The notes beneath the pieces are model-generated. The model was not told the origin of the DNA, ran no database searches, and worked only from the letters and a program-made list of their open reading frames with translations. DNA of 64,000 nt from assembly GCF_014844055.1 (NCBI RefSeq), contig NZ_CP062167.1, forward strand, positions 759,501-823,500, read 5' to 3'. Both the position numbers and the translations under genes were made by a program. The stretch comes from Aureimonas sp. OT7 (GTDB lineage Bacteria; Pseudomonadota; Alphaproteobacteria; Rhizobiales; Rhizobiaceae). Positions 1-64,000 of this stretch are shown piece by piece (the first letter of the stretch is position 1; each line of letters begins with the position of its first letter).

Positions 1-1023
1 GATCGTGTCCTGCGCGCCGTCGCGGATGGCGCGGATCAGCCGGTCATTGTCGTCGGTCGCGAGTTCCGCGCCGACGCCGAGCAGGGTCGAGAGCGCGGCG
101 GCCTTAGCGAGATCCCACCAGTGATAATCGACACCATCCTCCAGGCCGGCATAGCCCTGGGTATCGGCGCCTGGCTGGCGCTCAAGAACCATCGAGCGCC
201 CGTTAGGCATGATGAGGCGGTTCCAGACGAGCAGCACGCGGCGCTGGCCGATCTGCACCGCGTTGTCATACTGACCGATCAGCCTAGTGCCTTGCGGCAC
301 GAGCAGGATGCTGCCCGTCGGGCTGTCATAGATGTTCTCCGTCACCTGCGCGGTGATCTGGCCGGGAAGATCCGAACGGATACCGGTGATGAGCGCGGCT
401 GAGATGACGGCTCCGGCTTGCAGGACGAAGGGCGATGCCGGCGGCGTGACGCGATCCGGCGTCACGGTGCGTCGATCGACCGCCGCATTGAGGAAAGCAA
501 GCTGCCGGTCCTGGGCGCTCGGTTGCCCTGTGGCGGCGCTGCCGGGGTCAAACCCCGCAAGGCCGGGCGTGGCTCCCGGCGTCGCGGCGGCCGTCGAGCC
601 CTGCCGCGACTGGAAGAAGACGGTGCTGAGGCGCGCGGCTTCCTCCTCGGCGCGGCGGAGTTGCTCGGCCTCGTCGACGCCCGGTGTCGGAACGACAGGT
701 GGCACGACGGGCTGGCCGGCATTCTGCGCGGACAGGATGGGGCCGCCCAGATCGCCCGGCAACGCCGGTCCAAGAATGGGAACTGTATAGTCGCGTGGCA
801 GTCCGGCAAGACCATCGGCGGGCTGGCGGTTGGACGTAGAATATAGCTCCTGACCGTCATCGCCGCCCGTGCGCGTCTGGAGCGCATAGATCAGCGCGCC
901 GCCGATCCCGACCATGGCGACGGCCGCGAAGCTGGCGAGCATCTTGCGTGACAGGCGCGTGACTCGGGGCGCTTCGGCACGCAGGCGCATCGGGGCGGTG
1001 TTGGTGTTGTCGGGATCGCTCAT
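1..1023 (-). CDS. trbI: Conjugal transfer protein TrbI (VirB10-like), C-terminus cut by window edge
   Basis: VirB10-type protein that bridges inner and outer membranes in the mating channel. The ATG at 1021-1023 overlaps the TGA of trbG (ATGA), the usual coupling in trb operons. The reading frame stays open to base 1, giving 341 codons without a stop. A cytoplasmic N-terminus of about 27 residues is followed by a membrane segment at ~28-48 (LASFAAVAMVGIGGALIYAL), then a proline-rich linker. The TrbI/VirB10 beta-barrel domain starts near residue 165 with typical text such as LPGQITAQVTENIYDS and LLVPQGTRLIGQYDN. The missing end lies left of the window. Intact as far as seen, although the operon upstream is truncated. 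Confidence 0.93.
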   Translation of the reverse strand, partial: MSDPDNTNTAPMRLRAEAPRVTRLSRKMLASFAAVAMVGIGGALIYALQTRTGGDDGQELYSTSNRQPADGLAGLPRDYTVPILGPALPGDLGGPILSAQNAGQPVVPPVVPTPGVDEAEQLRRAEEEAARLSTVFFQSRQGSTAAATPGATPGLAGFDPGSAATGQPSAQDRQLAFLNAAVDRRTVTPDRVTPPASPFVLQAGAVISAALITGIRSDLPGQITAQVTENIYDSPTGSILLVPQGTRLIGQYDNAVQIGQRRVLLVWNRLIMPNGRSMVLERQPGADTQGYAGLEDGVDYHWWDLAKAAALSTLLGVGAELATDDNDRLIRAIRDGAQDTI

Positions 1024-1979
1024 GACTGCGGCCTCCCATCCGTGCGGACGATCCTGACGGTCTGCTGGCTCTTGCCACCGCCAAGACGCAGCTCGGCCGC
1101 GCCGAACAGGCGGTCGACGATCAGGATGTGTTGGTAGACGCGGCTGTTGGCGATCTGTGCCTCGCCTTCGGGGCCAATGACGAAGATCGGCGGCATTTCA
1201 CCCTGCACGATCCCGCGCGGAAACTCGACATAGACACGGCGGCCGTCGTCATAGACAGCAACGGGCTTCCATGGCGGATTGCTGGAGCCGGTCAGGCCAT
1301 AGCGATAATTGCGTGCGGCTACGGCCGGAATGACCGGCGTAGCCGGAACGGCTTGACGCCCGCCACCTGGTGGCTGCGGGTAGGACCAGGCCACGGCGGG
1401 CATATATGGCTTCTCGCCGGAGCGCAGCTCGACCATGTAGGTGCGCCGGTCGGTGGTGATAACCAGATTGGTGGTGATGTCGGCGCGCGTCGGCTTCACC
1501 AGCACGTGGACGCGACGGGCGACACCGGAGCCGGACTCGGTGTCGCCGATGATCCAGCGGGCGGTGTCGCCGGCGGCGATCGGTCCAGGGCCGGTCAGGC
1601 TCTCGCCCGGTTCGAGCGCGATATTGGTGATCTGGCCTGGTGCGGCATAGACCTGATAGAGCGCGCCTTCCGACCACGGATAGACCTGAATGGCATTGAA
1701 ATAGCCTTCGCGGCGCGGCTGCACGCGGGCGGCGGCATTGGCGTTCTCAACGCGGCCGGTCGCCGTGCTGGCAGTCTGGCCGCCGCGTGCGACTGTCCAC
1801 GCCGGCGGGACATGGATCGGCCTCAGCCGCTCGTCCGTCACGGCGGCGGGAATAGCCGGCAGCGGCGGTACCCTGTTGTCGTAGCTGATTTCTGGCGGAC
1901 GGTTGGTGGCGCAGCCAGCCAGCATGGTTGCGGACAGCAACAGAGCCGGAATGGTGGAGGTGCGAAGGACTGGGCTCAT
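1020..1979 (-). CDS. trbG: Conjugal transfer protein TrbG (VirB9-like lipoprotein)
   Basis: VirB9/TrbG outer-membrane-complex component, 319 aa. The N-terminus has a lipoprotein signal with lipobox LAGC (Cys at residue 23), so it is probably exported and lipidated. The C-terminal half carries the VirB9 fold with segments such as RVYVEFPRGI and PPIFVIGPEGE. It overlaps trbF upstream and trbI downstream by 4 bp each, so the three are co-translated. No damage is visible. Confidence 0.93.
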   Translation of the reverse strand: MSPVLRTSTIPALLLSATMLAGCATNRPPEISYDNRVPPLPAIPAAVTDERLRPIHVPPAWTVARGGQTASTATGRVENANAAARVQPRREGYFNAIQVYPWSEGALYQVYAAPGQITNIALEPGESLTGPGPIAAGDTARWIIGDTESGSGVARRVHVLVKPTRADITTNLVITTDRRTYMVELRSGEKPYMPAVAWSYPQPPGGGRQAVPATPVIPAVAARNYRYGLTGSSNPPWKPVAVYDDGRRVYVEFPRGIVQGEMPPIFVIGPEGEAQIANSRVYQHILIVDRLFGAAELRLGGGKSQQTVRIVRTDGRPQS

Positions 1980-2665
1980 TGGCTCAGCTCCCGAGACCAG
2001 TTAATGGCGTTGACATAGATGCCGAGCGGATTGGCTTTCAGGCGTTCGGCGTCTCGGGGCGACTGGAGGACGATGGTCAAGATAGCCGTCCACCGCTCCG
2101 TCGTCGCGAGCTTGCCATCCTCGTAACGGCGCTCGGTCCAGGCGACGCGGAAGCTGTCGGCCGAGGCGCGAATGACGCTTGAGACCTCAACGGCGATCTG
2201 CTGCTTGCCCACCTTGGTGAAGGGGTCATTGGTGCGGGCATAGTCGTTGAGGGCGCCCGCCCCACGATCGGTCGTCCATTCATAGGCCCGAAGCCAGTTC
2301 TGGCGCACAATGATCGGATCGGCGGGGATGCTTCTGACCTGCTCGATGAAACGGGCGAGATGCCACGCGATCTGCGGATCGGTCGGGCGGAAGTCGGCAG
2401 TCGCCGGGGCGACGGTCTGGGCCTGGCCGAGCTTGTCGACCTGCACCACCCAGGGAACGACAGTTCCCTGCACTGACTGCCAGACAAGTGCGGCGGCGAA
2501 GCCACCAGAGAGAACCAGCGAGCCGAAGGCCATTAGCCGCCAGTTCTTGGCCTGCACACGGGCCGAGCCGATGCGCTCGTCCCAGAGCTGCGCGGCCTTC
2601 TGGTATGGGGTCTCGGGTTGCGGGGTTTTGCCGTAATGCGTGGCGGGTCGTCGAAACAGGTTCAT
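1976..2665 (-). CDS. trbF: Conjugal transfer protein TrbF (VirB8-like)
   Basis: VirB8-type inner-membrane component of the mating-pair apparatus, 229 aa. The cytoplasmic N-terminus (FRRPATHYGKTPQPETPYQKAAQLWDER, read in parts) is typical of TrbF. One membrane helix follows at ~44-64, then the periplasmic NTF2-like domain. The ATG at 2663-2665 overlaps the stop of the upstream chimeric ORF, and the stop overlaps trbG. In complete trb clusters trbL precedes this gene; here only the trbL tail survives. Confidence 0.92.
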   Translation of the reverse strand: MNLFRRPATHYGKTPQPETPYQKAAQLWDERIGSARVQAKNWRLMAFGSLVLSGGFAAALVWQSVQGTVVPWVVQVDKLGQAQTVAPATADFRPTDPQIAWHLARFIEQVRSIPADPIIVRQNWLRAYEWTTDRGAGALNDYARTNDPFTKVGKQQIAVEVSSVIRASADSFRVAWTERRYEDGKLATTERWTAILTIVLQSPRDAERLKANPLGIYVNAINWSRELSQ

Positions 2666-3105
2666 GAGTGGTCACTTTCGGAAAGGTTGACGGAAGAGCC
2701 GGAGCCGTGGCCGTCGCCGGAGCGGACGGCATGGGTTGTGGTCTGGACGCCATGCGAGAGGCGCTGCGAGCGCTGCATTCGCTTCGCCCAATCGGGCTGG
2801 TCCTTGGCGGTGTGGATGGCGGAAGCGGCGTCGGCCGCCGCATCGGAAGAACCGCCGACTGTCCCCATGGTGGAAGAACCGCCCGTGACGCCGAAGCCGC
2901 TTTTCACGCCATCGGAAAAGCTGGCCTTGACGCCCTCCACGATGTCGATGGTGGGGACATAGACGTAACGCTCGGAACGGCTGTCATGCGCCTCGCGGGC
3001 GAAGATGGACGGGACGTGCCGAAACAGGGCCTCATTGTCGAGCGGTTCGCGTCCGCTGATCTGGTGAGCATTGCGGCCGAACCGGGTGGCGAGCTGGTGA
3101 TACAT
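2662..3105 (-). pseudogene. In-frame deletion chimera: DUF932 N-terminus fused to TrbL C-terminus
   Basis: The ATG at 3103-3105 has a good AGGAG site 6-7 bp upstream and opens a 147-codon frame. Residues 1 to ~58 match the start of plasmid/ICE DUF932 proteins (MYHQLATRFGR, then PSIFA, SRSERY and VPT). From about residue 60 the text becomes the Ser/Gly-rich TrbL tail (PDWAKRMQRSQ, SHGVQTTTHAVRSGD), ending at the stop that overlaps trbF. Two unrelated families joined without a frame break imply one deletion removing the rest of DUF932, everything to trbL, and the TrbL membrane domain. The join is near 2930. It may be translated but cannot be a working TrbL. The assignment of each half rests on remembered family sequences. 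Confidence 0.8.
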
Positions 3106-3362
3106 GTTCTTTCTCCTGTGGGCTTGGGTTGGAGCGCAGCGCTGCGCTGCAACCCTGCCCGTCGGCGAGACCGGGGGGTGCAAGGTGCAAGGGCACCGGG
3201 ACGGAGGGGGATCACCCGGCCTGCACGGAACGGAGGAACGGCGTGGAGGAAGGCCGGGGAACCGTCCCGGTCGAGAGTCAGCGATCCCTTGCGCCGCGCC
3301 GGGGGGAGACCCCCAAGCAAGCCGCCCGGCCAGCACGGAGCGGAAGCCGGGCACGAGATCCG

Positions 3363-3385
3363 ATCGGGAGTCCCGTTCTCCCGAT
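3363..3385. other. Short inverted repeat (8-bp stem, 7-nt loop)
   Basis: ATCGGGAG pairs with CTCCCGAT across a 7-nt loop, in the non-coding stretch between the DUF736 remnant and the DUF932-TrbL chimera. No poly-T follows on either strand. It could be a weak terminator or an operator. The rest of 3106-3459 holds GC-rich direct and inverted short repeats and no gene I can support. Confidence 0.4.
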
Positions 3386-3419
3386 TCCCTGTTCCTTGAA
3401 GGTGGCGGACATGAGCATG

Positions 3420-3447
3420 AAGAAGCCCCGCCGCGGCGGGGCTTCTT
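3420..3447. terminator. 28-bp perfect palindrome, probable bidirectional terminator
   Basis: Perfect palindrome with arms AAGAAGCCCCGCCG and CGGCGGGGCTTCTT. On the minus strand it lies 12 bp after the stop of the DUF736 remnant, the expected place for its terminator. There is no long U-tract, but the very stable stem ending in TTCTT fits an intrinsic terminator. Confidence 0.65.
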
Positions 3448-3459
3448 GAGGGGCCGGTC

Positions 3460-3650
3460 TTACTCGCCGTTGCGACGGGACCAGATGAGGTTGTGGCTGC
3501 TGCCGTCCTCGGCTTCGACCAGGCTGGCGTAGATCGGGGCCGGGAAGCTCGGATCGTCCAGCTTGACCGAGAGGTATTCGCGACCGGTTTCGCGGGCGGT
3601 CTTGTTCCAGGCGGCGCCGAACTCGGTCGCGCCGGCGAAGATGACGCCGG
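3460..3650 (-). pseudogene. DUF736 protein, C-terminal remnant
   Basis: The last ~62 codons read as the conserved C-terminus of DUF736, a small protein common on alphaproteobacterial conjugative elements: [30 protein letters not shown], then LIWSR. Upstream of about 3650 the frame continues as unrelated low-complexity residues, and the expected MATIGTF-like start is absent. The gene lost its first half at the junction with the AbiEii-like fragment on the other strand. Its terminator palindrome is still present. Confidence 0.8.
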
Positions 3651-3658
3651 ACTTCGCA

Positions 3659-3799
3659 ACAGGTGAACAAAAGCAGCTGCAATGGCGCGCCTTCGTTGCG
3701 GACTTTGCGCACAATCCGCGCGAGCTCGCCGATGTCGTGAGAGAAATAGCTGAATTCCTGACACCGCATGCCATCTCAGCATCGAGAATGGGCCGATGA
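3659..3799 (+). pseudogene. AbiEii-like nucleotidyltransferase toxin, C-terminal remnant
   Basis: About 46 codons ([15 protein letters not shown], then [14 protein letters not shown]) resemble the C-terminal helix region of DUF1814/AbiEii toxins, which typically ends in QWRAFLR followed by a VV..I..FL helix. No start or catalytic region is present. The fragment begins exactly where the DUF736 remnant on the opposite strand ends, so it marks a rearrangement junction. The family call rests on a short stretch. Confidence 0.45.
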
Positions 3800-4454
3800 G
3801 CGGCTTGATTTCAAGTGCTGGGCTTGTGGGGCACGAAAAGGCAGTCGCGCTGCGCCTCGAGCCTGACGTTCGGGCCAGACGCACTCACGGCGGCTGTCGC
3901 CAAGGGTCGCCACGACGCGGTGCGATGCACCCAGTTGGCACACAACCGTTTTAAGGGGAGCCGCGCCGCAAGCTCACTATTGACCTCCGGTGACGAGTCC
4001 AACATTATATTCATGGTTTGTTCTCGATCGTGGGCTCCGGCGTCAACGCGGATTCGAGCCTCCGTATGAGATTGGACTCCGGCGACGTGCGTCAATGGCG
4101 CGCAAACACCGGATTTCCGAAAATCTGGAGACCTGATGTCGGCGAGTCTTATTCTCGGCAGTTCCATTGCCAGAGGTCGGGCAAGTCAGAGGAAAGTAGT
4201 CGGCCACTAAAGCAAGCGTCACATAAAACGACCGGAAAAATACTTCAATAAAGCGCAGAAAGCGGCCTTTAGCGTGGAATTTACTGCAGTTACAAATTGT
4301 CAGCAATGGGTTGGTAGCCTCTGGACTTGGAGCGGGACAGAGGATTAAATGGCGCGCCGAGCGCCCGCGCACCTGCGCGGGCGCTCGGCTGTGAATCGGC
4401 CTTCGACGATACTTTTCCGGCTCGGACCGGCGTGGGAGAAAACTGGGGACGAGC
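3800..4454. other. Gene-free leader of the methyltransferase operon
   Basis: This 655-bp stretch has no ORF with protein-like composition; the minus-strand frames here lack any recognisable motif. It contains the long hairpin at 4356-4389 and the ribosome binding site GGGGAC just before the GTG start at 4455. The promoter of the methyltransferase operon is expected here, but I see no clear -35/-10 pair. Confidence 0.5.
4356..4389. promoter_or_regulatory. 16-bp-stem GC hairpin upstream of the DNA methyltransferase
   Basis: A perfect stem of 16 bp with a 2-nt loop (arms start GCCGAGCGCC and end GGCGCTCGGC), 65 bp before the methyltransferase GTG. No U-tract follows on the plus strand. It could attenuate transcription into the operon, terminate transcription arriving from the left, or bind a dimeric regulator. 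Confidence 0.5.
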
Positions 4455-5726
4455 GTGCATATAAGTAGTGATCAGCCTGTCTTTATCGATGCTTTCGCGG
4501 GCTGTGGCGGCCTCAGCCTGGGCTTGCTGCGGTCCGGGTGGCGGGGCATGTTTGCGATTGAGAAGGATGCATTTGCATTCGACACGTTAAAAACCAACTT
4601 GATCGATCCCGGCGCGCGGTTTCGGTACGATTGGCCAAATTGGCTTGAGCAGCAACCATGGACTATCGAATCGCTGATGGAGGCACATGGGGACAAGCTT
4701 TCAGCTCTTCGTGGCCAAATCGATCTCCTTGCCGGAGGGCCACCCTGCCAAGGGTTCTCAAGTGCAGGCCGTCGACGGCAAGGCGACCCGCGGAACGAAC
4801 TGGTCGAACGCTATTTGGAGTTTGTTGATCTCGTGCTCCCCAAAATGGTGCTGATCGAAAATGTGCGTGGGATTACCTATGACTTTGTTGATGATGATGG
4901 GCGTGTGCCGCCTCGGAACTTCGCGGCAGAACTGATTGCCCGGCTTGGCCGCCACTATCATGTCTATAAGGACACAGTTCGGTGCTCCGAATACGGGGTG
5001 CCCCAGCAGCGGCCTCGCTTCTTCCTCGTAGGCATGCTGAAGGCTGAGATGCGTAAGCTGTCGCGCCGCGATGACCCGTTTGCTCGGCTGCGATCATCAA
5101 AGGTTCGCTTCCTCGCAGAGCGGGGACTTCGATCAAGGGTGAGTTGTAAGCAAGCGATTTCCGACTTGGAGCGCACGCACGCAGGCGCGGGCCCTTGTCC
5201 AGATTCCAAGGGATACGAAGCGTTGCTGACAGCTCACCCACGCACGGCCTACCAGTGCTTGATGCGGGATGGATTTGCTGGTGCTGTTCCAGATACCCGG
5301 CTTGCCAAGCATCGCGCTCATATCGTCGAGCGCTTTACAAATATCATCGCGGATTGCAAGTCAGCTGGTCGGCTCAGTGTACAACTGAACCGCGAGATGC
5401 GGGATCGCTATGGGATAAAGAAGATGGCGACCCGTGTACTGGATCCGGACAAGGCCGCCCCGACGATAACCAGCATGCCGGATGACCTGCTCCATTATTC
5501 GGAGCCCAGGACGCTGACGGTCCGCGAAAATGCGCGGCTGCAGACCTTCCCGGACTGGTTTGCGTTCCAAGGAAAGTACACGACCGGAGGCGAACGCCGA
5601 GCTCGCGAGGTGCCGAGATTCACCCAAGTGGCTAACGCAGTTCCACCACTGATCGCAGAGATGTGGGGAGAAGTTCTACTGAAGTATCTGGCTGCGGCGA
5701 GAAGAATTGACAGGTTGGCCGCGTAG
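4455..5726 (+). CDS. dcm: DNA (cytosine-5-)-methyltransferase
   Basis: 423-aa C5-cytosine methyltransferase. Motif I is FAGCGGLSLG (residues 14-23), motif IV is GGPPCQGFS with the catalytic Cys at ~98, motif VI is ENVRG, and the C-terminus holds RLQTFPDWF and QVANAVPP (motifs IX-X). The variable target-recognition region spans roughly 200-320; its site cannot be read from sequence. The start is a GTG with GGGGAC upstream; there is no in-frame ATG nearby before motif I. It is the first gene of a five-gene same-strand operon, 32 bp before the DptF-like ATPase. It probably protects host DNA from the downstream complex. An orphan or classical type II role is possible, but no cognate type II nuclease is adjacent. 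Confidence 0.93.
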   Translation: MHISSDQPVFIDAFAGCGGLSLGLLRSGWRGMFAIEKDAFAFDTLKTNLIDPGARFRYDWPNWLEQQPWTIESLMEAHGDKLSALRGQIDLLAGGPPCQGFSSAGRRRQGDPRNELVERYLEFVDLVLPKMVLIENVRGITYDFVDDDGRVPPRNFAAELIARLGRHYHVYKDTVRCSEYGVPQQRPRFFLVGMLKAEMRKLSRRDDPFARLRSSKVRFLAERGLRSRVSCKQAISDLERTHAGAGPCPDSKGYEALLTAHPRTAYQCLMRDGFAGAVPDTRLAKHRAHIVERFTNIIADCKSAGRLSVQLNREMRDRYGIKKMATRVLDPDKAAPTITSMPDDLLHYSEPRTLTVRENARLQTFPDWFAFQGKYTTGGERRAREVPRFTQVANAVPPLIAEMWGEVLLKYLAAARRIDRLAA

Positions 5727-5758
5727 AATGGGCGGCGATGAAAGGGTAGCTAATCAAC

Positions 5759-7873
5759 TTGGATAAGCCTGTGGAGAATGAGAGCCGAGTGATCTATCCA
5801 GCGGGCTTACTTGACTGGGCGGGGCACCGCGGCGGCGGGGTGCGACGCCTCTTCGACCCTGGCAGCGGCCGCCCCGGCGAAACTGTTTTTGAGACAAATC
5901 TTCTCAGCCGACTTCGAGATTGGGCGCGACGCATCGCGACATCGGACGAGAATGCGCCGCGGGTTGTGCTACTTGTCGGCGGGCCGGGCAACGGAAAAAC
6001 CGAGGCTGTAGAAGCAACCATAGAGGAACTCGACAAGGCGCTTGATTGCCGTGGCGCGCTGGTGGAGGAGTTAGCAAAATCCTATCATCCGCCCGAGGGC
6101 AAGGCTGTCCCGCGGCTTGTTGTCGTGGACGCGGGCGCGACGGGGCAACCGAAGCGAGATCTTCGTATCGAGGTGGTCCAAGACGCAACAGTTGGAGGAC
6201 AAGGCAGCCACTCTCCCGCGATGTTACTCGTGGACGAATTGGAGGGCGCCCTACAGTCGCCGACAGGGGCATACATCTGCTGCGTGAATCGCGGAGTCCT
6301 TGACGACGCGTTAATTCACTCGATCGACCATCGGCTCAGCAAATCGCAAGACTTACTTGAGGCAATCGTGCGTGCGGTGAGCCTCGCACCCGACGCACCG
6401 TCGTGTTGGCCGCTGGATGAGTATCCGTTGGTCGCAGCGTGGCCTATGGACGCCGAGTCCTTAATCGAGCCAACTGACAACCACGATAATGCGCCAGCCG
6501 CGGCGGTGCTTAGCCGGGCGCTCGATCCGGCGCGGTGGCGGGAGGCTGGTGCGTGTCAGGCGGGTAGCGCCTGTCCTTTCTGCGGCAGCCGAAAGGCGCT
6601 GGCCGGGCGAAAGGAAACGGAGTCTTTTCTCCGTATGCTACGCTGGTTTGAACTTGGGACGAGCAGGCGATGGGCGTTCCGGGATCTCTTCTCCCTAACC
6701 TCCTACCTGTTGGCCGGTAATGGGACCGGACAGCGCGGAGCGTCCGTCGATCCATGTGAATGGGCTGCGGGTCTGGTAGAAGCAGACAAGCAGGCCCAAC
6801 TGCGTGGAAGGCCCAAGCGCGACACGTCGGCGGCGCTGTTTTGGCTCGTCTCCGCGCAGTACCAACACGCTCTTTTCCATCGCTGGGAACGCGGCCTCGC
6901 GTCCTCCTTGCTTCAGGATATTCGGGACCTCGGGTTACAAGAGGACAACACAGCGATGGGGCTGCACTACTTCTTGCAGTCACGGATCGCAGGCTATGTC
7001 CCGGCGACGATTGCTGCGTCGCTCGACGCCTTTGTCGAACTATTAGATCCCGCCATGTCGTCGCCTGATGCCGAAGTGGCAGTATGGGGGGGGCCAATTC
7101 GACTGGGCGAATTTGACGCCCGTTTCAGCCGGTCCGTTCGCGAAGGCTTGGACTATGCGATTGGCTGCCGGGCGTTGTCTCATAACGAGCGCATGCTGCT
7201 CGAGCGGCTTTCCGGGCTGGATGAACTTCTCGCTGTTCCGCGGCTGCGGCTCAAGCGGCCAGCCGCAGCCAATCGCATCCAGCGCGCAGTAAGGGATTTC
7301 GCCTGCAGGGTGACGCGCCGCAGCGTCGGCGCGAGGAATGCGGCAGTGCCAGATGCCGCAACGTTGGACGCCTTCAAGCGCGTGGTGGCGGACGCTGACG
7401 GGCAGGGCCACGACTTGCGAGAGATCGCGAACCAGGTAGAGGACCTTCTCAACGAAGATCACAATTTCAATGTGTCGCTGACGACGACATTCGGCCAGCC
7501 ATTGCCACCGTCCCGGCGCCGAGCGACTTTGGTCGTGTCGCGCCGGCGAGTCTTCCCTCGCGACCTGGCTCACTCGGGACGCCCGCGTCCGTCGATCTGC
7601 TTCCTAGACGTGGAGGTTGGATCAACGCTGCAGCCAATTGCGTTGACATACGACCTGTTCAAGGCCGTGAGCGATCTTGAACATGGGCTGTCGCCGGCGT
7701 CGCTTCCCCGTAGCGTGCTCGCCCTTCTCGACACAACGAGGGCTCGAATGGCGGGATCTATCGTCCGGGATCGCGACGTACGCGAGCGGCCTACGATCAT
7801 CCTGGGAGAAGCAGTATCGGTCGAACGATACAGGGGACGTTTCGAGGCAGGGAACCTTGGGGGGCGCCGATGA
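5759..7873 (+). CDS. DptF-like P-loop ATPase
   Basis: 704-aa ATPase with Walker A GGPGNGKT at 74-81 and Walker B LLVDEL at ~156-161, followed by CVNRGVLDDAL. A Cys cluster (CQAGSACPFC) at ~265 may bind zinc. Size, position and ATPase layout resemble DptF, the first protein of the DptFGH restriction module of phosphorothioation systems, though it is longer than usual. The start is TTG at 5759 with AAAGGG upstream; a GTG at 5771 is the alternative. Its stop overlaps the next gene by 4 bp. The DptF relation is inferred from synteny and architecture, not from an alignment; a generic AAA defence ATPase is the alternative. Confidence 0.7.
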   Translation: MDKPVENESRVIYPAGLLDWAGHRGGGVRRLFDPGSGRPGETVFETNLLSRLRDWARRIATSDENAPRVVLLVGGPGNGKTEAVEATIEELDKALDCRGALVEELAKSYHPPEGKAVPRLVVVDAGATGQPKRDLRIEVVQDATVGGQGSHSPAMLLVDELEGALQSPTGAYICCVNRGVLDDALIHSIDHRLSKSQDLLEAIVRAVSLAPDAPSCWPLDEYPLVAAWPMDAESLIEPTDNHDNAPAAAVLSRALDPARWREAGACQAGSACPFCGSRKALAGRKETESFLRMLRWFELGTSRRWAFRDLFSLTSYLLAGNGTGQRGASVDPCEWAAGLVEADKQAQLRGRPKRDTSAALFWLVSAQYQHALFHRWERGLASSLLQDIRDLGLQEDNTAMGLHYFLQSRIAGYVPATIAASLDAFVELLDPAMSSPDAEVAVWGGPIRLGEFDARFSRSVREGLDYAIGCRALSHNERMLLERLSGLDELLAVPRLRLKRPAAANRIQRAVRDFACRVTRRSVGARNAAVPDAATLDAFKRVVADADGQGHDLREIANQVEDLLNEDHNFNVSLTTTFGQPLPPSRRRATLVVSRRRVFPRDLAHSGRPRPSICFLDVEVGSTLQPIALTYDLFKAVSDLEHGLSPASLPRSVLALLDTTRARMAGSIVRDRDVRERPTIILGEAVSVERYRGRFEAGNLGGRR

Positions 7874-9393
7874 GCCTTGCAGAATTTAAGGCGTCGCCGT
7901 GGGCGAAGTCCCACCAGCTGTATAAGGCGGCAGCGCTTTCGGTAACCCCGGCGCCGGAATATGCAAACTCTGAAGTCCTTGTAGCGGGCCTCTATCGAAC
8001 CATCGGCCTTGCTGGACTGAGCGAGGGAATGGTTCCTCTCAAGGGAAGGGAGCTGGATCGCAATATCGGCACAAGACGTGACAGGCGGACCAAGCCCGAC
8101 GGCGCATCGCTGGAGGGCGATGCTCTTCACGCGCTCCTGCACGATGTGCTGGAGAGTCCGAAGCTTCCCAATCAGTCGACCAAGCGCTTCGTACAAGTGA
8201 CGCCTCTAGTCGGCGAGACGGCATCGTTCTCGGGGTCTGCGCGGTTAGCCGGCAATCCATGGCCGGCGGGCGCTCTGGTCCGTAGGATGATTTGGCTTGG
8301 ATCCCACAGTGGCGAGGCGGCCGAGGCCCGCTGGTCAAGCCTGTTTGATGCATTGATGGTTCATGACGATGACGATGTTTTCGCGCGGTTCCTGAGAGAC
8401 GAGCTGTCCGCTTGGACTGGAATCACGTGGGGTCCTGCATGCATACCACCCGACGCGAGCGACGTGCATTGCCTTCCACCTGATGAACTCGAAGGCTACG
8501 CGTTTCCGGCGCGGCAGTTTGTTCGAGACTTGGACGCAGTCGTTGCCGCAAAGCCTTCGATGACGCGCCGGCAGTGGACAAGCCTCCTAGAAGCCCTGGT
8601 GCGGGTCGCCGCGGTGGCGCATGTGGCGTGGCTTTGCGAAGTTCAAAAGATGACGTGGGATAGCGTAAGGCTTGCAATCGACGGCCAGACGGTCCCCGAT
8701 GACCCCCGCACGCTGTTTTACCCTCGCGTGCTGAATTATCTCAGCTATGGCACTGGCGCTGTTTCGGAGCTCAAGGACCGCACGTCGAAGTACCTGCGAT
8801 CACGCCTCGGAATGAATGCCGTGCTCTGGACTCTCGAAGAGGCCGGAGCAGCGTATGCGGGCACACTTTCATCTGCCGCTGACCTCGGCGCCTTTTGCCG
8901 CCACGTCGGCGCACATCGGTCGAAATTAACGGAGGTCATGAGCCTCGTCGACGACCTTGCCGATAGGGAGGCCCGCGCGCTCCTTTGTCGCAAGGGCGTG
9001 GGGTCGAACCTCATGGAGTTCGGGCGGCATGTCCTCTACCAGCGACAGGCCGCAAACCCGATCCTTCGCGGTTACGACCAAGGCTATATATTGCGCAAGC
9101 GCGGGGCGGCAAAATCGAGTCCGTGGGTGTGCGCCCCAGGTCCAGTGGCCGTGCTCGCCTTGGTACATTGTTCACTTGCAGGCCTTGCTGGGCCTCGATC
9201 CGTACATCGGCTCGCCCAGCATATGGCGGCCTACGGGATTGCAGTAGACTATCGCGACATTGCCCAAAACGAGCTGGGCCACCAGCTCCGCATGCTCGGT
9301 CTGGTGCTGGATAGCCCCGACGCCGAAAGCGGGATGCTCCTAGTCCCACCATTTGCGGCCGCTGGACAAGGCCGCGCGGGTGTAGCGCAATGA
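7870..9393 (+). CDS. DptG-like middle subunit of the restriction operon
   Basis: 507-aa protein with no catalytic motif I recognise. It overlaps the ATPase upstream and the HerA-type protein downstream by ATGA, so the three are made in fixed ratio. The C-terminus (LGHQLRMLGLVLDSPDAESG and VPPF) looks like a winged-helix end comparable with DptG. The central part is helical. It is called DptG-like because of its place between an F-like ATPase and an H-like helicase; alone the sequence would be hypothetical. Codon use matches its neighbours. Confidence 0.5.
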   Translation: MSLAEFKASPWAKSHQLYKAAALSVTPAPEYANSEVLVAGLYRTIGLAGLSEGMVPLKGRELDRNIGTRRDRRTKPDGASLEGDALHALLHDVLESPKLPNQSTKRFVQVTPLVGETASFSGSARLAGNPWPAGALVRRMIWLGSHSGEAAEARWSSLFDALMVHDDDDVFARFLRDELSAWTGITWGPACIPPDASDVHCLPPDELEGYAFPARQFVRDLDAVVAAKPSMTRRQWTSLLEALVRVAAVAHVAWLCEVQKMTWDSVRLAIDGQTVPDDPRTLFYPRVLNYLSYGTGAVSELKDRTSKYLRSRLGMNAVLWTLEEAGAAYAGTLSSAADLGAFCRHVGAHRSKLTEVMSLVDDLADREARALLCRKGVGSNLMEFGRHVLYQRQAANPILRGYDQGYILRKRGAAKSSPWVCAPGPVAVLALVHCSLAGLAGPRSVHRLAQHMAAYGIAVDYRDIAQNELGHQLRMLGLVLDSPDAESGMLLVPPFAAAGQGRAGVAQ

Positions 9394-12300
9394 GCAAGCT
9401 TGTCGACTGGCTCGCCGGGGAGATCCTATCGCGTGTGGCTGAAACCGCCGCCGGGGGTGAGTCTCGGTTGATCTTCCATGGGCCTCCGCTCGAAATTCTT
9501 GGACAAGTTTACGAGCGGCTTACGGCGGGAACCGCAGGTCTAGGCCTGCCCATTCTCCTTCAAATCCCCCAGCACGAGCCAGATGGCACCAATCCTCCGA
9601 TCGGCGCTTCCGGCCGATGCGATGAAACCCATTTGCTGGACTTGCGGAATTCGCCTAACGCTTCGAGTTACCTTGCCTTGGTCCCACCGCGGCAACACGC
9701 GATCCGGTCGGTGTCGTCGACAACCGACGAGTTTGGTGTGTCGGGCGCATGCAACGGTGCCAACGTGCCATTTGACGAATGGTGGGCCGACTCATTCGTC
9801 CAAAAAGCGATAGGAGCCTCGCTTGAGACCACCAAAATCTCTGCCGAGCTGCGCGATAGTGGTGCCGAGCTTGTGCAGCGGGCGATGCGAGCCATGGATG
9901 ACGTCGACCCGGACAAGGATAGCCGCCGAGCAGCGTGGCGGCTCTTGTCACGCGTTTTCGCGGTTGGTGACGGTTCCCTCGCTGCTGCGCGAGGCATCAG
10001 CCTGGCCTGCGGCGTGCCGCCAATGTCTGGCGACAAGCTTTCTCCAAGTGAGCAGCACGCGAGTCTGGACGGGGTTGCTGCAGCGCTATCGGACGGGTTT
10101 AGGTCTGGCCTCGCCGACGCTTTCGACGCCGCCGCGACAGACCAAAAGCTGTTGCTTGAAGCCTTCCTCCAACACATTCGGTCAACCTGCGACGTCCCAA
10201 CCGCTTTAGAGCGAGCGCCAGAAGCATTCTATGCGCCCGATGGTGGCCTCGGCCTCATTGATCCACCTGCTTGGTGGATGGGCCTGACGGCCGAACTATG
10301 GGCGGAACTGCTGAGCGACGAGCCAGAGATTACGGGCGATATACGGCTGGAGTGCCTCAATCCACTATTGCCCGCCTCGAAGGGTGTGCCCTTGCTGGTC
10401 GAGCGTGACGTGCAGCTTGCGATCCGAGCGGGAACCGAGGGCGAGGAACCCGTTGCGGTGACGCTCGGGCGCTCACCCGGCAAAAATGTCGGGGGGTTTC
10501 CTGGCGTTGTCGACGTCGAAGGCGGAGCCGAGTTCACAGACGCATCTCCGCCGCCGCATCGCTCGCCCATCCAGTACAAGGCCAGCGCCGAGAACCACAA
10601 GCTGGCGTCTATAAAGGTGATATCGCTGGAAACTTGGCTTCCGGGCATCTTTGTAGCGTGCCGCCTTGCGAGGAAAATTACCGCGCCGAAGGCGCCCGCG
10701 AGGCGAACACGCGGAGCGAACTGGGAGAGCAGTATCTCGCTTCCAGGCCCCGGCCGATACGAGCTCCTGATATTTATGTCGCCCGGCACGACGGCAGGCG
10801 GACGCGCGACAGGGACAGCGGGCGGCGAAGGTAATGGCGGCGACGAATCCCAGGAGCTCGTGCTCAGAGAGATGCGCCCGGGCTTGCACCAGCTCGAGGT
10901 TGAAGCGGACGGCTCGTATCAGTTCGACATAGCGTTCGAGCGGGCATTGCCGAACGGCAAGATTGCTTCGGAGACGTGCCGCGTATTCCTTTCATGCGAG
11001 GATGTAGTTGAGGATGGTTGCAAGAGCGAGTTCGAACGACTGATCAAGCTAAACCGGAGGCAAGTCGATCCGACTGGATCGAAGCCGGTTGTACAGCTGA
11101 ATAGGAGCGCACGGACAAGCAGCTTGCAGGCATGGATGCTCCAGGACGAGGATGTCTCGCAATCCTACCTGCCGCTTGTCCTAGCCGAGGACTATGGCGA
11201 ACAGTGGGTCCAACCGAAGTGGGCCGAAGAGACCGGGCGTATCTTGTCTGTTGGGCGGTTTCTTCAGGATCCACGCCCGCCGGCGAGCCACTTTGATCCT
11301 CCCGCCGCCTTTGTGGGGGCTCGGCGCGCGATCGCCGCGCTGATCCGAGGTCCAGGCGATCAATCTGGCCTCTTAGAGGCCGCCCCGCTGGGAGAGTGGA
11401 TACGCAACCACGAGTCGTTCCCGGGGCTCATTGAGCAGTACCTCGATGCCTACGCTGCGTGGCTGAAGGCGAGCCCAGAGGTCGCGACGTGGTCCGACGT
11501 CGTTGCTGTAGCTTCTCTGGAGCCGGGCGGTCGCTCCTTGTCCCGAGTGCCTGACGCGATCCTGCTCTCGCCTCTGCATCCCTTGCGGTTGGCTTGGCAC
11601 GCTGTAGCCCAGGGCGTGCTGGATGCGTCGGCATCAAGCAGCCGGCCTTGCCCGGCAGCTGGCGTACTCGACCCCGGCATGGTGCCAGACATCCTTCGGA
11701 TGCCGATTATCTCCCCCGAAGGTATTGAGCACATCCCATTCCTGGCCGTTGAGTCCAACTCCGACTACTGGTCTGTCCTCTGGAACGGGACGCGCCTGCG
11801 CACGTTGCCAGAGCGTTCTCGATCCGCGCCTTTCGGCCCGGCGCTTGGTATTTCGGTTGGCGGAATCTCCACGGGCTTTAGTGCCAGTCAGGTGGAACGC
11901 GCGCTCGATGACGTCTCGAATGTGCTTTGCGCCAAGCCGATCATAAGCGTCGTTGTTAATAGCGCAGGAGGCGCGACCGACTCGTGCAACGAGGGCCTCG
12001 TGGCGTGGTCGGGCGCCCGCTACGCCGAGGGAGGCAAGCCGGTCAGGCGGCACGCATCCGGCCCCCGGCGCCTTGATGTATTTGACACAAGAACGGAGGC
12101 TGCGAGGCCGGACGAGGCCACGATTGCCAATCTCTCTGAGGACACCAGGAACCATGTCAGGTGGTTTTCGGGGCATCCACCGGGCGTTGGCCTTGACTTG
12201 GGCATTATCGCGCAGCTCGATTCCTCGGAACCTGAGGCTTCGGAGACGCCTTCGCTGTCAGCGCTTGGGGCTGGAGGTCTCATTCGCCATCGGGTACGCC

Positions 12301-14855
12301 GCCAGCTTCCGGGCTATTTCCTAAGCGAATCCCGGCAGGCGCGACCGGCCGGGACTTCGGGCGATCCTCTGGCAGACAAGGTTGCCGCTTGCATCGGGGC
12401 TTTGGAGAACACGAGTGTGCAGCCCGCAGGGCTTCGCTTCGCACCAAACGTCCATGCAATTAGCGACATGCTCGAGGAGAAGAAGACCGATTTTGTAGCC
12501 GTTTCGTCATCTGCGGTGGACCCGGCTTGCTTTCTCGGAGGCTGGCTCCCGCAATCCTACCTGTGGGACTATGACCTTCCCTCCTATTCGCACCGCGCCG
12601 GCGACACCAACGGCTATTATCTTTTGTCGCGAGTGAAGGCTTCGGACCGCGATGGCCTGAGAAAGGTACTATCCCGGCTCCCCGGCTGCGAAACGCTCGA
12701 CGATGCACGGGTGGAAGACATCCTGCTTGAAGTCGCGCGCCGCGGAATCCCAACGATCCGCGGGCTCGCCGGCGACGATACCGGAGCAACAGGGGATTTA
12801 GGTCTTTTCGTTGCCGCCCGCCTCTTGCAGGACCGGTTCCGACTAGGGTCAAGCGCCAACAGCCTTATGCCCGTGATCGGCGGAAGTAGTGACCAACCAA
12901 CAATCTCCTTGGTGATCCCGGTCGACCCATTCCGGGGATATCTCGATGACCTTTCTCGAGCGTTGAACAAGGATCGGCCTGACGCGACGTTGGCGCGGCC
13001 GGACCTCCTGGTCGTTGGCATCACCTTGGGTTCAGGGAAGACCCATATCCACCTTACTCCCGTCGAGGTGAAATGCCGCCTGGGCTCCGTCTTTCCGGCA
13101 GCCGACGTAAAGGACGCCCTAGGGCAGGCAAGATCCCTGGCGGACCTGCTTTCCGAACTAGCGGAGGACCACGACGCTCTGTCGGCTTGGCGTCTCGCCT
13201 ACCAGCACCTCCTCCTGTCGATCATCGGCTTCGGGATGAGGGTGTATAGTGCGCATCAGGATCTGGTGGGCGCCTCGGCCGATTGGGCTGGCTTCCATGA
13301 GAGGATCGCCGGCGCTGTCCTAGGGGTAAATGGAGACGTCACTATCGACCGCCGTGGGCGTCTTATCGTCGTCGATGACACGGTCATCAGCGATGCAGTA
13401 GATCGGGACGGCGACGGCTTTGAAGAGACGATGATCATAGGGATGCGCGACGCTGAACGGATCGTGGCGGGTGACGCGCAGGGGTTCTACGATAGCGTCC
13501 GCGCGAAGATTGCCGACTGGTCGATGGGAGCGAGGTGCGCGGACCACGCCCGCGTCCCCGGCGGCGCTGCTGTCGCCGCCGATCCTTTGGACCTCATCTC
13601 CGAACCGTTCGACCTGACCGATCCCGAAGTTAACGGGGCTAATGGCGTTGTTATTTCTCCGACCGGCTCCGCGCCAGCGCCGGAGGCCAAGGATGCACCG
13701 ACGCAACCGGACCCCAGTCTCGACGATAGCGGCGTCAAGCTTGCAGTCGGGATAACAGTCGACGGGTTTGAGCGCCGCGACGTCTCGCTTCTATTGTCGG
13801 ACACCAGACTCAATCAGCTCAACATGGGCGTCGTAGGCGATCTTGGCACGGGGAAGACGCAGCTCCTAAAATCACTGGTCTTCCAGATTGCTTCTTCTGC
13901 ACCAAGCAACAGGGGGATAAAGCCGCGCATTCTGATCTTCGACTATAAGCGCGACTACAGCAGCGGCGACTTCGTCAAGGCCACGGGTGCGAGGGTCGTG
14001 AAGCCTTATCGTCTTCCTCTCAATCTTTTCGATACGGCTGGAATGGAAGACTCGATGGTGCCCTGGCTCGATCGCTTTCGGTTCTTCGCCGATGTGCTCG
14101 ATAAGATCTATTCGGGGATCGGTCCGGTCCAGCGGGATAAGTTGAAGCGCGCGGTGAAAACCGCCTATGAAAATTGTGCTGGGCGCGCGCCGACCATCTA
14201 TGATGTCCATGCCGCATATGCCGACTTGTTGGATGGCAAATCAGATTCCCCGATGTCGATCATCGATGACTTGGTCGACATGGAAATCTTCGAGCCCGAC
14301 CCGGCAAAGACCAAGCCATTTGCCGACTTCCTCGATGGCGCCGTGGTGATTTCGCTTGATGCGCTGGGCCAGGACGATCGCAGCAAGAACATGCTGGTCG
14401 CCGTCATGCTGAACATGTTTTACGAAAATATGCTTCGCACGCCCAAGCGACCGTTTATTGGAACGACCCCGCAGCTTCGCGCCATCGACTCATATTTGCT
14501 GGTCGACGAAGCGGACAACATCATGCGATATGAATTTGACGTCCTGCGCAAGTTGCTCCTGCAAGGGCGGGAGTTCGGCTGCGGTGTAATCCTCGCCTCG
14601 CAATACCTCCGGCACTTCAAGGTAAACGCAACCGACTACAGGGAGCCCCTGCTGACCTGGTTCGTGCACAAGGTCCCCAACGTGACGGCCGCGGAACTCA
14701 GTGCGCTGGGTCTGGCGAGCTCCGCAGGCGAGATCGCAGAACGGATCAAGGGCTTGCCGAACCATCATTGCCTCTACAAATCGTTCGATGTCCCCGGCCA
14801 GGTTGTCAAGGGCCTGCCTTTCTATGAGTTGATGGCGAACAAGGCCGAGGGCTAG
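9390..14855 (+). CDS. DptH-like giant HerA/FtsK-type ATPase
   Basis: 1821-aa protein with a long N-terminal region of unknown fold and a C-terminal HerA/FtsK-class motor. Walker A GDLGTGKTQ lies at ~1482-1490, a first acidic strand reads ILIFDYKRDY, Walker B is LLVDEADN at ~1703, and the sensor strand is GVILASQ. This matches the architecture and length class of DptH, the large ATPase/helicase of Dnd restriction. A segment near residues 1215-1235 (LTPVEVKCRLG) has the E-x-K pattern of a PD-(D/E)xK nuclease core and could be the cutting domain; this is a guess. The stop is 3 bp before the Vsr gene. It probably translocates on DNA within a complex with the two upstream proteins. Confidence 0.72.
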   Translation: MSKLVDWLAGEILSRVAETAAGGESRLIFHGPPLEILGQVYERLTAGTAGLGLPILLQIPQHEPDGTNPPIGASGRCDETHLLDLRNSPNASSYLALVPPRQHAIRSVSSTTDEFGVSGACNGANVPFDEWWADSFVQKAIGASLETTKISAELRDSGAELVQRAMRAMDDVDPDKDSRRAAWRLLSRVFAVGDGSLAAARGISLACGVPPMSGDKLSPSEQHASLDGVAAALSDGFRSGLADAFDAAATDQKLLLEAFLQHIRSTCDVPTALERAPEAFYAPDGGLGLIDPPAWWMGLTAELWAELLSDEPEITGDIRLECLNPLLPASKGVPLLVERDVQLAIRAGTEGEEPVAVTLGRSPGKNVGGFPGVVDVEGGAEFTDASPPPHRSPIQYKASAENHKLASIKVISLETWLPGIFVACRLARKITAPKAPARRTRGANWESSISLPGPGRYELLIFMSPGTTAGGRATGTAGGEGNGGDESQELVLREMRPGLHQLEVEADGSYQFDIAFERALPNGKIASETCRVFLSCEDVVEDGCKSEFERLIKLNRRQVDPTGSKPVVQLNRSARTSSLQAWMLQDEDVSQSYLPLVLAEDYGEQWVQPKWAEETGRILSVGRFLQDPRPPASHFDPPAAFVGARRAIAALIRGPGDQSGLLEAAPLGEWIRNHESFPGLIEQYLDAYAAWLKASPEVATWSDVVAVASLEPGGRSLSRVPDAILLSPLHPLRLAWHAVAQGVLDASASSSRPCPAAGVLDPGMVPDILRMPIISPEGIEHIPFLAVESNSDYWSVLWNGTRLRTLPERSRSAPFGPALGISVGGISTGFSASQVERALDDVSNVLCAKPIISVVVNSAGGATDSCNEGLVAWSGARYAEGGKPVRRHASGPRRLDVFDTRTEAARPDEATIANLSEDTRNHVRWFSGHPPGVGLDLGIIAQLDSSEPEASETPSLSALGAGGLIRHRVRRQLPGYFLSESRQARPAGTSGDPLADKVAACIGALENTSVQPAGLRFAPNVHAISDMLEEKKTDFVAVSSSAVDPACFLGGWLPQSYLWDYDLPSYSHRAGDTNGYYLLSRVKASDRDGLRKVLSRLPGCETLDDARVEDILLEVARRGIPTIRGLAGDDTGATGDLGLFVAARLLQDRFRLGSSANSLMPVIGGSSDQPTISLVIPVDPFRGYLDDLSRALNKDRPDATLARPDLLVVGITLGSGKTHIHLTPVEVKCRLGSVFPAADVKDALGQARSLADLLSELAEDHDALSAWRLAYQHLLLSIIGFGMRVYSAHQDLVGASADWAGFHERIAGAVLGVNGDVTIDRRGRLIVVDDTVISDAVDRDGDGFEETMIIGMRDAERIVAGDAQGFYDSVRAKIADWSMGARCADHARVPGGAAVAADPLDLISEPFDLTDPEVNGANGVVISPTGSAPAPEAKDAPTQPDPSLDDSGVKLAVGITVDGFERRDVSLLLSDTRLNQLNMGVVGDLGTGKTQLLKSLVFQIASSAPSNRGIKPRILIFDYKRDYSSGDFVKATGARVVKPYRLPLNLFDTAGMEDSMVPWLDRFRFFADVLDKIYSGIGPVQRDKLKRAVKTAYENCAGRAPTIYDVHAAYADLLDGKSDSPMSIIDDLVDMEIFEPDPAKTKPFADFLDGAVVISLDALGQDDRSKNMLVAVMLNMFYENMLRTPKRPFIGTTPQLRAIDSYLLVDEADNIMRYEFDVLRKLLLQGREFGCGVILASQYLRHFKVNATDYREPLLTWFVHKVPNVTAAELSALGLASSAGEIAERIKGLPNHHCLYKSFDVPGQVVKGLPFYELMANKAEG

Positions 14856-14858
14856 GAC

Positions 14859-15311
14859 ATGGCGGATTTCCTGTCGCCCGCGGAACGCTCGGCTAGGATG
14901 GCGCGAATACGATCTAATGATACCTCGCCGGAGGTCGCGCTCCGCAGGGCGCTCCACCGTCTGGGCCTTCGATATGTGCTTCGCAAGAAGGGCCTTCCTG
15001 GCAAACCCGATCTGGTCTTCCCAAAGCATCACGCAGTCGTATTTGTTCACGGTTGCTTCTGGCATCGACACGCAGGCTGCAAGGTCGCCTCTACACCGAA
15101 GAGCAACACGCAGTTCTGGACGGACAAGTTTGACCGAAACGTTGCGCGAGATGCACGCGTCCAGGATGAGCTGCGAGCGCAAGGATGGCGTGTTTTTGTG
15201 ATATGGGAGTGCGACCTTCAGTCAAAGATGCGGGCAAACTTAACGGCGGAATCGCTAGCCGCCGATATACGTTGTGACCTGACCTGGAATGAGCCGCCGA
15301 CTCAGTCATGA
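14859..15311 (+). CDS. vsr: Very short patch repair (Vsr-type) endonuclease
   Basis: 150-aa Vsr family protein. It has the N-terminal SPAERSARMARIRSNDTSPE segment, the PGKPDLVFPKH strand with the metal-binding Asp, and the zinc/active-site stretch VFVHGCFWHRHAGC, followed by RVFVIWECDL. Classical Vsr nicks beside T in T:G mismatches formed by deamination of 5-methylcytosine. It starts 3 bp after the DptH-like gene, so it is translated with it although the methyltransferase is four genes away. It may repair methylation-induced damage, or in this setting act as the operon's strand-cutting nuclease. Both readings are inference beyond the family call. Confidence 0.92.
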   Translation: MADFLSPAERSARMARIRSNDTSPEVALRRALHRLGLRYVLRKKGLPGKPDLVFPKHHAVVFVHGCFWHRHAGCKVASTPKSNTQFWTDKFDRNVARDARVQDELRAQGWRVFVIWECDLQSKMRANLTAESLAADIRCDLTWNEPPTQS

Positions 15312-15360
15312 AGGCCGCAATGGTTAGAATTTGGGCGGGGCGGCTTTGCCGGGCTGCCGC

Positions 15361-16050
15361 CTATTTTCCAGATGGCTCGGAACGCGCCACGTAGGTTTGG
15401 ACGATGATGCTTTCTTTCGGCTGCCCGCTTTTGTCTGTCAGGACGAGGTATAGCCCACCCGGAAGAAGTGGCTTGTTGGTCACAGGCATGCCGTTAGCCT
15501 CCGCAATCGCGCGGCGCTTGCCGAATTCGCCCTCAGCCAAGATCAGGTAGGCTTGCTCGATACGCGAGCCTGGAAAGTAAGTCGCAGGATCGTAACCTTG
15601 CATTCTCTTGAAGGATGCAAGTAGCTCGTCGCTAAGGAAGTAGAATTCCTCCCGCATGAGGCCTCGCTCGACGGCATCGTCAGTGAGGATGCTATAGAGC
15701 CGCTCCATTATGGCCAGCTTCTCGCCGCCTTGTGCATCTACCGGTAATGACAGGTCCGGCCGCGCGTTAAAGCCTCGGTGCATCTCTCTGTGACACGGAC
15801 TGCAAAGCGTTATGCCATTTCCAGTCTGAAATTGTGCCACGGTCAGGAACGACTTGCGACAAATGTGGTGAGCGGACAGACGGCGGCGCGAATGGCAGTC
15901 CACACACCTATGTCCGTCACGTTCTCGGATGAACTCGCTCCACCGGCGAAGACAGCGCTCGCGAGACAAGCCCTCCGCTACGGCGGCCTGGAGCTTCGTT
16001 AGTTTGGCGGTGATCGCTTCGAGAGCGGAAACATCGGCCGTTTGGGGCAT
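15361..16050 (-). CDS. HNH endonuclease domain protein
   Basis: 229-aa protein with a full HNH/zinc-finger core at ~46-95: CVDC, then AHHICRK, GNGITLCSPCHREMH. The N-terminal helix and a C-terminal region of ~130 residues are not recognised. It is convergent with the Vsr gene (49 bp apart; a weak GC hairpin at ~15339-15361 may separate them). Nine bp upstream a small ORF ends in the same direction. A nuclease role in defence is likely from its location, but a homing-type nuclease cannot be excluded. Confidence 0.82.
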   Translation of the reverse strand: MPQTADVSALEAITAKLTKLQAAVAEGLSRERCLRRWSEFIRERDGHRCVDCHSRRRLSAHHICRKSFLTVAQFQTGNGITLCSPCHREMHRGFNARPDLSLPVDAQGGEKLAIMERLYSILTDDAVERGLMREEFYFLSDELLASFKRMQGYDPATYFPGSRIEQAYLILAEGEFGKRRAIAEANGMPVTNKPLLPGGLYLVLTDKSGQPKESIIVQTYVARSEPSGK

Positions 16051-16058
16051 TTGGCTAC

Positions 16059-16380
16059 CTAATGCGACTGAACTTCAGTGGCGAGGTATTCAGACAGCGC
16101 CGACTGCATACGCAGACCGCCAATTTCCCGGACCGAATAGCGGTAGTTCGGCTCCGACACAATGACCGACTGGCCTTTCATGTCTTCGGCAGTAGCGAGC
16201 TGCGTTGTAATGCAATCCCTGCAGATTTTCACGATAGGTAGGTGATGTAGGCGTGGCTTGGTCAATAAGTTCTTCGATGGAATTGTGGCCTGCAATCGTG
16301 TGGAGGCAAGCGCGCGGCCACGCGCGATGTATGCGCCCCGACTTCTGCGGTTCATCCATGAATTCCTCAATTTTATGCAT
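16059..16380 (-). pseudogene. Possible frameshifted small gene upstream of the HNH gene
   Basis: Two partial frames look protein-like. One starts at ATG 16378-16380 (MHKIEEFMDEPQKSGRIHRAW, then NSIEELIDQATPTSPTYRENLQ). The other, ending at 16059, reads TTQLATAEDMKGQ and NYRYSVREIGGLRMQSALSEYL. A single frameshift near 16215 would join them into a ~105-aa protein whose stop is 9 bp before the HNH start, as expected in an operon. The short ORF 16059-16181 could instead stand alone. No family recognised. Confidence 0.3.
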
Positions 16381-16561
16381 AATCCCTGCCCCCGGTTTGT
16401 TCGCTGAAGATACATCATGCCCGGACTGGCAGGATAATTATCGTCGCTGCCAATTACCCCACTTTCCCATAATGAAGTTACCACGACCGAGAGTTCAATC
16501 GGAACGGCCTGTGTCAGTGCTGTCATTTAGTGAGCAACGGCGCTAATGCGCGTCCAGGCGG

Positions 16562-17377
16562 TTAGGAACGTTCAATATCGCTGATGCGCTTCAAAATAGC
16601 GCCAAGGAACAAATCGCGCGGATGTTCACCTGGGCTTTCGCCTAGCTCAATCATTGCGGCCATGTCGTCTACAAGATCAGCGCCACCGGATACATGGTAC
16701 TGAGGTTCGCCGCTGGCTCGATGCAACTGACCGGCAGCGATGCGCTGGATCGAAGCTGTATCCAGAGGTTCGATTTCACGGCTCAAAATTCTCAGCTTCT
16801 CGCCCGCAGGGAAATCGCCCACATCCGTATAACCCGGAGGAAGTCCGATGGCAGCTTCAACATCGCTCCAGTCGTAACCCAATGCCGTCATACCTTCTTC
16901 GGTAAAGGCACGACAGGGGCAGGAATCAAAGGGGAAGACCCTAACACATTCAAGAAGCAGGTTCGCCAATTTGACCAGATGGGCTGCACAACAGGCGTCA
17001 ATGTCGCGACCTATGAGTTCTTCTGGCAGGGAATGCGGTCTGCCGACGAAGCGATAGGTCCACCCGCCTCCCGGGAGCGATCCACCCACGAAGGAAACCG
17101 GCCCTTGTTTCTGCGAGATGTTCCGCAATTCGATAAAAAAACGCATTGCGGCATCCGCCTTCATCACAGCTTGTTGCTGTCCGTACCATGAAGCAAAGCC
17201 GGTCACATCTGACATGGCTTTCTGAAGAACAAATGTCACGCTTCTGCTAGCGGAAAGGAAAGCGTTCAGCTCGAATTGAAATTCTAACCCATTCGAATAC
17301 GTCAAGCGCGCGAGAAAATGCTCGGCCTCAAGGAGCTTTTCAACAGGGTGGCGAAGCGTTGTGAAGCTGTGGGTCAT
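16562..17377 (-). CDS. Hypothetical helical protein
   Basis: 271-aa protein I cannot assign. The N-terminal third (FELNAFLSASRSVTFVLQKA, FASWYGQQQ, RFFIELRNISQK) resembles helical proteins of HEPN-like appearance, but the RNxxxH ribonuclease motif is not complete: RN is followed by ISQK. The C-terminus is acidic. It is divergent from the giant ATPase gene at 17524 with ~147 bp between, and could share its promoter region. A toxin or accessory function would be inference. Confidence 0.6.
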   Translation of the reverse strand: MTHSFTTLRHPVEKLLEAEHFLARLTYSNGLEFQFELNAFLSASRSVTFVLQKAMSDVTGFASWYGQQQAVMKADAAMRFFIELRNISQKQGPVSFVGGSLPGGGWTYRFVGRPHSLPEELIGRDIDACCAAHLVKLANLLLECVRVFPFDSCPCRAFTEEGMTALGYDWSDVEAAIGLPPGYTDVGDFPAGEKLRILSREIEPLDTASIQRIAAGQLHRASGEPQYHVSGGADLVDDMAAMIELGESPGEHPRDLFLGAILKRISDIERS

Positions 17378-17523
17378 ATGTCAGAGTGTAGCGGATGTTT
17401 TCTTCCGTGACCCACCCAGCTCGAAGAGCGAAAGAGCTCCCCATGCTAAACGCTACATCTATACGCTCGGGTTGCGCCGGAATAAGTTCTGCTTTGCTCA
17501 GCTAGTTGCGATCTTCTGGGGTC

Positions 17524-20500
17524 ATGGGCACATTATGGTTTGGGAATAGACAGATCGATACCGTCACTGCTTCGAGCTATGCCGGCACGCAGCCGGGTGA
17601 CCTACCTACAGACGTAACGTCGGTAGGGCCGCGGAGTCATGTGGAGACGATTGCCTCGCGGAAGATTAAGGGCTTTCTAGGCACGATAGACGAGAACGGC
17701 GAATACTACGATCCAGTCCACAAACAGAACCAGAGTCTCTCCCAGCACATCATCGCCGATTATCACGGCCGCTTCCTGATCGAGCTGATTCAGAACGGTC
17801 ACGATGCGCACGACCGAAATCGCCGGGATGGCGAAATATCGGTGCTGCTGGCCAGCGACGAGGGTCATAGCGGAACGCTATACGTCGCCAACAGAGGACA
17901 GCCCTTCCGCCCGAATAACGTCGACGCACTTTGTGAGATGGGGCTTTCCAGCAAGCCGCCGGGGGAGGCCGTCGGGAACAAGGGCCTCGGCTTCCGGAGC
18001 GTGCGTCATGTCACAGACATGCCGCAGGTCTTCTCGCGGCTAGTCGAAGACGCATCAGGTGGCGCGTTCGACGGGTACTGCTTCACGTTTGCACGTGACG
18101 CTGAGCTCGATCCGCTGCTGCCCGATGAGACCACGCGGGCTTTGGCGCGCTCGGACCTACCCGCCTTCTACATCCCGCGCTGGATCGAGGACGTGCCCGA
18201 TGCCGTCGCGGGCTTAGCGAGGAACGGCTTCTCGACGGTGATCCGGCTGCCGATCCGCAACGAGGCGGCCCTTAGCGCGGTCCGCGACGAGATGGTTGGG
18301 CTCGCGCAGGCCGACGCACCTATGCTGCTCTTCCTGCGCCGCATCGGCCAGATCAAGGCCGAGATCGCTGGCGAACGGCTGGCGGATGACGCCTTCTCGC
18401 TCACGCTGACCAGGGAGGAGACGCCGCTGGTCGAGAAGTCTGGGCCTGCCCTCGTCGATTTGGGGGAAAACGGGCGCTTCTGGATCGCGCGCGTCGAGAT
18501 CCCCGAGCTGGAGATGCAGGCCGCAGTGGCCGAAAGCCTCGAGTCAGGCGCGCTCCCGGAGAGCTGGAGGGGTTGGAGGGGCGCAGGCGAGGTCGCGGTG
18601 GCGGTGCCCATCGGCGAGGAGCGTCCGGGATTCAATCCTCGACTGTATACGTTCCTGCCGATGGGGCGTGGCGCGACGTCTCCGTTTCGGGGATACCTGC
18701 ACGGCAGTTTCTTCCCGAGCTCGAACAGGATGAGTCTCGATCCGGCGGTCAAGGTGAACACCCTTGTGCTCGAGCACGCGGTCACGCTAGCTGCGGACAC
18801 GGCGCACTGGCTCGAGGAGCGAGGGTCGAGCGAAAGGGACGCCCCCGTTTCGGCCGTCACGGCGGCAAGAGCGGCGGTGGATCTGTTGGTCTGGAAGACG
18901 CCTGCGAGCCTGCTGCAGGCCGACAAGGACGACGACGGGGACGCCGTCGATCTGGGTGCGGGCATGGCGGCGGCCATTGTCCGACGTTGGTCGGCATCGT
19001 CGCTGGCCGATGCCAAGTTCGTACCATGCCTCGCGGATTGGACCGGTGATCCTCTGACGCGCCCGGAATTCGGTCCCGTCCGCTGGTCCGCGCCCGCTGC
19101 CGCGCGCAGGCCATCGGCCAGCGGCAAGTCCTTCTCGCTGGACGTCATCGCGCGCCATGGCGGATCAGCGTGGGTCGCGCCGCTGTGGCCTGGGCTGGGA
19201 CAGCGCCGGGCAGATTCGCTTGCGGAATTCCTCCGCGTCCACTCTGGGGGCCGCTTCAAGGACCGCTTGTCGCCCGTCGAACGTGCCGAGATCGTGGAGG
19301 GGCTGGCCAAGGCGCTCGCCAAGGCTAAGCGGCCGGACTGGGCTCGCTGGCGCGCCTTCTACGGTGATCTATCGGACTTCATGGAGACCGACGGCGACGC
19401 GCTTGCAGCGCGCGAGATCCTTATCTGCCAGGACGGCAGCCTCCGGGCAGCTAGATCGAGTGCGCCGGTCGTGCAGGCGCCGGGTGGATCTCCCAAGAGG
19501 CGTCGTCGGCGCAGCCCGCTCGAGGCCTCGGTCTTTGTGCCGCCGCGTCGCGGCGAGGCCGAGGAAAGCATAGGCGAGGAGCTCTATCCGCCTGCTCCGG
19601 TCCGCGACTTCTTCGCCTTCCTGCATGATGCGCTGCCCTGGTACGGCGAACTCTCGGACGCGCGTCTTTTCCTGGAGAAGAAGCTCGCACAGCCCTTCGA
19701 GAGCGAGGCACTCCTGACCCGTATCTCCCAGATCGTCGAGCGTGACGAGACGAAGAAGGTCCGGGTCGCCGGCCTGCGCTGGGCATTCACGATCTGGCGG
19801 CGCTCGGTCGCGGTCAAGCGCGCGGTGACGCTGAGTCCGAGTTACCGGCTGTACGTGCCGACCCTCAATGGCGAATTCATCCGCGCCTCGGACGCGGTCT
19901 TCTCGTCGTCGTGGCCGGACCGCACCCTTGGTCACAGGCTGCAGCAGTTCCTCGAACTGGCGCCGAGCGGATCGCGTGACATCAACGAGGTCCGCGCGCG
20001 TCGGATCGCGTCGCCGTCGAACTCGGTTTTTGGTACTAAGCATCTGGAGGAATGGACCGACTTCCTCATCGGGATCGGCGTCCAACGCGGGCTTCAGCCC
20101 CGGTCGGTTAAGCTCGAAAACTATGTGGAGGCCTGGCGCGTCACGAGCTTCGATTTCCTGAAGGATGTCGGCTTTCCGGAAGCCTTCGGTTCATTGCTGA
20201 AGGAGGATATCGCGACCCGTCCTGGATGCAGTCTCGGCCTGCAGACGTCGACCAATTATCAGGTGACTGATCCGCTCTGGTGGCTGCCCGGACAATCCGA
20301 CGTCGGCGAATTCACCGACGACGCCCTGGATGCGTACGCGACGCTCATCGTCGAGTGGATCGGCCGGGTCGAGCACCGGCAGCTCTGGATGGAGGTGCGC
20401 CACCAATACAATTACAGGTCGGACACCCGGAACTGGCCCACGCCGCTTGCGGCGTTCCTGCGATCGGCCGCCTGGGTGCCATGCGAGGAGCCCAGCGCGG

Positions 20501-23148
20501 ATGGATGGAGGCGTCGGCGCTGCAAGGCCGCGGACGTATGGCTCTCGACGGGCTCGGATCGTTATCCACCATTCCTGCGGCGCCCGTCGTTCAAGCTGAT
20601 GCGTGCCCTCGACCGTGTGCCCGAGGCGGTGATCGACCAATTGCGCAGGCGCTCCGAGTTCAGGACGTTCAACGCGAACGAGACCCTTCTCGATCAGCTC
20701 GGGTTCCTGGCGGCACAATTCGCCGAAGGTTGCGTCAGGCGCTTCTACGAACGCGAGCTGGTCAACATCTATAACCGCTGCTGGGTGCGCCTGGCGGACC
20801 AGTACGGCTCGCCGCAGGGGCCGGCTCCTGCGGCAAGGCCTCCGGCCCGGCTTCTCGTGCGTCGACGCGGCGAGCTTGGGTTCGCCAAGGTCGCCGGAAG
20901 CGGAGCGGAGACCGTGTACGTCCGCGACAGCGCGGATTTGATCGCGGCGGGCCTCGTCGAGGCGATCGGCGATCCGCTCATCGACGTGCGCACCAGCGAG
21001 CCTGCCAAGATGGGGACGCTCCTGCAACGGCTATATGAGAAGCAGATCCGCCGGACGTCGGAGCTAGCCTACGCCATCAACGTCGGCGGCGCCCCGCTGG
21101 GGGAACTCCCGCTCGGTCCGCGGCTGGTGGATCAGTGCCCATGGCTTCGCCCGATGCTCGCCGTGGCGCTCGAGGCGTTGGACAGCGTCGATCTTAACCG
21201 CCTACCTGCGGACCGGTCGAGCATCGTCCAATTGCTGGACCGCATCGAGCTCCAGATGAAGGACAGCGTGAGCTTCATGCTCGAAGGCCACAACGTGACG
21301 CCGCCGACGCTCCGTCCAGCCTATACGTTCCAGCGAACCGACGGCGAGCCCCTCGTCATCATCGTGGGCGACGGAGCGTTCAGCTGGTCGCACGTGGAGG
21401 CGGCGCTGCCGGCGATCGGCGACGCGATCCAGCACTCCGCCATCGTGCCGCACATGAAGCTGCTGATCCGCCAGCTCTCGCTCGACGGGATTCCCGTCGA
21501 TGATAGGCCGATCGGGCATGAGGATCTGCTGCGGCTCTGTAGGGCGCTCGACCTCAGCGAACAGGCGAGCGAGGCCGCACGCGACGCACTCGGCGAGCGG
21601 ATCGACCGTCAGCTTCCATGGCTGCGGGCCGTCGTTCATCTGGTCGGTGGGGAGGAGGCGCTGGAGACGTGGCTGGAGGGCGAGCTCGGTGCCGCCGAGG
21701 ACCGCGCAGCCCTTATCGATCTCCTACGCGCCTGCCTGCCCGATGACGCTGTTTCGCCCGAAAGCATCGTTGAGGCGGTCAAGCTGAGCTTCTCGATCGG
21801 CGAGCTGCGGGAGCGGCTGACGCTCGACTTCGCAGCGTTCAACGCGAGCCTTATTGTGACGGGAAGCGTGCCCGACGTCGACCTGGAGGGGCAGACGTCG
21901 CAGCTCGCGTACTTCGTGCAGGACCGTCGCATCGCCATCGGCGATGCGCTCAGGAACATGGTGGCGCCGACGGTTCTCGGATTCGAGCCGGATGAGCGCT
22001 ACAAGGTCGCGCGGGAGGGTTTGTCCGACCTGCGGCCGGATCCAGATTGGCTGCTGCGGTTCCAGCGCGTGCCGGACGAGCTGCTTGAGGAACACGTTGA
22101 GAAATGGCTCTCGGCGAAGGGCGCCCCGCCGATGGGAAGCAACCCGCTCGGGCTCGGGGACGTGGCGGCTGTCCGGGCCGCGAACACAATGGCCGTCAGG
22201 CAGACCGGGCGGACGGCGCAACCGCTCGTACGGGCGTGGGGCATACAGCATGCAGTGCCAATCCATGACCTCTGGCGCGACCTTGAAATGGTGGAATCGG
22301 ACCTGCGCCGGCGGCTCGACGACGCCGGGGCATTCGACTGCAAGGCCTGGAGCGAGGGCGAGATGTTGATTTGGTTCGGCCGGCTTGGGCTCTGGCCGAC
22401 CGGGATGGAGCTGACGCTCGACCGGGAAAGGCTCGGTGTTCCCGGGACGGAGGTCGAGGCCGAGGCGCAGAAGGCGCGCGAAGACCGCGAGCGCCGTGAC
22501 CGGGAGGCGCGGTCGATGCGACTGAATGGCGAGTTGCGCGATCCGCAGGCGGTCGATTGGTTGAAGCTGTCTGAGGAGATCGCGGGCGGGCTTCCGAAGA
22601 GCGTGCTCAATAGGCCGATCGGCACCTTCGCCGATCTTGCTCCTGCACAGGAGGCTCGGAAGCGTCGTTGCGGATCCAGCGGAGGTGGTATTGGTGGCAG
22701 CTACGGTGGGATCCCGCAGGAGAAGAAGGACATGATCGGTCGGCTCGGCGAGCTGACCGTCTACCACTGGCTAAAGGCGCGGCAGCCTGGTCAGGACATC
22801 GACCGCTGCTGGATGTCAGGTAACGCGGCCCTATTCAACGGTCAGGAAGGCAACGATGGGCTCGGTTATGACTTCTGCATCAGCTTCAACAAGCAGATCT
22901 GGTACATTGAGGTGAAGACGAGCACAGACGACCCGTGCCAGTTCGAGCTCGGTGAGACAGAGGTTCGGAAAGCGCGCGATGTTGCTCGCTCAAGGACGGC
23001 CGAGCGTTATGTGATAGCATATGTGGCGAACGTCGGGCAGACGGGTTCGACCACAGTCGATATCCTTCCCAATCCGTTAAGCCCCGATGCCGATGGGTTG
23101 CTGAACATCGCCGGTGACAGCATCCGCTATACTTTCAGACGCCGATGA
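17524..23148 (+). CDS. Giant Hsp90/sacsin-type ATPase with C-terminal DUF3883 nuclease
   Basis: 1874-aa protein. The N-terminus is a GHKL/HATPase fold as in sacsin-like proteins: the N-box region FLIELIQNGHDAHD at ~85, then VANRGQPF and the lid GNKGLGFRSV at ~155. The long middle has no motif I know. The last ~130 residues form a DUF3883 PD-(D/E)xK domain: GRLGELTVYHW, GYDFCIS, then WYIEVKTS with the E-x-K pair. Similar fusions occur in phage-defence islands and are thought to sense a cue through the ATPase and cut nucleic acid. The start is ATG 17524; TTG 17506 is an alternative, and neither has a strong ribosome site. Transcribed alone. Confidence 0.78.
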   Translation: MGTLWFGNRQIDTVTASSYAGTQPGDLPTDVTSVGPRSHVETIASRKIKGFLGTIDENGEYYDPVHKQNQSLSQHIIADYHGRFLIELIQNGHDAHDRNRRDGEISVLLASDEGHSGTLYVANRGQPFRPNNVDALCEMGLSSKPPGEAVGNKGLGFRSVRHVTDMPQVFSRLVEDASGGAFDGYCFTFARDAELDPLLPDETTRALARSDLPAFYIPRWIEDVPDAVAGLARNGFSTVIRLPIRNEAALSAVRDEMVGLAQADAPMLLFLRRIGQIKAEIAGERLADDAFSLTLTREETPLVEKSGPALVDLGENGRFWIARVEIPELEMQAAVAESLESGALPESWRGWRGAGEVAVAVPIGEERPGFNPRLYTFLPMGRGATSPFRGYLHGSFFPSSNRMSLDPAVKVNTLVLEHAVTLAADTAHWLEERGSSERDAPVSAVTAARAAVDLLVWKTPASLLQADKDDDGDAVDLGAGMAAAIVRRWSASSLADAKFVPCLADWTGDPLTRPEFGPVRWSAPAAARRPSASGKSFSLDVIARHGGSAWVAPLWPGLGQRRADSLAEFLRVHSGGRFKDRLSPVERAEIVEGLAKALAKAKRPDWARWRAFYGDLSDFMETDGDALAAREILICQDGSLRAARSSAPVVQAPGGSPKRRRRRSPLEASVFVPPRRGEAEESIGEELYPPAPVRDFFAFLHDALPWYGELSDARLFLEKKLAQPFESEALLTRISQIVERDETKKVRVAGLRWAFTIWRRSVAVKRAVTLSPSYRLYVPTLNGEFIRASDAVFSSSWPDRTLGHRLQQFLELAPSGSRDINEVRARRIASPSNSVFGTKHLEEWTDFLIGIGVQRGLQPRSVKLENYVEAWRVTSFDFLKDVGFPEAFGSLLKEDIATRPGCSLGLQTSTNYQVTDPLWWLPGQSDVGEFTDDALDAYATLIVEWIGRVEHRQLWMEVRHQYNYRSDTRNWPTPLAAFLRSAAWVPCEEPSADGWRRRRCKAADVWLSTGSDRYPPFLRRPSFKLMRALDRVPEAVIDQLRRRSEFRTFNANETLLDQLGFLAAQFAEGCVRRFYERELVNIYNRCWVRLADQYGSPQGPAPAARPPARLLVRRRGELGFAKVAGSGAETVYVRDSADLIAAGLVEAIGDPLIDVRTSEPAKMGTLLQRLYEKQIRRTSELAYAINVGGAPLGELPLGPRLVDQCPWLRPMLAVALEALDSVDLNRLPADRSSIVQLLDRIELQMKDSVSFMLEGHNVTPPTLRPAYTFQRTDGEPLVIIVGDGAFSWSHVEAALPAIGDAIQHSAIVPHMKLLIRQLSLDGIPVDDRPIGHEDLLRLCRALDLSEQASEAARDALGERIDRQLPWLRAVVHLVGGEEALETWLEGELGAAEDRAALIDLLRACLPDDAVSPESIVEAVKLSFSIGELRERLTLDFAAFNASLIVTGSVPDVDLEGQTSQLAYFVQDRRIAIGDALRNMVAPTVLGFEPDERYKVAREGLSDLRPDPDWLLRFQRVPDELLEEHVEKWLSAKGAPPMGSNPLGLGDVAAVRAANTMAVRQTGRTAQPLVRAWGIQHAVPIHDLWRDLEMVESDLRRRLDDAGAFDCKAWSEGEMLIWFGRLGLWPTGMELTLDRERLGVPGTEVEAEAQKAREDRERRDREARSMRLNGELRDPQAVDWLKLSEEIAGGLPKSVLNRPIGTFADLAPAQEARKRRCGSSGGGIGGSYGGIPQEKKDMIGRLGELTVYHWLKARQPGQDIDRCWMSGNAALFNGQEGNDGLGYDFCISFNKQIWYIEVKTSTDDPCQFELGETEVRKARDVARSRTAERYVIAYVANVGQTGSTTVDILPNPLSPDADGLLNIAGDSIRYTFRRR

Positions 23149-23213
23149 CGCCGAGCGTCGTAGACAACCCATGTTAGGCCCGATGGGGCGATAGTCGTCG
23201 GAGGTCGGCGTGG

Positions 23214-23909
23214 ATGGATGAGCAGAGGGCTGGCATGAGCTGCTATTTTCCAGGCTGCAACGAGAAGGGGACCACGAAAGAGCACATACCGCCGCGCTCG
23301 TTCTTTCCCGTGGGCGAGAGGTTGCAACTGCTAACCGTCAAGTCTTGCAAGAAGCACAACAATGATAAGTCAACGAACGACCTATATGTGTTAGCGCAGA
23401 TATGCATGAACGCGTCGCCGAGCAACCGGGCACGAGAGGTGTTTCAGGAGAGGGTAGCACCGCAGCTTTCGCACAATAACGATATGCTCCGACGGATGCT
23501 GCTGAAGGGGGCATTCAAGGTCCGCGGAGGTGTTGCGTACCCTGTGGACCACGCGCGTTTTGACGAGTTCTTCACAGCGCTATCATGTGGCCTGATTTAC
23601 AAGTCGCAGAAGGCTCCTCTGCCGTCCGATTACAAGGTCAGCCATATCTATCACCGATTCATCAGCGACGCAGATGCCGAGCGGCAAGCACTCGAAGCAG
23701 GTATCGACCGCTTTTATGATGGAAAGCCGCTGGATTTCATGTCGTTCGGGAATCCCGACCTACGCAACGAGCGGATCTACACTGTCGAGATCCACGGCCT
23801 TCCCGGCTTCCAAGGAAGCATCACAATCGTTCATAAGTTCTTTGGAGTGTTCAAGGTGACCTCGATGCTCACTCGGTTCGTGAGCCGAAAGGGTGGCGAT
23901 CCTATGTAA
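23214..23909 (+). CDS. HNH-like zinc-finger nuclease-family protein
   Basis: 231-aa protein with an HNH-type finger near the N-terminus: CYFPGC, then TTKEHIPPRSFFP, and CKKHNNDKS. The EHIPP and C..HN spacing is typical of small HNH-like proteins found in defence islands. The remaining ~170 residues are not recognised. ATG 23214 has GGAGG at 23200-23204 (spacing 9), which decides the start over ATG 23235. It lies 65 bp after the giant ATPase on the same strand and may be cotranscribed as a partner. Catalytic activity is unproven. Confidence 0.68.
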   Translation: MDEQRAGMSCYFPGCNEKGTTKEHIPPRSFFPVGERLQLLTVKSCKKHNNDKSTNDLYVLAQICMNASPSNRAREVFQERVAPQLSHNNDMLRRMLLKGAFKVRGGVAYPVDHARFDEFFTALSCGLIYKSQKAPLPSDYKVSHIYHRFISDADAERQALEAGIDRFYDGKPLDFMSFGNPDLRNERIYTVEIHGLPGFQGSITIVHKFFGVFKVTSMLTRFVSRKGGDPM

Positions 23910-23981
23910 CCGGGACGCTGGCCTTGGTCCGCTTCCACGTCCCACTTCAAAGCTGCATTATTGCAAACGGTCCATAGCGTT

Positions 23982-24599
23982 TCATCCCAGGTTGGTGTTT
24001 GCCGGAACGCTCGCTGCGTGAAGGCGCAACACGATCCCTAACGCATCATTTGCAGGAACAAACGCGTGATTGTAGTCGAATGCGTGCCAATCGATTTCTG
24101 TCCGAGCGCCAAGCTGATCTTGATGGATCTTGTCGCGCACGGCTTTTACTCATCGCATCTTGATGTCGAAGTCGAGTGTACCTTGCGGGTCCGCCGCCGC
24201 CACCAAAGAACCAATCCAGTTGTTGGGTGAAATACGTGGAGCCGCAGCTCCATCATCATTTTGGCTACGAAGCCAAAGCGCTGAACCAATACCCTCGCAA
24301 ACAGAGAATACTCCAACGCAGAACTCGAACGTCAGCAACTGACAATACGGCTCAAAAAGCACGGCCCGGTTGGAGATCCGCGTCGCATGCGGCACGATCA
24401 AGGCGGCTTTCATCTCCAGACCCACCAAGATGTGTTTAAGGTTCGAACGGAGACGGCTCGTCACACCGGCATGGAGACCTGCAGGAATGACTGCATTGAG
24501 CCACGGCTCCCAGTCGGTAGAGGTCGAGAGTGTCACGTAACCTGATGGGTTTTCTGGGTACTCTGAAAGGTAAAACACGTTGTTCGCTCCCGCGTACAT
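23982..24599 (-). pseudogene. Hypothetical protein interrupted by in-frame TGA
   Basis: A 206-codon frame from ATG 24599 is interrupted by one TGA at 24150-24152 (after FDIKMR) and then continues in the same frame as VRDKIHQDQLGARTEI, DWHAFDYNHAFVPAND and GIVLR to a stop at 23982. Both parts look like ordinary coding sequence, so the TGA is most simply a nonsense mutation (CGA or TGG to TGA). The first 149 codons (GYVTLSTSTDWEPW, EFCVGVFSVCEGIG) belong to no family I know. No sign of selenocysteine insertion. Confidence 0.6.
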
Positions 24600-24659
24600 G
24601 AATTAGCGGATGTTACGTGCTGTATGCCGCCAGCGAAATAACCCTCTCGGATTGTTCGT

Positions 24660-24777
24660 CAAGAGGGAGGCTCGTGCACGCCCAAATCACACAACACCCG
24701 GATGGGGCGTGCGGTAACGTTGGTCATGGATTTGGACCAAACCTACTGCGTAAAGCTTCTACCTGGAAACCGTCTTT
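24660..24777 (-). pseudogene. Decayed 5' fragment of a gene related to the 451-aa protein at 31454
   Basis: About 56 bp at 24722-24777 are roughly three-quarters identical to the first codons of the gene starting at 31454 (KTVSR then VWSKxMT, with stops and shifts here). Just beyond, TTTTGACGGTTA matches the TTTTGACGGTAC motif beyond the intact copy. No intact frame remains. It is a relic of a second copy. The surrounding 24600-24883 holds no gene. Confidence 0.55.
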
Positions 24778-24883
24778 TGTCGGTTTTGACGGTTAGTGTT
24801 CCCCATGTTCCGCCATTGATCGCCTCACCGGTGCCGATCTCCCGTCCACAACTACACTGTCAATTTTCGGCCCTTTCGAACTG

Positions 24884-27064
24884 TTATCTGTCGAATAACC
24901 CATCGTTACCAGCGCGCTTTCGATCCCAAGCATCTAGCAGCGTCTGAACTGTATTAAGGTCGTCCTGGTTCAGCTTTCCACTTGCCGCGATTTCCTTCAA
25001 TCGAGCCCGAAATGCCTCGGAGTCAATAATCTCGGTATCGTCGCTGATCTGTGCCACCACGGTGACTTTGGAAACACGATCACCGAGGCTTCCAAATCCG
25101 CCCATTCCCATAGACCATGAGCGTCCCGTGAAATCCCGAGCAAGTGCGACAAGGCTAGGATCTTCGAGGATACGCGCGCCCGTCCACTCGCGCACTTCGG
25201 TCGAGTCGCCGCCGAGCAGATCACGCCAACGATAAAGGACATAGACGAGATCCCGGTGGTCAATCAGCGAGCCGTTCGCCGCGGCCGTACGGATCGTATC
25301 CAATGCTAGTTTGCGCACAGGCTCGATGGCGGAGGCTTGCACAAGGCAATCCTCGTCCCGCTTTGGACCTTGCTTCCGTTCCTCCTCATGATCGCCAATG
25401 GCTGATGAAGCAAAATCGACTAGCCAACCGAGGGCCGCATTCTGAATCGCCGCAACGAGGACATTGCTCCGTTCCTCCGGCGTGAAGCGCTCGCGCGTAA
25501 CGCGGCGTAGTAGCCAGTGATAGCGCAGGCTCGTGTTTGCTATTCCGCCAAAGCCGCGCTCGGAATCGACGTCGAGGTCGATCTCATCGTGGATCTCAAA
25601 TAGTGCCCCGAGAAACGCAGTTACTTTGCCTTTGTCGACGCGAGCGGCATGTGTCGTCAGTTCGTCTAGATAGACGGGCACCATCGATTTCCCGTTGCGG
25701 CGAATCGCTTTCGCGGCCGTTCGCATCGTCATCTTGATGAAATCGGCATCGTCAGCCCGCTTTGCCATCTCCTCAATGATCTTTGTCGGGAGTGTTTCGT
25801 CACTCAGGGTGAGGCGGAAATAGGTATCGAAATGAGCCTCGATGCAGACGCGGCGTTCGGCATCCCAATGTGAAATCCAATCGCCGCCGTAGCCCATGTT
25901 TTCGAGCCTAGGGAACAGGCGCTGCAATGCTACCTTTGCTAGATCGTGACGTGACACAGGAACATCATCCAAGAACGGCTCCAGACGATCATCGTGATTC
26001 TGATTGCCGTTATGCTGATTGGAGACACCACACGCCTCCTCTTTTCGGGAGCGTATCGCCCGAAACAAGCCAGGCTCATACAGGCGCAGTGCTTCCAGAG
26101 CGATGAAGTCGGCCAAGCTCACCTCGCCTGCAACGGCGGGCCACGTCACGCTGATCGCATTCTGATATCTGGCCACATGCCGAGGGGTCGCCATGTATGG
26201 AGCCACGATATCGTAGAACAGGTTCATGATGCGGACGATCTGAGCCTCTTCTGGGTCGCCGCAAATCTCCTGGATTGCGGTAAGGACCGCTTGGTTCAAG
26301 TCTGTTTGGAGAGGGGCAGGCACTTCAAATCCCGCTTGGACGATCTTCTCCAAAAAGTGGGGGCCTTCCGAAGGAAACCGCTCCTGCACCGCCTTTTCGG
26401 CCAGATCGCGGTCGAACACCAGCAGGTACATGATATTGGGCAAGCGGCCGACGGACTTCACCAGCCGGAATATCGCTATCGCTTCGTCGGGCGAGAGACG
26501 ATCGATGTCGTCGATCACGACGAGGAATCGACGATCCTCATCGGCAATGATTTTTGCCAGCTTCTGAAATGTCTTCTCGAGAGTATCGCCCTGGGGAAAG
26601 AAAGTGCTCACAAACTTCGAGCCGCCGGTGAACAGGGCTGTCAATGGCGCGCCGCTTGCCAGAGTCACTGCTGCGCCGATAGTCGGTCCGGCTTGAAGCA
26701 GGCGTTGAGTGATGCTGGGGATCAGGTCTCTTACCTTGTCGCCCAGGCTGGTTCGCAACGTTCCATTTAGGCTTTGCAGAAAGGCGAGCGCCAGCGCTTC
26801 TTCACCTCGGTACCACCAGCATTTGAAATCCGAAACCACCAGCTTTTCGCTGCCGGATTGTGCTAGCGCAGCGCGGATGAGGTTGACGACGCTGCTTTTG
26901 CCGGACCCCCACGGCCCATTGAGTGCAATGGTCGTTCCAACTGGCTTTTGCATTCGCATGATGCTCTTCGCGATCGATTCCGCAAAACCGGTCACTCCAT
27001 AGCGGTCATCGTCGGCTGCTTCGATAGGGCTGTCATTGAAATAGCTTCGTTCGGAATCGCTCAT
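24884..27064 (-). CDS. KAP family P-loop NTPase with membrane segments
   Basis: 726 aa from ATG 27064 (MSDSERSYFN); an upstream extension of the frame lacks coding character. Walker A GPWGSGKS is at 50-57. A hydrophobic stretch (GPTIGAAVTLASGAPLTALF) at ~113-135 sits between Walker A and B, as in KAP proteins, which are membrane-anchored. Walker B is FLVVIDDIDRLSPDEA, followed by MYLLVFDRD. Bacterial KAP NTPases are often found in defence contexts and may organise partner proteins at the membrane. No partner on the same strand is obvious: the DUF3883 gene upstream ends 270 bp away. Function unknown. Confidence 0.88.
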   Translation of the reverse strand: MSDSERSYFNDSPIEAADDDRYGVTGFAESIAKSIMRMQKPVGTTIALNGPWGSGKSSVVNLIRAALAQSGSEKLVVSDFKCWWYRGEEALALAFLQSLNGTLRTSLGDKVRDLIPSITQRLLQAGPTIGAAVTLASGAPLTALFTGGSKFVSTFFPQGDTLEKTFQKLAKIIADEDRRFLVVIDDIDRLSPDEAIAIFRLVKSVGRLPNIMYLLVFDRDLAEKAVQERFPSEGPHFLEKIVQAGFEVPAPLQTDLNQAVLTAIQEICGDPEEAQIVRIMNLFYDIVAPYMATPRHVARYQNAISVTWPAVAGEVSLADFIALEALRLYEPGLFRAIRSRKEEACGVSNQHNGNQNHDDRLEPFLDDVPVSRHDLAKVALQRLFPRLENMGYGGDWISHWDAERRVCIEAHFDTYFRLTLSDETLPTKIIEEMAKRADDADFIKMTMRTAAKAIRRNGKSMVPVYLDELTTHAARVDKGKVTAFLGALFEIHDEIDLDVDSERGFGGIANTSLRYHWLLRRVTRERFTPEERSNVLVAAIQNAALGWLVDFASSAIGDHEEERKQGPKRDEDCLVQASAIEPVRKLALDTIRTAAANGSLIDHRDLVYVLYRWRDLLGGDSTEVREWTGARILEDPSLVALARDFTGRSWSMGMGGFGSLGDRVSKVTVVAQISDDTEIIDSEAFRARLKEIAASGKLNQDDLNTVQTLLDAWDRKRAGNDGLFDR

Positions 27065-27333
27065 TGTTTGCCCACTCCCATCCGCTCGCAGCTGCTTACT
27101 CTTCCACGAATAAATGTAGAGACAATGGAAATGAACGTTATTTCCGAACCCTACATGATTTAAACTTACCGATGATTGTCCGCGCTGATCAGAAAACGAT
27201 ATTGCTTCGGCTTCAAGCTCTTCGAACGACAATTTGATGGCTGGGCACAAGACCTTAGTGAGGGCGACATCTGCGAACTGAATTTCAGCTTTGCTAAGTC
27301 GAACGTCGAAAGGTACCCGTCGGGTGCCGGCCT

Positions 27334-28182
27334 TTACAAGAAATTGGCCTGATAACTGGTTGCCATCAGCGACACATGCGCCTCCAACGGAGGCCGCAAC
27401 TCAAATGCCCGTGGCTCCCGTCCGAAATTCCATAACCTCACCAGTCGCCAATCGCCGCGGCGCTCCTCGGCAAGGGCCAATTCATTCCGCGTGATGTGAA
27501 ACGGCGTTCGTTCCCAGCCTTTGGTCGTCTTCACCTCGATCAGCCGATCGCGGCCATCGGGATCGAAACTAAGGATGTCGTAGCCGGCACCGTCGCCATC
27601 GACCTGCGATACCCAGCGGATGCGATCTGCGAGATCACTTCGGCCGGCGGCGAGCAGGCTGGCACGCTCATGGGCGAGGATCCGCTCCTCGCCGGCGCGG
27701 CCCAGTGCGCGGTTGCGGGCATCACGCTCGGCCACATCGTACTTCCGGGCGATAGCTGTCATCTGCTCGAGTTCATTGGGCGGCGGCGCATTGCTGTGCG
27801 TCGGTGGCGGGCCGATCCATAGAATCGCCTCTTCCCTCAGCGCTGTCGGCGACGGATTCATGGCCGTCCGTGCGATGGATACGAGCCAATCCGGATGACG
27901 ATCCAGCCAGCGAACCACCGCGTCGACGAGCGACGCTTGGAAATTGAAGGCCGGTTTATAGCCAGGGATCCAATCTTCCCCGAGGCCCTTTAGCACTGCG
28001 CTGATGTTCTGGTGCTTATATTCTATGGAACCCCGAGGCCGCCCAATTACCGCCTGCAGCAGCCGGTTGTGGTCGGCCTTGCTGTATGGCCGGCCGGCGA
28101 TGTCGTCGGCGAGCATTGCGAAGTAATCCGCAACGATCGCGTCGTTCTGCTCCTCAGTCCAGACACCAGCCATCTCCGCCAT
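27334..28182 (-). CDS. DUF3883 nuclease-domain protein linked to the AbiE pair
   Basis: 282-aa protein. The N-terminal ~130 residues (WTEEQNDAIVADYFAMLADD, NRLLQAVIGRPRGSIEYKHQN) form a helical domain common to island-encoded proteins. The C-terminal DUF3883 domain has the PD-(D/E)xK pattern: GEERILAHE, GAGYDILSFD and RLIEVKTTKG. It begins 8 bp after the AbiEii stop, so it is the third gene of the abiEi-abiEii operon; a nuclease there is not part of the classical two-gene system. It may be an accessory effector or a chance neighbour. It is a second, unrelated-length carrier of the DUF3883 fold in this island. Confidence 0.82.
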   Translation of the reverse strand: MAEMAGVWTEEQNDAIVADYFAMLADDIAGRPYSKADHNRLLQAVIGRPRGSIEYKHQNISAVLKGLGEDWIPGYKPAFNFQASLVDAVVRWLDRHPDWLVSIARTAMNPSPTALREEAILWIGPPPTHSNAPPPNELEQMTAIARKYDVAERDARNRALGRAGEERILAHERASLLAAGRSDLADRIRWVSQVDGDGAGYDILSFDPDGRDRLIEVKTTKGWERTPFHITRNELALAEERRGDWRLVRLWNFGREPRAFELRPPLEAHVSLMATSYQANFL

Positions 28183-28190
28183 CGCTTCGC

Positions 28191-29105
28191 CTATCTCGTC
28201 AGGACCTCTTGAAGCTGTTTCACCAGCGTCCCCCGCTTCTCGGCACTCAGGCTATCGAGATTCTGTTGCCGCCACCGCACGGCCGGCAGACTAGCGGCTG
28301 CCTCCAAGCCGACTGTTGACCAATCGGGCTCGCCTCGTTCGAACGCCAACAGGAATTGGCGGTGAGCATCAGGCATTGAACCGACGATTTCGCTGATCAG
28401 CGCTTCACGCGCTGCCAGAAGGTCGTCGAGTGCAACCGGCTGCCGCGTCATGCCGACGAAGCCGCGCTCGAACTCAGCTTTGATGTCTTTCCGGCGCGCC
28501 GCAAGCACCTCGGCCATGGGCCGGTCGTGGCTGATGAGGTAGACGAGAAAGGTCCGCCGCAGCGCGTCGTCGATGCCTTCGTTTGCCAGGAGGTCGCGCG
28601 CATCGAAGAGGTCACGTGGATGCTGCCGGTCGAATGCGGCGACGATCTTCCCGGCGTAGAGATCGGGGAAGGAGACAATCCGCATTTCCGCGAAACCAAA
28701 CTCGTCTTCGACGCCAGAGGAAACCGCACGAAATTCGGGTTCGAATACGCAGCCTCGCAGGACCGGCGTGACCTCGATTTTGATCTGCGCACTGTCGCTG
28801 CGAACCACGAGCTTGGTGACGACGTTTTCGCGCGAGCGCGACGGTGCGACGCGGGTGCCACGAACCGCTTCAGTGATGCGCTCCGCGATGCGTAGCATCG
28901 CCGCATCGATCGCAGCTAGCGAGGCCGCGCGTTCCTGAACCGGCACATAGGTGAGGTCGATATCGACCGAAAGCCGTGGCAGGTCCCGGATGAAGAGATT
29001 GATGGCCGTGCCGCCCTTCATCGCAAAACACTCTTCCGCTGCGACTGAAGGCAACGCGCGGATCAGGAGCGCGACCTGGTTGCGGTAGGCGTCAGCAAAA
29101 GCCAT
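28191..29105 (-). CDS. abiEii: AbiEii/AbiGii-type nucleotidyltransferase toxin
   Basis: 304-aa DUF1814 nucleotidyltransferase. The active-site strand reads MKGGTAINLFIRDLPRLSVD followed by IDLTYVPV, giving the G(G/S)xA...R.S.DIDL signature. The C-terminal helical part is complete, unlike the fragment at 3.7 kb. Type IV toxins of this family transfer nucleotides to tRNA or other targets and cause growth arrest during phage infection. It overlaps the antitoxin gene by one base (ATG at 29105) and is followed after 8 bp by the DUF3883 gene. Confidence 0.92.
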   Translation of the reverse strand: MAFADAYRNQVALLIRALPSVAAEECFAMKGGTAINLFIRDLPRLSVDIDLTYVPVQERAASLAAIDAAMLRIAERITEAVRGTRVAPSRSRENVVTKLVVRSDSAQIKIEVTPVLRGCVFEPEFRAVSSGVEDEFGFAEMRIVSFPDLYAGKIVAAFDRQHPRDLFDARDLLANEGIDDALRRTFLVYLISHDRPMAEVLAARRKDIKAEFERGFVGMTRQPVALDDLLAAREALISEIVGSMPDAHRQFLLAFERGEPDWSTVGLEAAASLPAVRWRQQNLDSLSAEKRGTLVKQLQEVLTR

Positions 29106-29947
29106 CAGGGTGCCTCATCCAGTTCTTTCGGCACGGTGATCTGATAGACGGGATCGTAGCGCCCCTCCTTGAACAGCATGCGCTTGCCCGAGCCAAAATC
29201 GATTGCAGCGCGCTCAATGTGTTTGAGCCATGCGTGGCGATGCCGATCGGCAAAGAAGAAGAAGAGGCGCTTCACCTTTACGCTTCGACAGCGGACAAGC
29301 AGCTTCTGCAGCCGTCGCGGAGCAAGATCGCTCAGGCCCTCCATGAGCACGTCGACCTGATGGAAGCTTTCATGGTCGGGCAGTTCGTCGAGAAGCTCGA
29401 GGATGGCACGTTCCGGTGCTGAAACCGTAAGCGGCCAATCCCATTGTCCCCAGGCAAGGGAGCGCAGTCCGGCCTCCTGGAGAGGCCGGTCGCCTTGCTT
29501 GCCGGCACCCGGAACGAGGGAAGGGAAGTCAACATCGTCCAGGTCGCTCCCAAAAAGCGGTGTGCTGTTGCGGTAGACGAATTCCTCCTTGAGTGGCAGC
29601 GCGGCGAGCCAGTTGGGAGGCTTGGTTGGACCGTGAATATAGACCTTAGAACTGCCTTGCGAGACGTAGTGGGCATAGCCTTGCAGTTCGAGAGCTGTCC
29701 GACCGCCAACGACAAGGCGATGGTCGAGGAGCGTCTGGAGCGAGATAATGACCTGCTGCCAGCTCAACTGTCCGCGGGGGCGTCGATAGACCCGGCGTGC
29801 CGGCTGTTCGAGCCAGCCCGAGGCGACATATTTGGTGCGCAGCGAAGTATAGTAGTCACGCGCGGAGAGCCACGCGGAATCGACGAGCAAGCCCTCCGGG
29901 AGGAGGCGCTCGAGCTGTTTCAGCTTTCCTGCGTTTTGCTCACTCAT
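29105..29947 (-). CDS. abiEi: AbiEi-type antitoxin
   Basis: 280-aa AbiEi-family antitoxin. The N-terminal winged helix covers about 1-90 (RDYYTSLRTKYVASGWLEQ, VYRRPRGQLSWQQ), with the GGRTALELQGYAHY segment after it, then a C-terminal domain (APERAILELLDELPDHESF). The antitoxin normally represses its own promoter through the winged helix. The promoter should lie in 29948-30098. It is the first gene of a three-gene operon with the toxin and a DUF3883 protein. Confidence 0.9.
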   Translation of the reverse strand: MSEQNAGKLKQLERLLPEGLLVDSAWLSARDYYTSLRTKYVASGWLEQPARRVYRRPRGQLSWQQVIISLQTLLDHRLVVGGRTALELQGYAHYVSQGSSKVYIHGPTKPPNWLAALPLKEEFVYRNSTPLFGSDLDDVDFPSLVPGAGKQGDRPLQEAGLRSLAWGQWDWPLTVSAPERAILELLDELPDHESFHQVDVLMEGLSDLAPRRLQKLLVRCRSVKVKRLFFFFADRHRHAWLKHIERAAIDFGSGKRMLFKEGRYDPVYQITVPKELDEAP

Positions 29948-30098
29948 GGTGGACTTTTTAGCCCATATTCAAACTGCACACCAGTTCGAAGATATCCCCG
30001 TTAGCGTCACTTCGGTTGGCAAATACGGCATATGGCAAACCGCAAGGCCTTGCGTTGATACAAATCCTCGAATTTTGATGGCTGAAACTGGTTTCGTA

Positions 30099-31454
30099 TC
30101 ATTCAGTCGGAGAGGCTTCGCCCGTTTCTGCTTCCTCGATCGGCAAGGCCAAGGCGTCTGTCCACTCCAGCGGCGAGCACGAGGTGGCCAGCCCCTTTTC
30201 GTCGTCGACAGACCAGAGTTGGAGGGTGATGGGGGGCGAATAGTAAAAGCTGCCCCTTTCTGCTTCCTGTTCAGGATCTGGCTCGGCGAAATCGACTTTC
30301 GACGATCTCGCCGAAATGTCGAGAAAATGGGGATTGATCAGGGCGTCGATCTGGTTCAGACGCTGCCGGACCCAAGTCGTCATTGCGCTCACTCTTGCAG
30401 CATCCTCAGACGTTGCATTTTCGAGATGATGCAGCACTGCAGTAAGTTTGTCCCGTTGGCTCAATTGCTCATGGACTGCATCCACAAACTCCATGCGGCG
30501 CTTCTCGCGGCTATTGAATGCCTCTTCACGCTGGCGTCGAGCTTCGGCCTCTCGCTGGCGGCGCTCCCGCTCGTCGGATTCTCTCCTGCGCTCACTAATG
30601 TAGGCTGCGTGCCCGGCGAAACCTGCCAATATGTCGGGCAGCATGCTTTCCAAGGTTTGTGTCTTTCCGTCTGAGTAAGTGCGGCGAAGACCCGAATATG
30701 GGTTGGCGTGAATGACGATGGCGAGCCGGCCGGATGGAAATTGGTCGTATTTAGGCCATGGATCGGTGGTGTAGCCCCAGCGCGCCCTTTCATCCCGCCG
30801 CTTCAATTCCGCGGGTGTTGGTTGATGCAAGGTTTTCTCGGGCTGTTCCTCCAGGCCGAACGCAATTGACTCATTCTCGACAATGAGCACCAACCCGTCT
30901 TCAGTCGCCTTGGGCAAATGGCCTTGGGTTACCGCAAGAGTGAACAACTGGCTTAGAACCCGAATTCCCCGTTCAATCGAAGCACGAGCAATTTTGAGTG
31001 GGACAACGCCTTTCGAGCGGACCGACGCGAAACCTTGGTCGTCAGGACGCGCTTTCAAAATCGCGCGCCTTGTCGCAGCGAGAGACGGCGGTTCAACGAT
31101 GCTTAGCGTCGGTTCGGATTCAGAGACCAGAAGCGGCTTAGCCGTAGCGTGCTTGTGGAGCCTGTCTCTGGCTTTTTCCTTGGCGTCGCGGACCGACGGA
31201 GACAGATGCTGCTCGGAACTTCCTGATATCCTCACCGTAGCCAAGTTTGGTTCGCTCAGTGGCGGTAGTGCTTCCTTGTTGACCCGCTTTCCGTATTCCA
31301 GCTTCGCCCAGTATCCACGTTCTGGTGTTGGAATGTCGTGGCGGTCACAGGTCTTCTTCAACGCCGTACCCGTAACGCCATAATCAGCGGCAACTTTGGT
31401 CATGGGTTTGGACCAAACCAGCTCGTAAAGCTCTTCCCGAGAAACTGTCTTCAC
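30099..31454 (-). CDS. Island-associated HTH protein of unknown function
   Basis: 451 aa from GTG 31454 with AGAGG upstream. The N-terminus (REELYELVWSKPMTKVAADY, GVTGTALKKTCDRHDIPTP, GYWAK) is a helix-turn-helix of a family that I have seen beside integrases on genomic islands. A charged coiled coil covers ~280-330 (RRRESDERERRQREAEARRQ). No catalytic motif. It is divergent from the integrase, with the TGACGGTACTTT repeats between. A degraded copy of its 5' end lies at 24.7 kb. It may bind DNA at the island ends; this is speculative. Confidence 0.72.
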   Translation of the reverse strand: MKTVSREELYELVWSKPMTKVAADYGVTGTALKKTCDRHDIPTPERGYWAKLEYGKRVNKEALPPLSEPNLATVRISGSSEQHLSPSVRDAKEKARDRLHKHATAKPLLVSESEPTLSIVEPPSLAATRRAILKARPDDQGFASVRSKGVVPLKIARASIERGIRVLSQLFTLAVTQGHLPKATEDGLVLIVENESIAFGLEEQPEKTLHQPTPAELKRRDERARWGYTTDPWPKYDQFPSGRLAIVIHANPYSGLRRTYSDGKTQTLESMLPDILAGFAGHAAYISERRRESDERERRQREAEARRQREEAFNSREKRRMEFVDAVHEQLSQRDKLTAVLHHLENATSEDAARVSAMTTWVRQRLNQIDALINPHFLDISARSSKVDFAEPDPEQEAERGSFYYSPPITLQLWSVDDEKGLATSCSPLEWTDALALPIEEAETGEASPTE

Positions 31455-31535
31455 CTCTCAACCTCTGCCGTCCATGCAATGTTCGATCTCAGCCCGCCGA
31501 TCCACGACCAAGTGGGAGCATTGATTTTGCCGGTT

Positions 31536-32050
31536 TTGACGGTACTTTATCGACGCATCAGATTCGACGTTTGTGGTTGCTGCCTCACTGCGAAGCAGCC
31601 GATAGATGCCGAAAGTTCACAGGATTTTTTCAGCAAGTTTGACGCCTGAAAACTCAGCAAAATCAAGAGGCTAGGTTTTTGACGGCACCTTACACGGCAT
31701 AATCGGACGCTGAAATTATTTTTCGCAGATATATCAGATGCTTAGGGCGAAAAAAATATTTGAGTGGGAATAATTCGGGCCTATCCGAACGCCGCCGATT
31801 TTACGCTTCGGCACGATATAAGTTACTGAAAACAAAAATAAAATCATCCTGTGTCTATCGACATCTATCGGTGGGCATAGATGGCGTTCGGCGGTCTCAC
31901 TGACGGGCCTCACCCCCATTGATCAACCGGAAAAACGAAAGTACCGTCAGGTCAACCGAGGCCAATGACGGTACTTTTTTCGAACCAATGCGCTGAATAT
32001 AAGTGTTTTCGACGACATCGGCCAGCAAAAACCGCGTGACGGTACTTTTC
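31536..32050. repeat. TGACGGTACTTT motif array (putative integrase arm sites)
   Basis: Copies at 31536-31547 (TTGACGGTACTTT), 31966-31977 and 32037-32048 on the plus strand and an inverted copy at 31938-31949. A degenerate copy, TTTTGACGGCACC, is at 31677-31689. The last copy ends ~18 bp before the integrase ATG. Repeated 10-12 bp arm-type sites next to int are typical of tyrosine recombinase attachment regions; an operator for the integrase is the alternative. Confidence 0.6.
31938..31977. promoter_or_regulatory. 12-bp perfect inverted repeat with T-tract
   Basis: AAAGTACCGTCA and TGACGGTACTTT face each other across 16 nt, and TTT continues to 31980. It could be a terminator read on the plus strand, an operator for the integrase, or a pair of arm sites. 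The same 12-mer occurs singly nearby, which favours protein binding. Confidence 0.5.
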
Positions 32051-32066
32051 CGCGCGGAGGCCCTAA

Positions 32067-33323
32067 ATGTTGACCGATGCAGCACTCAAGTCTTTGAAAC
32101 CAAAAGCCAAAATGTATAAGGTTTCCGATCGTGACGGCATGTATGTGCGCGTCGCGCCGTCGGGCGCCATCTCATTCAGCCTCGACTATCGGCTGAACGG
32201 CAGGCGGGAGACCGTGTATCTCGGCAGATATGCCCGTGACGGAATATCGCTCGCCAGGGCTCGCGAGCTATGCATCGACGCGCGGCGCGCGATCACCGAG
32301 GGGCGGTCTCCCGCCATCGAGAAGCAGCGCGAGAAGCGCTGGATCAAGGAAGCAAAGAGTTTCGGCCAGTTCGGCGAGAAGTGGCTGACCAACGCGACCA
32401 TGGCCGACAGCACGCGCGCGATGCGTCGCTCTATCTTCGAACGCGAACTCATGCCCGTCTGGCGAAATCGTCTACTGACAGAGATCAAACCGGATGATCT
32501 ACGCGCTCACTGCGGCAAGATCGTCGAACGGGGTGCTCCTGCAACTGGTATCCATGTGCGTGATATCCTTAAGCAGATCTACGGTTTTGCCATTCTCCAC
32601 GGCGAGAAGGTCGCCAATCCGGCCGATGACGTCGGTCCAGCCTCGATCGCTACCTTTACGCCAAAGGACCGCGCGCTTTCGCCGGCAGAGATTCGCATCA
32701 TGTTCAAGCAACTCGAGCATATTGCGACGTTGCCAACGATCCGCCTCGGTATGAAGCTCTACCTGCTCACCATGGTCCGGAAGAGCGAGTTGCAGGATGC
32801 AGTTTGGGACGAGATCGATTTGGACAACGCCGTCTGGACCATCCCGAAGGAGCGCATGAAGCGGTCGAAGCCGCACAACGTCTACCTGTGCCGACAGACG
32901 TTGGACATCATGATTGCGCTCAAGACCTGCTCCGGCAACTCCCGATATCTTTTGCCGTCCCGGTACGATGCGGACGCGCCGATGTCGCGCGCGACTTTCA
33001 ATCGGGTCACCTATGCTGTCGTCGAACAGGCCAAGAAGGAGGGGCTACCGCTGGAGCCTTTCACGGTCCATGATCTGCGGCGGACGGGCTCGACGCTACT
33101 AAATGAGCTGGGCTCTAACAGCGACTGGGTCGAGAAGTGCCTGGCGCACGAGGATGGGCGTTCGTCGCGCGGCGTCTATAACAAGGCCGAGTATGAGGTG
33201 CAGCGTCGGCATATGATGCGGCAGTGGGCGGATACCGTGGACGCCTGGATCGACGGCCGGAAGTATGCCCCCACGCTCTTGCCGCAAGCTATGCCCTTGA
33301 TGGAGCTTGATCCCGCCCTTTGA
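32067..33323 (+). CDS. int: Tyrosine-type site-specific integrase
   Basis: 418-aa P4/DUF4102-type integrase. The N-terminal arm-binding domain covers 1-95 (SDRDGMYVRVAPSGA, YLGRYARDGISLARAR). A SAM-like core-binding domain covers ~98-190. The catalytic domain has R238 (TMVRKSELQ), HDLR with H335 and R338, H361, and the nucleophile Y371 (GVYNKAEY). ATG 32067 has GGAGG six bases upstream. It points toward the tRNA-Leu fragment 470 bp away, its presumed target. All catalytic residues are present, so it is probably active. Confidence 0.95.
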   Translation: MLTDAALKSLKPKAKMYKVSDRDGMYVRVAPSGAISFSLDYRLNGRRETVYLGRYARDGISLARARELCIDARRAITEGRSPAIEKQREKRWIKEAKSFGQFGEKWLTNATMADSTRAMRRSIFERELMPVWRNRLLTEIKPDDLRAHCGKIVERGAPATGIHVRDILKQIYGFAILHGEKVANPADDVGPASIATFTPKDRALSPAEIRIMFKQLEHIATLPTIRLGMKLYLLTMVRKSELQDAVWDEIDLDNAVWTIPKERMKRSKPHNVYLCRQTLDIMIALKTCSGNSRYLLPSRYDADAPMSRATFNRVTYAVVEQAKKEGLPLEPFTVHDLRRTGSTLLNELGSNSDWVEKCLAHEDGRSSRGVYNKAEYEVQRRHMMRQWADTVDAWIDGRKYAPTLLPQAMPLMELDPAL

Positions 33324-33573
33324 CCGGGCGGGATTTACGCTTGGAAACATCAGGATGTTGGGCACGCCGGATCGGCGCAGCCCGCCGTGCCGTGAGCCAA
33401 GCCTCAACCTCGGCCAAGTCCCATACGATACAGCGCGGCGAGAGCGCGAACCGACGGGGGAACTCGCCACGCTGCTCCATTTCATAAATAGTGCTGTCAG
33501 CCATCGGCACCATCTCACGCAACTGCTGCCGCCGGATTGTTCTCCGAATTTGCGTAGTTTCGATCTTTGCCAT
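33289..33573 (-). CDS. AlpA-like DNA-binding regulator / excisionase
   Basis: 94 aa from ATG 33573, with AGGAG seven bases upstream; the longer upstream frame is not coding-like. It is a MerR-like winged helix of the AlpA family: RQQLREMVPMADSTIYEME, then GEFPRRFALSPRCIVWDLAE and VEAWL. Such proteins activate integrase expression or assist excision of islands. Its end overlaps the integrase end by 35 bp on the opposite strand. The basic tail (KRKSRPVKGRDQ) could contact DNA. Confidence 0.85.
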   Translation of the reverse strand: MAKIETTQIRRTIRRQQLREMVPMADSTIYEMEQRGEFPRRFALSPRCIVWDLAEVEAWLTARRAAPIRRAQHPDVSKRKSRPVKGRDQAPSRA

Positions 33574-33789
33574 GCTCAATCTCCTGCGTTGCTGAAGCGA
33601 TTGAGACTGATAGATGCTGATACTGGAAGCCCCGTTGAAATCCCATGCGGTGTTTTCGGGCCATAGCGTACACATCGGCGGGTTTTGCCCGACTGCTAGG
33701 TGCAGAGTAGGAGCGAACAGGCGCTGCTAGACGAGCTCGAAACTTGCGGCACCCGCTACGAGGAGGCGCATTCAGTAAACGCGACTCCC

Positions 33790-33842
33790 TTCAAAATCCG
33801 GTTCCGAAAGGAGTGTCGGTTCGATTCCGACCACCCGCACCA
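33790..33842 (+). other. attachment site: 3' part of tRNA-Leu(CAA)
   Basis: The 53 bases match the 3' part of a tRNA-Leu(CAA) from the anticodon loop (TTCAAAA) through the variable arm, the T arm (GTCGG / CCGAC with TTCGATT) and the acceptor strand CACCCGC to ACCA. The matching 5' half is absent: no GCGGGTG start and no anticodon stem partner upstream. This is the duplicated att sequence left by integration into a tRNA-Leu gene. The intact gene would lie beyond the left edge. Cutting at the anticodon loop is usual for this integrase type. Confidence 0.8.
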
Positions 33843-34006
33843 TCCTTCTTCAAAGGGCTCGACGTAGTTGAGTTCGAGTCCGGCTCGGCTCCCCGGACTG
33901 AATGAAGAAACGAATCTCATGTCCGAGATTCCCCGAGAAACTACGCGGAAACCACACGCGAAGCAAAGGAAGCGTGATCGAGAACGGGCGGAGCGTGTAC
34001 GTCTAG

Positions 34007-34192
34007 CTGGGAGCTCCTCCTTCCCTGAGGTCGCGGGCCGTTGCGCTGGCTCTTCAGAAGGGAGAGGTTCGAACGAAGGATTTGACCGATATTGGAGTCC
34101 CTCGTTGTTACCTGTCTCGCATGTGCGACGAGGGGCTGCTCGTAAAGGTGGCTTATGGACTTTACCGGGCTGCACTTTCTGATGCTGCTTGA
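34007..34192 (+). pseudogene. AbiEi-type antitoxin, N-terminal remnant
   Basis: A 61-codon frame reads RAVALALQKGEVRTKDLTDI, GVPRCYLSRMCDEGLL, VKVAYGLYR. This is the winged-helix N-terminus of AbiEi_4 antitoxins (..GIPR.YL..L...G.L.R...GLYR). There is no start codon, and the frame stops right after the domain. It lies just outside the tRNA-Leu att site. The rest of 33843-34258 holds no intact gene. Confidence 0.65.
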
Positions 34193-34258
34193 GCGCGTAG
34201 GTGGCAGCCGAAAGATTGAGGCCGGTGGCGTCGGCGCACCTGCCGCTTTGCCGCCTGT

Positions 34259-35185
34259 TCATGCTGTCGCAGCGGTTGCCTGCGCGGTAAGAAAGTCGAT
34301 GAACGCCCGTAGCGGCGGTGGTATGTGACGGTTCCGCGGGTAATAAAGTGTCCAGCCTGGAAATGGCGGGCACCAGTCATCGAGCAGGCGTACCAGGCGC
34401 CCGGCATCAAGATGGTCAGTGATCGTCGCTTCGGTGATACAGGCCAGACCGGCGCCATCGAGCGCGGCCGCGATCAACAGGTCCACGTCATTCGTCGTCA
34501 GCGGGCCGTCCAGTGATAGCGCCACCTCTTTCCCCGCTCGCGAAAACTCCCACGGCAGCAACCGTCCGCTGAACGGCAGCCGGTAATTGAGCCAGCGGTG
34601 ATGGGACAACGCCTCCGGCGTGGTCGGCACGCCGGCGACCGCAAGATATGCCGGGGAGCCAACGACTACACCGCGCAAGGCGCCGCTTACCGGAACCGCC
34701 TCCATGTCACGGCGGACGCGCTCGTCCAGGCGAATACCGGCATCGAACCCGTCGGCGACGCTGTCGACCAAGGCGTCATCCACCGTAATCTCCAGGCGAA
34801 TATTGGGATAGTCGGCCAGAAACTGACCGAGGATCGGGGACAGCACCATCTGCGCTGCCACCCGCGGCACGGTCAGACGCAACGTGCCGGCGGGCTTGTC
34901 GGCGCCGGCCGCAGCCTCCTGCACCGCTCCCTCGATGTCGGCGAAGGCCGGTGCAAGCCGTCGTTCCAGCTGACGGCCGGCATCGGTCAGCGAGACGCTG
35001 CGCGTGGTGCGGTTGACGAGCTTGGTACCCAGGCGGTCTTCAAGGGCGCGTAACGTGTGACTGATCGCTGATGGGGAAACGGCCAAGGCGTCCGCCGCCT
35101 GACGAAAGCTTCGATCGCGCGCGACGGCCAGAAAGGCCACCAGCTCGGCATATTCAACTCCGCGCAATTGCTGCTCCCTGCTCAT
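34259..35185 (-). CDS. LysR-family transcriptional regulator
   Basis: 308 aa. The N-terminal winged helix (VAFLAVARDRSFRQAADAL, SPSAISHTLRALEDRLG, VNRTTRSVSLTDAG) is followed by a two-lobed effector domain; it is of the CrgA-like subgroup that often controls oxidoreductases. It diverges from the SDR gene at 35266 with 80 bp between, so it most likely controls that gene and itself. Inducer unknown. Confidence 0.92.
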   Translation of the reverse strand: MSREQQLRGVEYAELVAFLAVARDRSFRQAADALAVSPSAISHTLRALEDRLGTKLVNRTTRSVSLTDAGRQLERRLAPAFADIEGAVQEAAAGADKPAGTLRLTVPRVAAQMVLSPILGQFLADYPNIRLEITVDDALVDSVADGFDAGIRLDERVRRDMEAVPVSGALRGVVVGSPAYLAVAGVPTTPEALSHHRWLNYRLPFSGRLLPWEFSRAGKEVALSLDGPLTTNDVDLLIAAALDGAGLACITEATITDHLDAGRLVRLLDDWCPPFPGWTLYYPRNRHIPPPLRAFIDFLTAQATAATA

Positions 35186-35265
35186 TAATCTGCTGAGATA
35201 CTAGCGTATTATACCGTTCCGCACATCGCCTATCTTTTGAGGTAGAATTTCAAGTGGAGACGGGC

Positions 35266-36039
35266 ATGACGAAGACAGTCGGCAGGTTGGATGGCAAAGT
35301 CGCACTGGTGACAGGCGCAGGAAGCGGAATCGGCGAAGCCGCTGCGCTCCGCTTTTCGCGCGAAGGCGCCGCCGTGGCGCTCGCCGGTCGCCGAGAAGCC
35401 CCTTTGGACGAGGTCGCGCGCACGATCGAGCGCGAGGGCGGCAGGGCGATCACGGTCCCGACCGATGTCTCTGACGAACGTGCGGTCGAGGCATTGATCG
35501 CGCAGGTGGAAAATGCGCTGGGACCGCTGGACATGGCTTTCAACAATGCCGGTATCCTTGGACCGTTCAAGCCGATCATGGAACTCTCCGCCGCAGACTT
35601 CGACGAAGTGGTGGGCACGAACCTGCGCGGCGTATGGCTGCTTGCGCGCGCGGAGATCCGCGCCATGACGGCGTCCGGTCGACGCGGCAGTATCGTAAAC
35701 ACGTCGTCGTTTGTGGCCGAGGCCGCAACGCCTGGCACATCGGCATATGCCGCGAGCAAGGCCGGGCTGAATGCGCTCGTGCGCGCCCTGGCTCTCGAAG
35801 TCGGACCTCAGGGCATCCGGGTCAACAACGTCGCCCCCGGCGTCATCCGGACGCCGATGTCGGCCGGGCTGAGTGATGACTTTTACGAGGCGCTCGCCAA
35901 CAATGCGGCGCTCAAGCGCCTGGGCGAGCCCCGCGACGTGGCCGATGTCGCGGTGTGGCTCTGCACGGAGGAGGCGCGCTTCATCACGGGTCAAACCATC
36001 CGTGCCGACGGCGGCTTCGCGATCCCGGGACTGCGCTGA
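35266..36039 (+). CDS. Short-chain dehydrogenase/reductase (glucose-1-dehydrogenase-like)
   Basis: 257-aa classical SDR. Cofactor loop TGAGSGIG is at 16-23, NNAG precedes the catalytic SSF, YAASK is the active site, and the C-terminus GQTIRADGGFAIPG is typical of tetrameric classical SDRs. ATG 35266 has GGAG six bases upstream; GTG 35254 is a longer option. Divergent from the LysR gene. NAD(P)-dependent alcohol/ketone chemistry is expected; the substrate is unknown. Confidence 0.92.
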   Translation: MTKTVGRLDGKVALVTGAGSGIGEAAALRFSREGAAVALAGRREAPLDEVARTIEREGGRAITVPTDVSDERAVEALIAQVENALGPLDMAFNNAGILGPFKPIMELSAADFDEVVGTNLRGVWLLARAEIRAMTASGRRGSIVNTSSFVAEAATPGTSAYAASKAGLNALVRALALEVGPQGIRVNNVAPGVIRTPMSAGLSDDFYEALANNAALKRLGEPRDVADVAVWLCTEEARFITGQTIRADGGFAIPGLR

Positions 36040-36171
36040 CGCAAGAAGACGTGCCTCCCAAGGTAGAGACGGGCGGCGGACGGACGCGGTGGATGCGCCC
36101 GTCCGAACATCATGCAGACACCTGACTGCGTGGTGAAAAGCCTCCCCGCATGTCGCTCACCGCAGTCGTCT

Positions 36172-37071
36172 TCAAAGTCCAGCCGTCACGAGCGCATGGA
36201 CCACGGGGAAAGCTGTTCTCGCTCCATCGGCCGCCGCGAGTATCGCCTGTTGCACCGGCCCTGCCGCACAGTCCCCCGCCGCCGATAGACCGGGGACGGA
36301 GGTCTCGCCGCGCTCGTCCCGCCAGATGGCGCCGTCTTCGCGTAGACGCAGCCCGAGCCTGCCGACCAGGGGCGCCTGGCTCTGTACCGGCCGCACCCAC
36401 AGTGACCCCACCTGATGGTCGGACCCGTCTGCAAGTTCGACGCCCCGCAGCGAATGTCCGTCACCGCCGACGACCCTGGCGATGGCTCCGCCAACGAGAC
36501 GAATGCCGCGTTGACGAAGCGCGTCGTGCCGTTCAGCGCTCACGTCGCCGGGCCGTGCGAATACCGTCATATGATCGGTCCACCCGCGCAGGAACAAGAC
36601 GTAATCCAGAACCTCGGGCTGATCCGCGAGGACGCCCCAATGTCGATCACGATGTTCGTAGCCGTCGCAGTAGGGACAGGCATGAACACCCTTGCCCCAG
36701 TTCTCGCCCAGACCTTCGATGTCGGGGAGCGTGTCCACGAGGCCGAGGGCGAGGATAACCTTGCGGCTCGTGACCGTGTCATCCCCCATGACGACCTCGA
36801 ACCCCTGGCCGGTGCTGCGGATGTCGGCTACGACGTCGGCACGGCGCACGATGGTGGAATAGGCCGCCAGTTCGTCGTGACAGATGGCGCGGAAGTCCCC
36901 CGGCAAAATGCCGTCGCGCGACAGGAAACTGTGCATGGCGGGCGCGGCTGCATTGCGAGGGCTGCCGCCGTCGATAAGGATCGCGCGCCGGCGCGCCCGG
37001 CCGAGCACCAATGCGGCGGATAGGCCCGCGGGGCCGCCGCCGACAATGGCGACTTCGAAATCATTCTGCAT
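36172..37071 (-). CDS. Thioredoxin-reductase-like FAD/NAD(P) oxidoreductase with CPYC
   Basis: 299-aa flavoprotein. FAD-binding GGGPAG is at 11-16, the disulfide motif CPYC at 132-135 followed by DGYEH, and a second FAD strand GLSAAGDCA near 260. The layout is that of low-molecular-weight thioredoxin reductases and related dithiol oxidases. ATG 37071 is chosen because AGGAG lies seven bases upstream, overlapping the GST stop region; ATG 37086 is also possible. It forms an operon with the GST gene upstream, divergent from an Rrf2 regulator. Probably thiol redox or xenobiotic dithiol chemistry. Confidence 0.9.
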   Translation of the reverse strand: MQNDFEVAIVGGGPAGLSAALVLGRARRRAILIDGGSPRNAAAPAMHSFLSRDGILPGDFRAICHDELAAYSTIVRRADVVADIRSTGQGFEVVMGDDTVTSRKVILALGLVDTLPDIEGLGENWGKGVHACPYCDGYEHRDRHWGVLADQPEVLDYVLFLRGWTDHMTVFARPGDVSAERHDALRQRGIRLVGGAIARVVGGDGHSLRGVELADGSDHQVGSLWVRPVQSQAPLVGRLGLRLREDGAIWRDERGETSVPGLSAAGDCAAGPVQQAILAAADGARTAFPVVHALVTAGL

Positions 37072-37082
37072 GTCGCTGCTCC

Positions 37083-37766
37083 TCATACCGGCCAGCATCG
37101 GCTGTGCTGTGGCAGTCCATAGGCGCGCTCCAGGAACGCTGCCGGATAGGGAGGACAGCAGGCGCTCGGCCGTTCCTTGAAGCGCGTGTACCAGGCGCCG
37201 AGTCTCTCCAACTCTTGCGGCAGCGGCACGCCATATGCGCCTTCGGCGAATTCCAGCGTCGCCATGGCCACGCAGTCGGCCAGGCTGATCCTGTCGCCCC
37301 CCAGGAAAGGTCCGCCCGTCTCGCGGAGCAACAGATCAAGACGGTCGAGCTGCCGCCGATAGGAATGTGCCGCAAAGCGCGCCGCATCCTCACTCTGCTC
37401 CTCCGCGCCCGCAAAGACCGGGCTGCCCTTGTGGCACCAGATTCCCAGGTGCAGCGCCGCTTCGTCCGCCACACTCATCAGCTCGCGGGTGAGCGCCCGT
37501 TCTTCCGGCGTGTGGCCGATCATGTCGGGCTCGGGAAACCGCTCTTCGAGATATTCAAGGATCGCGATGGAAGACCGAATGCGGCAACCGCCTTCGGTTT
37601 CCAGAACCGGGACCGTGCCCAACGCGCTCAAGGCCTTGAGCCTTTTGCCCGATCCTTCATCCATCGCATCGAACGCAATGCGCTCGATGCCCTCCATCCC
37701 CTTCTCGGCAAGATAGATGCCTATCCGGCGCGGATAGAGTGCCCAGTCCAGTTCATAAAGCTTCAC
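37083..37766 (-). CDS. Glutathione S-transferase family protein
   Basis: 227 aa. The N-terminal thioredoxin-like domain (MKLYELDWALYPRRIGIYL, ALGTVPVLETEGG with the cis-Pro, then SIAILEYLEERFPEP) is followed by a helical C-terminal domain (GPFLGGDRISLADCVAMATL). The first gene of a two-gene operon with the TrxR-like flavoprotein; the shared region with the Rrf2 gene has an inverted repeat. Likely conjugation or reduction of an electrophile. Maleylacetoacetate isomerase-like variants share this shape. Confidence 0.9.
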   Translation of the reverse strand: MKLYELDWALYPRRIGIYLAEKGMEGIERIAFDAMDEGSGKRLKALSALGTVPVLETEGGCRIRSSIAILEYLEERFPEPDMIGHTPEERALTRELMSVADEAALHLGIWCHKGSPVFAGAEEQSEDAARFAAHSYRRQLDRLDLLLRETGGPFLGGDRISLADCVAMATLEFAEGAYGVPLPQELERLGAWYTRFKERPSACCPPYPAAFLERAYGLPQHSRCWPV

Positions 37767-37823
37767 CGTTGCTCTCCTTTACGCATCATCATAAGTTACG
37801 TGATGGCAGGGCGCAAGAGATAA

Positions 37824-37840
37824 GCAACATACGAAGTTGC
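37824..37840. promoter_or_regulatory. Inverted repeat, probable Rrf2 operator
   Basis: GCAAC and GTTGC separated by 7 nt, lying between the divergent GST and Rrf2 genes. Its place and AAC..GTT form fit operators of the Rrf2/YwnA type. Confidence 0.5.
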
Positions 37841-37879
37841 ATGATAACCTGAGCCGACCTATTTCGACGAGGCAAGCTG

Positions 37880-38323
37880 ATGAGACCTGACAGTCGCCTT
37901 TCCCGTATGCTGCACGTCCTTCTCCACATGGCCTGTGCGGAGGGCCCGCTCACGTCCGAGCAGATCGCCGCCATGCTCGGCACGAACGCCGTCGTCGTCC
38001 GCAGGACCTTGGCGGGGTTGCGGGACCAGGGCTATGTCCAGTCGGACAAGGGGCATGGCGGGGGCTGGCGCCTGGCCTGCGATCTGCGCCGCGTCTCGCT
38101 GCTGGATATCCACAAGGCAGTGGGCGGCCCGAACCTGTTCGCCATAGGCAATGCCTCCGACAATCCCGATTGCGCGGTTGAAAAGGCCGTCAACGGAGCG
38201 CTGACCGGAGCCCTCGAGGCGGCGGAAGCGATCTTGTTGAAGCGACTTGCGGACACGTCTCTGGCCGACCTTGCCGAAGACTTCGGCGCCATCTGTGGAA
38301 GCGATCGGAAAGCCACCGCCTGA
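37880..38323 (+). CDS. Rrf2-family transcriptional regulator
   Basis: 147 aa. The winged helix reads SRMLHVLLHMACAEGPLTSE, NAVVVRRTLAGLRDQGYV and GHGGGWRLA. The three-Cys iron-sulfur cluster motif of IscR/NsrR is absent; only C at NPDCAV and scattered cysteines remain, so it belongs to the YwnA-like cluster-free branch. Divergent from the GST-TrxR operon, which it likely represses. A thiol or electrophile signal would be consistent with the target genes. Confidence 0.88.
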   Translation: MRPDSRLSRMLHVLLHMACAEGPLTSEQIAAMLGTNAVVVRRTLAGLRDQGYVQSDKGHGGGWRLACDLRRVSLLDIHKAVGGPNLFAIGNASDNPDCAVEKAVNGALTGALEAAEAILLKRLADTSLADLAEDFGAICGSDRKATA

Positions 38324-38373
38324 GAGGCAGCCCTTCGGGGAAGAAGATGGATGTTCGCGACTGATGCCGGTAT

Positions 38374-38387
38374 CTATCGATCGATAG
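38374..38387. promoter_or_regulatory. 14-bp palindrome upstream of LysR gene
   Basis: CTATCGATCGATAG is a perfect palindrome 26 bp before the LysR start at 38413. A possible autoregulatory site. Confidence 0.3.
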
Positions 38388-38412
38388 GCTGTTCGGTTAG
38401 TTGTGCTGAACA

Positions 38413-39300
38413 ATGAAGATCGACTTGAACCTCCTGCCCTTGTTCCTCGCCGTTGCGGAGGAGCGCAACTTTCGCGCCGCGTCCGATCGCCTGGGCGTGA
38501 CGCGCTCGGCCGTCAGCCAGGGAATACGCCGTCTCGAGGACGCCTTCGGCACGGCGCTCCTGATGCGAACCACACGTTCCGTGCACCTGACCGAGGCCGG
38601 CGAACGCCTGCGCGATGCGTTGACGCGGCCCTTCTCGGACATCGCGTCGGCGCTCGAAGGCGTGGCGGAAGAAAACGAACCGCGTGGGCTCCTACGCATC
38701 GCCGCGACTTCGATCGCCGAACGGTTCCTGTCCGGCTCGCTGCTCGCCTCGTTCGCAGCGGCCAACCCGGGTGTGACGATCGACGTCACGGTCACGGACG
38801 AGGAGTTCGACATCGTCGCCGCCGGCTTCGACGCAGGCGTCCGGCTTGGCGAGGTGATCGAGCAGGACATGATCGCTGTTCCCCTCGGCGGCGACCAGCG
38901 CGAGATGGTGGTCGCAGCTCCGGCCTATCTGGCCGCCCACGGCGCTCCGGCGCACCCGCGCGACCTCGTCCATCACCGCTGCATCGGCTGGCGCCCGGCG
39001 TCGAATGTCGCGCCCTACCGATGGGAATTCGAGGAGAACGACATCCCCTTCGACGTGGCGGTCGAGCCCCAGATCACCACCAACGACCTGCGCCTGATGC
39101 TACGCACCGCGCTTGCGGGAGGCGGCGTCACCTTCGCGTTGGAGGAAACCTTCCGGTCGTTCGTGGAGAGCGGTGAACTCGTGCCCCTGCTGGATGATTT
39201 CCTGCCGCCATTCCCCGGCTTCTTTCTCTACTTCCCCCAGCGTCGCAACATGGCGCCTAAAATGCGCGCCCTGATCGAGCATGTCAGACAGTGGAGGTAA
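38413..39300 (+). CDS. LysR-family transcriptional regulator
   Basis: 295 aa. HTH segment FLAVAEERNFRAASDRLG, TRSAVSQGIRRLED and MRTTRSVHLTEAG, then the periplasmic-binding-protein-like effector domain with APAYLAAHG. Follows the Rrf2 gene on the same strand after 90 bp and converges with the small membrane gene. Unlike most regulators here it has no divergent partner; the GST/VOC operon at 39.4-40.7 kb is a possible target. Confidence 0.9.
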   Translation: MKIDLNLLPLFLAVAEERNFRAASDRLGVTRSAVSQGIRRLEDAFGTALLMRTTRSVHLTEAGERLRDALTRPFSDIASALEGVAEENEPRGLLRIAATSIAERFLSGSLLASFAAANPGVTIDVTVTDEEFDIVAAGFDAGVRLGEVIEQDMIAVPLGGDQREMVVAAPAYLAAHGAPAHPRDLVHHRCIGWRPASNVAPYRWEFEENDIPFDVAVEPQITTNDLRLMLRTALAGGGVTFALEETFRSFVESGELVPLLDDFLPPFPGFFLYFPQRRNMAPKMRALIEHVRQWR

Positions 39301-39392
39301 GGGAGGCCCGTCGTGATGGAGCGCCCATCGCGGGTCAGGACCCAAATCAGACGGAGCAGGCATTCGCTGGTCAAGGGACCGGCGTGACGGAT

Positions 39393-39632
39393 TTACTCGT
39401 CGGGCACGGCGACCGGACGAAGCAGACGGTGGATGCCGGGTATGATGGCGAACACCATTGCGGCGACGATCACCGGAACGATGACCAGATGGCGTTGCCA
39501 CAAGTCCCATTCCGGCGTGACCGCCTGCATCAGATACGACAGCCCGGTCACCAGCGGGTACACGGCGCCGAACACCAGGATGCAGAAGGCCAGACGGCCC
39601 GTTCGGTATCGGCGTAACATGGCGGCACCCAT
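39393..39632 (-). CDS. Small two-helix membrane protein
   Basis: 79 aa with two predicted membrane helices (LAFCILVFGAVYPLVTGLSY and LVIVPVIVAAMVFAIIPGI) separated by a short loop with PEWDLWQR. The ATG follows directly on the TGA of the GST gene, so it is translationally coupled. Looks like a DUF2798-like protein; function unknown. Confidence 0.7.
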   Translation of the reverse strand: MGAAMLRRYRTGRLAFCILVFGAVYPLVTGLSYLMQAVTPEWDLWQRHLVIVPVIVAAMVFAIIPGIHRLLRPVAVPDE

Positions 39633-40244
39633 TCAGTAGTCCGCGCTTGGCCGGTCACGAAAGCGCTTGTACCAGCTGTCCAGCCGCGGATGATCGTTGC
39701 CGAAGGCAAGGTCGAACCGCTCGCGCGCCGTCTGGAAGATCGGGAAGGCGGTGAAGTCGGCGATCGTCGGCGTCGGGCCGGCAATGAACGCGTGCTCGCC
39801 GATCTCCTTCTCCAGCACGTCCAGCAGCTCGGTGATGTAGCGGAAAATTCGGTCGGCGGCATCGCGCGACGGCGCAGGCTCCTTGCCGGGGAACGCGTCG
39901 GTCTGGTTCCACAGCCACAGCTGGCCGCGCGCCACGAGGTCGGCGGAAAGACGCTCGAGCGAGCGCACCCGGGCGCGCGAGGCCGCATCAGCGCCGATCA
40001 TCGGGCGCTCGGGATGCAGTTCCTCGAGATACTCGACGATCGCCGCCGAGTCCGTAATCGCGAGACCGGCATCGGTCACCAGGGTCGGCGCGCGGCCGGA
40101 TGGATTGATGGCGCGGTACTTCTCGGAGCGGTGCTCCTTGTTCTCATAGTCGAGTTCGTAGCGCGGGACATCGATGCCTTTCTCGGACAGGTAGATGATC
40201 ACGCGGCGCGGGTTGGTGCCCTTGCGGAATTGGTAGAGTAGCAT
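39633..40244 (-). CDS. Glutathione S-transferase family protein
   Basis: 203 aa. N-terminal domain MLLYQFRKGTNPRRVIIYL, NPSGRAPTLVTD and DSAAIVEYLEE, then the alpha domain with GPTPTIADFTAF (the conserved N-capping box Asp). The second gene of the operon VOC (40262-40669) then GST then a small membrane protein. It differs strongly from the GST at 37.1 kb, so this is not a recent duplication. Substrate unknown. Confidence 0.9.
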   Translation of the reverse strand: MLLYQFRKGTNPRRVIIYLSEKGIDVPRYELDYENKEHRSEKYRAINPSGRAPTLVTDAGLAITDSAAIVEYLEELHPERPMIGADAASRARVRSLERLSADLVARGQLWLWNQTDAFPGKEPAPSRDAADRIFRYITELLDVLEKEIGEHAFIAGPTPTIADFTAFPIFQTARERFDLAFGNDHPRLDSWYKRFRDRPSADY

Positions 40245-40261
40245 GGCGTCTGTCCTCCGGG

Positions 40262-40669
40262 TCAGATCTGCGAGGCTGGCGTGCCGGCGCGCAGCGGTGC
40301 GAAGATGTGCTGCTCGGCCAGCTCAGGAGTCCACTGGACGTACTCGACCACGCTGCCGTCGACGTGCTTCATGTACATCATGCGGCCGGTGGGCACGTCC
40401 TCGATGTCGCGCAGCACCGTAGAACCCAGCGCCAGAAGCCTGGCTTTCGCGTCGTCGATGTCCTCCACGATCCAGGGGCCGAGGCTGCCGCGGATCGGCT
40501 CCAGCGCCTCCTCCGTTCCGCCGACGGCGAGCACGTCGCCGATTCCGACGAGCGTCCAGGGATCGAAGTCGAGCCTGAAATGCGGCTCGGTGCCATGGAC
40601 CGCCTTGAGCGTGGCGACGGTCGCGTCGAGGTCCGTCGTGAAGATACGGGTGTAGGTCTTGAGGATCAT
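40262..40669 (-). CDS. VOC-superfamily (glyoxalase/bleomycin resistance-like) protein
   Basis: 135-aa single-module VOC protein with paired beta-alpha-beta units: ILKTYTRIFTTDLDATVATL at the start, then GPWIVEDIDDAKARLLALG and HVDGSVVEYVQWTPE. The final E in VVEYVQ is at a usual metal-ligand position. It lies 17 bp upstream of the GST gene and 23 bp after the alpha/beta hydrolase gene stop, all on the minus strand, suggesting a four-gene operon from 41601 to 39393. Confidence 0.85.
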   Translation of the reverse strand: MILKTYTRIFTTDLDATVATLKAVHGTEPHFRLDFDPWTLVGIGDVLAVGGTEEALEPIRGSLGPWIVEDIDDAKARLLALGSTVLRDIEDVPTGRMMYMKHVDGSVVEYVQWTPELAEQHIFAPLRAGTPASQI

Positions 40670-40692
40670 GAGCTTGCCTTTCTGCTGGGAGG

Positions 40693-41601
40693 TTAGAGCC
40701 GGGAGAAGGCTGCCAGTTCGCGATTGAAGCGTGCAGCATCCTCGTAGAAGGGTGAGTGACCGGCTTCCGGATAGATCGAGAGGTTCGATCTGGGGTTCAC
40801 GATGAGCATGCGACGCGACATGCCGGGGCGCACGAGGGCGTCGCGGGCGCCATGGCTCAGCAGGATGCGGGGCACGCGCGCATAGCCTTCGTCCAGCCCG
40901 TTGGCCTCGATCGACCCCAAGCCAAGGTGAACGGCCCGAGGGACCATGCCGTTATAGGCGAGCATGCGATCGAGGTCGGTCTTGGGCGGAAGCTTGGCGA
41001 AGCACAGTGAGAGGAAGCGGGCGATCGCTTCGGACCGAACGTCGAGGTCCGGCGAGGCGAGACGGGCGCCCCAATGGCCGGACTCCTCGGTGCGGAACTG
41101 TGGGTCGAACGACGTGACCGCATCGACCAGATTGACGCCAGCTACTGCGCCCGTACCGTGGCGGCGCAGATAATGCCCGATCACCAGGCCGCCGAACGAC
41201 CAGCCTACAAGGATGGCGCCTCGCGAACCAGTCTGCTCGATCACGGCGGCCAGGTCATCGGCCCAGCGGGCGCCGTCGGCATAGGCTTCAGGTTGAGTCG
41301 GCTTATCGGAGTCTCCGTGCCCTCGCAGGTCGAAGGTGATCAGGCGGTGGTGCGCGAGCTCTGCGACCAGCTGGCGATCCCAGCACAGTCGGCTTTGGCT
41401 GAGACCGTGAACGAAGATGATCGGCGGCGCGGCCGCATCGCCGTAGCTCATGGCGGACAAGGCCAGGCCATCCCTCGTTCGGATGGAGACAGGCTGGCCG
41501 ACCGGCTGGGCGGGGTCTGTGGCCATGGCTGTGGCCGGCATCAGCGTGCCCATGGCCGCGACGGTCAGTGAGCCTGCTAAAATTTCCCGTCTGGTCGCCA
41601 T
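40693..41601 (-). CDS. Secreted alpha/beta hydrolase
   Basis: 302-aa hydrolase. The N-terminus (ATRREILAGSLTVAAM, cleavage near ATAMA) is a twin-arginine-like signal, so export to the periplasm is likely. The core has IIFVHGLSQS (oxyanion), DLRGHGDSD, nucleophile GWSFGG with Ser135, Asp in HGARDALV and His in EAGHSPF. It is of the haloperoxidase/esterase-like type. Divergent from a TetR gene, with a direct repeat between. Confidence 0.9.
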   Translation of the reverse strand: MATRREILAGSLTVAAMGTLMPATAMATDPAQPVGQPVSIRTRDGLALSAMSYGDAAAPPIIFVHGLSQSRLCWDRQLVAELAHHRLITFDLRGHGDSDKPTQPEAYADGARWADDLAAVIEQTGSRGAILVGWSFGGLVIGHYLRRHGTGAVAGVNLVDAVTSFDPQFRTEESGHWGARLASPDLDVRSEAIARFLSLCFAKLPPKTDLDRMLAYNGMVPRAVHLGLGSIEANGLDEGYARVPRILLSHGARDALVRPGMSRRMLIVNPRSNLSIYPEAGHSPFYEDAARFNRELAAFSRL

Positions 41602-41620
41602 GTCTCCGGCCCTTGTGTTG

Positions 41621-41678
41621 TTTAGTGGTCGCTATATATGCGATGAGCGAACTCAGGCAAGGGTCATTTTTAGTGGTC
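41621..41678. promoter_or_regulatory. Direct repeat TTTAGTGGTC, probable TetR operators
   Basis: TTTAGTGGTC occurs at 41621-41630 and 41669-41678, 48 bp apart, in the space shared by the hydrolase and TetR genes. The second copy overlaps the proposed GTG start of the regulator, as expected for autorepression. Each is part of an imperfect palindrome. Confidence 0.5.
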
Positions 41679-42320
41679 AGTAAAAAAGGTAAGGGAGGTG
41701 CTGGCGGTCGACCGGCCAGCTTCGAACGGGAAGCGGCGGTGCGTACGGCGTTGGACCTGTTCCGGGCTCGCGGTTATGAGGGTGTGTCGATCGCCGACCT
41801 TACGGCCGCGATCGGCGTGGCCCCCCCGAGCCTCTACCATGCGTTCGGCAGCAAGGCCGGCCTGTTCGAGGAAGCGGTGGCGCTCTACGAGCGCGGTGAG
41901 GCCGGCCTCGACCTGGACAAGCTGGCGGATGCGACGACGCTCGCGGAATGGGCTCGCGGCCTGCTGGAAGCAGGCGCGGAGAATGTCACGAAGAGCAACA
42001 GGGGGTGTCTGATCTCGAGCGGCATGATCGTGTCCCACCCCGACAATCGGGCGGTTTCAGAGAGGCTGGCCGACCGCCGGGCGACCTTCCGACGGGCGAT
42101 CGGAGAGCATCTGCTCCGCTGGCTGCCGGCGTCGGATGCCCATGATCTCGCCCGCTATCTCGCTACGGTTCTGCAGGGCCTCTCGATACAGGCGCGGGAC
42201 GGCGCGACGATGGAGGAACTTCGTCCCACCATCGATCTGGCGCTCTTGGCTGTAGAACAAAAGGCGGTAGATCTGAAGGCAAGTACGGCCGTTGGCATGG
42301 ACCCATTGATCACGACTTAG
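41673..42320 (+). CDS. TetR-family transcriptional regulator
   Basis: The N-terminal HTH reads REAAVRTALDLFRARGYEGV, ADLTAAIGVAPPSLYHAFG and SKAGLFEEA; the C-terminal domain is of the TetR_C type found in aldehyde or oxidoreductase-linked regulators. The start is uncertain: GTG 41673 has AAGGG upstream, while ATG 41643 has no ribosome site. Divergent from the secreted hydrolase, which it probably represses with the VOC/GST genes. Its stop is 1 bp from the stop of the convergent TetR gene. Confidence 0.88.
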   Translation: MVSKKGKGGAGGRPASFEREAAVRTALDLFRARGYEGVSIADLTAAIGVAPPSLYHAFGSKAGLFEEAVALYERGEAGLDLDKLADATTLAEWARGLLEAGAENVTKSNRGCLISSGMIVSHPDNRAVSERLADRRATFRRAIGEHLLRWLPASDAHDLARYLATVLQGLSIQARDGATMEELRPTIDLALLAVEQKAVDLKASTAVGMDPLITT

Positions 42321-42321
42321 C

Positions 42322-42918
42322 TCAGCGCGTCGCCGGCTGCGACGTGAGAAGTAGTCCGTCCAGAAAGACGTCCAGCAGCGCTATGACACGGGCTTGCCAG
42401 CCCGGCTCGTCGAATTCGTAGCAAAGCGCGACCAATACGCGCAGCAGTTCCTGCGCGGTGATCGTGCTCCGCGACCGTCCCTCCCGCAAGGCATCACGCA
42501 GCAGATCCTCCACGCTACTGGTGAGGCGGTCGCTGGTATAGGTTGCGAGATCGGCCGGCATCCGCGCCGACCAGCTTAGCGCTTCGGCCATTCCTTTTTT
42601 GGTGGCGACGAAGTCGACCGTGGCGCGCAGCCACTTGCGCAGGGCAGCGGGAGCATCATCGGTGCGGTCCGCCGTGCCCGCCAGTGAGACCAGCTCTTCT
42701 ACTTCCTTTCGGTATACCGCCCCCGCCAGTGCCTCGCGCGAGGCGAAGTGGCGATAGAGCGTCCCGATGCCGACCCCCGCACGCTTGGCGACGGCTTCGA
42801 GGCTCACCGTCCGCTCACCGGCGCGAAACATCACGCCGGCCACTTCGATGATGCGCTCACGATTGGCGGCGGCATCCGACCGAGGCGCCCTGTCTGATTT
42901 CTTTGCCTGGAGCCCCAC
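42322..42918 (-). CDS. TetR-family transcriptional regulator
   Basis: 198 aa from GTG 42918. HTH: ERIIEVAGVMFRAGERTVSL, AVAKRAGVGIGTLYRHFAS and REALAGAVY; C-terminal ligand domain of ~130 residues. Divergent from the alpha/beta hydrolase at 43006 with a CGGAGG-CCTCCG palindrome between, most likely its operator. Confidence 0.9.
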   Translation of the reverse strand: MGLQAKKSDRAPRSDAAANRERIIEVAGVMFRAGERTVSLEAVAKRAGVGIGTLYRHFASREALAGAVYRKEVEELVSLAGTADRTDDAPAALRKWLRATVDFVATKKGMAEALSWSARMPADLATYTSDRLTSSVEDLLRDALREGRSRSTITAQELLRVLVALCYEFDEPGWQARVIALLDVFLDGLLLTSQPATR

Positions 42919-42936
42919 GCCTGTCCCTTCAATAAC

Positions 42937-42950
42937 CGGAGGTGCCTCCG
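42937..42950. promoter_or_regulatory. CGGAGG-TG-CCTCCG palindrome, probable TetR operator
   Basis: Perfect 6-bp half-sites with a 2-nt spacer, 19 bp before the TetR GTG and 56 bp before the divergent hydrolase ATG. GC-rich palindromes of this form are common TetR sites. Confidence 0.55.
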
Positions 42951-43005
42951 TATATAGTTCTCAGAGACGGTATGGATACCCTGAACAGCGTCAAGAAGGC
43001 GACAT

Positions 43006-43956
43006 ATGACACAGACAGATCACCGCACGAAGGCAATGGGCGAGGAGCAGATCGAGAAGGTCCTGAAGGGTATTGCCGACGCCTTCAAAAGCCAGCTCCG
43101 TGCGCCCATCCTGCGCACGCCCGCCGACGTTGGGCTCACCTTCGAGGAGGTGACGTTTCCTGCCCTGGACGGAGTGCCGCTGGAGGCCTGGTTCATCCCC
43201 CGCGAAGGCTCGGACAAGTTGGTGATCGTCAACCATCCGCGCGGTTTCAACCGCTACGGCCAGCCGGCGCATCTGGAGCCGTGGAAGTCGATGCTTGCGC
43301 CGGCTGGCAACGACATCGAGGTGGACTTCACCCTCGATTATCGAATTCTGCACGATGCCGGCTACAATATCCTCACCTACGATCTACGCCACCACGGTCT
43401 TAGCGGGATCGGCAACGGCATCGTCACGAGCGGCCGGTTCGAGGCTCGGGACGTGGTCGGGGCTCAACGCTACGTCCGCTCTCGCGCGGACCTCAACAGC
43501 ATGACGATCGGGCTGTTCAGCCGGTGCCTCGGCTGCAACTCGACGATGTTTGCGCTGTCTTCCTATCCCGAGGAGTTTGAAGGCGTACGCTGCCTCGTCG
43601 GCGCGCAGCCGCTGTCACCGCAATACTATTACGAGGGTCAGCTGGCGCTGTCCGGGGTGCCCGCCGACCGGATAGCGGAACTCGACAGGCTGATAAAGAT
43701 GGCGACAAGCTTCAGCTTCGATCAACTTTCGCCGCGTGAGGCTGCCAAGGACGTCAGGCTGCCCACCTTCATCTACCAGGTGCATGACGACTCGATGAGC
43801 AAGCCGATCGACGTGCAGACCGTCTTCGACAACATCGCGGCCGACGAGAAGGAATTGTTCTGGATCGAGGGAACGACGCGTCGCTGGGACGGCTACGGCT
43901 ATTTCTCGCGCAATCCTGCGCCGATGCTAGCGTGGCTGGATCGATACATGAGCTGA
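43006..43956 (+). CDS. Alpha/beta hydrolase-fold protein with Cys nucleophile position
   Basis: 316 aa. The fold is visible from KLVIVNHPRG, YNILTYDLRHHG and RYVRSRADL. The nucleophile elbow reads FSRCLG with Cys174 where Ser normally sits. Asp261/262 (YQVHDDS) fits the acid. At the histidine position the sequence is GTTRRWDGY, without His. A close paralogue at 52286 has the same substitutions. Divergent from a TetR gene. Either a dienelactone-hydrolase-like Cys enzyme using another base, or a non-hydrolytic member. Confidence 0.85.
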   Translation: MTQTDHRTKAMGEEQIEKVLKGIADAFKSQLRAPILRTPADVGLTFEEVTFPALDGVPLEAWFIPREGSDKLVIVNHPRGFNRYGQPAHLEPWKSMLAPAGNDIEVDFTLDYRILHDAGYNILTYDLRHHGLSGIGNGIVTSGRFEARDVVGAQRYVRSRADLNSMTIGLFSRCLGCNSTMFALSSYPEEFEGVRCLVGAQPLSPQYYYEGQLALSGVPADRIAELDRLIKMATSFSFDQLSPREAAKDVRLPTFIYQVHDDSMSKPIDVQTVFDNIAADEKELFWIEGTTRRWDGYGYFSRNPAPMLAWLDRYMS

Positions 43957-44024
43957 AGTCATACCGCCCCGAGAACCTCGGCGTGTGAGGACTATGATGC
44001 CGGCCTGCGAACTGCGCACCTACG

Positions 44025-44984
44025 TCACAAGCGATCCAACCCCTTCAGCGTGATCTGCAAGGCGTCAGCCAGCGGGGTGGCCGGCACGTCGCGCAGAAAG
44101 CCGCGCAACTTGCCATCCAGGAGTCGCAGCGGACGACGCCAGAGATAGATCATCTCGCGCATCTCCCGCGCCGTTTCGTTGAAGGGTGCGGCGGCATGTA
44201 CGAGGGCCCAGGGGAACGGATAGATCGGTGCCACGGGGCGTCCTGCCGCCAGACGGATCGCCTCGGCGAAGGTGCGATTATCCTCCACCCAGGCCCCGCC
44301 GAAATGGAAGATGTCGAAGTCGGGCAGTTCGTGGCGTCGCTCCAGCACACGCACCATCGTCTCCGCGAGATCGGGCAGATAAGCCCAGGCGTGGCCCACC
44401 CCCGTGCGAGCCGGATTAAAGACCCTCTTCACGGGGCCTCTTGTCGGAACCATGCCTTGCGCCAGCCAGCTGTTGCCGCTGTGCGGCCCGAAGAAGTCGC
44501 CCGCGCGCACCACCAGCGCCTTTGCGCCTTCCCGGCTTGCTTGCTTTAGCCGGCGTTCCATCTCGACGCGGATCGCGCCCTTACGGGTGATCGGGTTCTG
44601 CGGCGCGTCTTCGTCGACTGCTTCGCCTGCGTCCGGGCCATAGTTGTAGACCGTGCCCGGCAGCAGCACGCGTGCGTCGTTTACCTTTGCGGCAGCGATG
44701 GTGTTGTCCAGCATCGGCAGGACCAGACCAGCCCAATTGCGGTAGCCGGGCGGGTTCACGGCGTGAACGATCACCGACATGCCTTCCGCCGCCCGGGTGA
44801 CCGCGGACCGCTCCATGGCGTCACCCTTTGTCCAATACAGGTCGGGGTTGCTCGCGCTTGCGCGTTTCGGATCGCGGTGGAGGGCGTGCACGTCCCAGCC
44901 CCGGGCGAGCAACGCCCGGGCAACCTCGCCACCGATGCCACCGGTCGCGCCCATGACGAGCGCCTTGTTCGTTTCGTTCGCCAA
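44025..44984 (-). CDS. NAD-dependent epimerase/dehydratase-like (extended SDR) protein
   Basis: 319 aa. The N-terminal Rossmann motif is GATGGIGG at ~12-19. PGTVYNYGP is the likely active-site strand, and the C-terminal substrate domain is PVAPIYPFPW and following. I do not see a clear YxxxK. The start is TTG 44984, with GGAGG seven bases upstream. Divergent from the LysR gene at 45073. An NADPH-dependent reductase is also possible. Confidence 0.85.
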   Translation of the reverse strand: MANETNKALVMGATGGIGGEVARALLARGWDVHALHRDPKRASASNPDLYWTKGDAMERSAVTRAAEGMSVIVHAVNPPGYRNWAGLVLPMLDNTIAAAKVNDARVLLPGTVYNYGPDAGEAVDEDAPQNPITRKGAIRVEMERRLKQASREGAKALVVRAGDFFGPHSGNSWLAQGMVPTRGPVKRVFNPARTGVGHAWAYLPDLAETMVRVLERRHELPDFDIFHFGGAWVEDNRTFAEAIRLAAGRPVAPIYPFPWALVHAAAPFNETAREMREMIYLWRRPLRLLDGKLRGFLRDVPATPLADALQITLKGLDRL

Positions 44985-45072
44985 GATATGCCTCCGTGAA
45001 TTGTGACAGAGGTGGGTGGAACTGGGTCAAACGGAAATTGCGTAAAAGTGCATTTCGGATATACAAATATGC

Positions 45073-46008
45073 ATGGATAGTAGCGACCCCGGTTGGGACC
45101 TTTGGCGAACGTTTGACGCGGTCATGCGCGAGGGCAGCCTTTCAAGTGCGGCTCGTGCTCTGGGACTTACTCAGCCGACGGCCGGTCGCCACATCGCGGA
45201 TCTGGAAGCGTCGCTGGGCTCCGGAGCCCTTTTCACCCGATCAGCGCGTGGTTTGCAGCCGACTGAGACCGCCATGGCGCTGGCGCCCCACGCCGCCGCC
45301 ATGGCCGCGGCTGCCGCGGCGCTGGTGCGTACAGCCTCCGCCCCGGCGGGTGCGGCTTCCGGCGTTGTCCGGATAAGCGCAAGCGAAGTGATCGGCGCCG
45401 AAGTTCTGCCGCCGATACTGGCTGCGCTTCACGCCGCCCATCCCGGGCTGACGCTGGAACTGGTGCTCACCAACGCCCAGTCCGACCTGCTGCGACGCGA
45501 GGCCGATCTGGCAATCCGGATGGTCGAGCCAAAGCAGCAGGCATTGCTGGTCAAGTCGATAGGCCGCATTTCCCTCGGTTTCTACGCGCACCGGGATTAT
45601 CTCGCCCGCTCGGAAGCGATCGAGCGGCCGGCCGACTTGAACCGTCATGCGATCATCGGCTTCGACCGAGACGCGGAGTCTCTCCGGTTGCTTGATGCGG
45701 TCTGGCCCGACCTGCCGGCCTCCGCGCTTCGCACGGACAACCAGCTCGCCCAGATCGCGATGGTGCGCGCCGGATGTGGAATCGGCGTCATGCAGAAGCC
45801 GATCGCCATGCGCGACGCGGCGTTGGCGCCTGTATTGCCCGACGTTTTCGGCGCCGATCTTCCGGTCTGGATCGCGATGCATGAAGACCTTCGGTCGACG
45901 CGGCGCATGCGGATCGTCTTCGATGCGATGGTGCAAGGCATGACCGCTCACGTTGGAGCACAGCGTGCCGCTGTTCGTTCTTCGTCGCAGAACCGCCGTT
46001 CCCGCTGA
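45073..46008 (+). CDS. LysR-family transcriptional regulator
   Basis: 311 aa. The HTH differs from the other five (LWRTFDAVMREGSLSSAARA, TQPTAGRHIADLEASLG); the effector domain is Ala-rich at its start. Divergent from the epimerase-like gene with ~88 bp between, where AT-rich half-sites around GTGCATTTCGG could bind it. The SDR operon at 46226 downstream is a further possible target. Confidence 0.9.
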   Translation: MDSSDPGWDLWRTFDAVMREGSLSSAARALGLTQPTAGRHIADLEASLGSGALFTRSARGLQPTETAMALAPHAAAMAAAAAALVRTASAPAGAASGVVRISASEVIGAEVLPPILAALHAAHPGLTLELVLTNAQSDLLRREADLAIRMVEPKQQALLVKSIGRISLGFYAHRDYLARSEAIERPADLNRHAIIGFDRDAESLRLLDAVWPDLPASALRTDNQLAQIAMVRAGCGIGVMQKPIAMRDAALAPVLPDVFGADLPVWIAMHEDLRSTRRMRIVFDAMVQGMTAHVGAQRAAVRSSSQNRRSR

Positions 46009-46225
46009 ATCCAACCGCGCAGCCAGTTTGGCCACGACCAAGCCGGTGGACCCCTGACTTGATCGGCCGCTGCGCGCACGCTGGCAGCGGGCGACGTCGG
46101 CCACTGACGGGCGCTGAGGACACCTACATTGTCCAGCACGGCTAACCAAGCCATGCAGGATTGGGGCAATAGTTGAGCCGTCCATGCGGCACTACCTTTC
46201 TGACGAACACTGAAAGGAGAACACC

Positions 46226-46948
46226 ATGGACAAGATCGTACTCATCACAGGCGCGAGCAGCGGCATCGGCGAGGCGACGGCCCGCGTGCTGGCACAAGCA
46301 GGCATGACCGTCGTGCTGGGCGCGCGGCGCACCGATCGGCTCGAACAGCTCCGGCGCGAGATCTCCGCGGCGGGCGGCAATGCCCGCGTGCGGCGGGTCG
46401 ACGTGACCGATCGCGACGACGTGGCCGCGTTCGCGCAGGAGGCGCTCGACGAATTTGGACGCATCGACGTGATTGTCAACAATGCCGGCGTCATGCCGCT
46501 CTCTCCCATGTCGTCGCTCAAGGTCGACGAGTGGGAGCAGATGGTGGACGTCAACATCAAAGGCGTGCTGTGGGGCATCGCCGCCGTGCTGCCGGCAATG
46601 AACGCGCAAGGCTTCGGCCACATCATCAACATCGCTTCGATCGGCGGCCTGGCCGTATCTCCGACGGCCGCGGTCTATTGCGCCACCAAGTTCGCGGTGC
46701 GCGCCATCTCGGATGGGCTGCGCCAGGAGAACGACCGCATCCGCGTCACCAGCGTGTGCCCCGGCGTAGTCACGTCCGAGCTGGCCGACAGCATTTCCGA
46801 CGAAGCCGCCCGCCGCGAGATGGAAGCCTTTCGCGCCGTTGCGCTCCAGCCCGACGCGATCGGGCGCGCCATTCTTCACGCGATCATCCAGCCCGAGGAC
46901 GTGAATACGACCGAGATCGTCGTGCGTCCGGTCGGGAACCCGGCGTGA
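46226..46948 (+). CDS. Short-chain dehydrogenase/reductase
   Basis: 240-aa classical SDR, YdfG/serdh-like: TGASSGIG at 8-15, NNAGVMPL, NIASIGG with the catalytic Ser, YCATK, then PGVVTSELAD. AAGGAG precedes the ATG by about 8 bases. Its stop overlaps the next small gene by one base. The 46009-46225 spacer upstream holds no gene. Expected to oxidise or reduce an alcohol/carbonyl with NADP. Confidence 0.92.
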   Translation: MDKIVLITGASSGIGEATARVLAQAGMTVVLGARRTDRLEQLRREISAAGGNARVRRVDVTDRDDVAAFAQEALDEFGRIDVIVNNAGVMPLSPMSSLKVDEWEQMVDVNIKGVLWGIAAVLPAMNAQGFGHIINIASIGGLAVSPTAAVYCATKFAVRAISDGLRQENDRIRVTSVCPGVVTSELADSISDEAARREMEAFRAVALQPDAIGRAILHAIIQPEDVNTTEIVVRPVGNPA

Positions 46949-47202
46949 TGGAGGCGAGCCATCCTTATGTCGGGATGTGGGTGACGGCGGACGGCCGCAT
47001 CCGGCACGAGTTGCTGCCGGATGGTCGGTACGACGAGGCGCGGGGCGGTCGGGCCCACGCCTACCAGGGACGCTACCGCGTCTCCGGAACCCACATCGAC
47101 TATGTCGATGACACCGGCTTCACCGCCGATGGCGACTTCGTGGCAGCCGATGTGCTGCACCACGCCGGGATGGTTCTGACCAGGGAAAAGCCGGCGAAGT
47201 GA
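46948..47202 (+). CDS. Atu4866-family small protein
   Basis: 84 aa. It matches the Agrobacterium Atu4866 domain type, a small beta-barrel: MEASHPYVGMWVTADGRIRH, LLPDGRYDEARGG, YQGRYRVSGTHIDY and DDTGFTADG. The ATG overlaps the TGA of the SDR, so the two are coupled. Atu4866-like proteins are often found beside SDRs; their biochemical role is unknown. Confidence 0.85.
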   Translation: MEASHPYVGMWVTADGRIRHELLPDGRYDEARGGRAHAYQGRYRVSGTHIDYVDDTGFTADGDFVAADVLHHAGMVLTREKPAK

Positions 47203-47304
47203 GCCCGAAGAACCAGGCGATCGTCGACGTTCGATAGCTTCGATCGCCTGAGAATTCATTCGACACCGTGCCTTCCTGGCAGCGCTGTCGACAGGAGACG
47301 TGAA

Positions 47305-48213
47305 ATGTCAAAGACCATCCTAATTACCGGAGCCGGCACCGGCTTCGGCCTGCTGACCGTCAAGACCATGCTGCGCGCCGGTTGGGCCGTCTATGCCGGC
47401 ATTCGCGAGCCGGAGACCCGCAACGCCGAGCGGGCGACCGAAGTGCGGGACTATGCCGCCTCGGTCGGCGGCGAGGCTGTTGTTATCGACCTCGATGTCC
47501 TGAAGGAGGAGAGCTGCGCGGATGCCGTGCGCACCGTCATGGCGCGCCACGGCCGGCTCGACGCGGTGTTCCACAACGCCGGGCATCTCTACATCGGCTT
47601 CACCGAGGCGTTCACGCCGGAGCAGGTGCGCGAGGCGTTCGAATTCAACGCGTTGGGCGCTCACATCCTGAACCGTGCGGTTCTTCCGGTGATGCGTTCC
47701 GCCGGCCGCGGTACGCTGATCTACAACAGCACGGGCAGCGCCTATGTGATCGGCCCCTTCATGGGTCCTTACGTCATGGGCAAAATGGCCTTCGACGCGA
47801 TCGCCGAGGCGACCGCCTACGAGGTCGGCGCCTTCGGCATCGAGAGCGTCATCATCATGCCCGGCGCCTTCACCAAGGGCACCTCGCACTTCGACTCTCA
47901 CGTGGCTCCGTCGGACAAGGCCGTGCTGGCCGAGTACGGTCGCCTTCAAGCGGATTTCGACAATTACGGTCCCGGCCTGGAGCGCCTGTTCGAAGGGCGC
48001 GAGCAGCCGGCGCAAGCCGTCGCAGACGAAGTTGCCCGCGTTCTGGCGCTCCCCCGCGGGGAGAAGCCGCTCCGCAGTGAAGTGGACTTCTCGGAATGGG
48101 GCGCGGGTGTCGTTGACGCCGTTTCCCAGCACGAAACGCGCCGCCTCTGGGGAAAGATGGGCCTCGGCCACCTTCTGCGCCCCGATGTGACCGCAGCCGA
48201 TTCAGACGACTGA
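47305..48213 (+). CDS. Short-chain dehydrogenase/reductase, long variant
   Basis: 302 aa, longer than classical SDRs by a ~45-residue tail. TGAGTGFG at 8-15, HNAGHLY in place of NNAG, YNSTGSAYV with Ser, and YVMGK as the catalytic pair. The C-terminal tail (RPDVTAADSDD) is acidic. The ATG at 47305 has ACAGGAGACG upstream. First gene of an SDR, SnoaL-like, SDR trio. Confidence 0.9.
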   Translation: MSKTILITGAGTGFGLLTVKTMLRAGWAVYAGIREPETRNAERATEVRDYAASVGGEAVVIDLDVLKEESCADAVRTVMARHGRLDAVFHNAGHLYIGFTEAFTPEQVREAFEFNALGAHILNRAVLPVMRSAGRGTLIYNSTGSAYVIGPFMGPYVMGKMAFDAIAEATAYEVGAFGIESVIIMPGAFTKGTSHFDSHVAPSDKAVLAEYGRLQADFDNYGPGLERLFEGREQPAQAVADEVARVLALPRGEKPLRSEVDFSEWGAGVVDAVSQHETRRLWGKMGLGHLLRPDVTAADSDD

Positions 48214-48235
48214 GTTCAATATGATGGAGAAACCT

Positions 48236-48670
48236 ATGAGCCCCGAAGATCACATCCGCCGGCTCTATGCCGCGGTCAACGCCGGCGACCTCGCCACGAT
48301 CGAGGCGTTCGGTTGCGAAGCGAGCGAATGGCTCGACGTGCCGTTCGACTATCTGGCGACCGGCACGCGCGCGATCGTCGACCCCTGGGCCGCGTGGCTC
48401 GGCTATTTTCCCGATACCGACTGCCAGCCCTACAGCATCGTCGGGATGGGCGACACCGTGGTGGCGCAAGGCATCACCGTCGCCACCCATCGCGGGGCGT
48501 TCGACTCCCCTGCCGGCCGGCTCGAACCGACCGGCCGCCGCATCGAGACGCGCTTCTGCGACGTCTACCGATTGCAGGGCGACAAGATCATCCGGGCCGA
48601 CAGCTATTTCGATTTCTACACGCTGCTCGGTCAGCTCGCGCCGGAATTGCTGCCGAAGGTGGCGGCATGA
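48236..48670 (+). CDS. SnoaL/NTF2-like protein
   Basis: 144 aa, single NTF2-like (SnoaL/ketosteroid isomerase) fold: SPEDHIRRLYAAVNAGDLA at the start, then FCDVYRLQGDKIIRADSYFD near the end, which is the typical last strand. ATG 48236 has GGAGA seven bases upstream and is preferred to ATG 48221. Overlaps the next SDR by ATGA. Probably acts on or carries the product of the flanking SDRs. Confidence 0.85.
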   Translation: MSPEDHIRRLYAAVNAGDLATIEAFGCEASEWLDVPFDYLATGTRAIVDPWAAWLGYFPDTDCQPYSIVGMGDTVVAQGITVATHRGAFDSPAGRLEPTGRRIETRFCDVYRLQGDKIIRADSYFDFYTLLGQLAPELLPKVAA

Positions 48671-49512
48671 CGGCCCCTCGAACCTGGTTGATCACCGGCG
48701 TTTCGCGCGGACTTGGACGCGCGCTGGCCGAGGCTGCTCTCGCCCGTGGTGACACGGTCGTGGGAACGACCCGGAGCGGCACAGCTGATCTCGCACCTGG
48801 CTCGGGCATTTTGCACATCCTGCCGTTCGAGCTCGCTGATGCCGGGGCCGTCGCCTCGATGGTGGCGCGCGCCTTCTCTCTCGCCGGGCATATCGACGTG
48901 CTGGTCAACAACGCCGGCTACACGCTGCTGGGCGCGCTGGAGGACGCGAGCGACGCTGAAGTCGAGCGCCTCTTCTCCGTCAATGTGTTTGCACCGCTTC
49001 GCGTGATCCGGGCCGCACTGCCGCGACTGCGCGCGCAAGGGCGAGGCCACATCGTCAACATCACCTCCGTCCAGGGCCGCGATCCCAGTGCCGGGGTCGG
49101 CGTCTATGCGGCGAGCAAGTCGGCGATGGATGCGCTGACGCAGGCGCTCGCTCTCGAGATCGAGCCGCTTGGACTTCGCGCCACGGCCGTTGCTCCGGGC
49201 GGATTGCGAACCGAGTTCCTGTCGGATCGCTCGGTCGACCGTAGTTCGGGAAGCAGCGTCGCGGCGTACCCCAGCGTCGGCGCGGCGCTCGACCGCTTCA
49301 GGACAGTCAGCGGCCAACAGGCGGGCGATCCCCACCGGGCCGCGGCGGCCATCATTGCCATCGTCGATGCCAAGGAACCTCCGCGGCGCTTGCTGCTGGG
49401 TTCCGATGCAATCGACCGGGCGCGCCGGAGCGTCGAGGACGCGGAGGCTGAGCGCGCGCGTTGGGAGACATTGTCCCGCTCCACCGATGTTCCGGAGGCC
49501 GGAGACGCTTAG
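48667..49512 (+). CDS. Short-chain dehydrogenase/reductase
   Basis: 281-aa classical SDR of the oxidoreductase/retinol dehydrogenase-like group: TGVSRGLG at 10-17, NNAGYTLLG, ITSVQGR, YAASK, then PGGLRTEFL. The start is fixed by the ATGA overlap with the SnoaL-like gene; a longer open frame upstream is out of register with that gene. Third gene of the trio. Confidence 0.92.
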   Translation: MTAPRTWLITGVSRGLGRALAEAALARGDTVVGTTRSGTADLAPGSGILHILPFELADAGAVASMVARAFSLAGHIDVLVNNAGYTLLGALEDASDAEVERLFSVNVFAPLRVIRAALPRLRAQGRGHIVNITSVQGRDPSAGVGVYAASKSAMDALTQALALEIEPLGLRATAVAPGGLRTEFLSDRSVDRSSGSSVAAYPSVGAALDRFRTVSGQQAGDPHRAAAAIIAIVDAKEPPRRLLLGSDAIDRARRSVEDAEAERARWETLSRSTDVPEAGDA

Positions 49513-49611
49513 CCGGCGTGCGGCCAACTCCAGCAACGAAGCAGCTGCAGAATGGCGGCCGCGCTCGCGCAACACCCGATCGCTATGATGACACACCCAC
49601 GGAGTGACCGC

Positions 49612-50424
49612 ATGACCGACCGTTCCGACCGCTTCCAGCACGGGCTGGATGTCTATGACGTGATGACTGCCAAAGAGTTCGGGAACGAGCTCAGCCCCGG
49701 TCTGAAGGCGCTCGAATCAGATTTCCCGTTCCTCGTCGACGCGACGATGAGCTACGCGATCGGCGACGTGTGGGGGCGGACGCAGATGCACGCGCGCACG
49801 CGCGAGCTCGCCATGATCGCGGCGCTCGGGGTCGTGGGCGCCGGTGCTGCTGTGCAACTGCGACAGCATGTCGAATATGCGCTCAACCTCGGTGTGAGCG
49901 CCGACGAGGTACGGGAACTGGTCTATCTGACCTCGGTGGCAGCCGGCTTCCCCCGCGCGCTCAACATGGCGGCCGAGGTGAAGGCGGTGTTCGAAGCCAA
50001 GGGCATCCCCGATGTGCCGGCCGAGCGCTCCGATACGCCGGACCGTCACCAGCGCGGTCTCGACAAGATGGCGCAGCTTGGTCGTGAAGAACAGGTCGAC
50101 ATCGCCGCGCATCCGGTTCTCGGGCCGCTGTCGCGCGCCTTCCCGTTCCTGATCGACGGCGTGATCGAGTACGCGATGGGCGACGTCTGGACCCGTCCCG
50201 CACTCGACATCGCGATCCGCCAGGTCGCAACGGTCGCGGCGTTCGCCGCGTTGGGCGATGCGTGGCCACAGGTCAAGCTGCACACCGGCCATGCGTTACG
50301 GCTCGGTGTCTCGCGGGAGACGTTGGCAGAGGTCGTCAACCTTCTGACCGTCGCGGTCGGGTTTCCGGTCGCGCTGAACGCCGCCGCCGCCATTCGTGAG
50401 GTTTTCGACCAAATGGATGCTTAG
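49612..50424 (+). CDS. Tandem carboxymuconolactone-decarboxylase-like protein without Cys
   Basis: 270 aa consisting of two homologous AhpD/CMD-type repeats at ~37-130 and ~177-268. Each begins FPFL(V/I)D, has YA(I/M)GDVW and ends GFP.ALN.AA. ATG 49612 has GGAG seven bases upstream. There is no cysteine in the whole protein, so the CxxC peroxidase centre of AhpD is absent; a decarboxylase-like or structural role is more likely. Lies between the SDR trio and a frameshifted hydrolase. Confidence 0.85.
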   Translation: MTDRSDRFQHGLDVYDVMTAKEFGNELSPGLKALESDFPFLVDATMSYAIGDVWGRTQMHARTRELAMIAALGVVGAGAAVQLRQHVEYALNLGVSADEVRELVYLTSVAAGFPRALNMAAEVKAVFEAKGIPDVPAERSDTPDRHQRGLDKMAQLGREEQVDIAAHPVLGPLSRAFPFLIDGVIEYAMGDVWTRPALDIAIRQVATVAAFAALGDAWPQVKLHTGHALRLGVSRETLAEVVNLLTVAVGFPVALNAAAAIREVFDQMDA

Positions 50425-50480
50425 CTGTCACCTATGCATGCAAAGTTAGCTGTCATGCAGTTTATGTAAAGGAAGAGACT

Positions 50481-51253
50481 ATGGAAGTGAATCGTCGGAC
50501 GTTTACCACCTCGTTGCTAGCCGCCGGCGTGACGCTCAGCGGGCCGGTGGCCATCGCCGCCACCCGGTCAGTGCCGCGCGCCGACAATGTCGTCCTCGTC
50601 CACGGCCTGTTCGCGGATGGCTCCTCGTGGCTGGAGGTGATCCCGCATCTGCAGGCGCGCGGCCTGAACGTCACCTCGGTGCAGAACCCGCTGACCTCGC
50701 TCGCCGACGCGGTCGCCGCTTGCAGCAGGGTGCTCGATCGGCAGACCGGTCCGACCGTGCTCGCCGGCCACTCCTTCTCAGGCATGATCGTCACCGAGGC
50801 CGGCGTGCACCCGAACGTGTCGGCCCTGACCTACGTCGCTGCGCGCGCACCGGATGCGAACGAAGACTATACGGCGCTCGCCGCGAATTACCCAAGCCGC
50901 CCGCATCGGCGGGCATCGTCTTCGATGGCGACGAGGGCCGGCTCAGCGAGGAGGCGTTCCTGCGCGACTTCGCCCCCGACGTGCCCCCGGCGAGGGCACG
51001 GGCGCTCTACGCGGCCCAATGGCCGTTCAGGAAGTCGCTGACCGAGGCCAGGACCACGCACGCGGCCTGGCGATCGAAGCCGAGCTTCTATGCGGTCTCG
51101 ACCCAGGACCGCGTGATCGATCCGGGCCTCCAGCGCTTCATGGCCGAGCGGATGGGCGCAAAAACCGTCGAACTCGCCGCCAGCCATGTGTCGCTGTTGT
51201 CCCGTCCGCGCGAGGTCGCAGACCTCATCCTCGAGGCGGCGGGACGCGCCTGA
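50481..51253 (+). pseudogene. Exported alpha/beta hydrolase with a frameshift
   Basis: The first ~137 codons read as a hydrolase with a twin-arginine signal (VNRRTFTTSLLAAG), VVLVHGLFADGSSW and nucleophile GHSFSG. The frame then runs into junk. The remainder (SAGIVFDGDEGRLSEEAFLR to HVSLLSRPREVADLILEAA, with the catalytic His) is in another frame. One missing C in the CCC run at 50891-50893 would restore an intact ~257-aa enzyme of the esterase/haloperoxidase-like type. Real mutation or sequencing error cannot be told apart. Convergent with the LysR gene 5 bp away. Confidence 0.85.
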
Positions 51254-51258
51254 TCGCC

Positions 51259-52167
51259 CTACCGCCGCCGCGCCGCGGCGATGAAGTCGAGAAAGGCGCG
51301 CAGCGGCGGCGGGACCAAACGGCGGCTGGAGTAGTAGAGGAACGGCCCCGGAAAGGGAGTCCACCAATCGGGTAGAACCGGAGCAAGGCGGCCCGCCTCG
51401 ATATGCGGCCGCAACCACTCCTCGAAGAGCCCGATAATACCGGTCCCCGCAATGGCCATGTCCACGGCGAGATCCATCGCGCCGCTGATGCTAACGGTGA
51501 GCGGCCCCTGCGGCTCGATCCGGACTGTCTCGTCGCCCCGTTCCAGTTCCCAGGGGCTGAAGAGCGATCCATTGCCGAACCTGCCGCGCAGGCACCGATG
51601 CCGCAGCAGGTCCCTTGGATGCTCGGGGCTGCCCGCCGCCGCGAGATAGGCGGGCGAGGCAGCCATCGCGAACCGCTGGACCCGCGGACCGATCGGCACT
51701 GCGATCATGTCCTGCTCCAGCTTCTCGTCGTAGCGGATCCCCGCGTCGGCGCCCGCCGCGAGAACGTCGACGATGGTGTCCTCGGCGACGACCTCGACCT
51801 GGATGTCGGGGTAGAGGGCAAGAAAATCCGGCAGGATGCTTGGGAGCACCAGGCGCGCGACACCGACCGGCACGTTGAGCCGAAGCGTGCCGGCCGGGGT
51901 GTCGCGCAGGTCGTTGAGGCTGGCGAGCGCCGCGTCCATCCCGGCGAGGAGCGGACCGAGCTGCTCGACGAGACGCCCACCGGCTTCGGTCGGGGAAACG
52001 CTGCGGGTCGTGCGGTGAAGCAGGCGGACGCCCAGGCGGTCTTCCAGCCGACGGACGGTCTCGCTGAGCGTCGTTGGGCTGACGCCGAGCGAACGGCCAG
52101 CCTCGCGGAAACCCCGCGCTCGCGCGACGGCGACAAAAGCAGTCAGGTCGTCGATGTTCGCAGCCAA
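51259..52167 (-). CDS. LysR-family transcriptional regulator
   Basis: 302 aa. HTH AFVAVARARGFREAGRSLGV, SPTTLSETVRRLEDRLG and LLHRTTRSVSPTEAG; effector domain with ASPAYLAAAG. Divergent from the Cys-type hydrolase at 52286 with 118 bp between; an inverted repeat lies in the gap. Probably controls that hydrolase. Confidence 0.92.
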   Translation of the reverse strand: MAANIDDLTAFVAVARARGFREAGRSLGVSPTTLSETVRRLEDRLGVRLLHRTTRSVSPTEAGGRLVEQLGPLLAGMDAALASLNDLRDTPAGTLRLNVPVGVARLVLPSILPDFLALYPDIQVEVVAEDTIVDVLAAGADAGIRYDEKLEQDMIAVPIGPRVQRFAMAASPAYLAAAGSPEHPRDLLRHRCLRGRFGNGSLFSPWELERGDETVRIEPQGPLTVSISGAMDLAVDMAIAGTGIIGLFEEWLRPHIEAGRLAPVLPDWWTPFPGPFLYYSSRRLVPPPLRAFLDFIAAARRR

Positions 52168-52202
52168 TGTCCAATTATCCGTACAGCCTGTCTCGATTAT
52201 GC

Positions 52203-52222
52203 CGGATTATCATCATGATCCG
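52203..52222. promoter_or_regulatory. CGGAT-N10-ATCCG inverted repeat, candidate LysR site
   Basis: CGGAT at 52203-52207 and ATCCG at 52218-52222 flank a palindromic ATCATGAT core, inside the divergent LysR/hydrolase promoter region. Confidence 0.45.
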
Positions 52223-52285
52223 CAAGGGGTACATGATGGACATCAGCCACCATCCAAACCCGCTGAGCTCTGAAAGGACATCGAC

Positions 52286-53227
52286 ATGACCCAGGCAACA
52301 CAAGCTGAAGCAGCCCAACCGACCCGCGCCGACTTCGTCGCCGGCCTGGTCTCCGCCATGCAAAATCCCCCGCGCTCGCCCATCCTTCGCTCACCGGCGG
52401 ACGACGGCATCGCGTTCGAGGACATCTATTTTCCCGCTGCGGACGGCGTGACGATCGAGGGCTGGTTCATCCCGGGCGACAGCGACAAGCTGATCATCGC
52501 CAATCACCCGATCTGGGCTAACCGCTATGGCTTTCCGGGCCATCTGAAGCCCTACAGCGACGCCTGGGAGGCCAGCGGCAACAACATCGAAGTCAACTTC
52601 ATGCCGGACTACAAGCATCTGCACGAAGCCGGCTACAACATCCTGGCCTACGACCTGCGCAACTTCGGCCAGAGCGCGGCCGGCAGCGGCGGCGTGATCG
52701 GCAACGGCATTCGCGAGTATCGCGACGTGATCGGCTCGCTGCGCTACGTCCGCTCGCGGTCGGACCTCAAGAACCTGAAGCTCGGCCTGCTCAGCCGCTG
52801 CTGCGGCATGAACGCGACCATGGTCGGCATGTCCAGGCATCGCGAGGAGTTCGACGACGTCCGTGCGATCGTCGCGCCGCAGCCGATCTCGCTCAGCTCC
52901 TTCTACCGTACGATCCTGGCTCACATGGGCATGTCGGACGCACTGCCCGAAGTGGCCGACGCCCTGCGCCGCGCGACCAGCATGGAGCTGAAGGACATGG
53001 ACATGCCGCCCTATGCGACGGCAGTGGATATCCCGACGTTGCTTCTGCAGGTCCGCGACGACACGCTGACCACGCCCGCCGACGTGCAGGCGATCTTCGA
53101 CGCCATGCCGACAGAACAGAAGGACCTGATCTGGATCGAGGGCACCAACCGGCGCTTCGACGGCTACAACTATCTGCCCGCAAACCCCAAGCCGATGCTC
53201 GACTGGTTCGAGCGGTTCGTCGCCTGA
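52286..53227 (+). CDS. Alpha/beta hydrolase-fold protein, paralogue of the one at 43006
   Basis: 313 aa with clear similarity along the whole length to 43006-43956 (RSPADDG, WFIPG.SDKLIIANHP, AGYNILAYDLRNFG, RYVRSRSDL). The elbow is LSRCCG with Cys172; Asp is in RDDTLTTP; the His position reads GTNRRFDGY. So both paralogues share a Cys nucleophile and Arg where His is expected. Transcribed divergently from a LysR gene, whereas its paralogue is beside a TetR gene: one enzyme type under two different controls. Confidence 0.86.
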   Translation: MTQATQAEAAQPTRADFVAGLVSAMQNPPRSPILRSPADDGIAFEDIYFPAADGVTIEGWFIPGDSDKLIIANHPIWANRYGFPGHLKPYSDAWEASGNNIEVNFMPDYKHLHEAGYNILAYDLRNFGQSAAGSGGVIGNGIREYRDVIGSLRYVRSRSDLKNLKLGLLSRCCGMNATMVGMSRHREEFDDVRAIVAPQPISLSSFYRTILAHMGMSDALPEVADALRRATSMELKDMDMPPYATAVDIPTLLLQVRDDTLTTPADVQAIFDAMPTEQKDLIWIEGTNRRFDGYNYLPANPKPMLDWFERFVA

Positions 53228-53299
53228 CGCCAATGCCGGTGTGATCAGACGCCTCAGAGGTCAACCGGCATAAGGACCAGGCGTCCGCTAATCATGAGA

Positions 53300-53322
53300 G
53301 GGGCTCCGCTCTGTGGAGCCCC
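53300..53322 (+). terminator. Hairpin after the hydrolase gene
   Basis: GGGGCTCC and GGAGCCCC form an 8-bp stem with a 7-nt loop, 73 bp after the hydrolase stop. No U-tract, so termination is uncertain. It lies just before the DUF4267 gene. Confidence 0.4.
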
Positions 53323-53345
53323 GACATGTTGCAAGGATGTCATCC

Positions 53346-53726
53346 ATGTACTGGTTCTCTATCGGCGTCGCGTTGTTGGTTTCAGTCGGCATCATCGCCA
53401 TCGGCGGGATGTATCTCGCGCGCCCGGCGACCGCGATGCGCAGCTTCGGATTGCCGCTGCCGGGAGCCGGCGACAATACCCTGTGGTGGCTGCGCCTGAA
53501 GGGCGTACGCGACATCGCGACCGGGCTGGTCGTTCTCGCACTGCTGCTGTCGGGCCACCCCCGGATTATCGGCGTCGCTTTGCTGATCGATGCGCTCATT
53601 CCGCTCGGCGACATGTCTCTTATCCTGGCCGCAAAGGGTTCGACGCGAGCGGCGCTCTCGATCCATGGCGTCACGGCGCTGTTGATGGTCGCAGCCGCCA
53701 TTCCCCTGATTACGGGGCTGGTGTGA
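53346..53726 (+). CDS. DUF4267-like small membrane protein
   Basis: 126 aa with four hydrophobic segments: WFSIGVALLVSVGIIAIGGM, IATGLVVLALLLSG, RIIGVALLIDALIPLGDMSL and HGVTALLMVAAAIPLITGLV. RPATAMRSFGLP is typical of DUF4267. ATG 53346 is chosen with AAGGA upstream; ATG 53337 is the alternative. Often found near oxidoreductases; role unknown. Confidence 0.78.
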   Translation: MYWFSIGVALLVSVGIIAIGGMYLARPATAMRSFGLPLPGAGDNTLWWLRLKGVRDIATGLVVLALLLSGHPRIIGVALLIDALIPLGDMSLILAAKGSTRAALSIHGVTALLMVAAAIPLITGLV

Positions 53727-53799
53727 CGCATACATCCGAATGGATTGCGAGGCTCGTCCATAACCGACGGCAAAAAGCCATCGCCGCGACAAGCCGTTA

Positions 53800-54696
53800 T
53801 TACGGTTGGTCGTCAAATACCTGAACGAGCCAGTCGATAAAGACGCGCAAACGCCGCGATACATACCGCTGGCTTGGATAGAGCACGGACAAAGGCGTGG
53901 GTGTGGGCGGGTTTTGCGGCAGCACCTCGATGAGCGCGCCCGACGCCAGATCGTCTTCGAAGCGAAACCTGGGAGCTTGCGTCAGGCCATATCCCTCGCG
54001 AACCAAAGCCGCGCTCGTGTCCGAACTGGTGACCGTGAGGGGAGATGAAAGGGTGATAAGCCTTGTCGCACCCGCCTCCGTGAACTCGAGGGGCAAGGTC
54101 AATCCCGTTCTCGAGGAGACGAAGCCGATCATCTTGTGACCTTGCCTCTCCAGATCGTCGATGATGAGTGGCACGCCATGCGCGGCGAGATAGGAAGGGC
54201 TGGCGACCGTGACCTCTTCCATCAACGCGAGACGGCGGCCGATCATGCCGCTGTCGCTTTGCTCGCCGGCGCGCACGACACAATCGACACCTTCGCGCAC
54301 GAGGTCCACCAATCGGTCGCCGTCGCCGATATGCAGCGTCAATTCGGGATGCTGGGCTGTGAACTCGCCGAAACGGGGCAGAAGCAACTGCCGGAACAGG
54401 TTGCCGTGCACATCGATGCGCAGATGGCCCCTGACGGCGGAGGTGGTGAACTCGTCCTCCATGGCTTCAAGGTCCGACAGGAAGGCCCGGCACCGCTGCG
54501 CATAGGTTTCTCCCTCCGATGTCGGAGCGACATGCCGTGTGGTCCGTTGCAGAAGTCGTACGCCAAGACGCCGCTCCAGCGCCTTGATCGCATTGGTGGC
54601 TGTCGCACGCGGGATCCCGATGTCATTGGCGGCTTCGCTGAAGCTGCCTCGCTCCACGATGCGAACGAACAGGCGCATGCTCTGTAAGAGGTCCAT
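53800..54696 (-). CDS. LysR-family transcriptional regulator
   Basis: 298 aa. HTH LFVRIVERGSFSEAANDIGI, PRATATNAIKALERRLG and LLQRTTRHVAPTSEG; effector domain LASPSYLAAHG-like (VASPSYLAAHG). Divergent from the Tat-SDR gene at 54799 with 102 bp between that contains two palindromes. Confidence 0.92.
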   Translation of the reverse strand: MDLLQSMRLFVRIVERGSFSEAANDIGIPRATATNAIKALERRLGVRLLQRTTRHVAPTSEGETYAQRCRAFLSDLEAMEDEFTTSAVRGHLRIDVHGNLFRQLLLPRFGEFTAQHPELTLHIGDGDRLVDLVREGVDCVVRAGEQSDSGMIGRRLALMEEVTVASPSYLAAHGVPLIIDDLERQGHKMIGFVSSRTGLTLPLEFTEAGATRLITLSSPLTVTSSDTSAALVREGYGLTQAPRFRFEDDLASGALIEVLPQNPPTPTPLSVLYPSQRYVSRRLRVFIDWLVQVFDDQP

Positions 54697-54740
54697 GCTC
54701 CCATTGTTATCTTCAGTGGAATTATGATGTCAATTTAACG

Positions 54741-54764
54741 CTGATTATTATCAGACGATCGTCT
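54741..54764. promoter_or_regulatory. Two adjacent palindromes in LysR/SDR promoter region
   Basis: CTGAT-TATT-ATCAG at 54741-54754 runs into AGACGATCGTCT (54753-54764), a perfect 12-bp palindrome. They lie between the divergent LysR and SDR genes, 35 bp before the SDR ATG; candidate operator. Confidence 0.5.
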
Positions 54765-54798
54765 TCTAAGCTGAAGGCCTCACACTGGAGAGAGCCAC

Positions 54799-55716
54799 AT
54801 GGAAGACAACCACGAACAGAAAGACATCCTCAACACGAGCCGGAGAAACATGCTTGTCGGATCGGTCGCCGCGACCATTGCCGCAGGCTATCTCGCATCG
54901 GGTTCGACGGCTTCGGCGCAGGCACAGCCTGCCGCGTCGGCCGCCCCGACCCGCCCGGCGCTGCCCGCGAGCGGAAACACCATCCTGATCACCGGCGGCA
55001 GTTCCGGCATCGGGCGCGCCCTTGCCGAGCAGCTTCATGCCCGCGACAATACCGTGATCATCGCAGCAAGGCGGACAGCCGTCCTTCAGGACATCGCCAG
55101 CCGTTTTCCGAACATGCATGCCATGACCGTCGACGTGCGCGATCCCTACAGCGTCAAGCGTCTTGCACGCGAGATCGTCGAAAAGCATCCCACACTCAAC
55201 GTTGTGTTCAACAACGCCGGCATCATGCGCCCGGAAAACGTCTTCGATGGCGACAGCGCGCTTGCCGAAAGCAGCGATCATATCGAAACGAATTTGAACG
55301 GTCCGATCCGTCTCACCGCCGCTCTTCTGCCGCATCTGGCCAAGCAGCCGCGGGCGCGCATCGTCAACACCTCGTCGGGTCTGGCCTTCGTGCCTCGAGC
55401 AACTTTTCCGACCTACTGCGCCACGAAGGCCGGCGTTCACTCGTACACGGTCAGCCTGCGCCACCAGTTACGTCGCACGTCGATCGACGTCCTGGAACTC
55501 GCGCCGCCCGCGCTTCGCACCGAACTGACCCCCGGCCAGTCGCGTATCGAGGCGTTCATGCCACTCGACGCTTTCATCAACGAGGTCCTGGGCCTTCTCG
55601 ACCGAAATCCGGTTCCTGACGAACTGATCGTCGAACGCGCCAAAATCCAGCGTCTCGCCGAAGCCGAAGGCCGCTTCTTCCAGACTTTCGAGGCGATCAA
55701 CCGTGCCGACGGCTGA
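54799..55716 (+). CDS. Short-chain dehydrogenase with N-terminal twin-arginine signal
   Basis: 305 aa. Residues 1-42 form a Tat signal: SRRNML at 14-19, a hydrophobic stretch GSVAATIAAGYLA and a cleavage-like ASAQA. The mature part is a DltE-like SDR: TGGSSGIG at 65-72, NNAGIMRPEN, NTSSGLAF and YCATK. SDRs are normally cytoplasmic; a folded NAD(P)-bound enzyme is the kind of cargo Tat carries. Followed after 36 bp by a signal-less paralogue, so one operon makes an exported and a cytoplasmic version. Export is inferred from sequence only. Confidence 0.86.
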   Translation: MEDNHEQKDILNTSRRNMLVGSVAATIAAGYLASGSTASAQAQPAASAAPTRPALPASGNTILITGGSSGIGRALAEQLHARDNTVIIAARRTAVLQDIASRFPNMHAMTVDVRDPYSVKRLAREIVEKHPTLNVVFNNAGIMRPENVFDGDSALAESSDHIETNLNGPIRLTAALLPHLAKQPRARIVNTSSGLAFVPRATFPTYCATKAGVHSYTVSLRHQLRRTSIDVLELAPPALRTELTPGQSRIEAFMPLDAFINEVLGLLDRNPVPDELIVERAKIQRLAEAEGRFFQTFEAINRADG

Positions 55717-55752
55717 TCCCCATTCCTAAGGCGAGCAGACAAGGAACTCACT

Positions 55753-56502
55753 ATGAACTTTTCTAAGGCAACCATCCTCATCACCGGGGGCAATTCGGGC
55801 ATCGGTCGCGGACTCGCCGAGGCGCTGGCCGCTCTCGGCGCGAAGGTCATCATCACCGGGCGGAACAAGGATCGCCTCGATGAGGTGATCGGAGGGAACC
55901 CTGGCATGAGCGGATATCAGCTCGATGTCACAAGCGCCGACGATATCCAGGCTTTCGCCGAGAAGCTGATCGAGGAGCATCCCGATCTGAACGCCGTCGT
56001 TCACAACGCCGGAATCCTGCCATACGAGAACGTGCTGGCGGAGCGTTACGACCTGGAGATCGTCGACAAGGTCTTCCTCACAAACCTGTATGCTCCCATC
56101 CGGCTGACGGCGGCGCTTCTTCCGCACCTGCGGTCGAAGCCGGAGGCGGCGATCGTCACCGTTTCGTCGGGCCTCGCCTTCGTGCCGCTGGCGTCCGCTT
56201 CCGCCTACAGTGCGAGCAAGGCGGCCATCCATTCGTGGAGCCAGAGCCTGCGCCACGAGCTGCGCGGCACGAACATCTCCGTCGTCGAGATTGCGCCTCC
56301 GCTGGTGGCAACCGAACTGACGCCGGGTCAATCGAACAATCCGCATGCGATGCCCCTCAAGGCCTTCATCGCGGAAACCGTCGGATTGCTGTGTGCGGAT
56401 GTCACCCCGAAGGAAGTGCTTGTTCAGCGGGTCATGCCCCAGCGTACCGCCGAGCAGACAGGCAATTTCGAGAAGGTGTTCAACCTGATCAATCCGTCCT
56501 GA
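55753..56502 (+). CDS. DltE-like short-chain dehydrogenase
   Basis: 249 aa: TGGNSGIG at 10-17, HNAGILPYEN, VSSGLAFVPL, YSASK, then PPLVATELTPGQ. It shares GLAFVP, the P.LRTELTPGQ-type segment and the AF(I)xE(V/T)xGLL tail with the upstream Tat-bearing SDR, so the two arose by duplication. No signal peptide. Second gene of the operon under the LysR at 54696. Confidence 0.9.
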   Translation: MNFSKATILITGGNSGIGRGLAEALAALGAKVIITGRNKDRLDEVIGGNPGMSGYQLDVTSADDIQAFAEKLIEEHPDLNAVVHNAGILPYENVLAERYDLEIVDKVFLTNLYAPIRLTAALLPHLRSKPEAAIVTVSSGLAFVPLASASAYSASKAAIHSWSQSLRHELRGTNISVVEIAPPLVATELTPGQSNNPHAMPLKAFIAETVGLLCADVTPKEVLVQRVMPQRTAEQTGNFEKVFNLINPS

Positions 56503-56583
56503 TCGATCGTCGGGCAGGCTATCGCTTGCCGGCCTCGCCTTGCTCTTGCCGCAACGGGGAGCGACAGCGGCTCACGTGGCGCT

Positions 56584-57219
56584 TCAAGAACGCGATCGAG
56601 CGGCTTCCAGATAGGCGTTGCACATCATCACGACCTGGCCTTCGATCGCGCGTTCCTCGTGCGGATCCAGGCTGCGCTCGAACACGTTGCGGACGGTGCC
56701 GAACACGGTCGCGAGCAGGGTGAGCGTGACGGTCGGAAGATCGTCGAACGAGGCGTCGGATGCGGTGGCGAGCATGGCGGCGGTGGCGGCATCGACGCGG
56801 GACGCGAAGGCTGCGATCAGCGCCTCGTTGTCGATCTCGACGACGGAGCGGTAGAGCGCCCGCGTTACCGCCGGCCGCTCCGTCTTCGCGGTCCAGTAGG
56901 TGGTCACCAACGCCTCGACCATTTGCCGGATCGATGCGCCGTGCTGTGCGAAGCAGGCCATTTCGACCTTGTCCGCCAGCACGTCGAGATAGCGCTCGTT
57001 CAGCGCGTAGAACAGCGCCTGCTTGTGCGGGAAATATTGGTACATGGTGCCGACCGAAACGCCGGCCCGCTCCGCGACGCGGGTGGTCGTCAATCGGTGC
57101 GGTCCATCGGTCACCAGAACCTGAATGGTCGCCTCGAACATGGCGTCCAGGGTCGCTGTCGCGCGCGCCTGACGCGGGGTTTTTCGGGGGTTTAGGTGGG
57201 CCGGCCGCGCCGAAGGCAT
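56584..57219 (-). CDS. TetR-family transcriptional regulator
   Basis: 211 aa. HTH ATLDAMFEATIQVLVTDGPH, TRVAERAGVSVGTMYQYFPH and KQALFYALNERYL, with the basic N-terminus LNPRKTPRQARA. Divergent from the SDR gene at 57293; 73 bp between include a near-palindrome CCTTCATATCATGAGG. Likely represses that SDR. Confidence 0.92.
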   Translation of the reverse strand: MPSARPAHLNPRKTPRQARATATLDAMFEATIQVLVTDGPHRLTTTRVAERAGVSVGTMYQYFPHKQALFYALNERYLDVLADKVEMACFAQHGASIRQMVEALVTTYWTAKTERPAVTRALYRSVVEIDNEALIAAFASRVDAATAAMLATASDASFDDLPTVTLTLLATVFGTVRNVFERSLDPHEERAIEGQVVMMCNAYLEAARSRS

Positions 57220-57292
57220 AAGCGAATCCTCAAACTGAACAATCCTTCATATCATGAGGCATCACCAGAACGAACCCTGTGAGGATTCCGAT

Positions 57293-58024
57293 ATGACTGA
57301 CACCAACCGCATCGCGCTCGTTACTGGCGCGAACAAAGGCATCGGACTGGAGATCGCCCGGCAACTGGCGCAGGCTGGCGTTTCCGTCATCATCGGCGCC
57401 CGCGATCCCGGCCGCGCGAGCAAAGCGGTCGACACGCTCTCGTCCGACGGCCTTCAGGTGCGCTCCGTCGCCCTCGATGTCACCGATCACGGCAGCATTG
57501 CTGCGGCGGTCGAGACCGTCCGTGCCGAGCACGGCCGGCTCGATATCCTGGTGAACAACGCCGGTATCGTCGATGCCGAGGATGGGCCGCCCTCCAGCGC
57601 TGTTCCGGACGCGGCTCGCCGCATCATGGAGACCAACTTCGTCGGCACGCTGGCCGTAACTCAGGCGATGTTACCACTGCTGCGCCTGTCTTCGGCGGCC
57701 CGGATCGTGAACCTTTCCAGCTCCCTTGGCTCGCTCGCGGTCAACGGCGATCCTGCCTCGCCCTATTATTCGGCACGGCTGATCGGCTACAACGCCTCGA
57801 AGGCCGCCTTGAACATGCTGACGGTGCAGCTCGCCGCGGAGCTGCGCGATACGCCGCACGTCGTCAACTCGGTCAGCCCCGGCTATGTGAAGACCGATCT
57901 GACGGGCCACAATGGCTTCATGACGCCTGAGGAAGGCGCGAAGCTTCCCGTTTACTATGCGCTGCTTGGACCGGACAGCGTCTCCGGCCGCTTCGTCGAA
58001 CCAGGCGGCGAGACGCCCTGGTAA
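57293..58024 (+). CDS. Short-chain dehydrogenase (carbonyl reductase-like)
   Basis: 243 aa: TGANKGIG at 10-17, NNAGIVDAED, NLSSSLGS, YNASK, then PGYVKTDLTGHNG, a set typical of CBR1-like NADPH carbonyl reductases. ATG 57293 has GAGGA seven bases upstream, preferred over an upstream ATG at 57254. Divergent from TetR. Confidence 0.92.
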   Translation: MTDTNRIALVTGANKGIGLEIARQLAQAGVSVIIGARDPGRASKAVDTLSSDGLQVRSVALDVTDHGSIAAAVETVRAEHGRLDILVNNAGIVDAEDGPPSSAVPDAARRIMETNFVGTLAVTQAMLPLLRLSSAARIVNLSSSLGSLAVNGDPASPYYSARLIGYNASKAALNMLTVQLAAELRDTPHVVNSVSPGYVKTDLTGHNGFMTPEEGAKLPVYYALLGPDSVSGRFVEPGGETPW

Positions 58025-58189
58025 GCTCGTGTCGTGGGTCATCCCCGCCAGCTCGGCCTTCTGGCTGCCCCCGGAAATTAGGAAGATCACCGATTCTGCG
58101 ACACGGCAGCGCGATCAGGCGATCCGCCGAGGCGCCCCTCTTCGCTGTCCGCTTGGATAGCTGCCGAACGCCGGTTCGAACTCAGACCG

Positions 58190-58558
58190 TTACGGACTCT
58201 CGGGCGAGCCTGCAGTTTGCCTGCTCACGCTCCGCCCAGACACAGGAACGGAAGCAAAAGTGAAGAAGCCCGAGATCGCTCCCACTTCCCGAGGACAATT
58301 TCGCCAGGGCTGAGCAAGAAAGCCGCCGCGTTCCTGGCCGGAATGGTAACATGAGGCATGGCCGGAGTTGAGGAGGACGATACCGTTGCCTTCAAATGCC
58401 CGACGGACCTGATCGCGACAGGATTCGTACACCTCAAGTCCGCTGTCGGATTCGAGGCGCTTCAACGCGGTCAGTGATACCCGGGCCTTGTCGGCGAGCG
58501 TCTCCTGTGTCCAGCCCAGCAGCGCGCGTGCGGCCCGTGATTGTCGGGCGGTGATCAT
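58190..58558 (-). CDS. XRE-type helix-turn-helix protein
   Basis: 122 aa. The first ~67 residues form an XRE/Cro HTH: QSRAARALLGWTQETLADKA, RVSLTALKRLESD, then VRRAFEGNGIVLL. Relatives usually end within ~15 residues after this point, while here the frame continues for ~50 residues of unrelated composition. The tail may be a frameshifted or non-conserved end. No operon partner. Confidence 0.7.
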   Translation of the reverse strand: MITARQSRAARALLGWTQETLADKARVSLTALKRLESDSGLEVYESCRDQVRRAFEGNGIVLLNSGHASCYHSGQERGGFLAQPWRNCPREVGAISGFFTFASVPVSGRSVSRQTAGSPESP

Positions 58559-58937
58559 GCATGATCACCTCCCACACGGACCTACGCGTACGCCAAAACT
58601 ACGGCTATAATAGTCGTTCTTTTGCGAGATATTCCAGTCGCAAGTGCCTCTTGCGACGCTCTCCGCCCCTGTCGAGCGGCAACTGATTCGGTCGCCCAGC
58701 CGAAGACGACGGACTTACGGTCGGGGCCTCGTGCGGACCCTGTCGCCGTCGTGGAAGCGCTGGCGCCAGACGGCGCCGATCCGGTCCGCCAATCAGAGCC
58801 CGGTGACTGGGGCGTTCTCGTCGGCGTGGCGTTGATCGGGGCGACGCGCGAGGTCCTGACCCGGACGCCGAGCATGGCGATCTGTTTTTCGACTGCCGGC
58901 ATATCCATGGTGTGGCGCGACTTTCGGCGTCGCCTCG
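58559..58937. other. Stretch without a supportable gene
   Basis: Open frames exist on both strands (for example 58622-58957 plus) but none has a recognisable motif, a ribosome site or conserved-looking composition. May be decayed coding DNA. Confidence 0.4.
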
Positions 58938-59846
58938 CTACAGAATGTCCCGTCTGAGGAGTTGCTCTAGCCAATCCGCAAAGACCTGCAATCGGCGCGA
59001 GAGATGCTGCCTGTGCGGGTAGAGTAAAGCCATGGGCATCGCTTCGGCACGATGGTCCGGCATCACCTCGACGAGCTCGCCGGCGTCGAGGTGGCGCTTC
59101 ACGTCGTAAGCCGGGATCTGGATCAATCCGAGACCAGCGAGGCAGCAGGCGATGTAGGCCTCGGCGCTGTTGACCGTGACACGGCCGCGAACCGGCATCA
59201 TGCGCACCTCGCCGTTCTCAACCCACTCCCAATCCTCGACCCGGCCGGTCGATGGCGAGGCATAGCTGACGGCGAGATGCACGCCGAGATCGTCCGGCGC
59301 ATCTGGCGTCCCACGTTGGGCGAGATAGGCGGGGCTGGCGACATTGATCAGCGGGAGATCGCCGATCTTGCGGGCGATGAGCCCGGAATCGCTCAATGGG
59401 CCGACCCGTAGCACGCAGTCCACGCTCTCCTCGACCAGGTTCACAGACCGATCGGTGACGCGCAGTTCGATGTCGAGCTGCGGATGCCGGTCGAGGAATT
59501 CCGGCAAGGCGGGCGCGATAATCAAACGACCGATCCGGCCCGGCACATCGACCCGGAGCTTGCCGGTGGGCCCGACAGAGGTTTGCCGGAACAACCCTTC
59601 CGTCTCCTCGACATCGGCGATGAGGCGCAAGCAGCGTTCATAGAAGGCAGCGCCGTCCTGGGTAGGAGAGACTTTTCGGGTGGTGCGGTGAAGCAGGCGG
59701 GCGCCGACCCGTGTTTCGAGCTCGATCACCGCGGCCGACACGGACGAACGTGGCATCCCGAGCGTATCGGCGGCGCGGGTAAAGCTCGCGCATTCGACGA
59801 CGCGGGCGAAGGTGCGGAAGAGATCGATACGGTCCAAGGGCTTCAA
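58938..59846 (-). CDS. LysR-family transcriptional regulator
   Basis: 302 aa. HTH LFRTFARVVECASFTRAADT, PRSSVSAAVIELETRVG and LLHRTTRKVSPTQDG; effector domain with ASPAYLAQRG. Divergent from the SDR at 59980; the gap contains a CTGACA-N5-TGTCAG repeat just upstream of its start. Confidence 0.92.
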   Translation of the reverse strand: MKPLDRIDLFRTFARVVECASFTRAADTLGMPRSSVSAAVIELETRVGARLLHRTTRKVSPTQDGAAFYERCLRLIADVEETEGLFRQTSVGPTGKLRVDVPGRIGRLIIAPALPEFLDRHPQLDIELRVTDRSVNLVEESVDCVLRVGPLSDSGLIARKIGDLPLINVASPAYLAQRGTPDAPDDLGVHLAVSYASPSTGRVEDWEWVENGEVRMMPVRGRVTVNSAEAYIACCLAGLGLIQIPAYDVKRHLDAGELVEVMPDHRAEAMPMALLYPHRQHLSRRLQVFADWLEQLLRRDIL

Positions 59847-59868
59847 CTTGCTTGATTGGTCGCTCGGT

Positions 59869-59885
59869 CTGACAGGTGATGTCAG
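59869..59885. promoter_or_regulatory. CTGACA-N5-TGTCAG inverted repeat
   Basis: Perfect 6-bp half-sites, 23 bp upstream of the LysR ATG and 95 bp before the divergent SDR. The spacing suits a LysR recognition site. Confidence 0.55.
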
Positions 59886-59979
59886 AATGAGTGACTTTAT
59901 GACAAATCTATAGACGATATGGTGCGATGCAGGAAGCGGTCACCGATGGCCGCGAGGCAACCGAAGGAGGCCAGGGCCA

Positions 59980-60753
59980 ATGACCGATCACAGCATCAAG
60001 GGCAAAACCGTCATCATCGCCGGCGGCGCGAAGAACCTGGGCGGACTGATCGCCCGCGATCTCGCCGTGCAGGGCGCCAAGACGATCGCCATTCACTACA
60101 ACAGTGCGGCGACCAAAGCGGACGCCGATGCGACGGTTGCGGCGGTAAAAGCGGCCGGCGCCGAGGCAATCGCCATCCAGGCGGACCTGACAACGGCGGG
60201 CGCCGTCGAGAAGCTGTTCGCCGATGCTGTCGCCGCCCTCGGCCGCCCAGACATCGCCATCAATACCGTCGGCAAGGTGCTGAAGAAGCCCATGGTCGAG
60301 ATCTCGGAAGCCGAATATGACGAGATGGCCGCGGTGAACTCGAAGAGCGCTTTCTTCTTCATCAAGGAAGCGGGCAAGCACCTCAACGACAACGGCAAGC
60401 TGGTGACCGTCGTCACATCGCTGCTCGGCGCCTTCACGCCCTTCTATGCTGCCTATGCCGGCACCAAGGCCCCGGTCGAGCATTTCACGCGGGCGGCCTC
60501 CAAGGAATTCGGCGAGCGCGGCATCTCGGTGACGGCGATCGGTCCCGGCCCGATGGACACGCCGTTCTTCTATCCGGCCGAAGGCTCCGATGCCGTCGCC
60601 TATCACAAGACCGCAGCGGCCTTGTCCGGCTTCTCGAAGACCGGCCTCACCGACATCGAGGATATCGTCCCCTATATCCGCTTCATGGTGTCGGACGGCT
60701 GGTGGATGACCGGCCAGACCATCCTCGTGAATGGCGGCTATACCACGAAGTAG
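59980..60753 (+). CDS. Short-chain dehydrogenase with altered cofactor and NNAG motifs
   Basis: 257 aa. The glycine loop is GGAKNLGG at ~15-22 instead of TGxxxGIG, and NTVG replaces NNAG. The active site keeps TSLLGAF and YAGTK, and the tail GQTILVNGGYTTK is classical. These changes resemble the enoyl-reductase-like or divergent SDR branch, and may alter cofactor binding. AAGGAGG-like sequence precedes the ATG. Followed by a strong terminator hairpin, so probably monocistronic under the LysR. Confidence 0.88.
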   Translation: MTDHSIKGKTVIIAGGAKNLGGLIARDLAVQGAKTIAIHYNSAATKADADATVAAVKAAGAEAIAIQADLTTAGAVEKLFADAVAALGRPDIAINTVGKVLKKPMVEISEAEYDEMAAVNSKSAFFFIKEAGKHLNDNGKLVTVVTSLLGAFTPFYAAYAGTKAPVEHFTRAASKEFGERGISVTAIGPGPMDTPFFYPAEGSDAVAYHKTAAALSGFSKTGLTDIEDIVPYIRFMVSDGWWMTGQTILVNGGYTTK

Positions 60754-60760
60754 GAACGGA

Positions 60761-60791
60761 TGGACGGCCTGTCCCCGTGGCAGGCCGTCCA
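60761..60791 (+). terminator. Intrinsic terminator after the SDR gene
   Basis: An 11-bp stem (TGGACGGCCTG / CAGGCCGTCCA) with a 9-nt loop, beginning 8 bp after the stop and followed by GTCTTTATC. Confidence 0.75.
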
Positions 60792-60821
60792 GTCTTTATC
60801 GCGGCACAGGGGGACGCGCTC

Positions 60822-61091
60822 ATGCATATGCTGCTGGTCATCGTCGGAGGCGCCGTCCTGCTCGGTGTGTTTGTCCTGTTCGGGAAACTCTGGGGCGGCG
60901 ATCTCGCCGGTATCGCCATGGGCGCGAAACTCTTCATTCCCGCCTGGCTTGCGGTGGCGCTCGTCAATATGTGGGTCGGGGTGACCCGGGCGGGCTACAC
61001 CGTCGCGCAGGAACTGCCGATCCTGCTGGTCGTCTTCGCCGTGCCGGCGGCCCTTGCCGCGGTCCTCGCCTGGCAACTGGCGAGAGGCTGA
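60822..61091 (+). CDS. Small membrane protein preceding the Kef antiporter
   Basis: 89 aa with three hydrophobic segments: LLVIVGGAVLLGVFVLFGKL, GAKLFIPAWLAVALVNMWVG and LPILLVVFAVPAALAAVLAW. ATG 60822 follows GGGGGA by about 8 bases. It ends 4 bp before the antiporter ATG, so it is probably co-translated and may be a subunit or accessory factor. Family not recognised with confidence. Confidence 0.8.
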   Translation: MHMLLVIVGGAVLLGVFVLFGKLWGGDLAGIAMGAKLFIPAWLAVALVNMWVGVTRAGYTVAQELPILLVVFAVPAALAAVLAWQLARG

Positions 61092-61095
61092 TTTC

Positions 61096-62898
61096 ATGGC
61101 AACGGAGGCCGTTTCCCACGCCACCGAGGCCGCTTCGGCGCATGGCTTCAACCTCGTCCCGATCGTCGTCTTGCTGGGCGCGGCCGTCATCGCCGTGCCG
61201 CTGTTCAAGCGGCTCGGCCTCGGCTCCGTCCTCGGCTATCTCGCCGCCGGGCTTGCCATCGGGCCGTTCGGCATCGGCCTGTTCTCCGACCCGCAATCGA
61301 TCCTGCATGTGGCCGAACTCGGGGTCGTCATGTTCCTGTTCATCATCGGGCTGGAGATGCAGCCGTCGCGGCTGTGGTCGATGCGCGGCGAGATCTTCGG
61401 GCTGGGCCTGGCGCAGGTCGGATTGTGCATCGGTATGCTCACGTTGGTCGGTCTCGCGCTCGGCTATCCGGTTGCGCAGAGTTTCGTGGCGGGCGCTGGC
61501 TTCGTGCTGACCTCGACGGCCATCGTCATGCAGATGCTGGAGGAGCGACGCAGCATGGGGCTGCCGAAGGGCCGCAGGATCGTCGCGATCCTGCTGTTCG
61601 AGGATCTGGCCATCGTCCCGCTTCTGGCGCTGGTCGCGTTCCTGGCGCCCGGCGGAGAAAACGCCATTCTCGCGGACCGGCTGACCGGCATCGGGATCGG
61701 CCTTGCCTCCATTCTCGGTCTGGTGCTTGCCGGACGGTATCTGCTCGACCCGCTGTTCCGCCTGCTCGGCAAGGCGAAGGCCCGCGAGGTGATGACGGCG
61801 GCGGCGCTGTTCGTGGTGCTCGGCGCCGCCCTTGCCATGCAGCTTGGCGGGCTGTCGATGGCGATGGGCGCGTTCCTTGCCGGTGTACTCCTGTCGGAAT
61901 CCTCGTTCCGCCATCAGCTCGAAGCCGATATCGAACCGTTCCGAGGCGTCCTGCTCGGCCTGTTCTTCCTTGGCGTCGGCATGTCGCTCGACCTCACGGT
62001 GATCACGGCCAACTGGCGGCTGATCCTCGTCGCCGTCATCGCCTACATGGCCCTGAAGACAGTCGGCATCTATCTGATCGCGCGCCTTTTCCGGGCCGAC
62101 AATCGTGAAGCGATCGAGCGTGCCGTGCTCATGGCGCAGGGCGGTGAGTTCGCCTTCGTCCTGTATGCCGCCGCCGCATCGGTCGGAATCATCGACACCG
62201 AGGCCAATGCGATCCTGACGGCGACGATCATCGTCTCCATGGCGCTGACGCCGCTGATGATCATCCTGCACGACCGGCTGATGCCGAAAGCGACCGCCTC
62301 GATGGAAGGCGTCGAGGCCGCGGAGGGCTTGTCCGCCAACGTGCTGCTGATCGGCTTCGGTCGCTTCGGCCAAATCGTCAGCCAGCCGCTTCTGGCAGCG
62401 GGTTCCTCGATCTCCATCATCGAGACCGATACGGACGCGATCCGCGACGCGGGCGACTTCGGGTTCAAGGTCTATTACGGCGATGGCGCTCGGCTCGATA
62501 TCCTGCATGCCGCCGGCGCGCATGACGCCCGTCTGATCGTCATCGCCGTCAACGACCGCGAGGCGAGCCTGAAGATCGCCGAGCTGGTCAGGGTCGAATT
62601 CCCGCTCGTCCCCGTGCTCGCCCGCTCCCTCGACCGCGAGCACGCCATCGAGCTCATCCATGCCGGTGTCGAATGGCAGGTTCGCGAGACCTTCGAATCC
62701 GCGCTCGCCCTCGGTGAGAAGGCGCTGGCGCTGATGGATATCGATGACGACGAGCGCGCCCGTGTGATGGAGGATGTCCGCCGCCGCGACGGCGAGCGCT
62801 TCGCCATGGAGACGGCAGAGGGCATCTATGCCGGCCGCGACCTGATCCACGGCAATGCGCCGCGCAAGGATGGCCCTGCCCAACAGGGCGCGCAATGA
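61096..62898 (+). CDS. Kef-type K+/H+ antiporter (CPA2) with RCK/TrkA-N domain
   Basis: 600-aa CPA2 transporter. About twelve membrane segments cover ~18-385, with hallmark GYLAAGLAIGPFG, FLFIIGLEMQP, TSTAIVMQML and LFEDLAIVPLLALVAF. The C-terminus has an RCK/TrkA-N NAD-binding domain starting LLIGFGRFGQIVSQPLL and carrying an acidic tail. KefB/KefC relatives release K+ and acidify the cell in response to glutathione adducts. It overlaps the DUF924 gene by 4 bp. Confidence 0.93.
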   Translation: MATEAVSHATEAASAHGFNLVPIVVLLGAAVIAVPLFKRLGLGSVLGYLAAGLAIGPFGIGLFSDPQSILHVAELGVVMFLFIIGLEMQPSRLWSMRGEIFGLGLAQVGLCIGMLTLVGLALGYPVAQSFVAGAGFVLTSTAIVMQMLEERRSMGLPKGRRIVAILLFEDLAIVPLLALVAFLAPGGENAILADRLTGIGIGLASILGLVLAGRYLLDPLFRLLGKAKAREVMTAAALFVVLGAALAMQLGGLSMAMGAFLAGVLLSESSFRHQLEADIEPFRGVLLGLFFLGVGMSLDLTVITANWRLILVAVIAYMALKTVGIYLIARLFRADNREAIERAVLMAQGGEFAFVLYAAAASVGIIDTEANAILTATIIVSMALTPLMIILHDRLMPKATASMEGVEAAEGLSANVLLIGFGRFGQIVSQPLLAAGSSISIIETDTDAIRDAGDFGFKVYYGDGARLDILHAAGAHDARLIVIAVNDREASLKIAELVRVEFPLVPVLARSLDREHAIELIHAGVEWQVRETFESALALGEKALALMDIDDDERARVMEDVRRRDGERFAMETAEGIYAGRDLIHGNAPRKDGPAQQGAQ

Positions 62899-63473
62899 TG
62901 GTCTCGCTGCGCGGACAGAACAGCGCAGGCGCCGATCCGCAAAGCACGCAGGTCGTCGCCTTCTGGAAGAAGGCTGGCGCGCAAGGGCGATGGTTCGACA
63001 AGGACGGGGGCTTCGATCGCGTCTTCCGCGAACGCTTCCTCGACCTGCACATGGCCGTCGCCGCGCGCCGGCACGACGGCTGGATGGCCTCGCCAGAGGG
63101 TGCGCTGGCCTTGCTGATCCTGACCGACCAGTTCCCGCGCAACGCATTCCGCGACACGGGACATATGTATGCTACCGACCCGCTGGCGCGCCTTTATGCG
63201 CGGCAGGCATTGGAGGCCGGGCACATGGACCGTGCCGAGCCGGACCTGCGGCTGTTCTTCTGTCTGCCGTTCGCCCATTCCGAGGACATCCTCGACCAGG
63301 ACCTCTCCGTCAGTCTCAACGCCCGGCTCGGCCAGCCCTGGCTGGAGCATGCCGAGGGCCATCGCGACATCATCCGGCGCTTCGGCCGCTTCCCGCACCG
63401 CAATCCCATGCTGGGCCGCACCACGACGCCGCAGGAGGCCGATTTCCTGAAGCAGGGCGGCTTCGGAGGATGA
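62895..63473 (+). CDS. DUF924 family protein
   Basis: 192-aa helical DUF924 protein: VVAFWKKAGAQGRWFDKDGG, FDRVFRERFLDLH, LILTDQFPRNAFRDTG, FCLPFAHSEDILDQ and GRFPHRNPMLGR. Overlaps the antiporter by ATGA. Function unknown; the TPR-like helical family is often near stress genes. Confidence 0.9.
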   Translation: MMVSLRGQNSAGADPQSTQVVAFWKKAGAQGRWFDKDGGFDRVFRERFLDLHMAVAARRHDGWMASPEGALALLILTDQFPRNAFRDTGHMYATDPLARLYARQALEAGHMDRAEPDLRLFFCLPFAHSEDILDQDLSVSLNARLGQPWLEHAEGHRDIIRRFGRFPHRNPMLGRTTTPQEADFLKQGGFGG

Positions 63474-63509
63474 GGTCACAGAAAGCACATCAAGAAGGAG
63501 AACGCGCTT

Positions 63510-64000
63510 ATGCCCGCATCGGATCTGACAGTCGATACCCGCATCGGCGTGCGTCGCAAGCCGCGCCGCATCCTGTCCATCGTTTCCAATACAGCCGAGC
63601 TGAAGGGCTTCCCGGTCGGCTTCTTCGCCGAGGAGATGACGCGGGCCTTTTTGATGTTCATCGAAGCCGGACATCGCGTGGATCTCGCTTCGCCAAAGGG
63701 GGGCGAAGTGATGTTCGACACCCATAGCGATCCGCGCACGCCAGGCGGCGCCTATGCCGACGATCTGATCAGCCTCGGCTTCGTCCATCATGCGAAATTT
63801 GGCCCGCTGCTGAAGGACACGCTGCCGATCAGCGCTGTCAGCGTCGATGACTATGACGCGGTCTGGGTCGCCGGCGGCGGCGGTCCGCTCCTGACCTTCA
63901 AGGACGATGCAGCGCTGCACGCCCTGATCGCGTCCTTCTACGAGAAGGGCAAGATCGTCACGCTGATCTGCCACGGATCGTCCCTGCTGCTCTGGACCCG
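63510..64000 (+). CDS. DJ-1/PfpI family protein (Hsp31/glyoxalase III-like), 3' end outside window
   Basis: 163 codons are visible and the frame is open at the window end. ATG 63510 has AAGGAG nine bases upstream. The fold is seen in KRRILSIVSNTAE-like strands (RILSIVSNTAELKG), FIEAGHRVDLASPKGG, DAVWVAGGGGPLL and the nucleophile elbow ICHGSSLLL with Cys followed by His-Gly. The insertion with FDTHSDP suits the Hsp31/class I glutamine amidotransferase-like branch. Likely glyoxalase-type or chaperone activity. Fourth gene of the Kef operon. Confidence 0.9.
   Translation, partial: MPASDLTVDTRIGVRRKPRRILSIVSNTAELKGFPVGFFAEEMTRAFLMFIEAGHRVDLASPKGGEVMFDTHSDPRTPGGAYADDLISLGFVHHAKFGPLLKDTLPISAVSVDDYDAVWVAGGGGPLLTFKDDAALHALIASFYEKGKIVTLICHGSSLLLWT

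Follow-up and report, generated by a model that had tools for sequence, protein, structure and literature searches.

A C5 methyltransferase-DndFGH-Vsr gene cassette is probably an unrecognised restriction system using methyl marks

How DndFGH complexes discriminate self from non-self DNA is an open puzzle. According to Rakesh et al. 2024 (PMC10853773), phosphorothioate occupies only 10-15% of the host consensus sites, and DndFGH is called standalone, that is, without an inbuilt modification module. Here we analyse a window of 64,000 nucleotides from the genome of Aureimonas sp. OT7 in which a DndFGH-like gene trio is flanked by genes for a C5 methyltransferase (MTase) and a Vsr very-short-patch-repair endonuclease. 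The locus raises the question of whether 5-methylcytosine (5mC) has taken the place of phosphorothioate, which would make this MTase-linked clade a natural experiment in which the mark changes and the type of machine stays. We conclude that the cassette probably represents a restriction system overlooked so far, in which methyl marks serve for self/foreign discrimination. No description of a C5 MTase-DndFGH-Vsr cassette was found in the literature searched, which covered the main texts of CC-licensed papers.

A first-pass annotation of this DNA had described five same-strand genes with short gaps or 4-bp overlaps, and the ORF coordinates confirm it (Table 1): a gap of 32 bp separates the MTase gene from F, F/G and G/H each overlap by 4 bp, and 3 bp lie between H and Vsr. 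This order is beyond chance, as it recurs in dozens of species. A search of the whole genome returned a single C5 MTase and a single Vsr, each within the cassette, and neither DndC nor DndE.

Table 1. Genes of the cassette in Aureimonas sp. OT7, in positions of the window
Feature	Position	Strand	Description
C5 MTase	4455-5726	+	423 aa, GTG start; PF00145 + TIGR00675
F, DndF-like P-loop NTPase	5759-7873	+	704 aa, TTG start; Walker A, weak profile link
G, DndG-fold protein	7870-9393	+	507 aa; fold
H, DndH	9390-14855	+	1821 aa; PADLOC DndH, PDB 7es4
Vsr very-short-patch-repair endonuclease	14859-15311	+	150 aa; PF03852 + TIGR00632

The three middle proteins resemble DptF, DptG and DptH to different degrees. 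H matches the PADLOC DndH model (E 3.6e-70) and the DptH structure 7es4 (E 1.7e-47), and it combines the features that define DndH, a protein of about 1700 aa, namely a C-terminal HerA/FtsK ATPase (about 1470-1815) and a PD-(D/E)XK nuclease motif (D1205...E1226-V-K1228). The D/E/K residues of the nuclease and the Walker residues are invariant in 58/58 rows. Profile comparison with DptH adds a colinear match of 506 columns that lies N-terminal to the HerA domain and includes the nuclease motif (E 8e-5, probability 61%). Judged by sequence, H is DndH over its HerA domain and more weakly so over these preceding columns. For G, profile comparison with canonical DptG gave no sequence match (hhalign local) and plain Foldseek returned nothing at E 0.001 or better; DndG (7exx) ranked first only in a second look with VIA-align, at an rmsd of 6.8, and G is DndG by its triple winged-helix fold. 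F carries the Walker A motif GGPGNGKT and a conserved cysteine cluster (C216, C266, C272, C275). Its profile matches canonical DptF weakly (hhalign local), which suggests a tentative relationship to DndF, a P-loop kinase-type NTPase with a large helical lid. In the model scan F also gave a weak hit to SspF (E 0.075). None of the PADLOC or NCBIfam models scanned names F or G. The first-pass reading of the trio as DptFGH-like, which it had proposed to check by structure and profile comparison, is thus upheld through the sequence of H and the fold of G, and weakly for F.

MADS and BREX are multi-gene, methylation-linked defence systems, and the middle proteins might have belonged to one of them. 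The model scan makes this appear unlikely. The mad8 model matched the HerA domain of H (E 1.7e-12) and, at E 0.005, F, so that a HerA/P-loop ATPase is a shared feature; no other mad or BREX model was among the matches listed for F, G, H or Vsr, and the MTase entered this comparison with its best 25 of 62 families.

The MTase matches PF00145 (E 8.4e-44), TIGR00675 (E 4.7e-31) and PDB 3g7u (E 1.2e-23), and both its PPC and ENV motifs are intact. The PPC cysteine is kept in 53/54 MTase rows; the remaining row has a gap there and is presumably the C-terminal ORF piece of the split MTase of L064 described below. Vsr matches PF03852 (E 4.5e-28), TIGR00632 (E 6.6e-43, over the cut-off) and the Vsr structure 1cw0 (E 8.1e-29). 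Ten positions taken to form the active site and the zinc site, as in E. coli Vsr, are retained in 43-45 of 45 rows.

To survey the cassette we collected 68 loci, comprising 62 from a genome scan, locus L008, four plasmid loci and the window itself. Fifty-four contain complete F, G and H genes, all but the window having been found with H queries. The remaining 14 were dropped for an F, G or H gene that was missing, undetected, cut by a contig end or fragmented (L039, L040, L050, L054, L055, L059, L061, L062, L063, L065, L066, L068, L069, L070); L069 and L070 had matched through HerA alone and were set aside. The sample is biased and partial, the scan relying on two short H motifs, and includes near copies (L041/L047 and others), so that the loci behind the following counts are not independent and a hypergeometric value calculated from them should not be read as a true probability. 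F, G and H lie in this order on one strand in all 54 complete loci, with the exact 4-bp overlap at F/G in 41 and at G/H in 41 (starts assigned by script); in L074 one small ORF sits between G and H. A C5 MTase is found in the fetched stretch of 53/54 loci, directly upstream of F on the same strand and at a distance of at most 111 bp in 47. Vsr is present in 43/54, among them L032, where it is divided into two ORFs, and L027, where it is short; it directly follows H in 41. The synteny search proposed by the first-pass annotation therefore recovered the full order MTase-F-G-H-Vsr in 40/54 loci. Deviant orders are FGH-MTase-Vsr in L016 and Vsr-MTase-FGH in L038 and the broken L055. In terms of restriction-modification, a DNA MTase is genetically coupled to a nuclease in 53/54 loci.

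Canonical loci look different. Among eight control loci, taken as canonical by DptF/DptG/DptH annotation or by a DptF match, the profiles used for the cassette loci detected a C5 MTase and Vsr in 0/8. Genes for dnd modification are annotated in four of these controls (L071, L072, L077, L079) and unlisted in L080 and L081; L073 and L078 are unannotated. Next to L081 lie genes for a Dam-type adenine MTase and an AlwI-type nuclease. In the genomes hosting the cassette, searched as the Aureimonas genome plus 49 of the 62 scanned genomes, DndC exceeded the cut-off in 1/50, with one more match below the cut-off (E 1.4e-37) and two marginal ones, and DndE was found in 1/50. All MTase-linked DndH proteins group into a single clade, from which six canonical DptH stand separate.

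We propose that the cassette is a restriction-modification system in which the C5 MTase writes 5mC on host DNA and DndFGH acts as an ATP-dependent nuclease against unmarked DNA, and we give this reading a probability of about 0.7. Judging from its family and intact catalytic residues, the MTase would methylate a sequence motif. By analogy with DptFGH, G, as a DNA-binding subunit of DndG fold, and H, which carries a HerA-type DNA pump together with the PD-(D/E)XK nuclease motif, would load onto DNA and scan it, and F would be the subunit that binds nucleotides. Methyl marks would then restrain the complex, as phosphorothioate restrains canonical DndFGH, and unmarked DNA would be nicked or cut. 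Vsr, as its family suggests, would mend the T:G mismatches that arise from 5mC deamination and so keep the protective sites, and it may also help to retain the MTase gene. The DptFGH reading, together with a methyl mark replacing phosphorothioate, is well supported by genomics, and the replacement is the best reading because the C5 MTase is a near-constant partner of FGH. On this point the first-pass proposal of 5mC as the self mark finds support, with MTase linkage on its side and DndC and DndE nearly absent; that 5mC protects self DNA, the other part of the proposal, we infer. Homologues regularly occurring without MTase and Vsr had been named as evidence against such a system, and they are not seen for the MTase but are, in part, for Vsr, which 11/54 loci lack. 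Two damaged loci bear on the model in opposite ways. L055 retains a whole MTase and Vsr next to F, G and H genes that are each fragmented, so restriction has been lost and modification kept. L064, counted among the 53, has its MTase in two ORFs beside a whole FGH, which runs contrary to the model; the split is possibly an assembly error, L064 being a MAG.

Distant C5 MTases have replaced the MTase of the cassette on at least two occasions, and at least three separate lineages, 27-36% identical over long alignments and all C5, occupy the cassette role. Between L014 and L031, F, G and H are 91-92% identical and the MTases only 33%. L019 has two MTases; in its nearest relative, L026, the second type persists and the first is reduced to a remnant of 84 aa. 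When windowed distances along F, G and H were compared with MTase distance over 50 loci, the highest correlation was r 0.33 (in F). No part of the three proteins clearly tracks MTase divergence; thus no reader domain for 5mC was found, and any motif-specific reading is hypothetical. A tentative extension, to which we give well under even odds, is that DndFGH is mark-agnostic and that this clade reads 5mC, perhaps its presence or density rather than one fixed motif, as the self signal. If so, distant C5 MTases would be swappable under one FGH, and phosphorothioate sensing would be one version of a translocase that checks for any host mark.

The same exchanges, which occur without visible change in FGH, favour a rival reading in which FGH is a standalone anti-invader complex responding to other cues (nucleotides, translocating DNA) and the MTase-Vsr pair a passenger, serving as an addiction module or shielding the island from other restriction enzymes. 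Standalone action is what Rakesh et al. 2024 propose for DndFGH in general (PMC10853773), and in one locus, L060, the 10 kb around FGH hold no C5 MTase; its nearest MTase-Vsr pair shares the contig and the strand, with the MTase 14.8 kb upstream of F. However, a passenger would be expected to be lost or replaced by other genes far more often than the linkage of 53/54 against 0/8 in canonical loci allows, and we consider this explanation unlikely. It is also conceivable that methylated DNA switches FGH on, much as SspE acts only given phosphorothioate, a case which illustrates that activating marks exist (PMC8092258). Against this, SspFGH is reported to damage unmarked DNA and to be toxic to cells without its mark (PMC8092258), unrestrained DndFGH is described as likewise harmful (PMC8092258; review PMC12707154), and the whole MTase beside a broken FGH in L055 is the survivable direction if methylation protects. 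Activation by 5mC thus appears highly improbable.

The first-pass annotation had further suggested that Vsr may be an effector, a working nuclease of the restriction reaction beyond its role in repair. Its usual place directly after H agrees with this, as does its divergence, which follows that of FGH (partial r 0.66) and shows no relation to MTase divergence once FGH distance is removed (partial r 0.01, permutation share 0.48), in a test of 39 loci that excluded Vsr-less loci, the broken L027, L032 and L064, and the near copies L047 and L053. The lack of co-divergence also disfavours a simple Vsr-MTase repair pair. Elsewhere, Vsr-like nucleases have been proposed as effectors of Type III-B CoCoNuTs (PMC11090510), and the DNA damage response of Caulobacter deprived of its MTase is reported to require VsrA (PMC12907096). 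On the other hand, Vsr appears dispensable. Of the 11 Vsr-less loci, one, L020, ends just 918 bp beyond H, and among ten of these genomes that were searched, five gave no Vsr-family match (L020, L034, L035, L049, L064, of which L020, L049 and L064 are MAGs), one gave a match below the cut-off only, and four have Vsr elsewhere. L035 and L022 share 94% identity in H, yet L022 has Vsr and L035 lacks it. Where the gene order differs, in L016, L038 and the broken L055, Vsr adjoins the MTase; the residues of a mismatch endonuclease are kept; and H already holds an invariant nuclease motif. The effector role is not supported, and we regard it as most improbable despite the divergence pattern.

Among known systems, the cassette resembles DndABCDE-DndFGH in the F-G-H gene order, the P-loop NTPase F with its weak profile link, the 7exx fold of G, and an H whose HerA domain and PD-(D/E)XK motif are shared and arranged alike. 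It differs in its C5 MTase and Vsr, in the absence of DndC and DndE from its own genome, in F and G proteins whose sequence similarity is close to or under what can be detected, and in its separate DndH clade. Type II restriction-modification systems with a C5 MTase and Vsr combine a 5mC mark with a cognate mismatch endonuclease; the cassette, unlike these, would restrict through a three-gene ATPase module of DndFGH type and no simple endonuclease. SspABCD-SspFGH likewise has a three-gene restriction module with a Walker A motif in F and a translocase-like H (PMC8092258). In the CxC ABC-ATPase/DndE systems of Rakesh et al. 2024, a C5 methylase also replaces the phosphorothioate enzymes of a Dnd-related system, but it accompanies a modification core of ABC ATPase and DndE, together with an HKD-SF2 helicase, rather than DndFGH, and Vsr is unmentioned in the main text (PMC10853773).

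A 5mC mark would be easier than phosphorothioate to write, map and remove. On the proposed reading, some of the C5 MTases and Vsr proteins annotated in Proteobacteria would be parts of this restriction system, which would bear on transformation barriers.

Four acidobacterial loci (L062, L063, L065, L066) have an H near this clade; their contigs are short, and neither a C5 MTase nor a Vsr appears on them. An F query against a sample of 385 genomes of the class, a loose first look and hence a weak negative, returned only the Aureimonas genome itself, and on viral contigs it returned none. H is present in 2/21 genomes of the genus, and H queries of the viral contigs yielded one locus, L008.

Five genes, encoding a C5 methyltransferase (MTase), a DndF-like protein (F), a DndG-fold protein (G), a DndH protein (H) and a Vsr nuclease, follow one another in this order in the window and form what is, with near certainty, a conserved cassette. 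The first-pass annotation had described them as same-strand genes with 4-bp overlaps or short gaps, and this arrangement was seen again in the window's open reading frames (from MTase to Vsr: 32-bp gap, 4-bp overlap, 4-bp overlap, 3-bp gap). MTase and Vsr are both named by Pfam and NCBIfam, and H is DndH/DptH by its C-terminal HerA domain (PADLOC, PDB). F gave weak or generic P-loop matches only, and G no match of note in Pfam, NCBIfam, PADLOC and PDB searches. A search of the own genome returned one C5 MTase, one Vsr and neither DndC nor DndE, which agrees, for these two genes, with the claim that no dnd modification genes are present. Within the genus, two of 21 genomes were found to have H.

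Scanning 84,980 species genomes once with an alignment of H yielded 62 loci, which together with the window, L008 (IMG/VR) and four plasmid loci make 68; the counts below rest on the 54 with full-length F, G and H. A C5 MTase lies inside the fetched stretch in 53 of these; in 47 it immediately precedes F, sharing its strand, at a distance of -4 to 111 bp. It is located after H in L014, L016, L033, L049 and L074, while in L026 it lies 385 bp upstream, next to what remains of another MTase. L060 has no C5 MTase within 10 kb; its contig does encode one on the strand of F, 14,782 bp ahead of that gene and followed by Vsr. Vsr is present in 43/54 loci, after H in 41, after the downstream MTase in L016 and before the MTase in L038. 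The proposed check for conserved five-gene synteny found the full order, MTase directly before F plus Vsr directly after H, in 40 of the 54 loci. Exact 4-bp overlaps occur at F/G in 41/54 and at G/H in 41/54 (script-assigned starts). A quick tree unites all MTase-linked H in one clade (56 rows, SH-aLRT 99), with canonical DptH (six) and Acidobacterial H (two) outside it; its deepest placements are unsure owing to long branches.

An Akkermansiaceae contig (L050) carries a full DndH of the MTase-linked clade with F and G not detectable, and its genome gave no C5 MTase match. In an Acidobacterial locus, an H close to this clade has as its neighbour a DndF-like protein (L066:1313-5167) that contains a Druantia DruA domain. 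The Verrucomicrobial L060 has a reverse-transcriptase gene (3018-5015) before F, G and H and an HNH nuclease gene (15512-16741) after them.

As a control, the same profiles were applied to canonical DptFGH loci, eight in number and 24-33 kb long, and C5 MTase and Vsr were found in none. Annotated dnd modification genes accompany four of these (L071, L072, L077, L079); of the other four, two are annotated with no such gene listed and two are unannotated. Among 50 host genomes of the cassette, DndC passed the cut-off in one, with one more under it (E 1.4e-37) and two marginal, and DndE was found in one. In one canonical locus, that of Priestia megaterium, dptF is immediately preceded by genes for a Dam-family adenine MTase and an AlwI-type nuclease (L081:7214-11110), with no dnd modification gene listed within the stretch.

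SspFGH damages phosphorothioate-free DNA and harms cells without marks, and unrestrained DndFGH does the same (PMC8092258, PMC12707154). In the cassette, 5-methylcytosine would stand in place of phosphorothioate, G and H would be the DNA-engaging and cutting parts, F the nucleotide-binding part, and Vsr would guard methylated sites against drift. We give 5-methylcytosine as the protecting mark a probability of about 0.7. Where the usual MTase is missing another C5 MTase is present, L060 excepted, so that this kind of mark appears to be required. Window-type MTases share 43-45% identity with the L031/L046/L044/L019 type; the L016/L019-second/L026 type is about 30% identical to both, and the L014/L033 type 28-36% to all others (long alignments). 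L014 and L031 are 91-92% identical in F, G and H and only 33% in MTase. L019 has two MTases, one of the L016 type and one of the L031 type, and its nearest relative, L026, an L016-type MTase plus a remnant of 84 aa that most resembles the other type; the two loci are a snapshot of MTase exchange. Nowhere in F, G or H does a segment clearly track MTase divergence, and exchanged MTases may have the same motif or different ones. Gene loss points both ways. On the Arenimonas daejeonensis chromosome (L055), F, G and H are broken into 2, 3 and 5 ORFs beside a whole MTase and Vsr, with long ORFs in the flanks; a protective MTase would be expected to outlast F, G and H in this way. An MTase split into two ORFs next to whole F, G and H in a MAG (L064) counts against it.

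Vsr is useful but dispensable for the cassette, since it is absent beside F, G and H in 11/54 loci, and of ten of these genomes searched five gave no match to the family (L020, L034, L035, L049, L064; three are MAGs). Four of the others have Vsr elsewhere and one a sub-cut-off match only. Across 39 loci, Vsr divergence tracks that of F, G and H (partial r 0.66) and not that of the MTase (partial r 0.01), which fits a mobile MTase-Vsr pair less well than a long-standing cassette member. Should Vsr repair MTase sites, the exchanged MTases may have a motif in common, or Vsr may be relaxed. A DNA damage response that follows C5 MTase loss in Caulobacter needs an unlinked Vsr-like protein (PMC12907096); by analogy, stabilising the MTase gene could be a further role of Vsr.

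PMC10853773 describes DndFGH as standalone, 'lacking an inbuilt modification module'; its methylase passages pair cytosine methylases with a CxC ABC-ATPase/DndE core rather than DndFGH, as does PMC12839542, and its main text does not mention Vsr. A 2021 survey accepted dndFGH only where dndCD or dndBCDE lay no more than 30 ORFs away (PMC8569181), a criterion that would overlook the MTase-linked clade. We recognised no description of the cassette in the literature searched (supplements and non-CC papers lie outside it).

A tyrosine-integrase gene lies to either side of the cassette, the distance between the two being about 34 kb. Conjugation genes are found on one flank of the cassette, and Sacsin/NOV_C, KAP-NTPase and AbiEi genes on the opposite flank (table). 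This stretch is probably a mobile defence island; no tRNA was found in the window or in L007, the own-genome stretch that contains the first of these integrase genes. The nearest H is from Bradyrhizobium (87%), nearer than that of the congeneric Aureimonas sp. Leaf324 on contig NZ_LMOH01000029 (60%), and the cassette therefore moves horizontally. Plasmid copies are known, one on a plasmid typed conjugative.

Features of the cassette and its surroundings (window positions unless stated; the window is G000:C1:759501-823500)
Feature	Position	Strand	Remark
Tyrosine integrase	L007:16684-17940 (G000:C1:756684-757940)		
VirB8 and CagX-type conjugation genes	1020-2665		
Perfect 16-bp inverted repeat, 2-base loop	4356-4389		about 65 bp before MTase start
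C5 MTase-F-G-H-Vsr cassette	4455-15311	+	
HNH-like protein, 229 aa	15361-16050	-	just after Vsr; weak IscB-model match (E 7e-5), far under cut-off
Sacsin and NOV_C domain protein, 1880 aa	17506-23148		near cassette
KAP-family NTPase	24884-27250		further along island
AbiEi-type antitoxin regulator	29105-29947		further along island
Tyrosine integrase	32067-33323		

The inverted repeat may act as terminator for the region upstream of it, or it may be a control site. In L008, a 1049-aa Sacsin-domain protein likewise follows the cassette. Between Solimonas variicoloris (L041) and Bordetella hinzii (L047), cassette DNA is 99.4% identical and the flanks 96-98%; this island was apparently shared recently.
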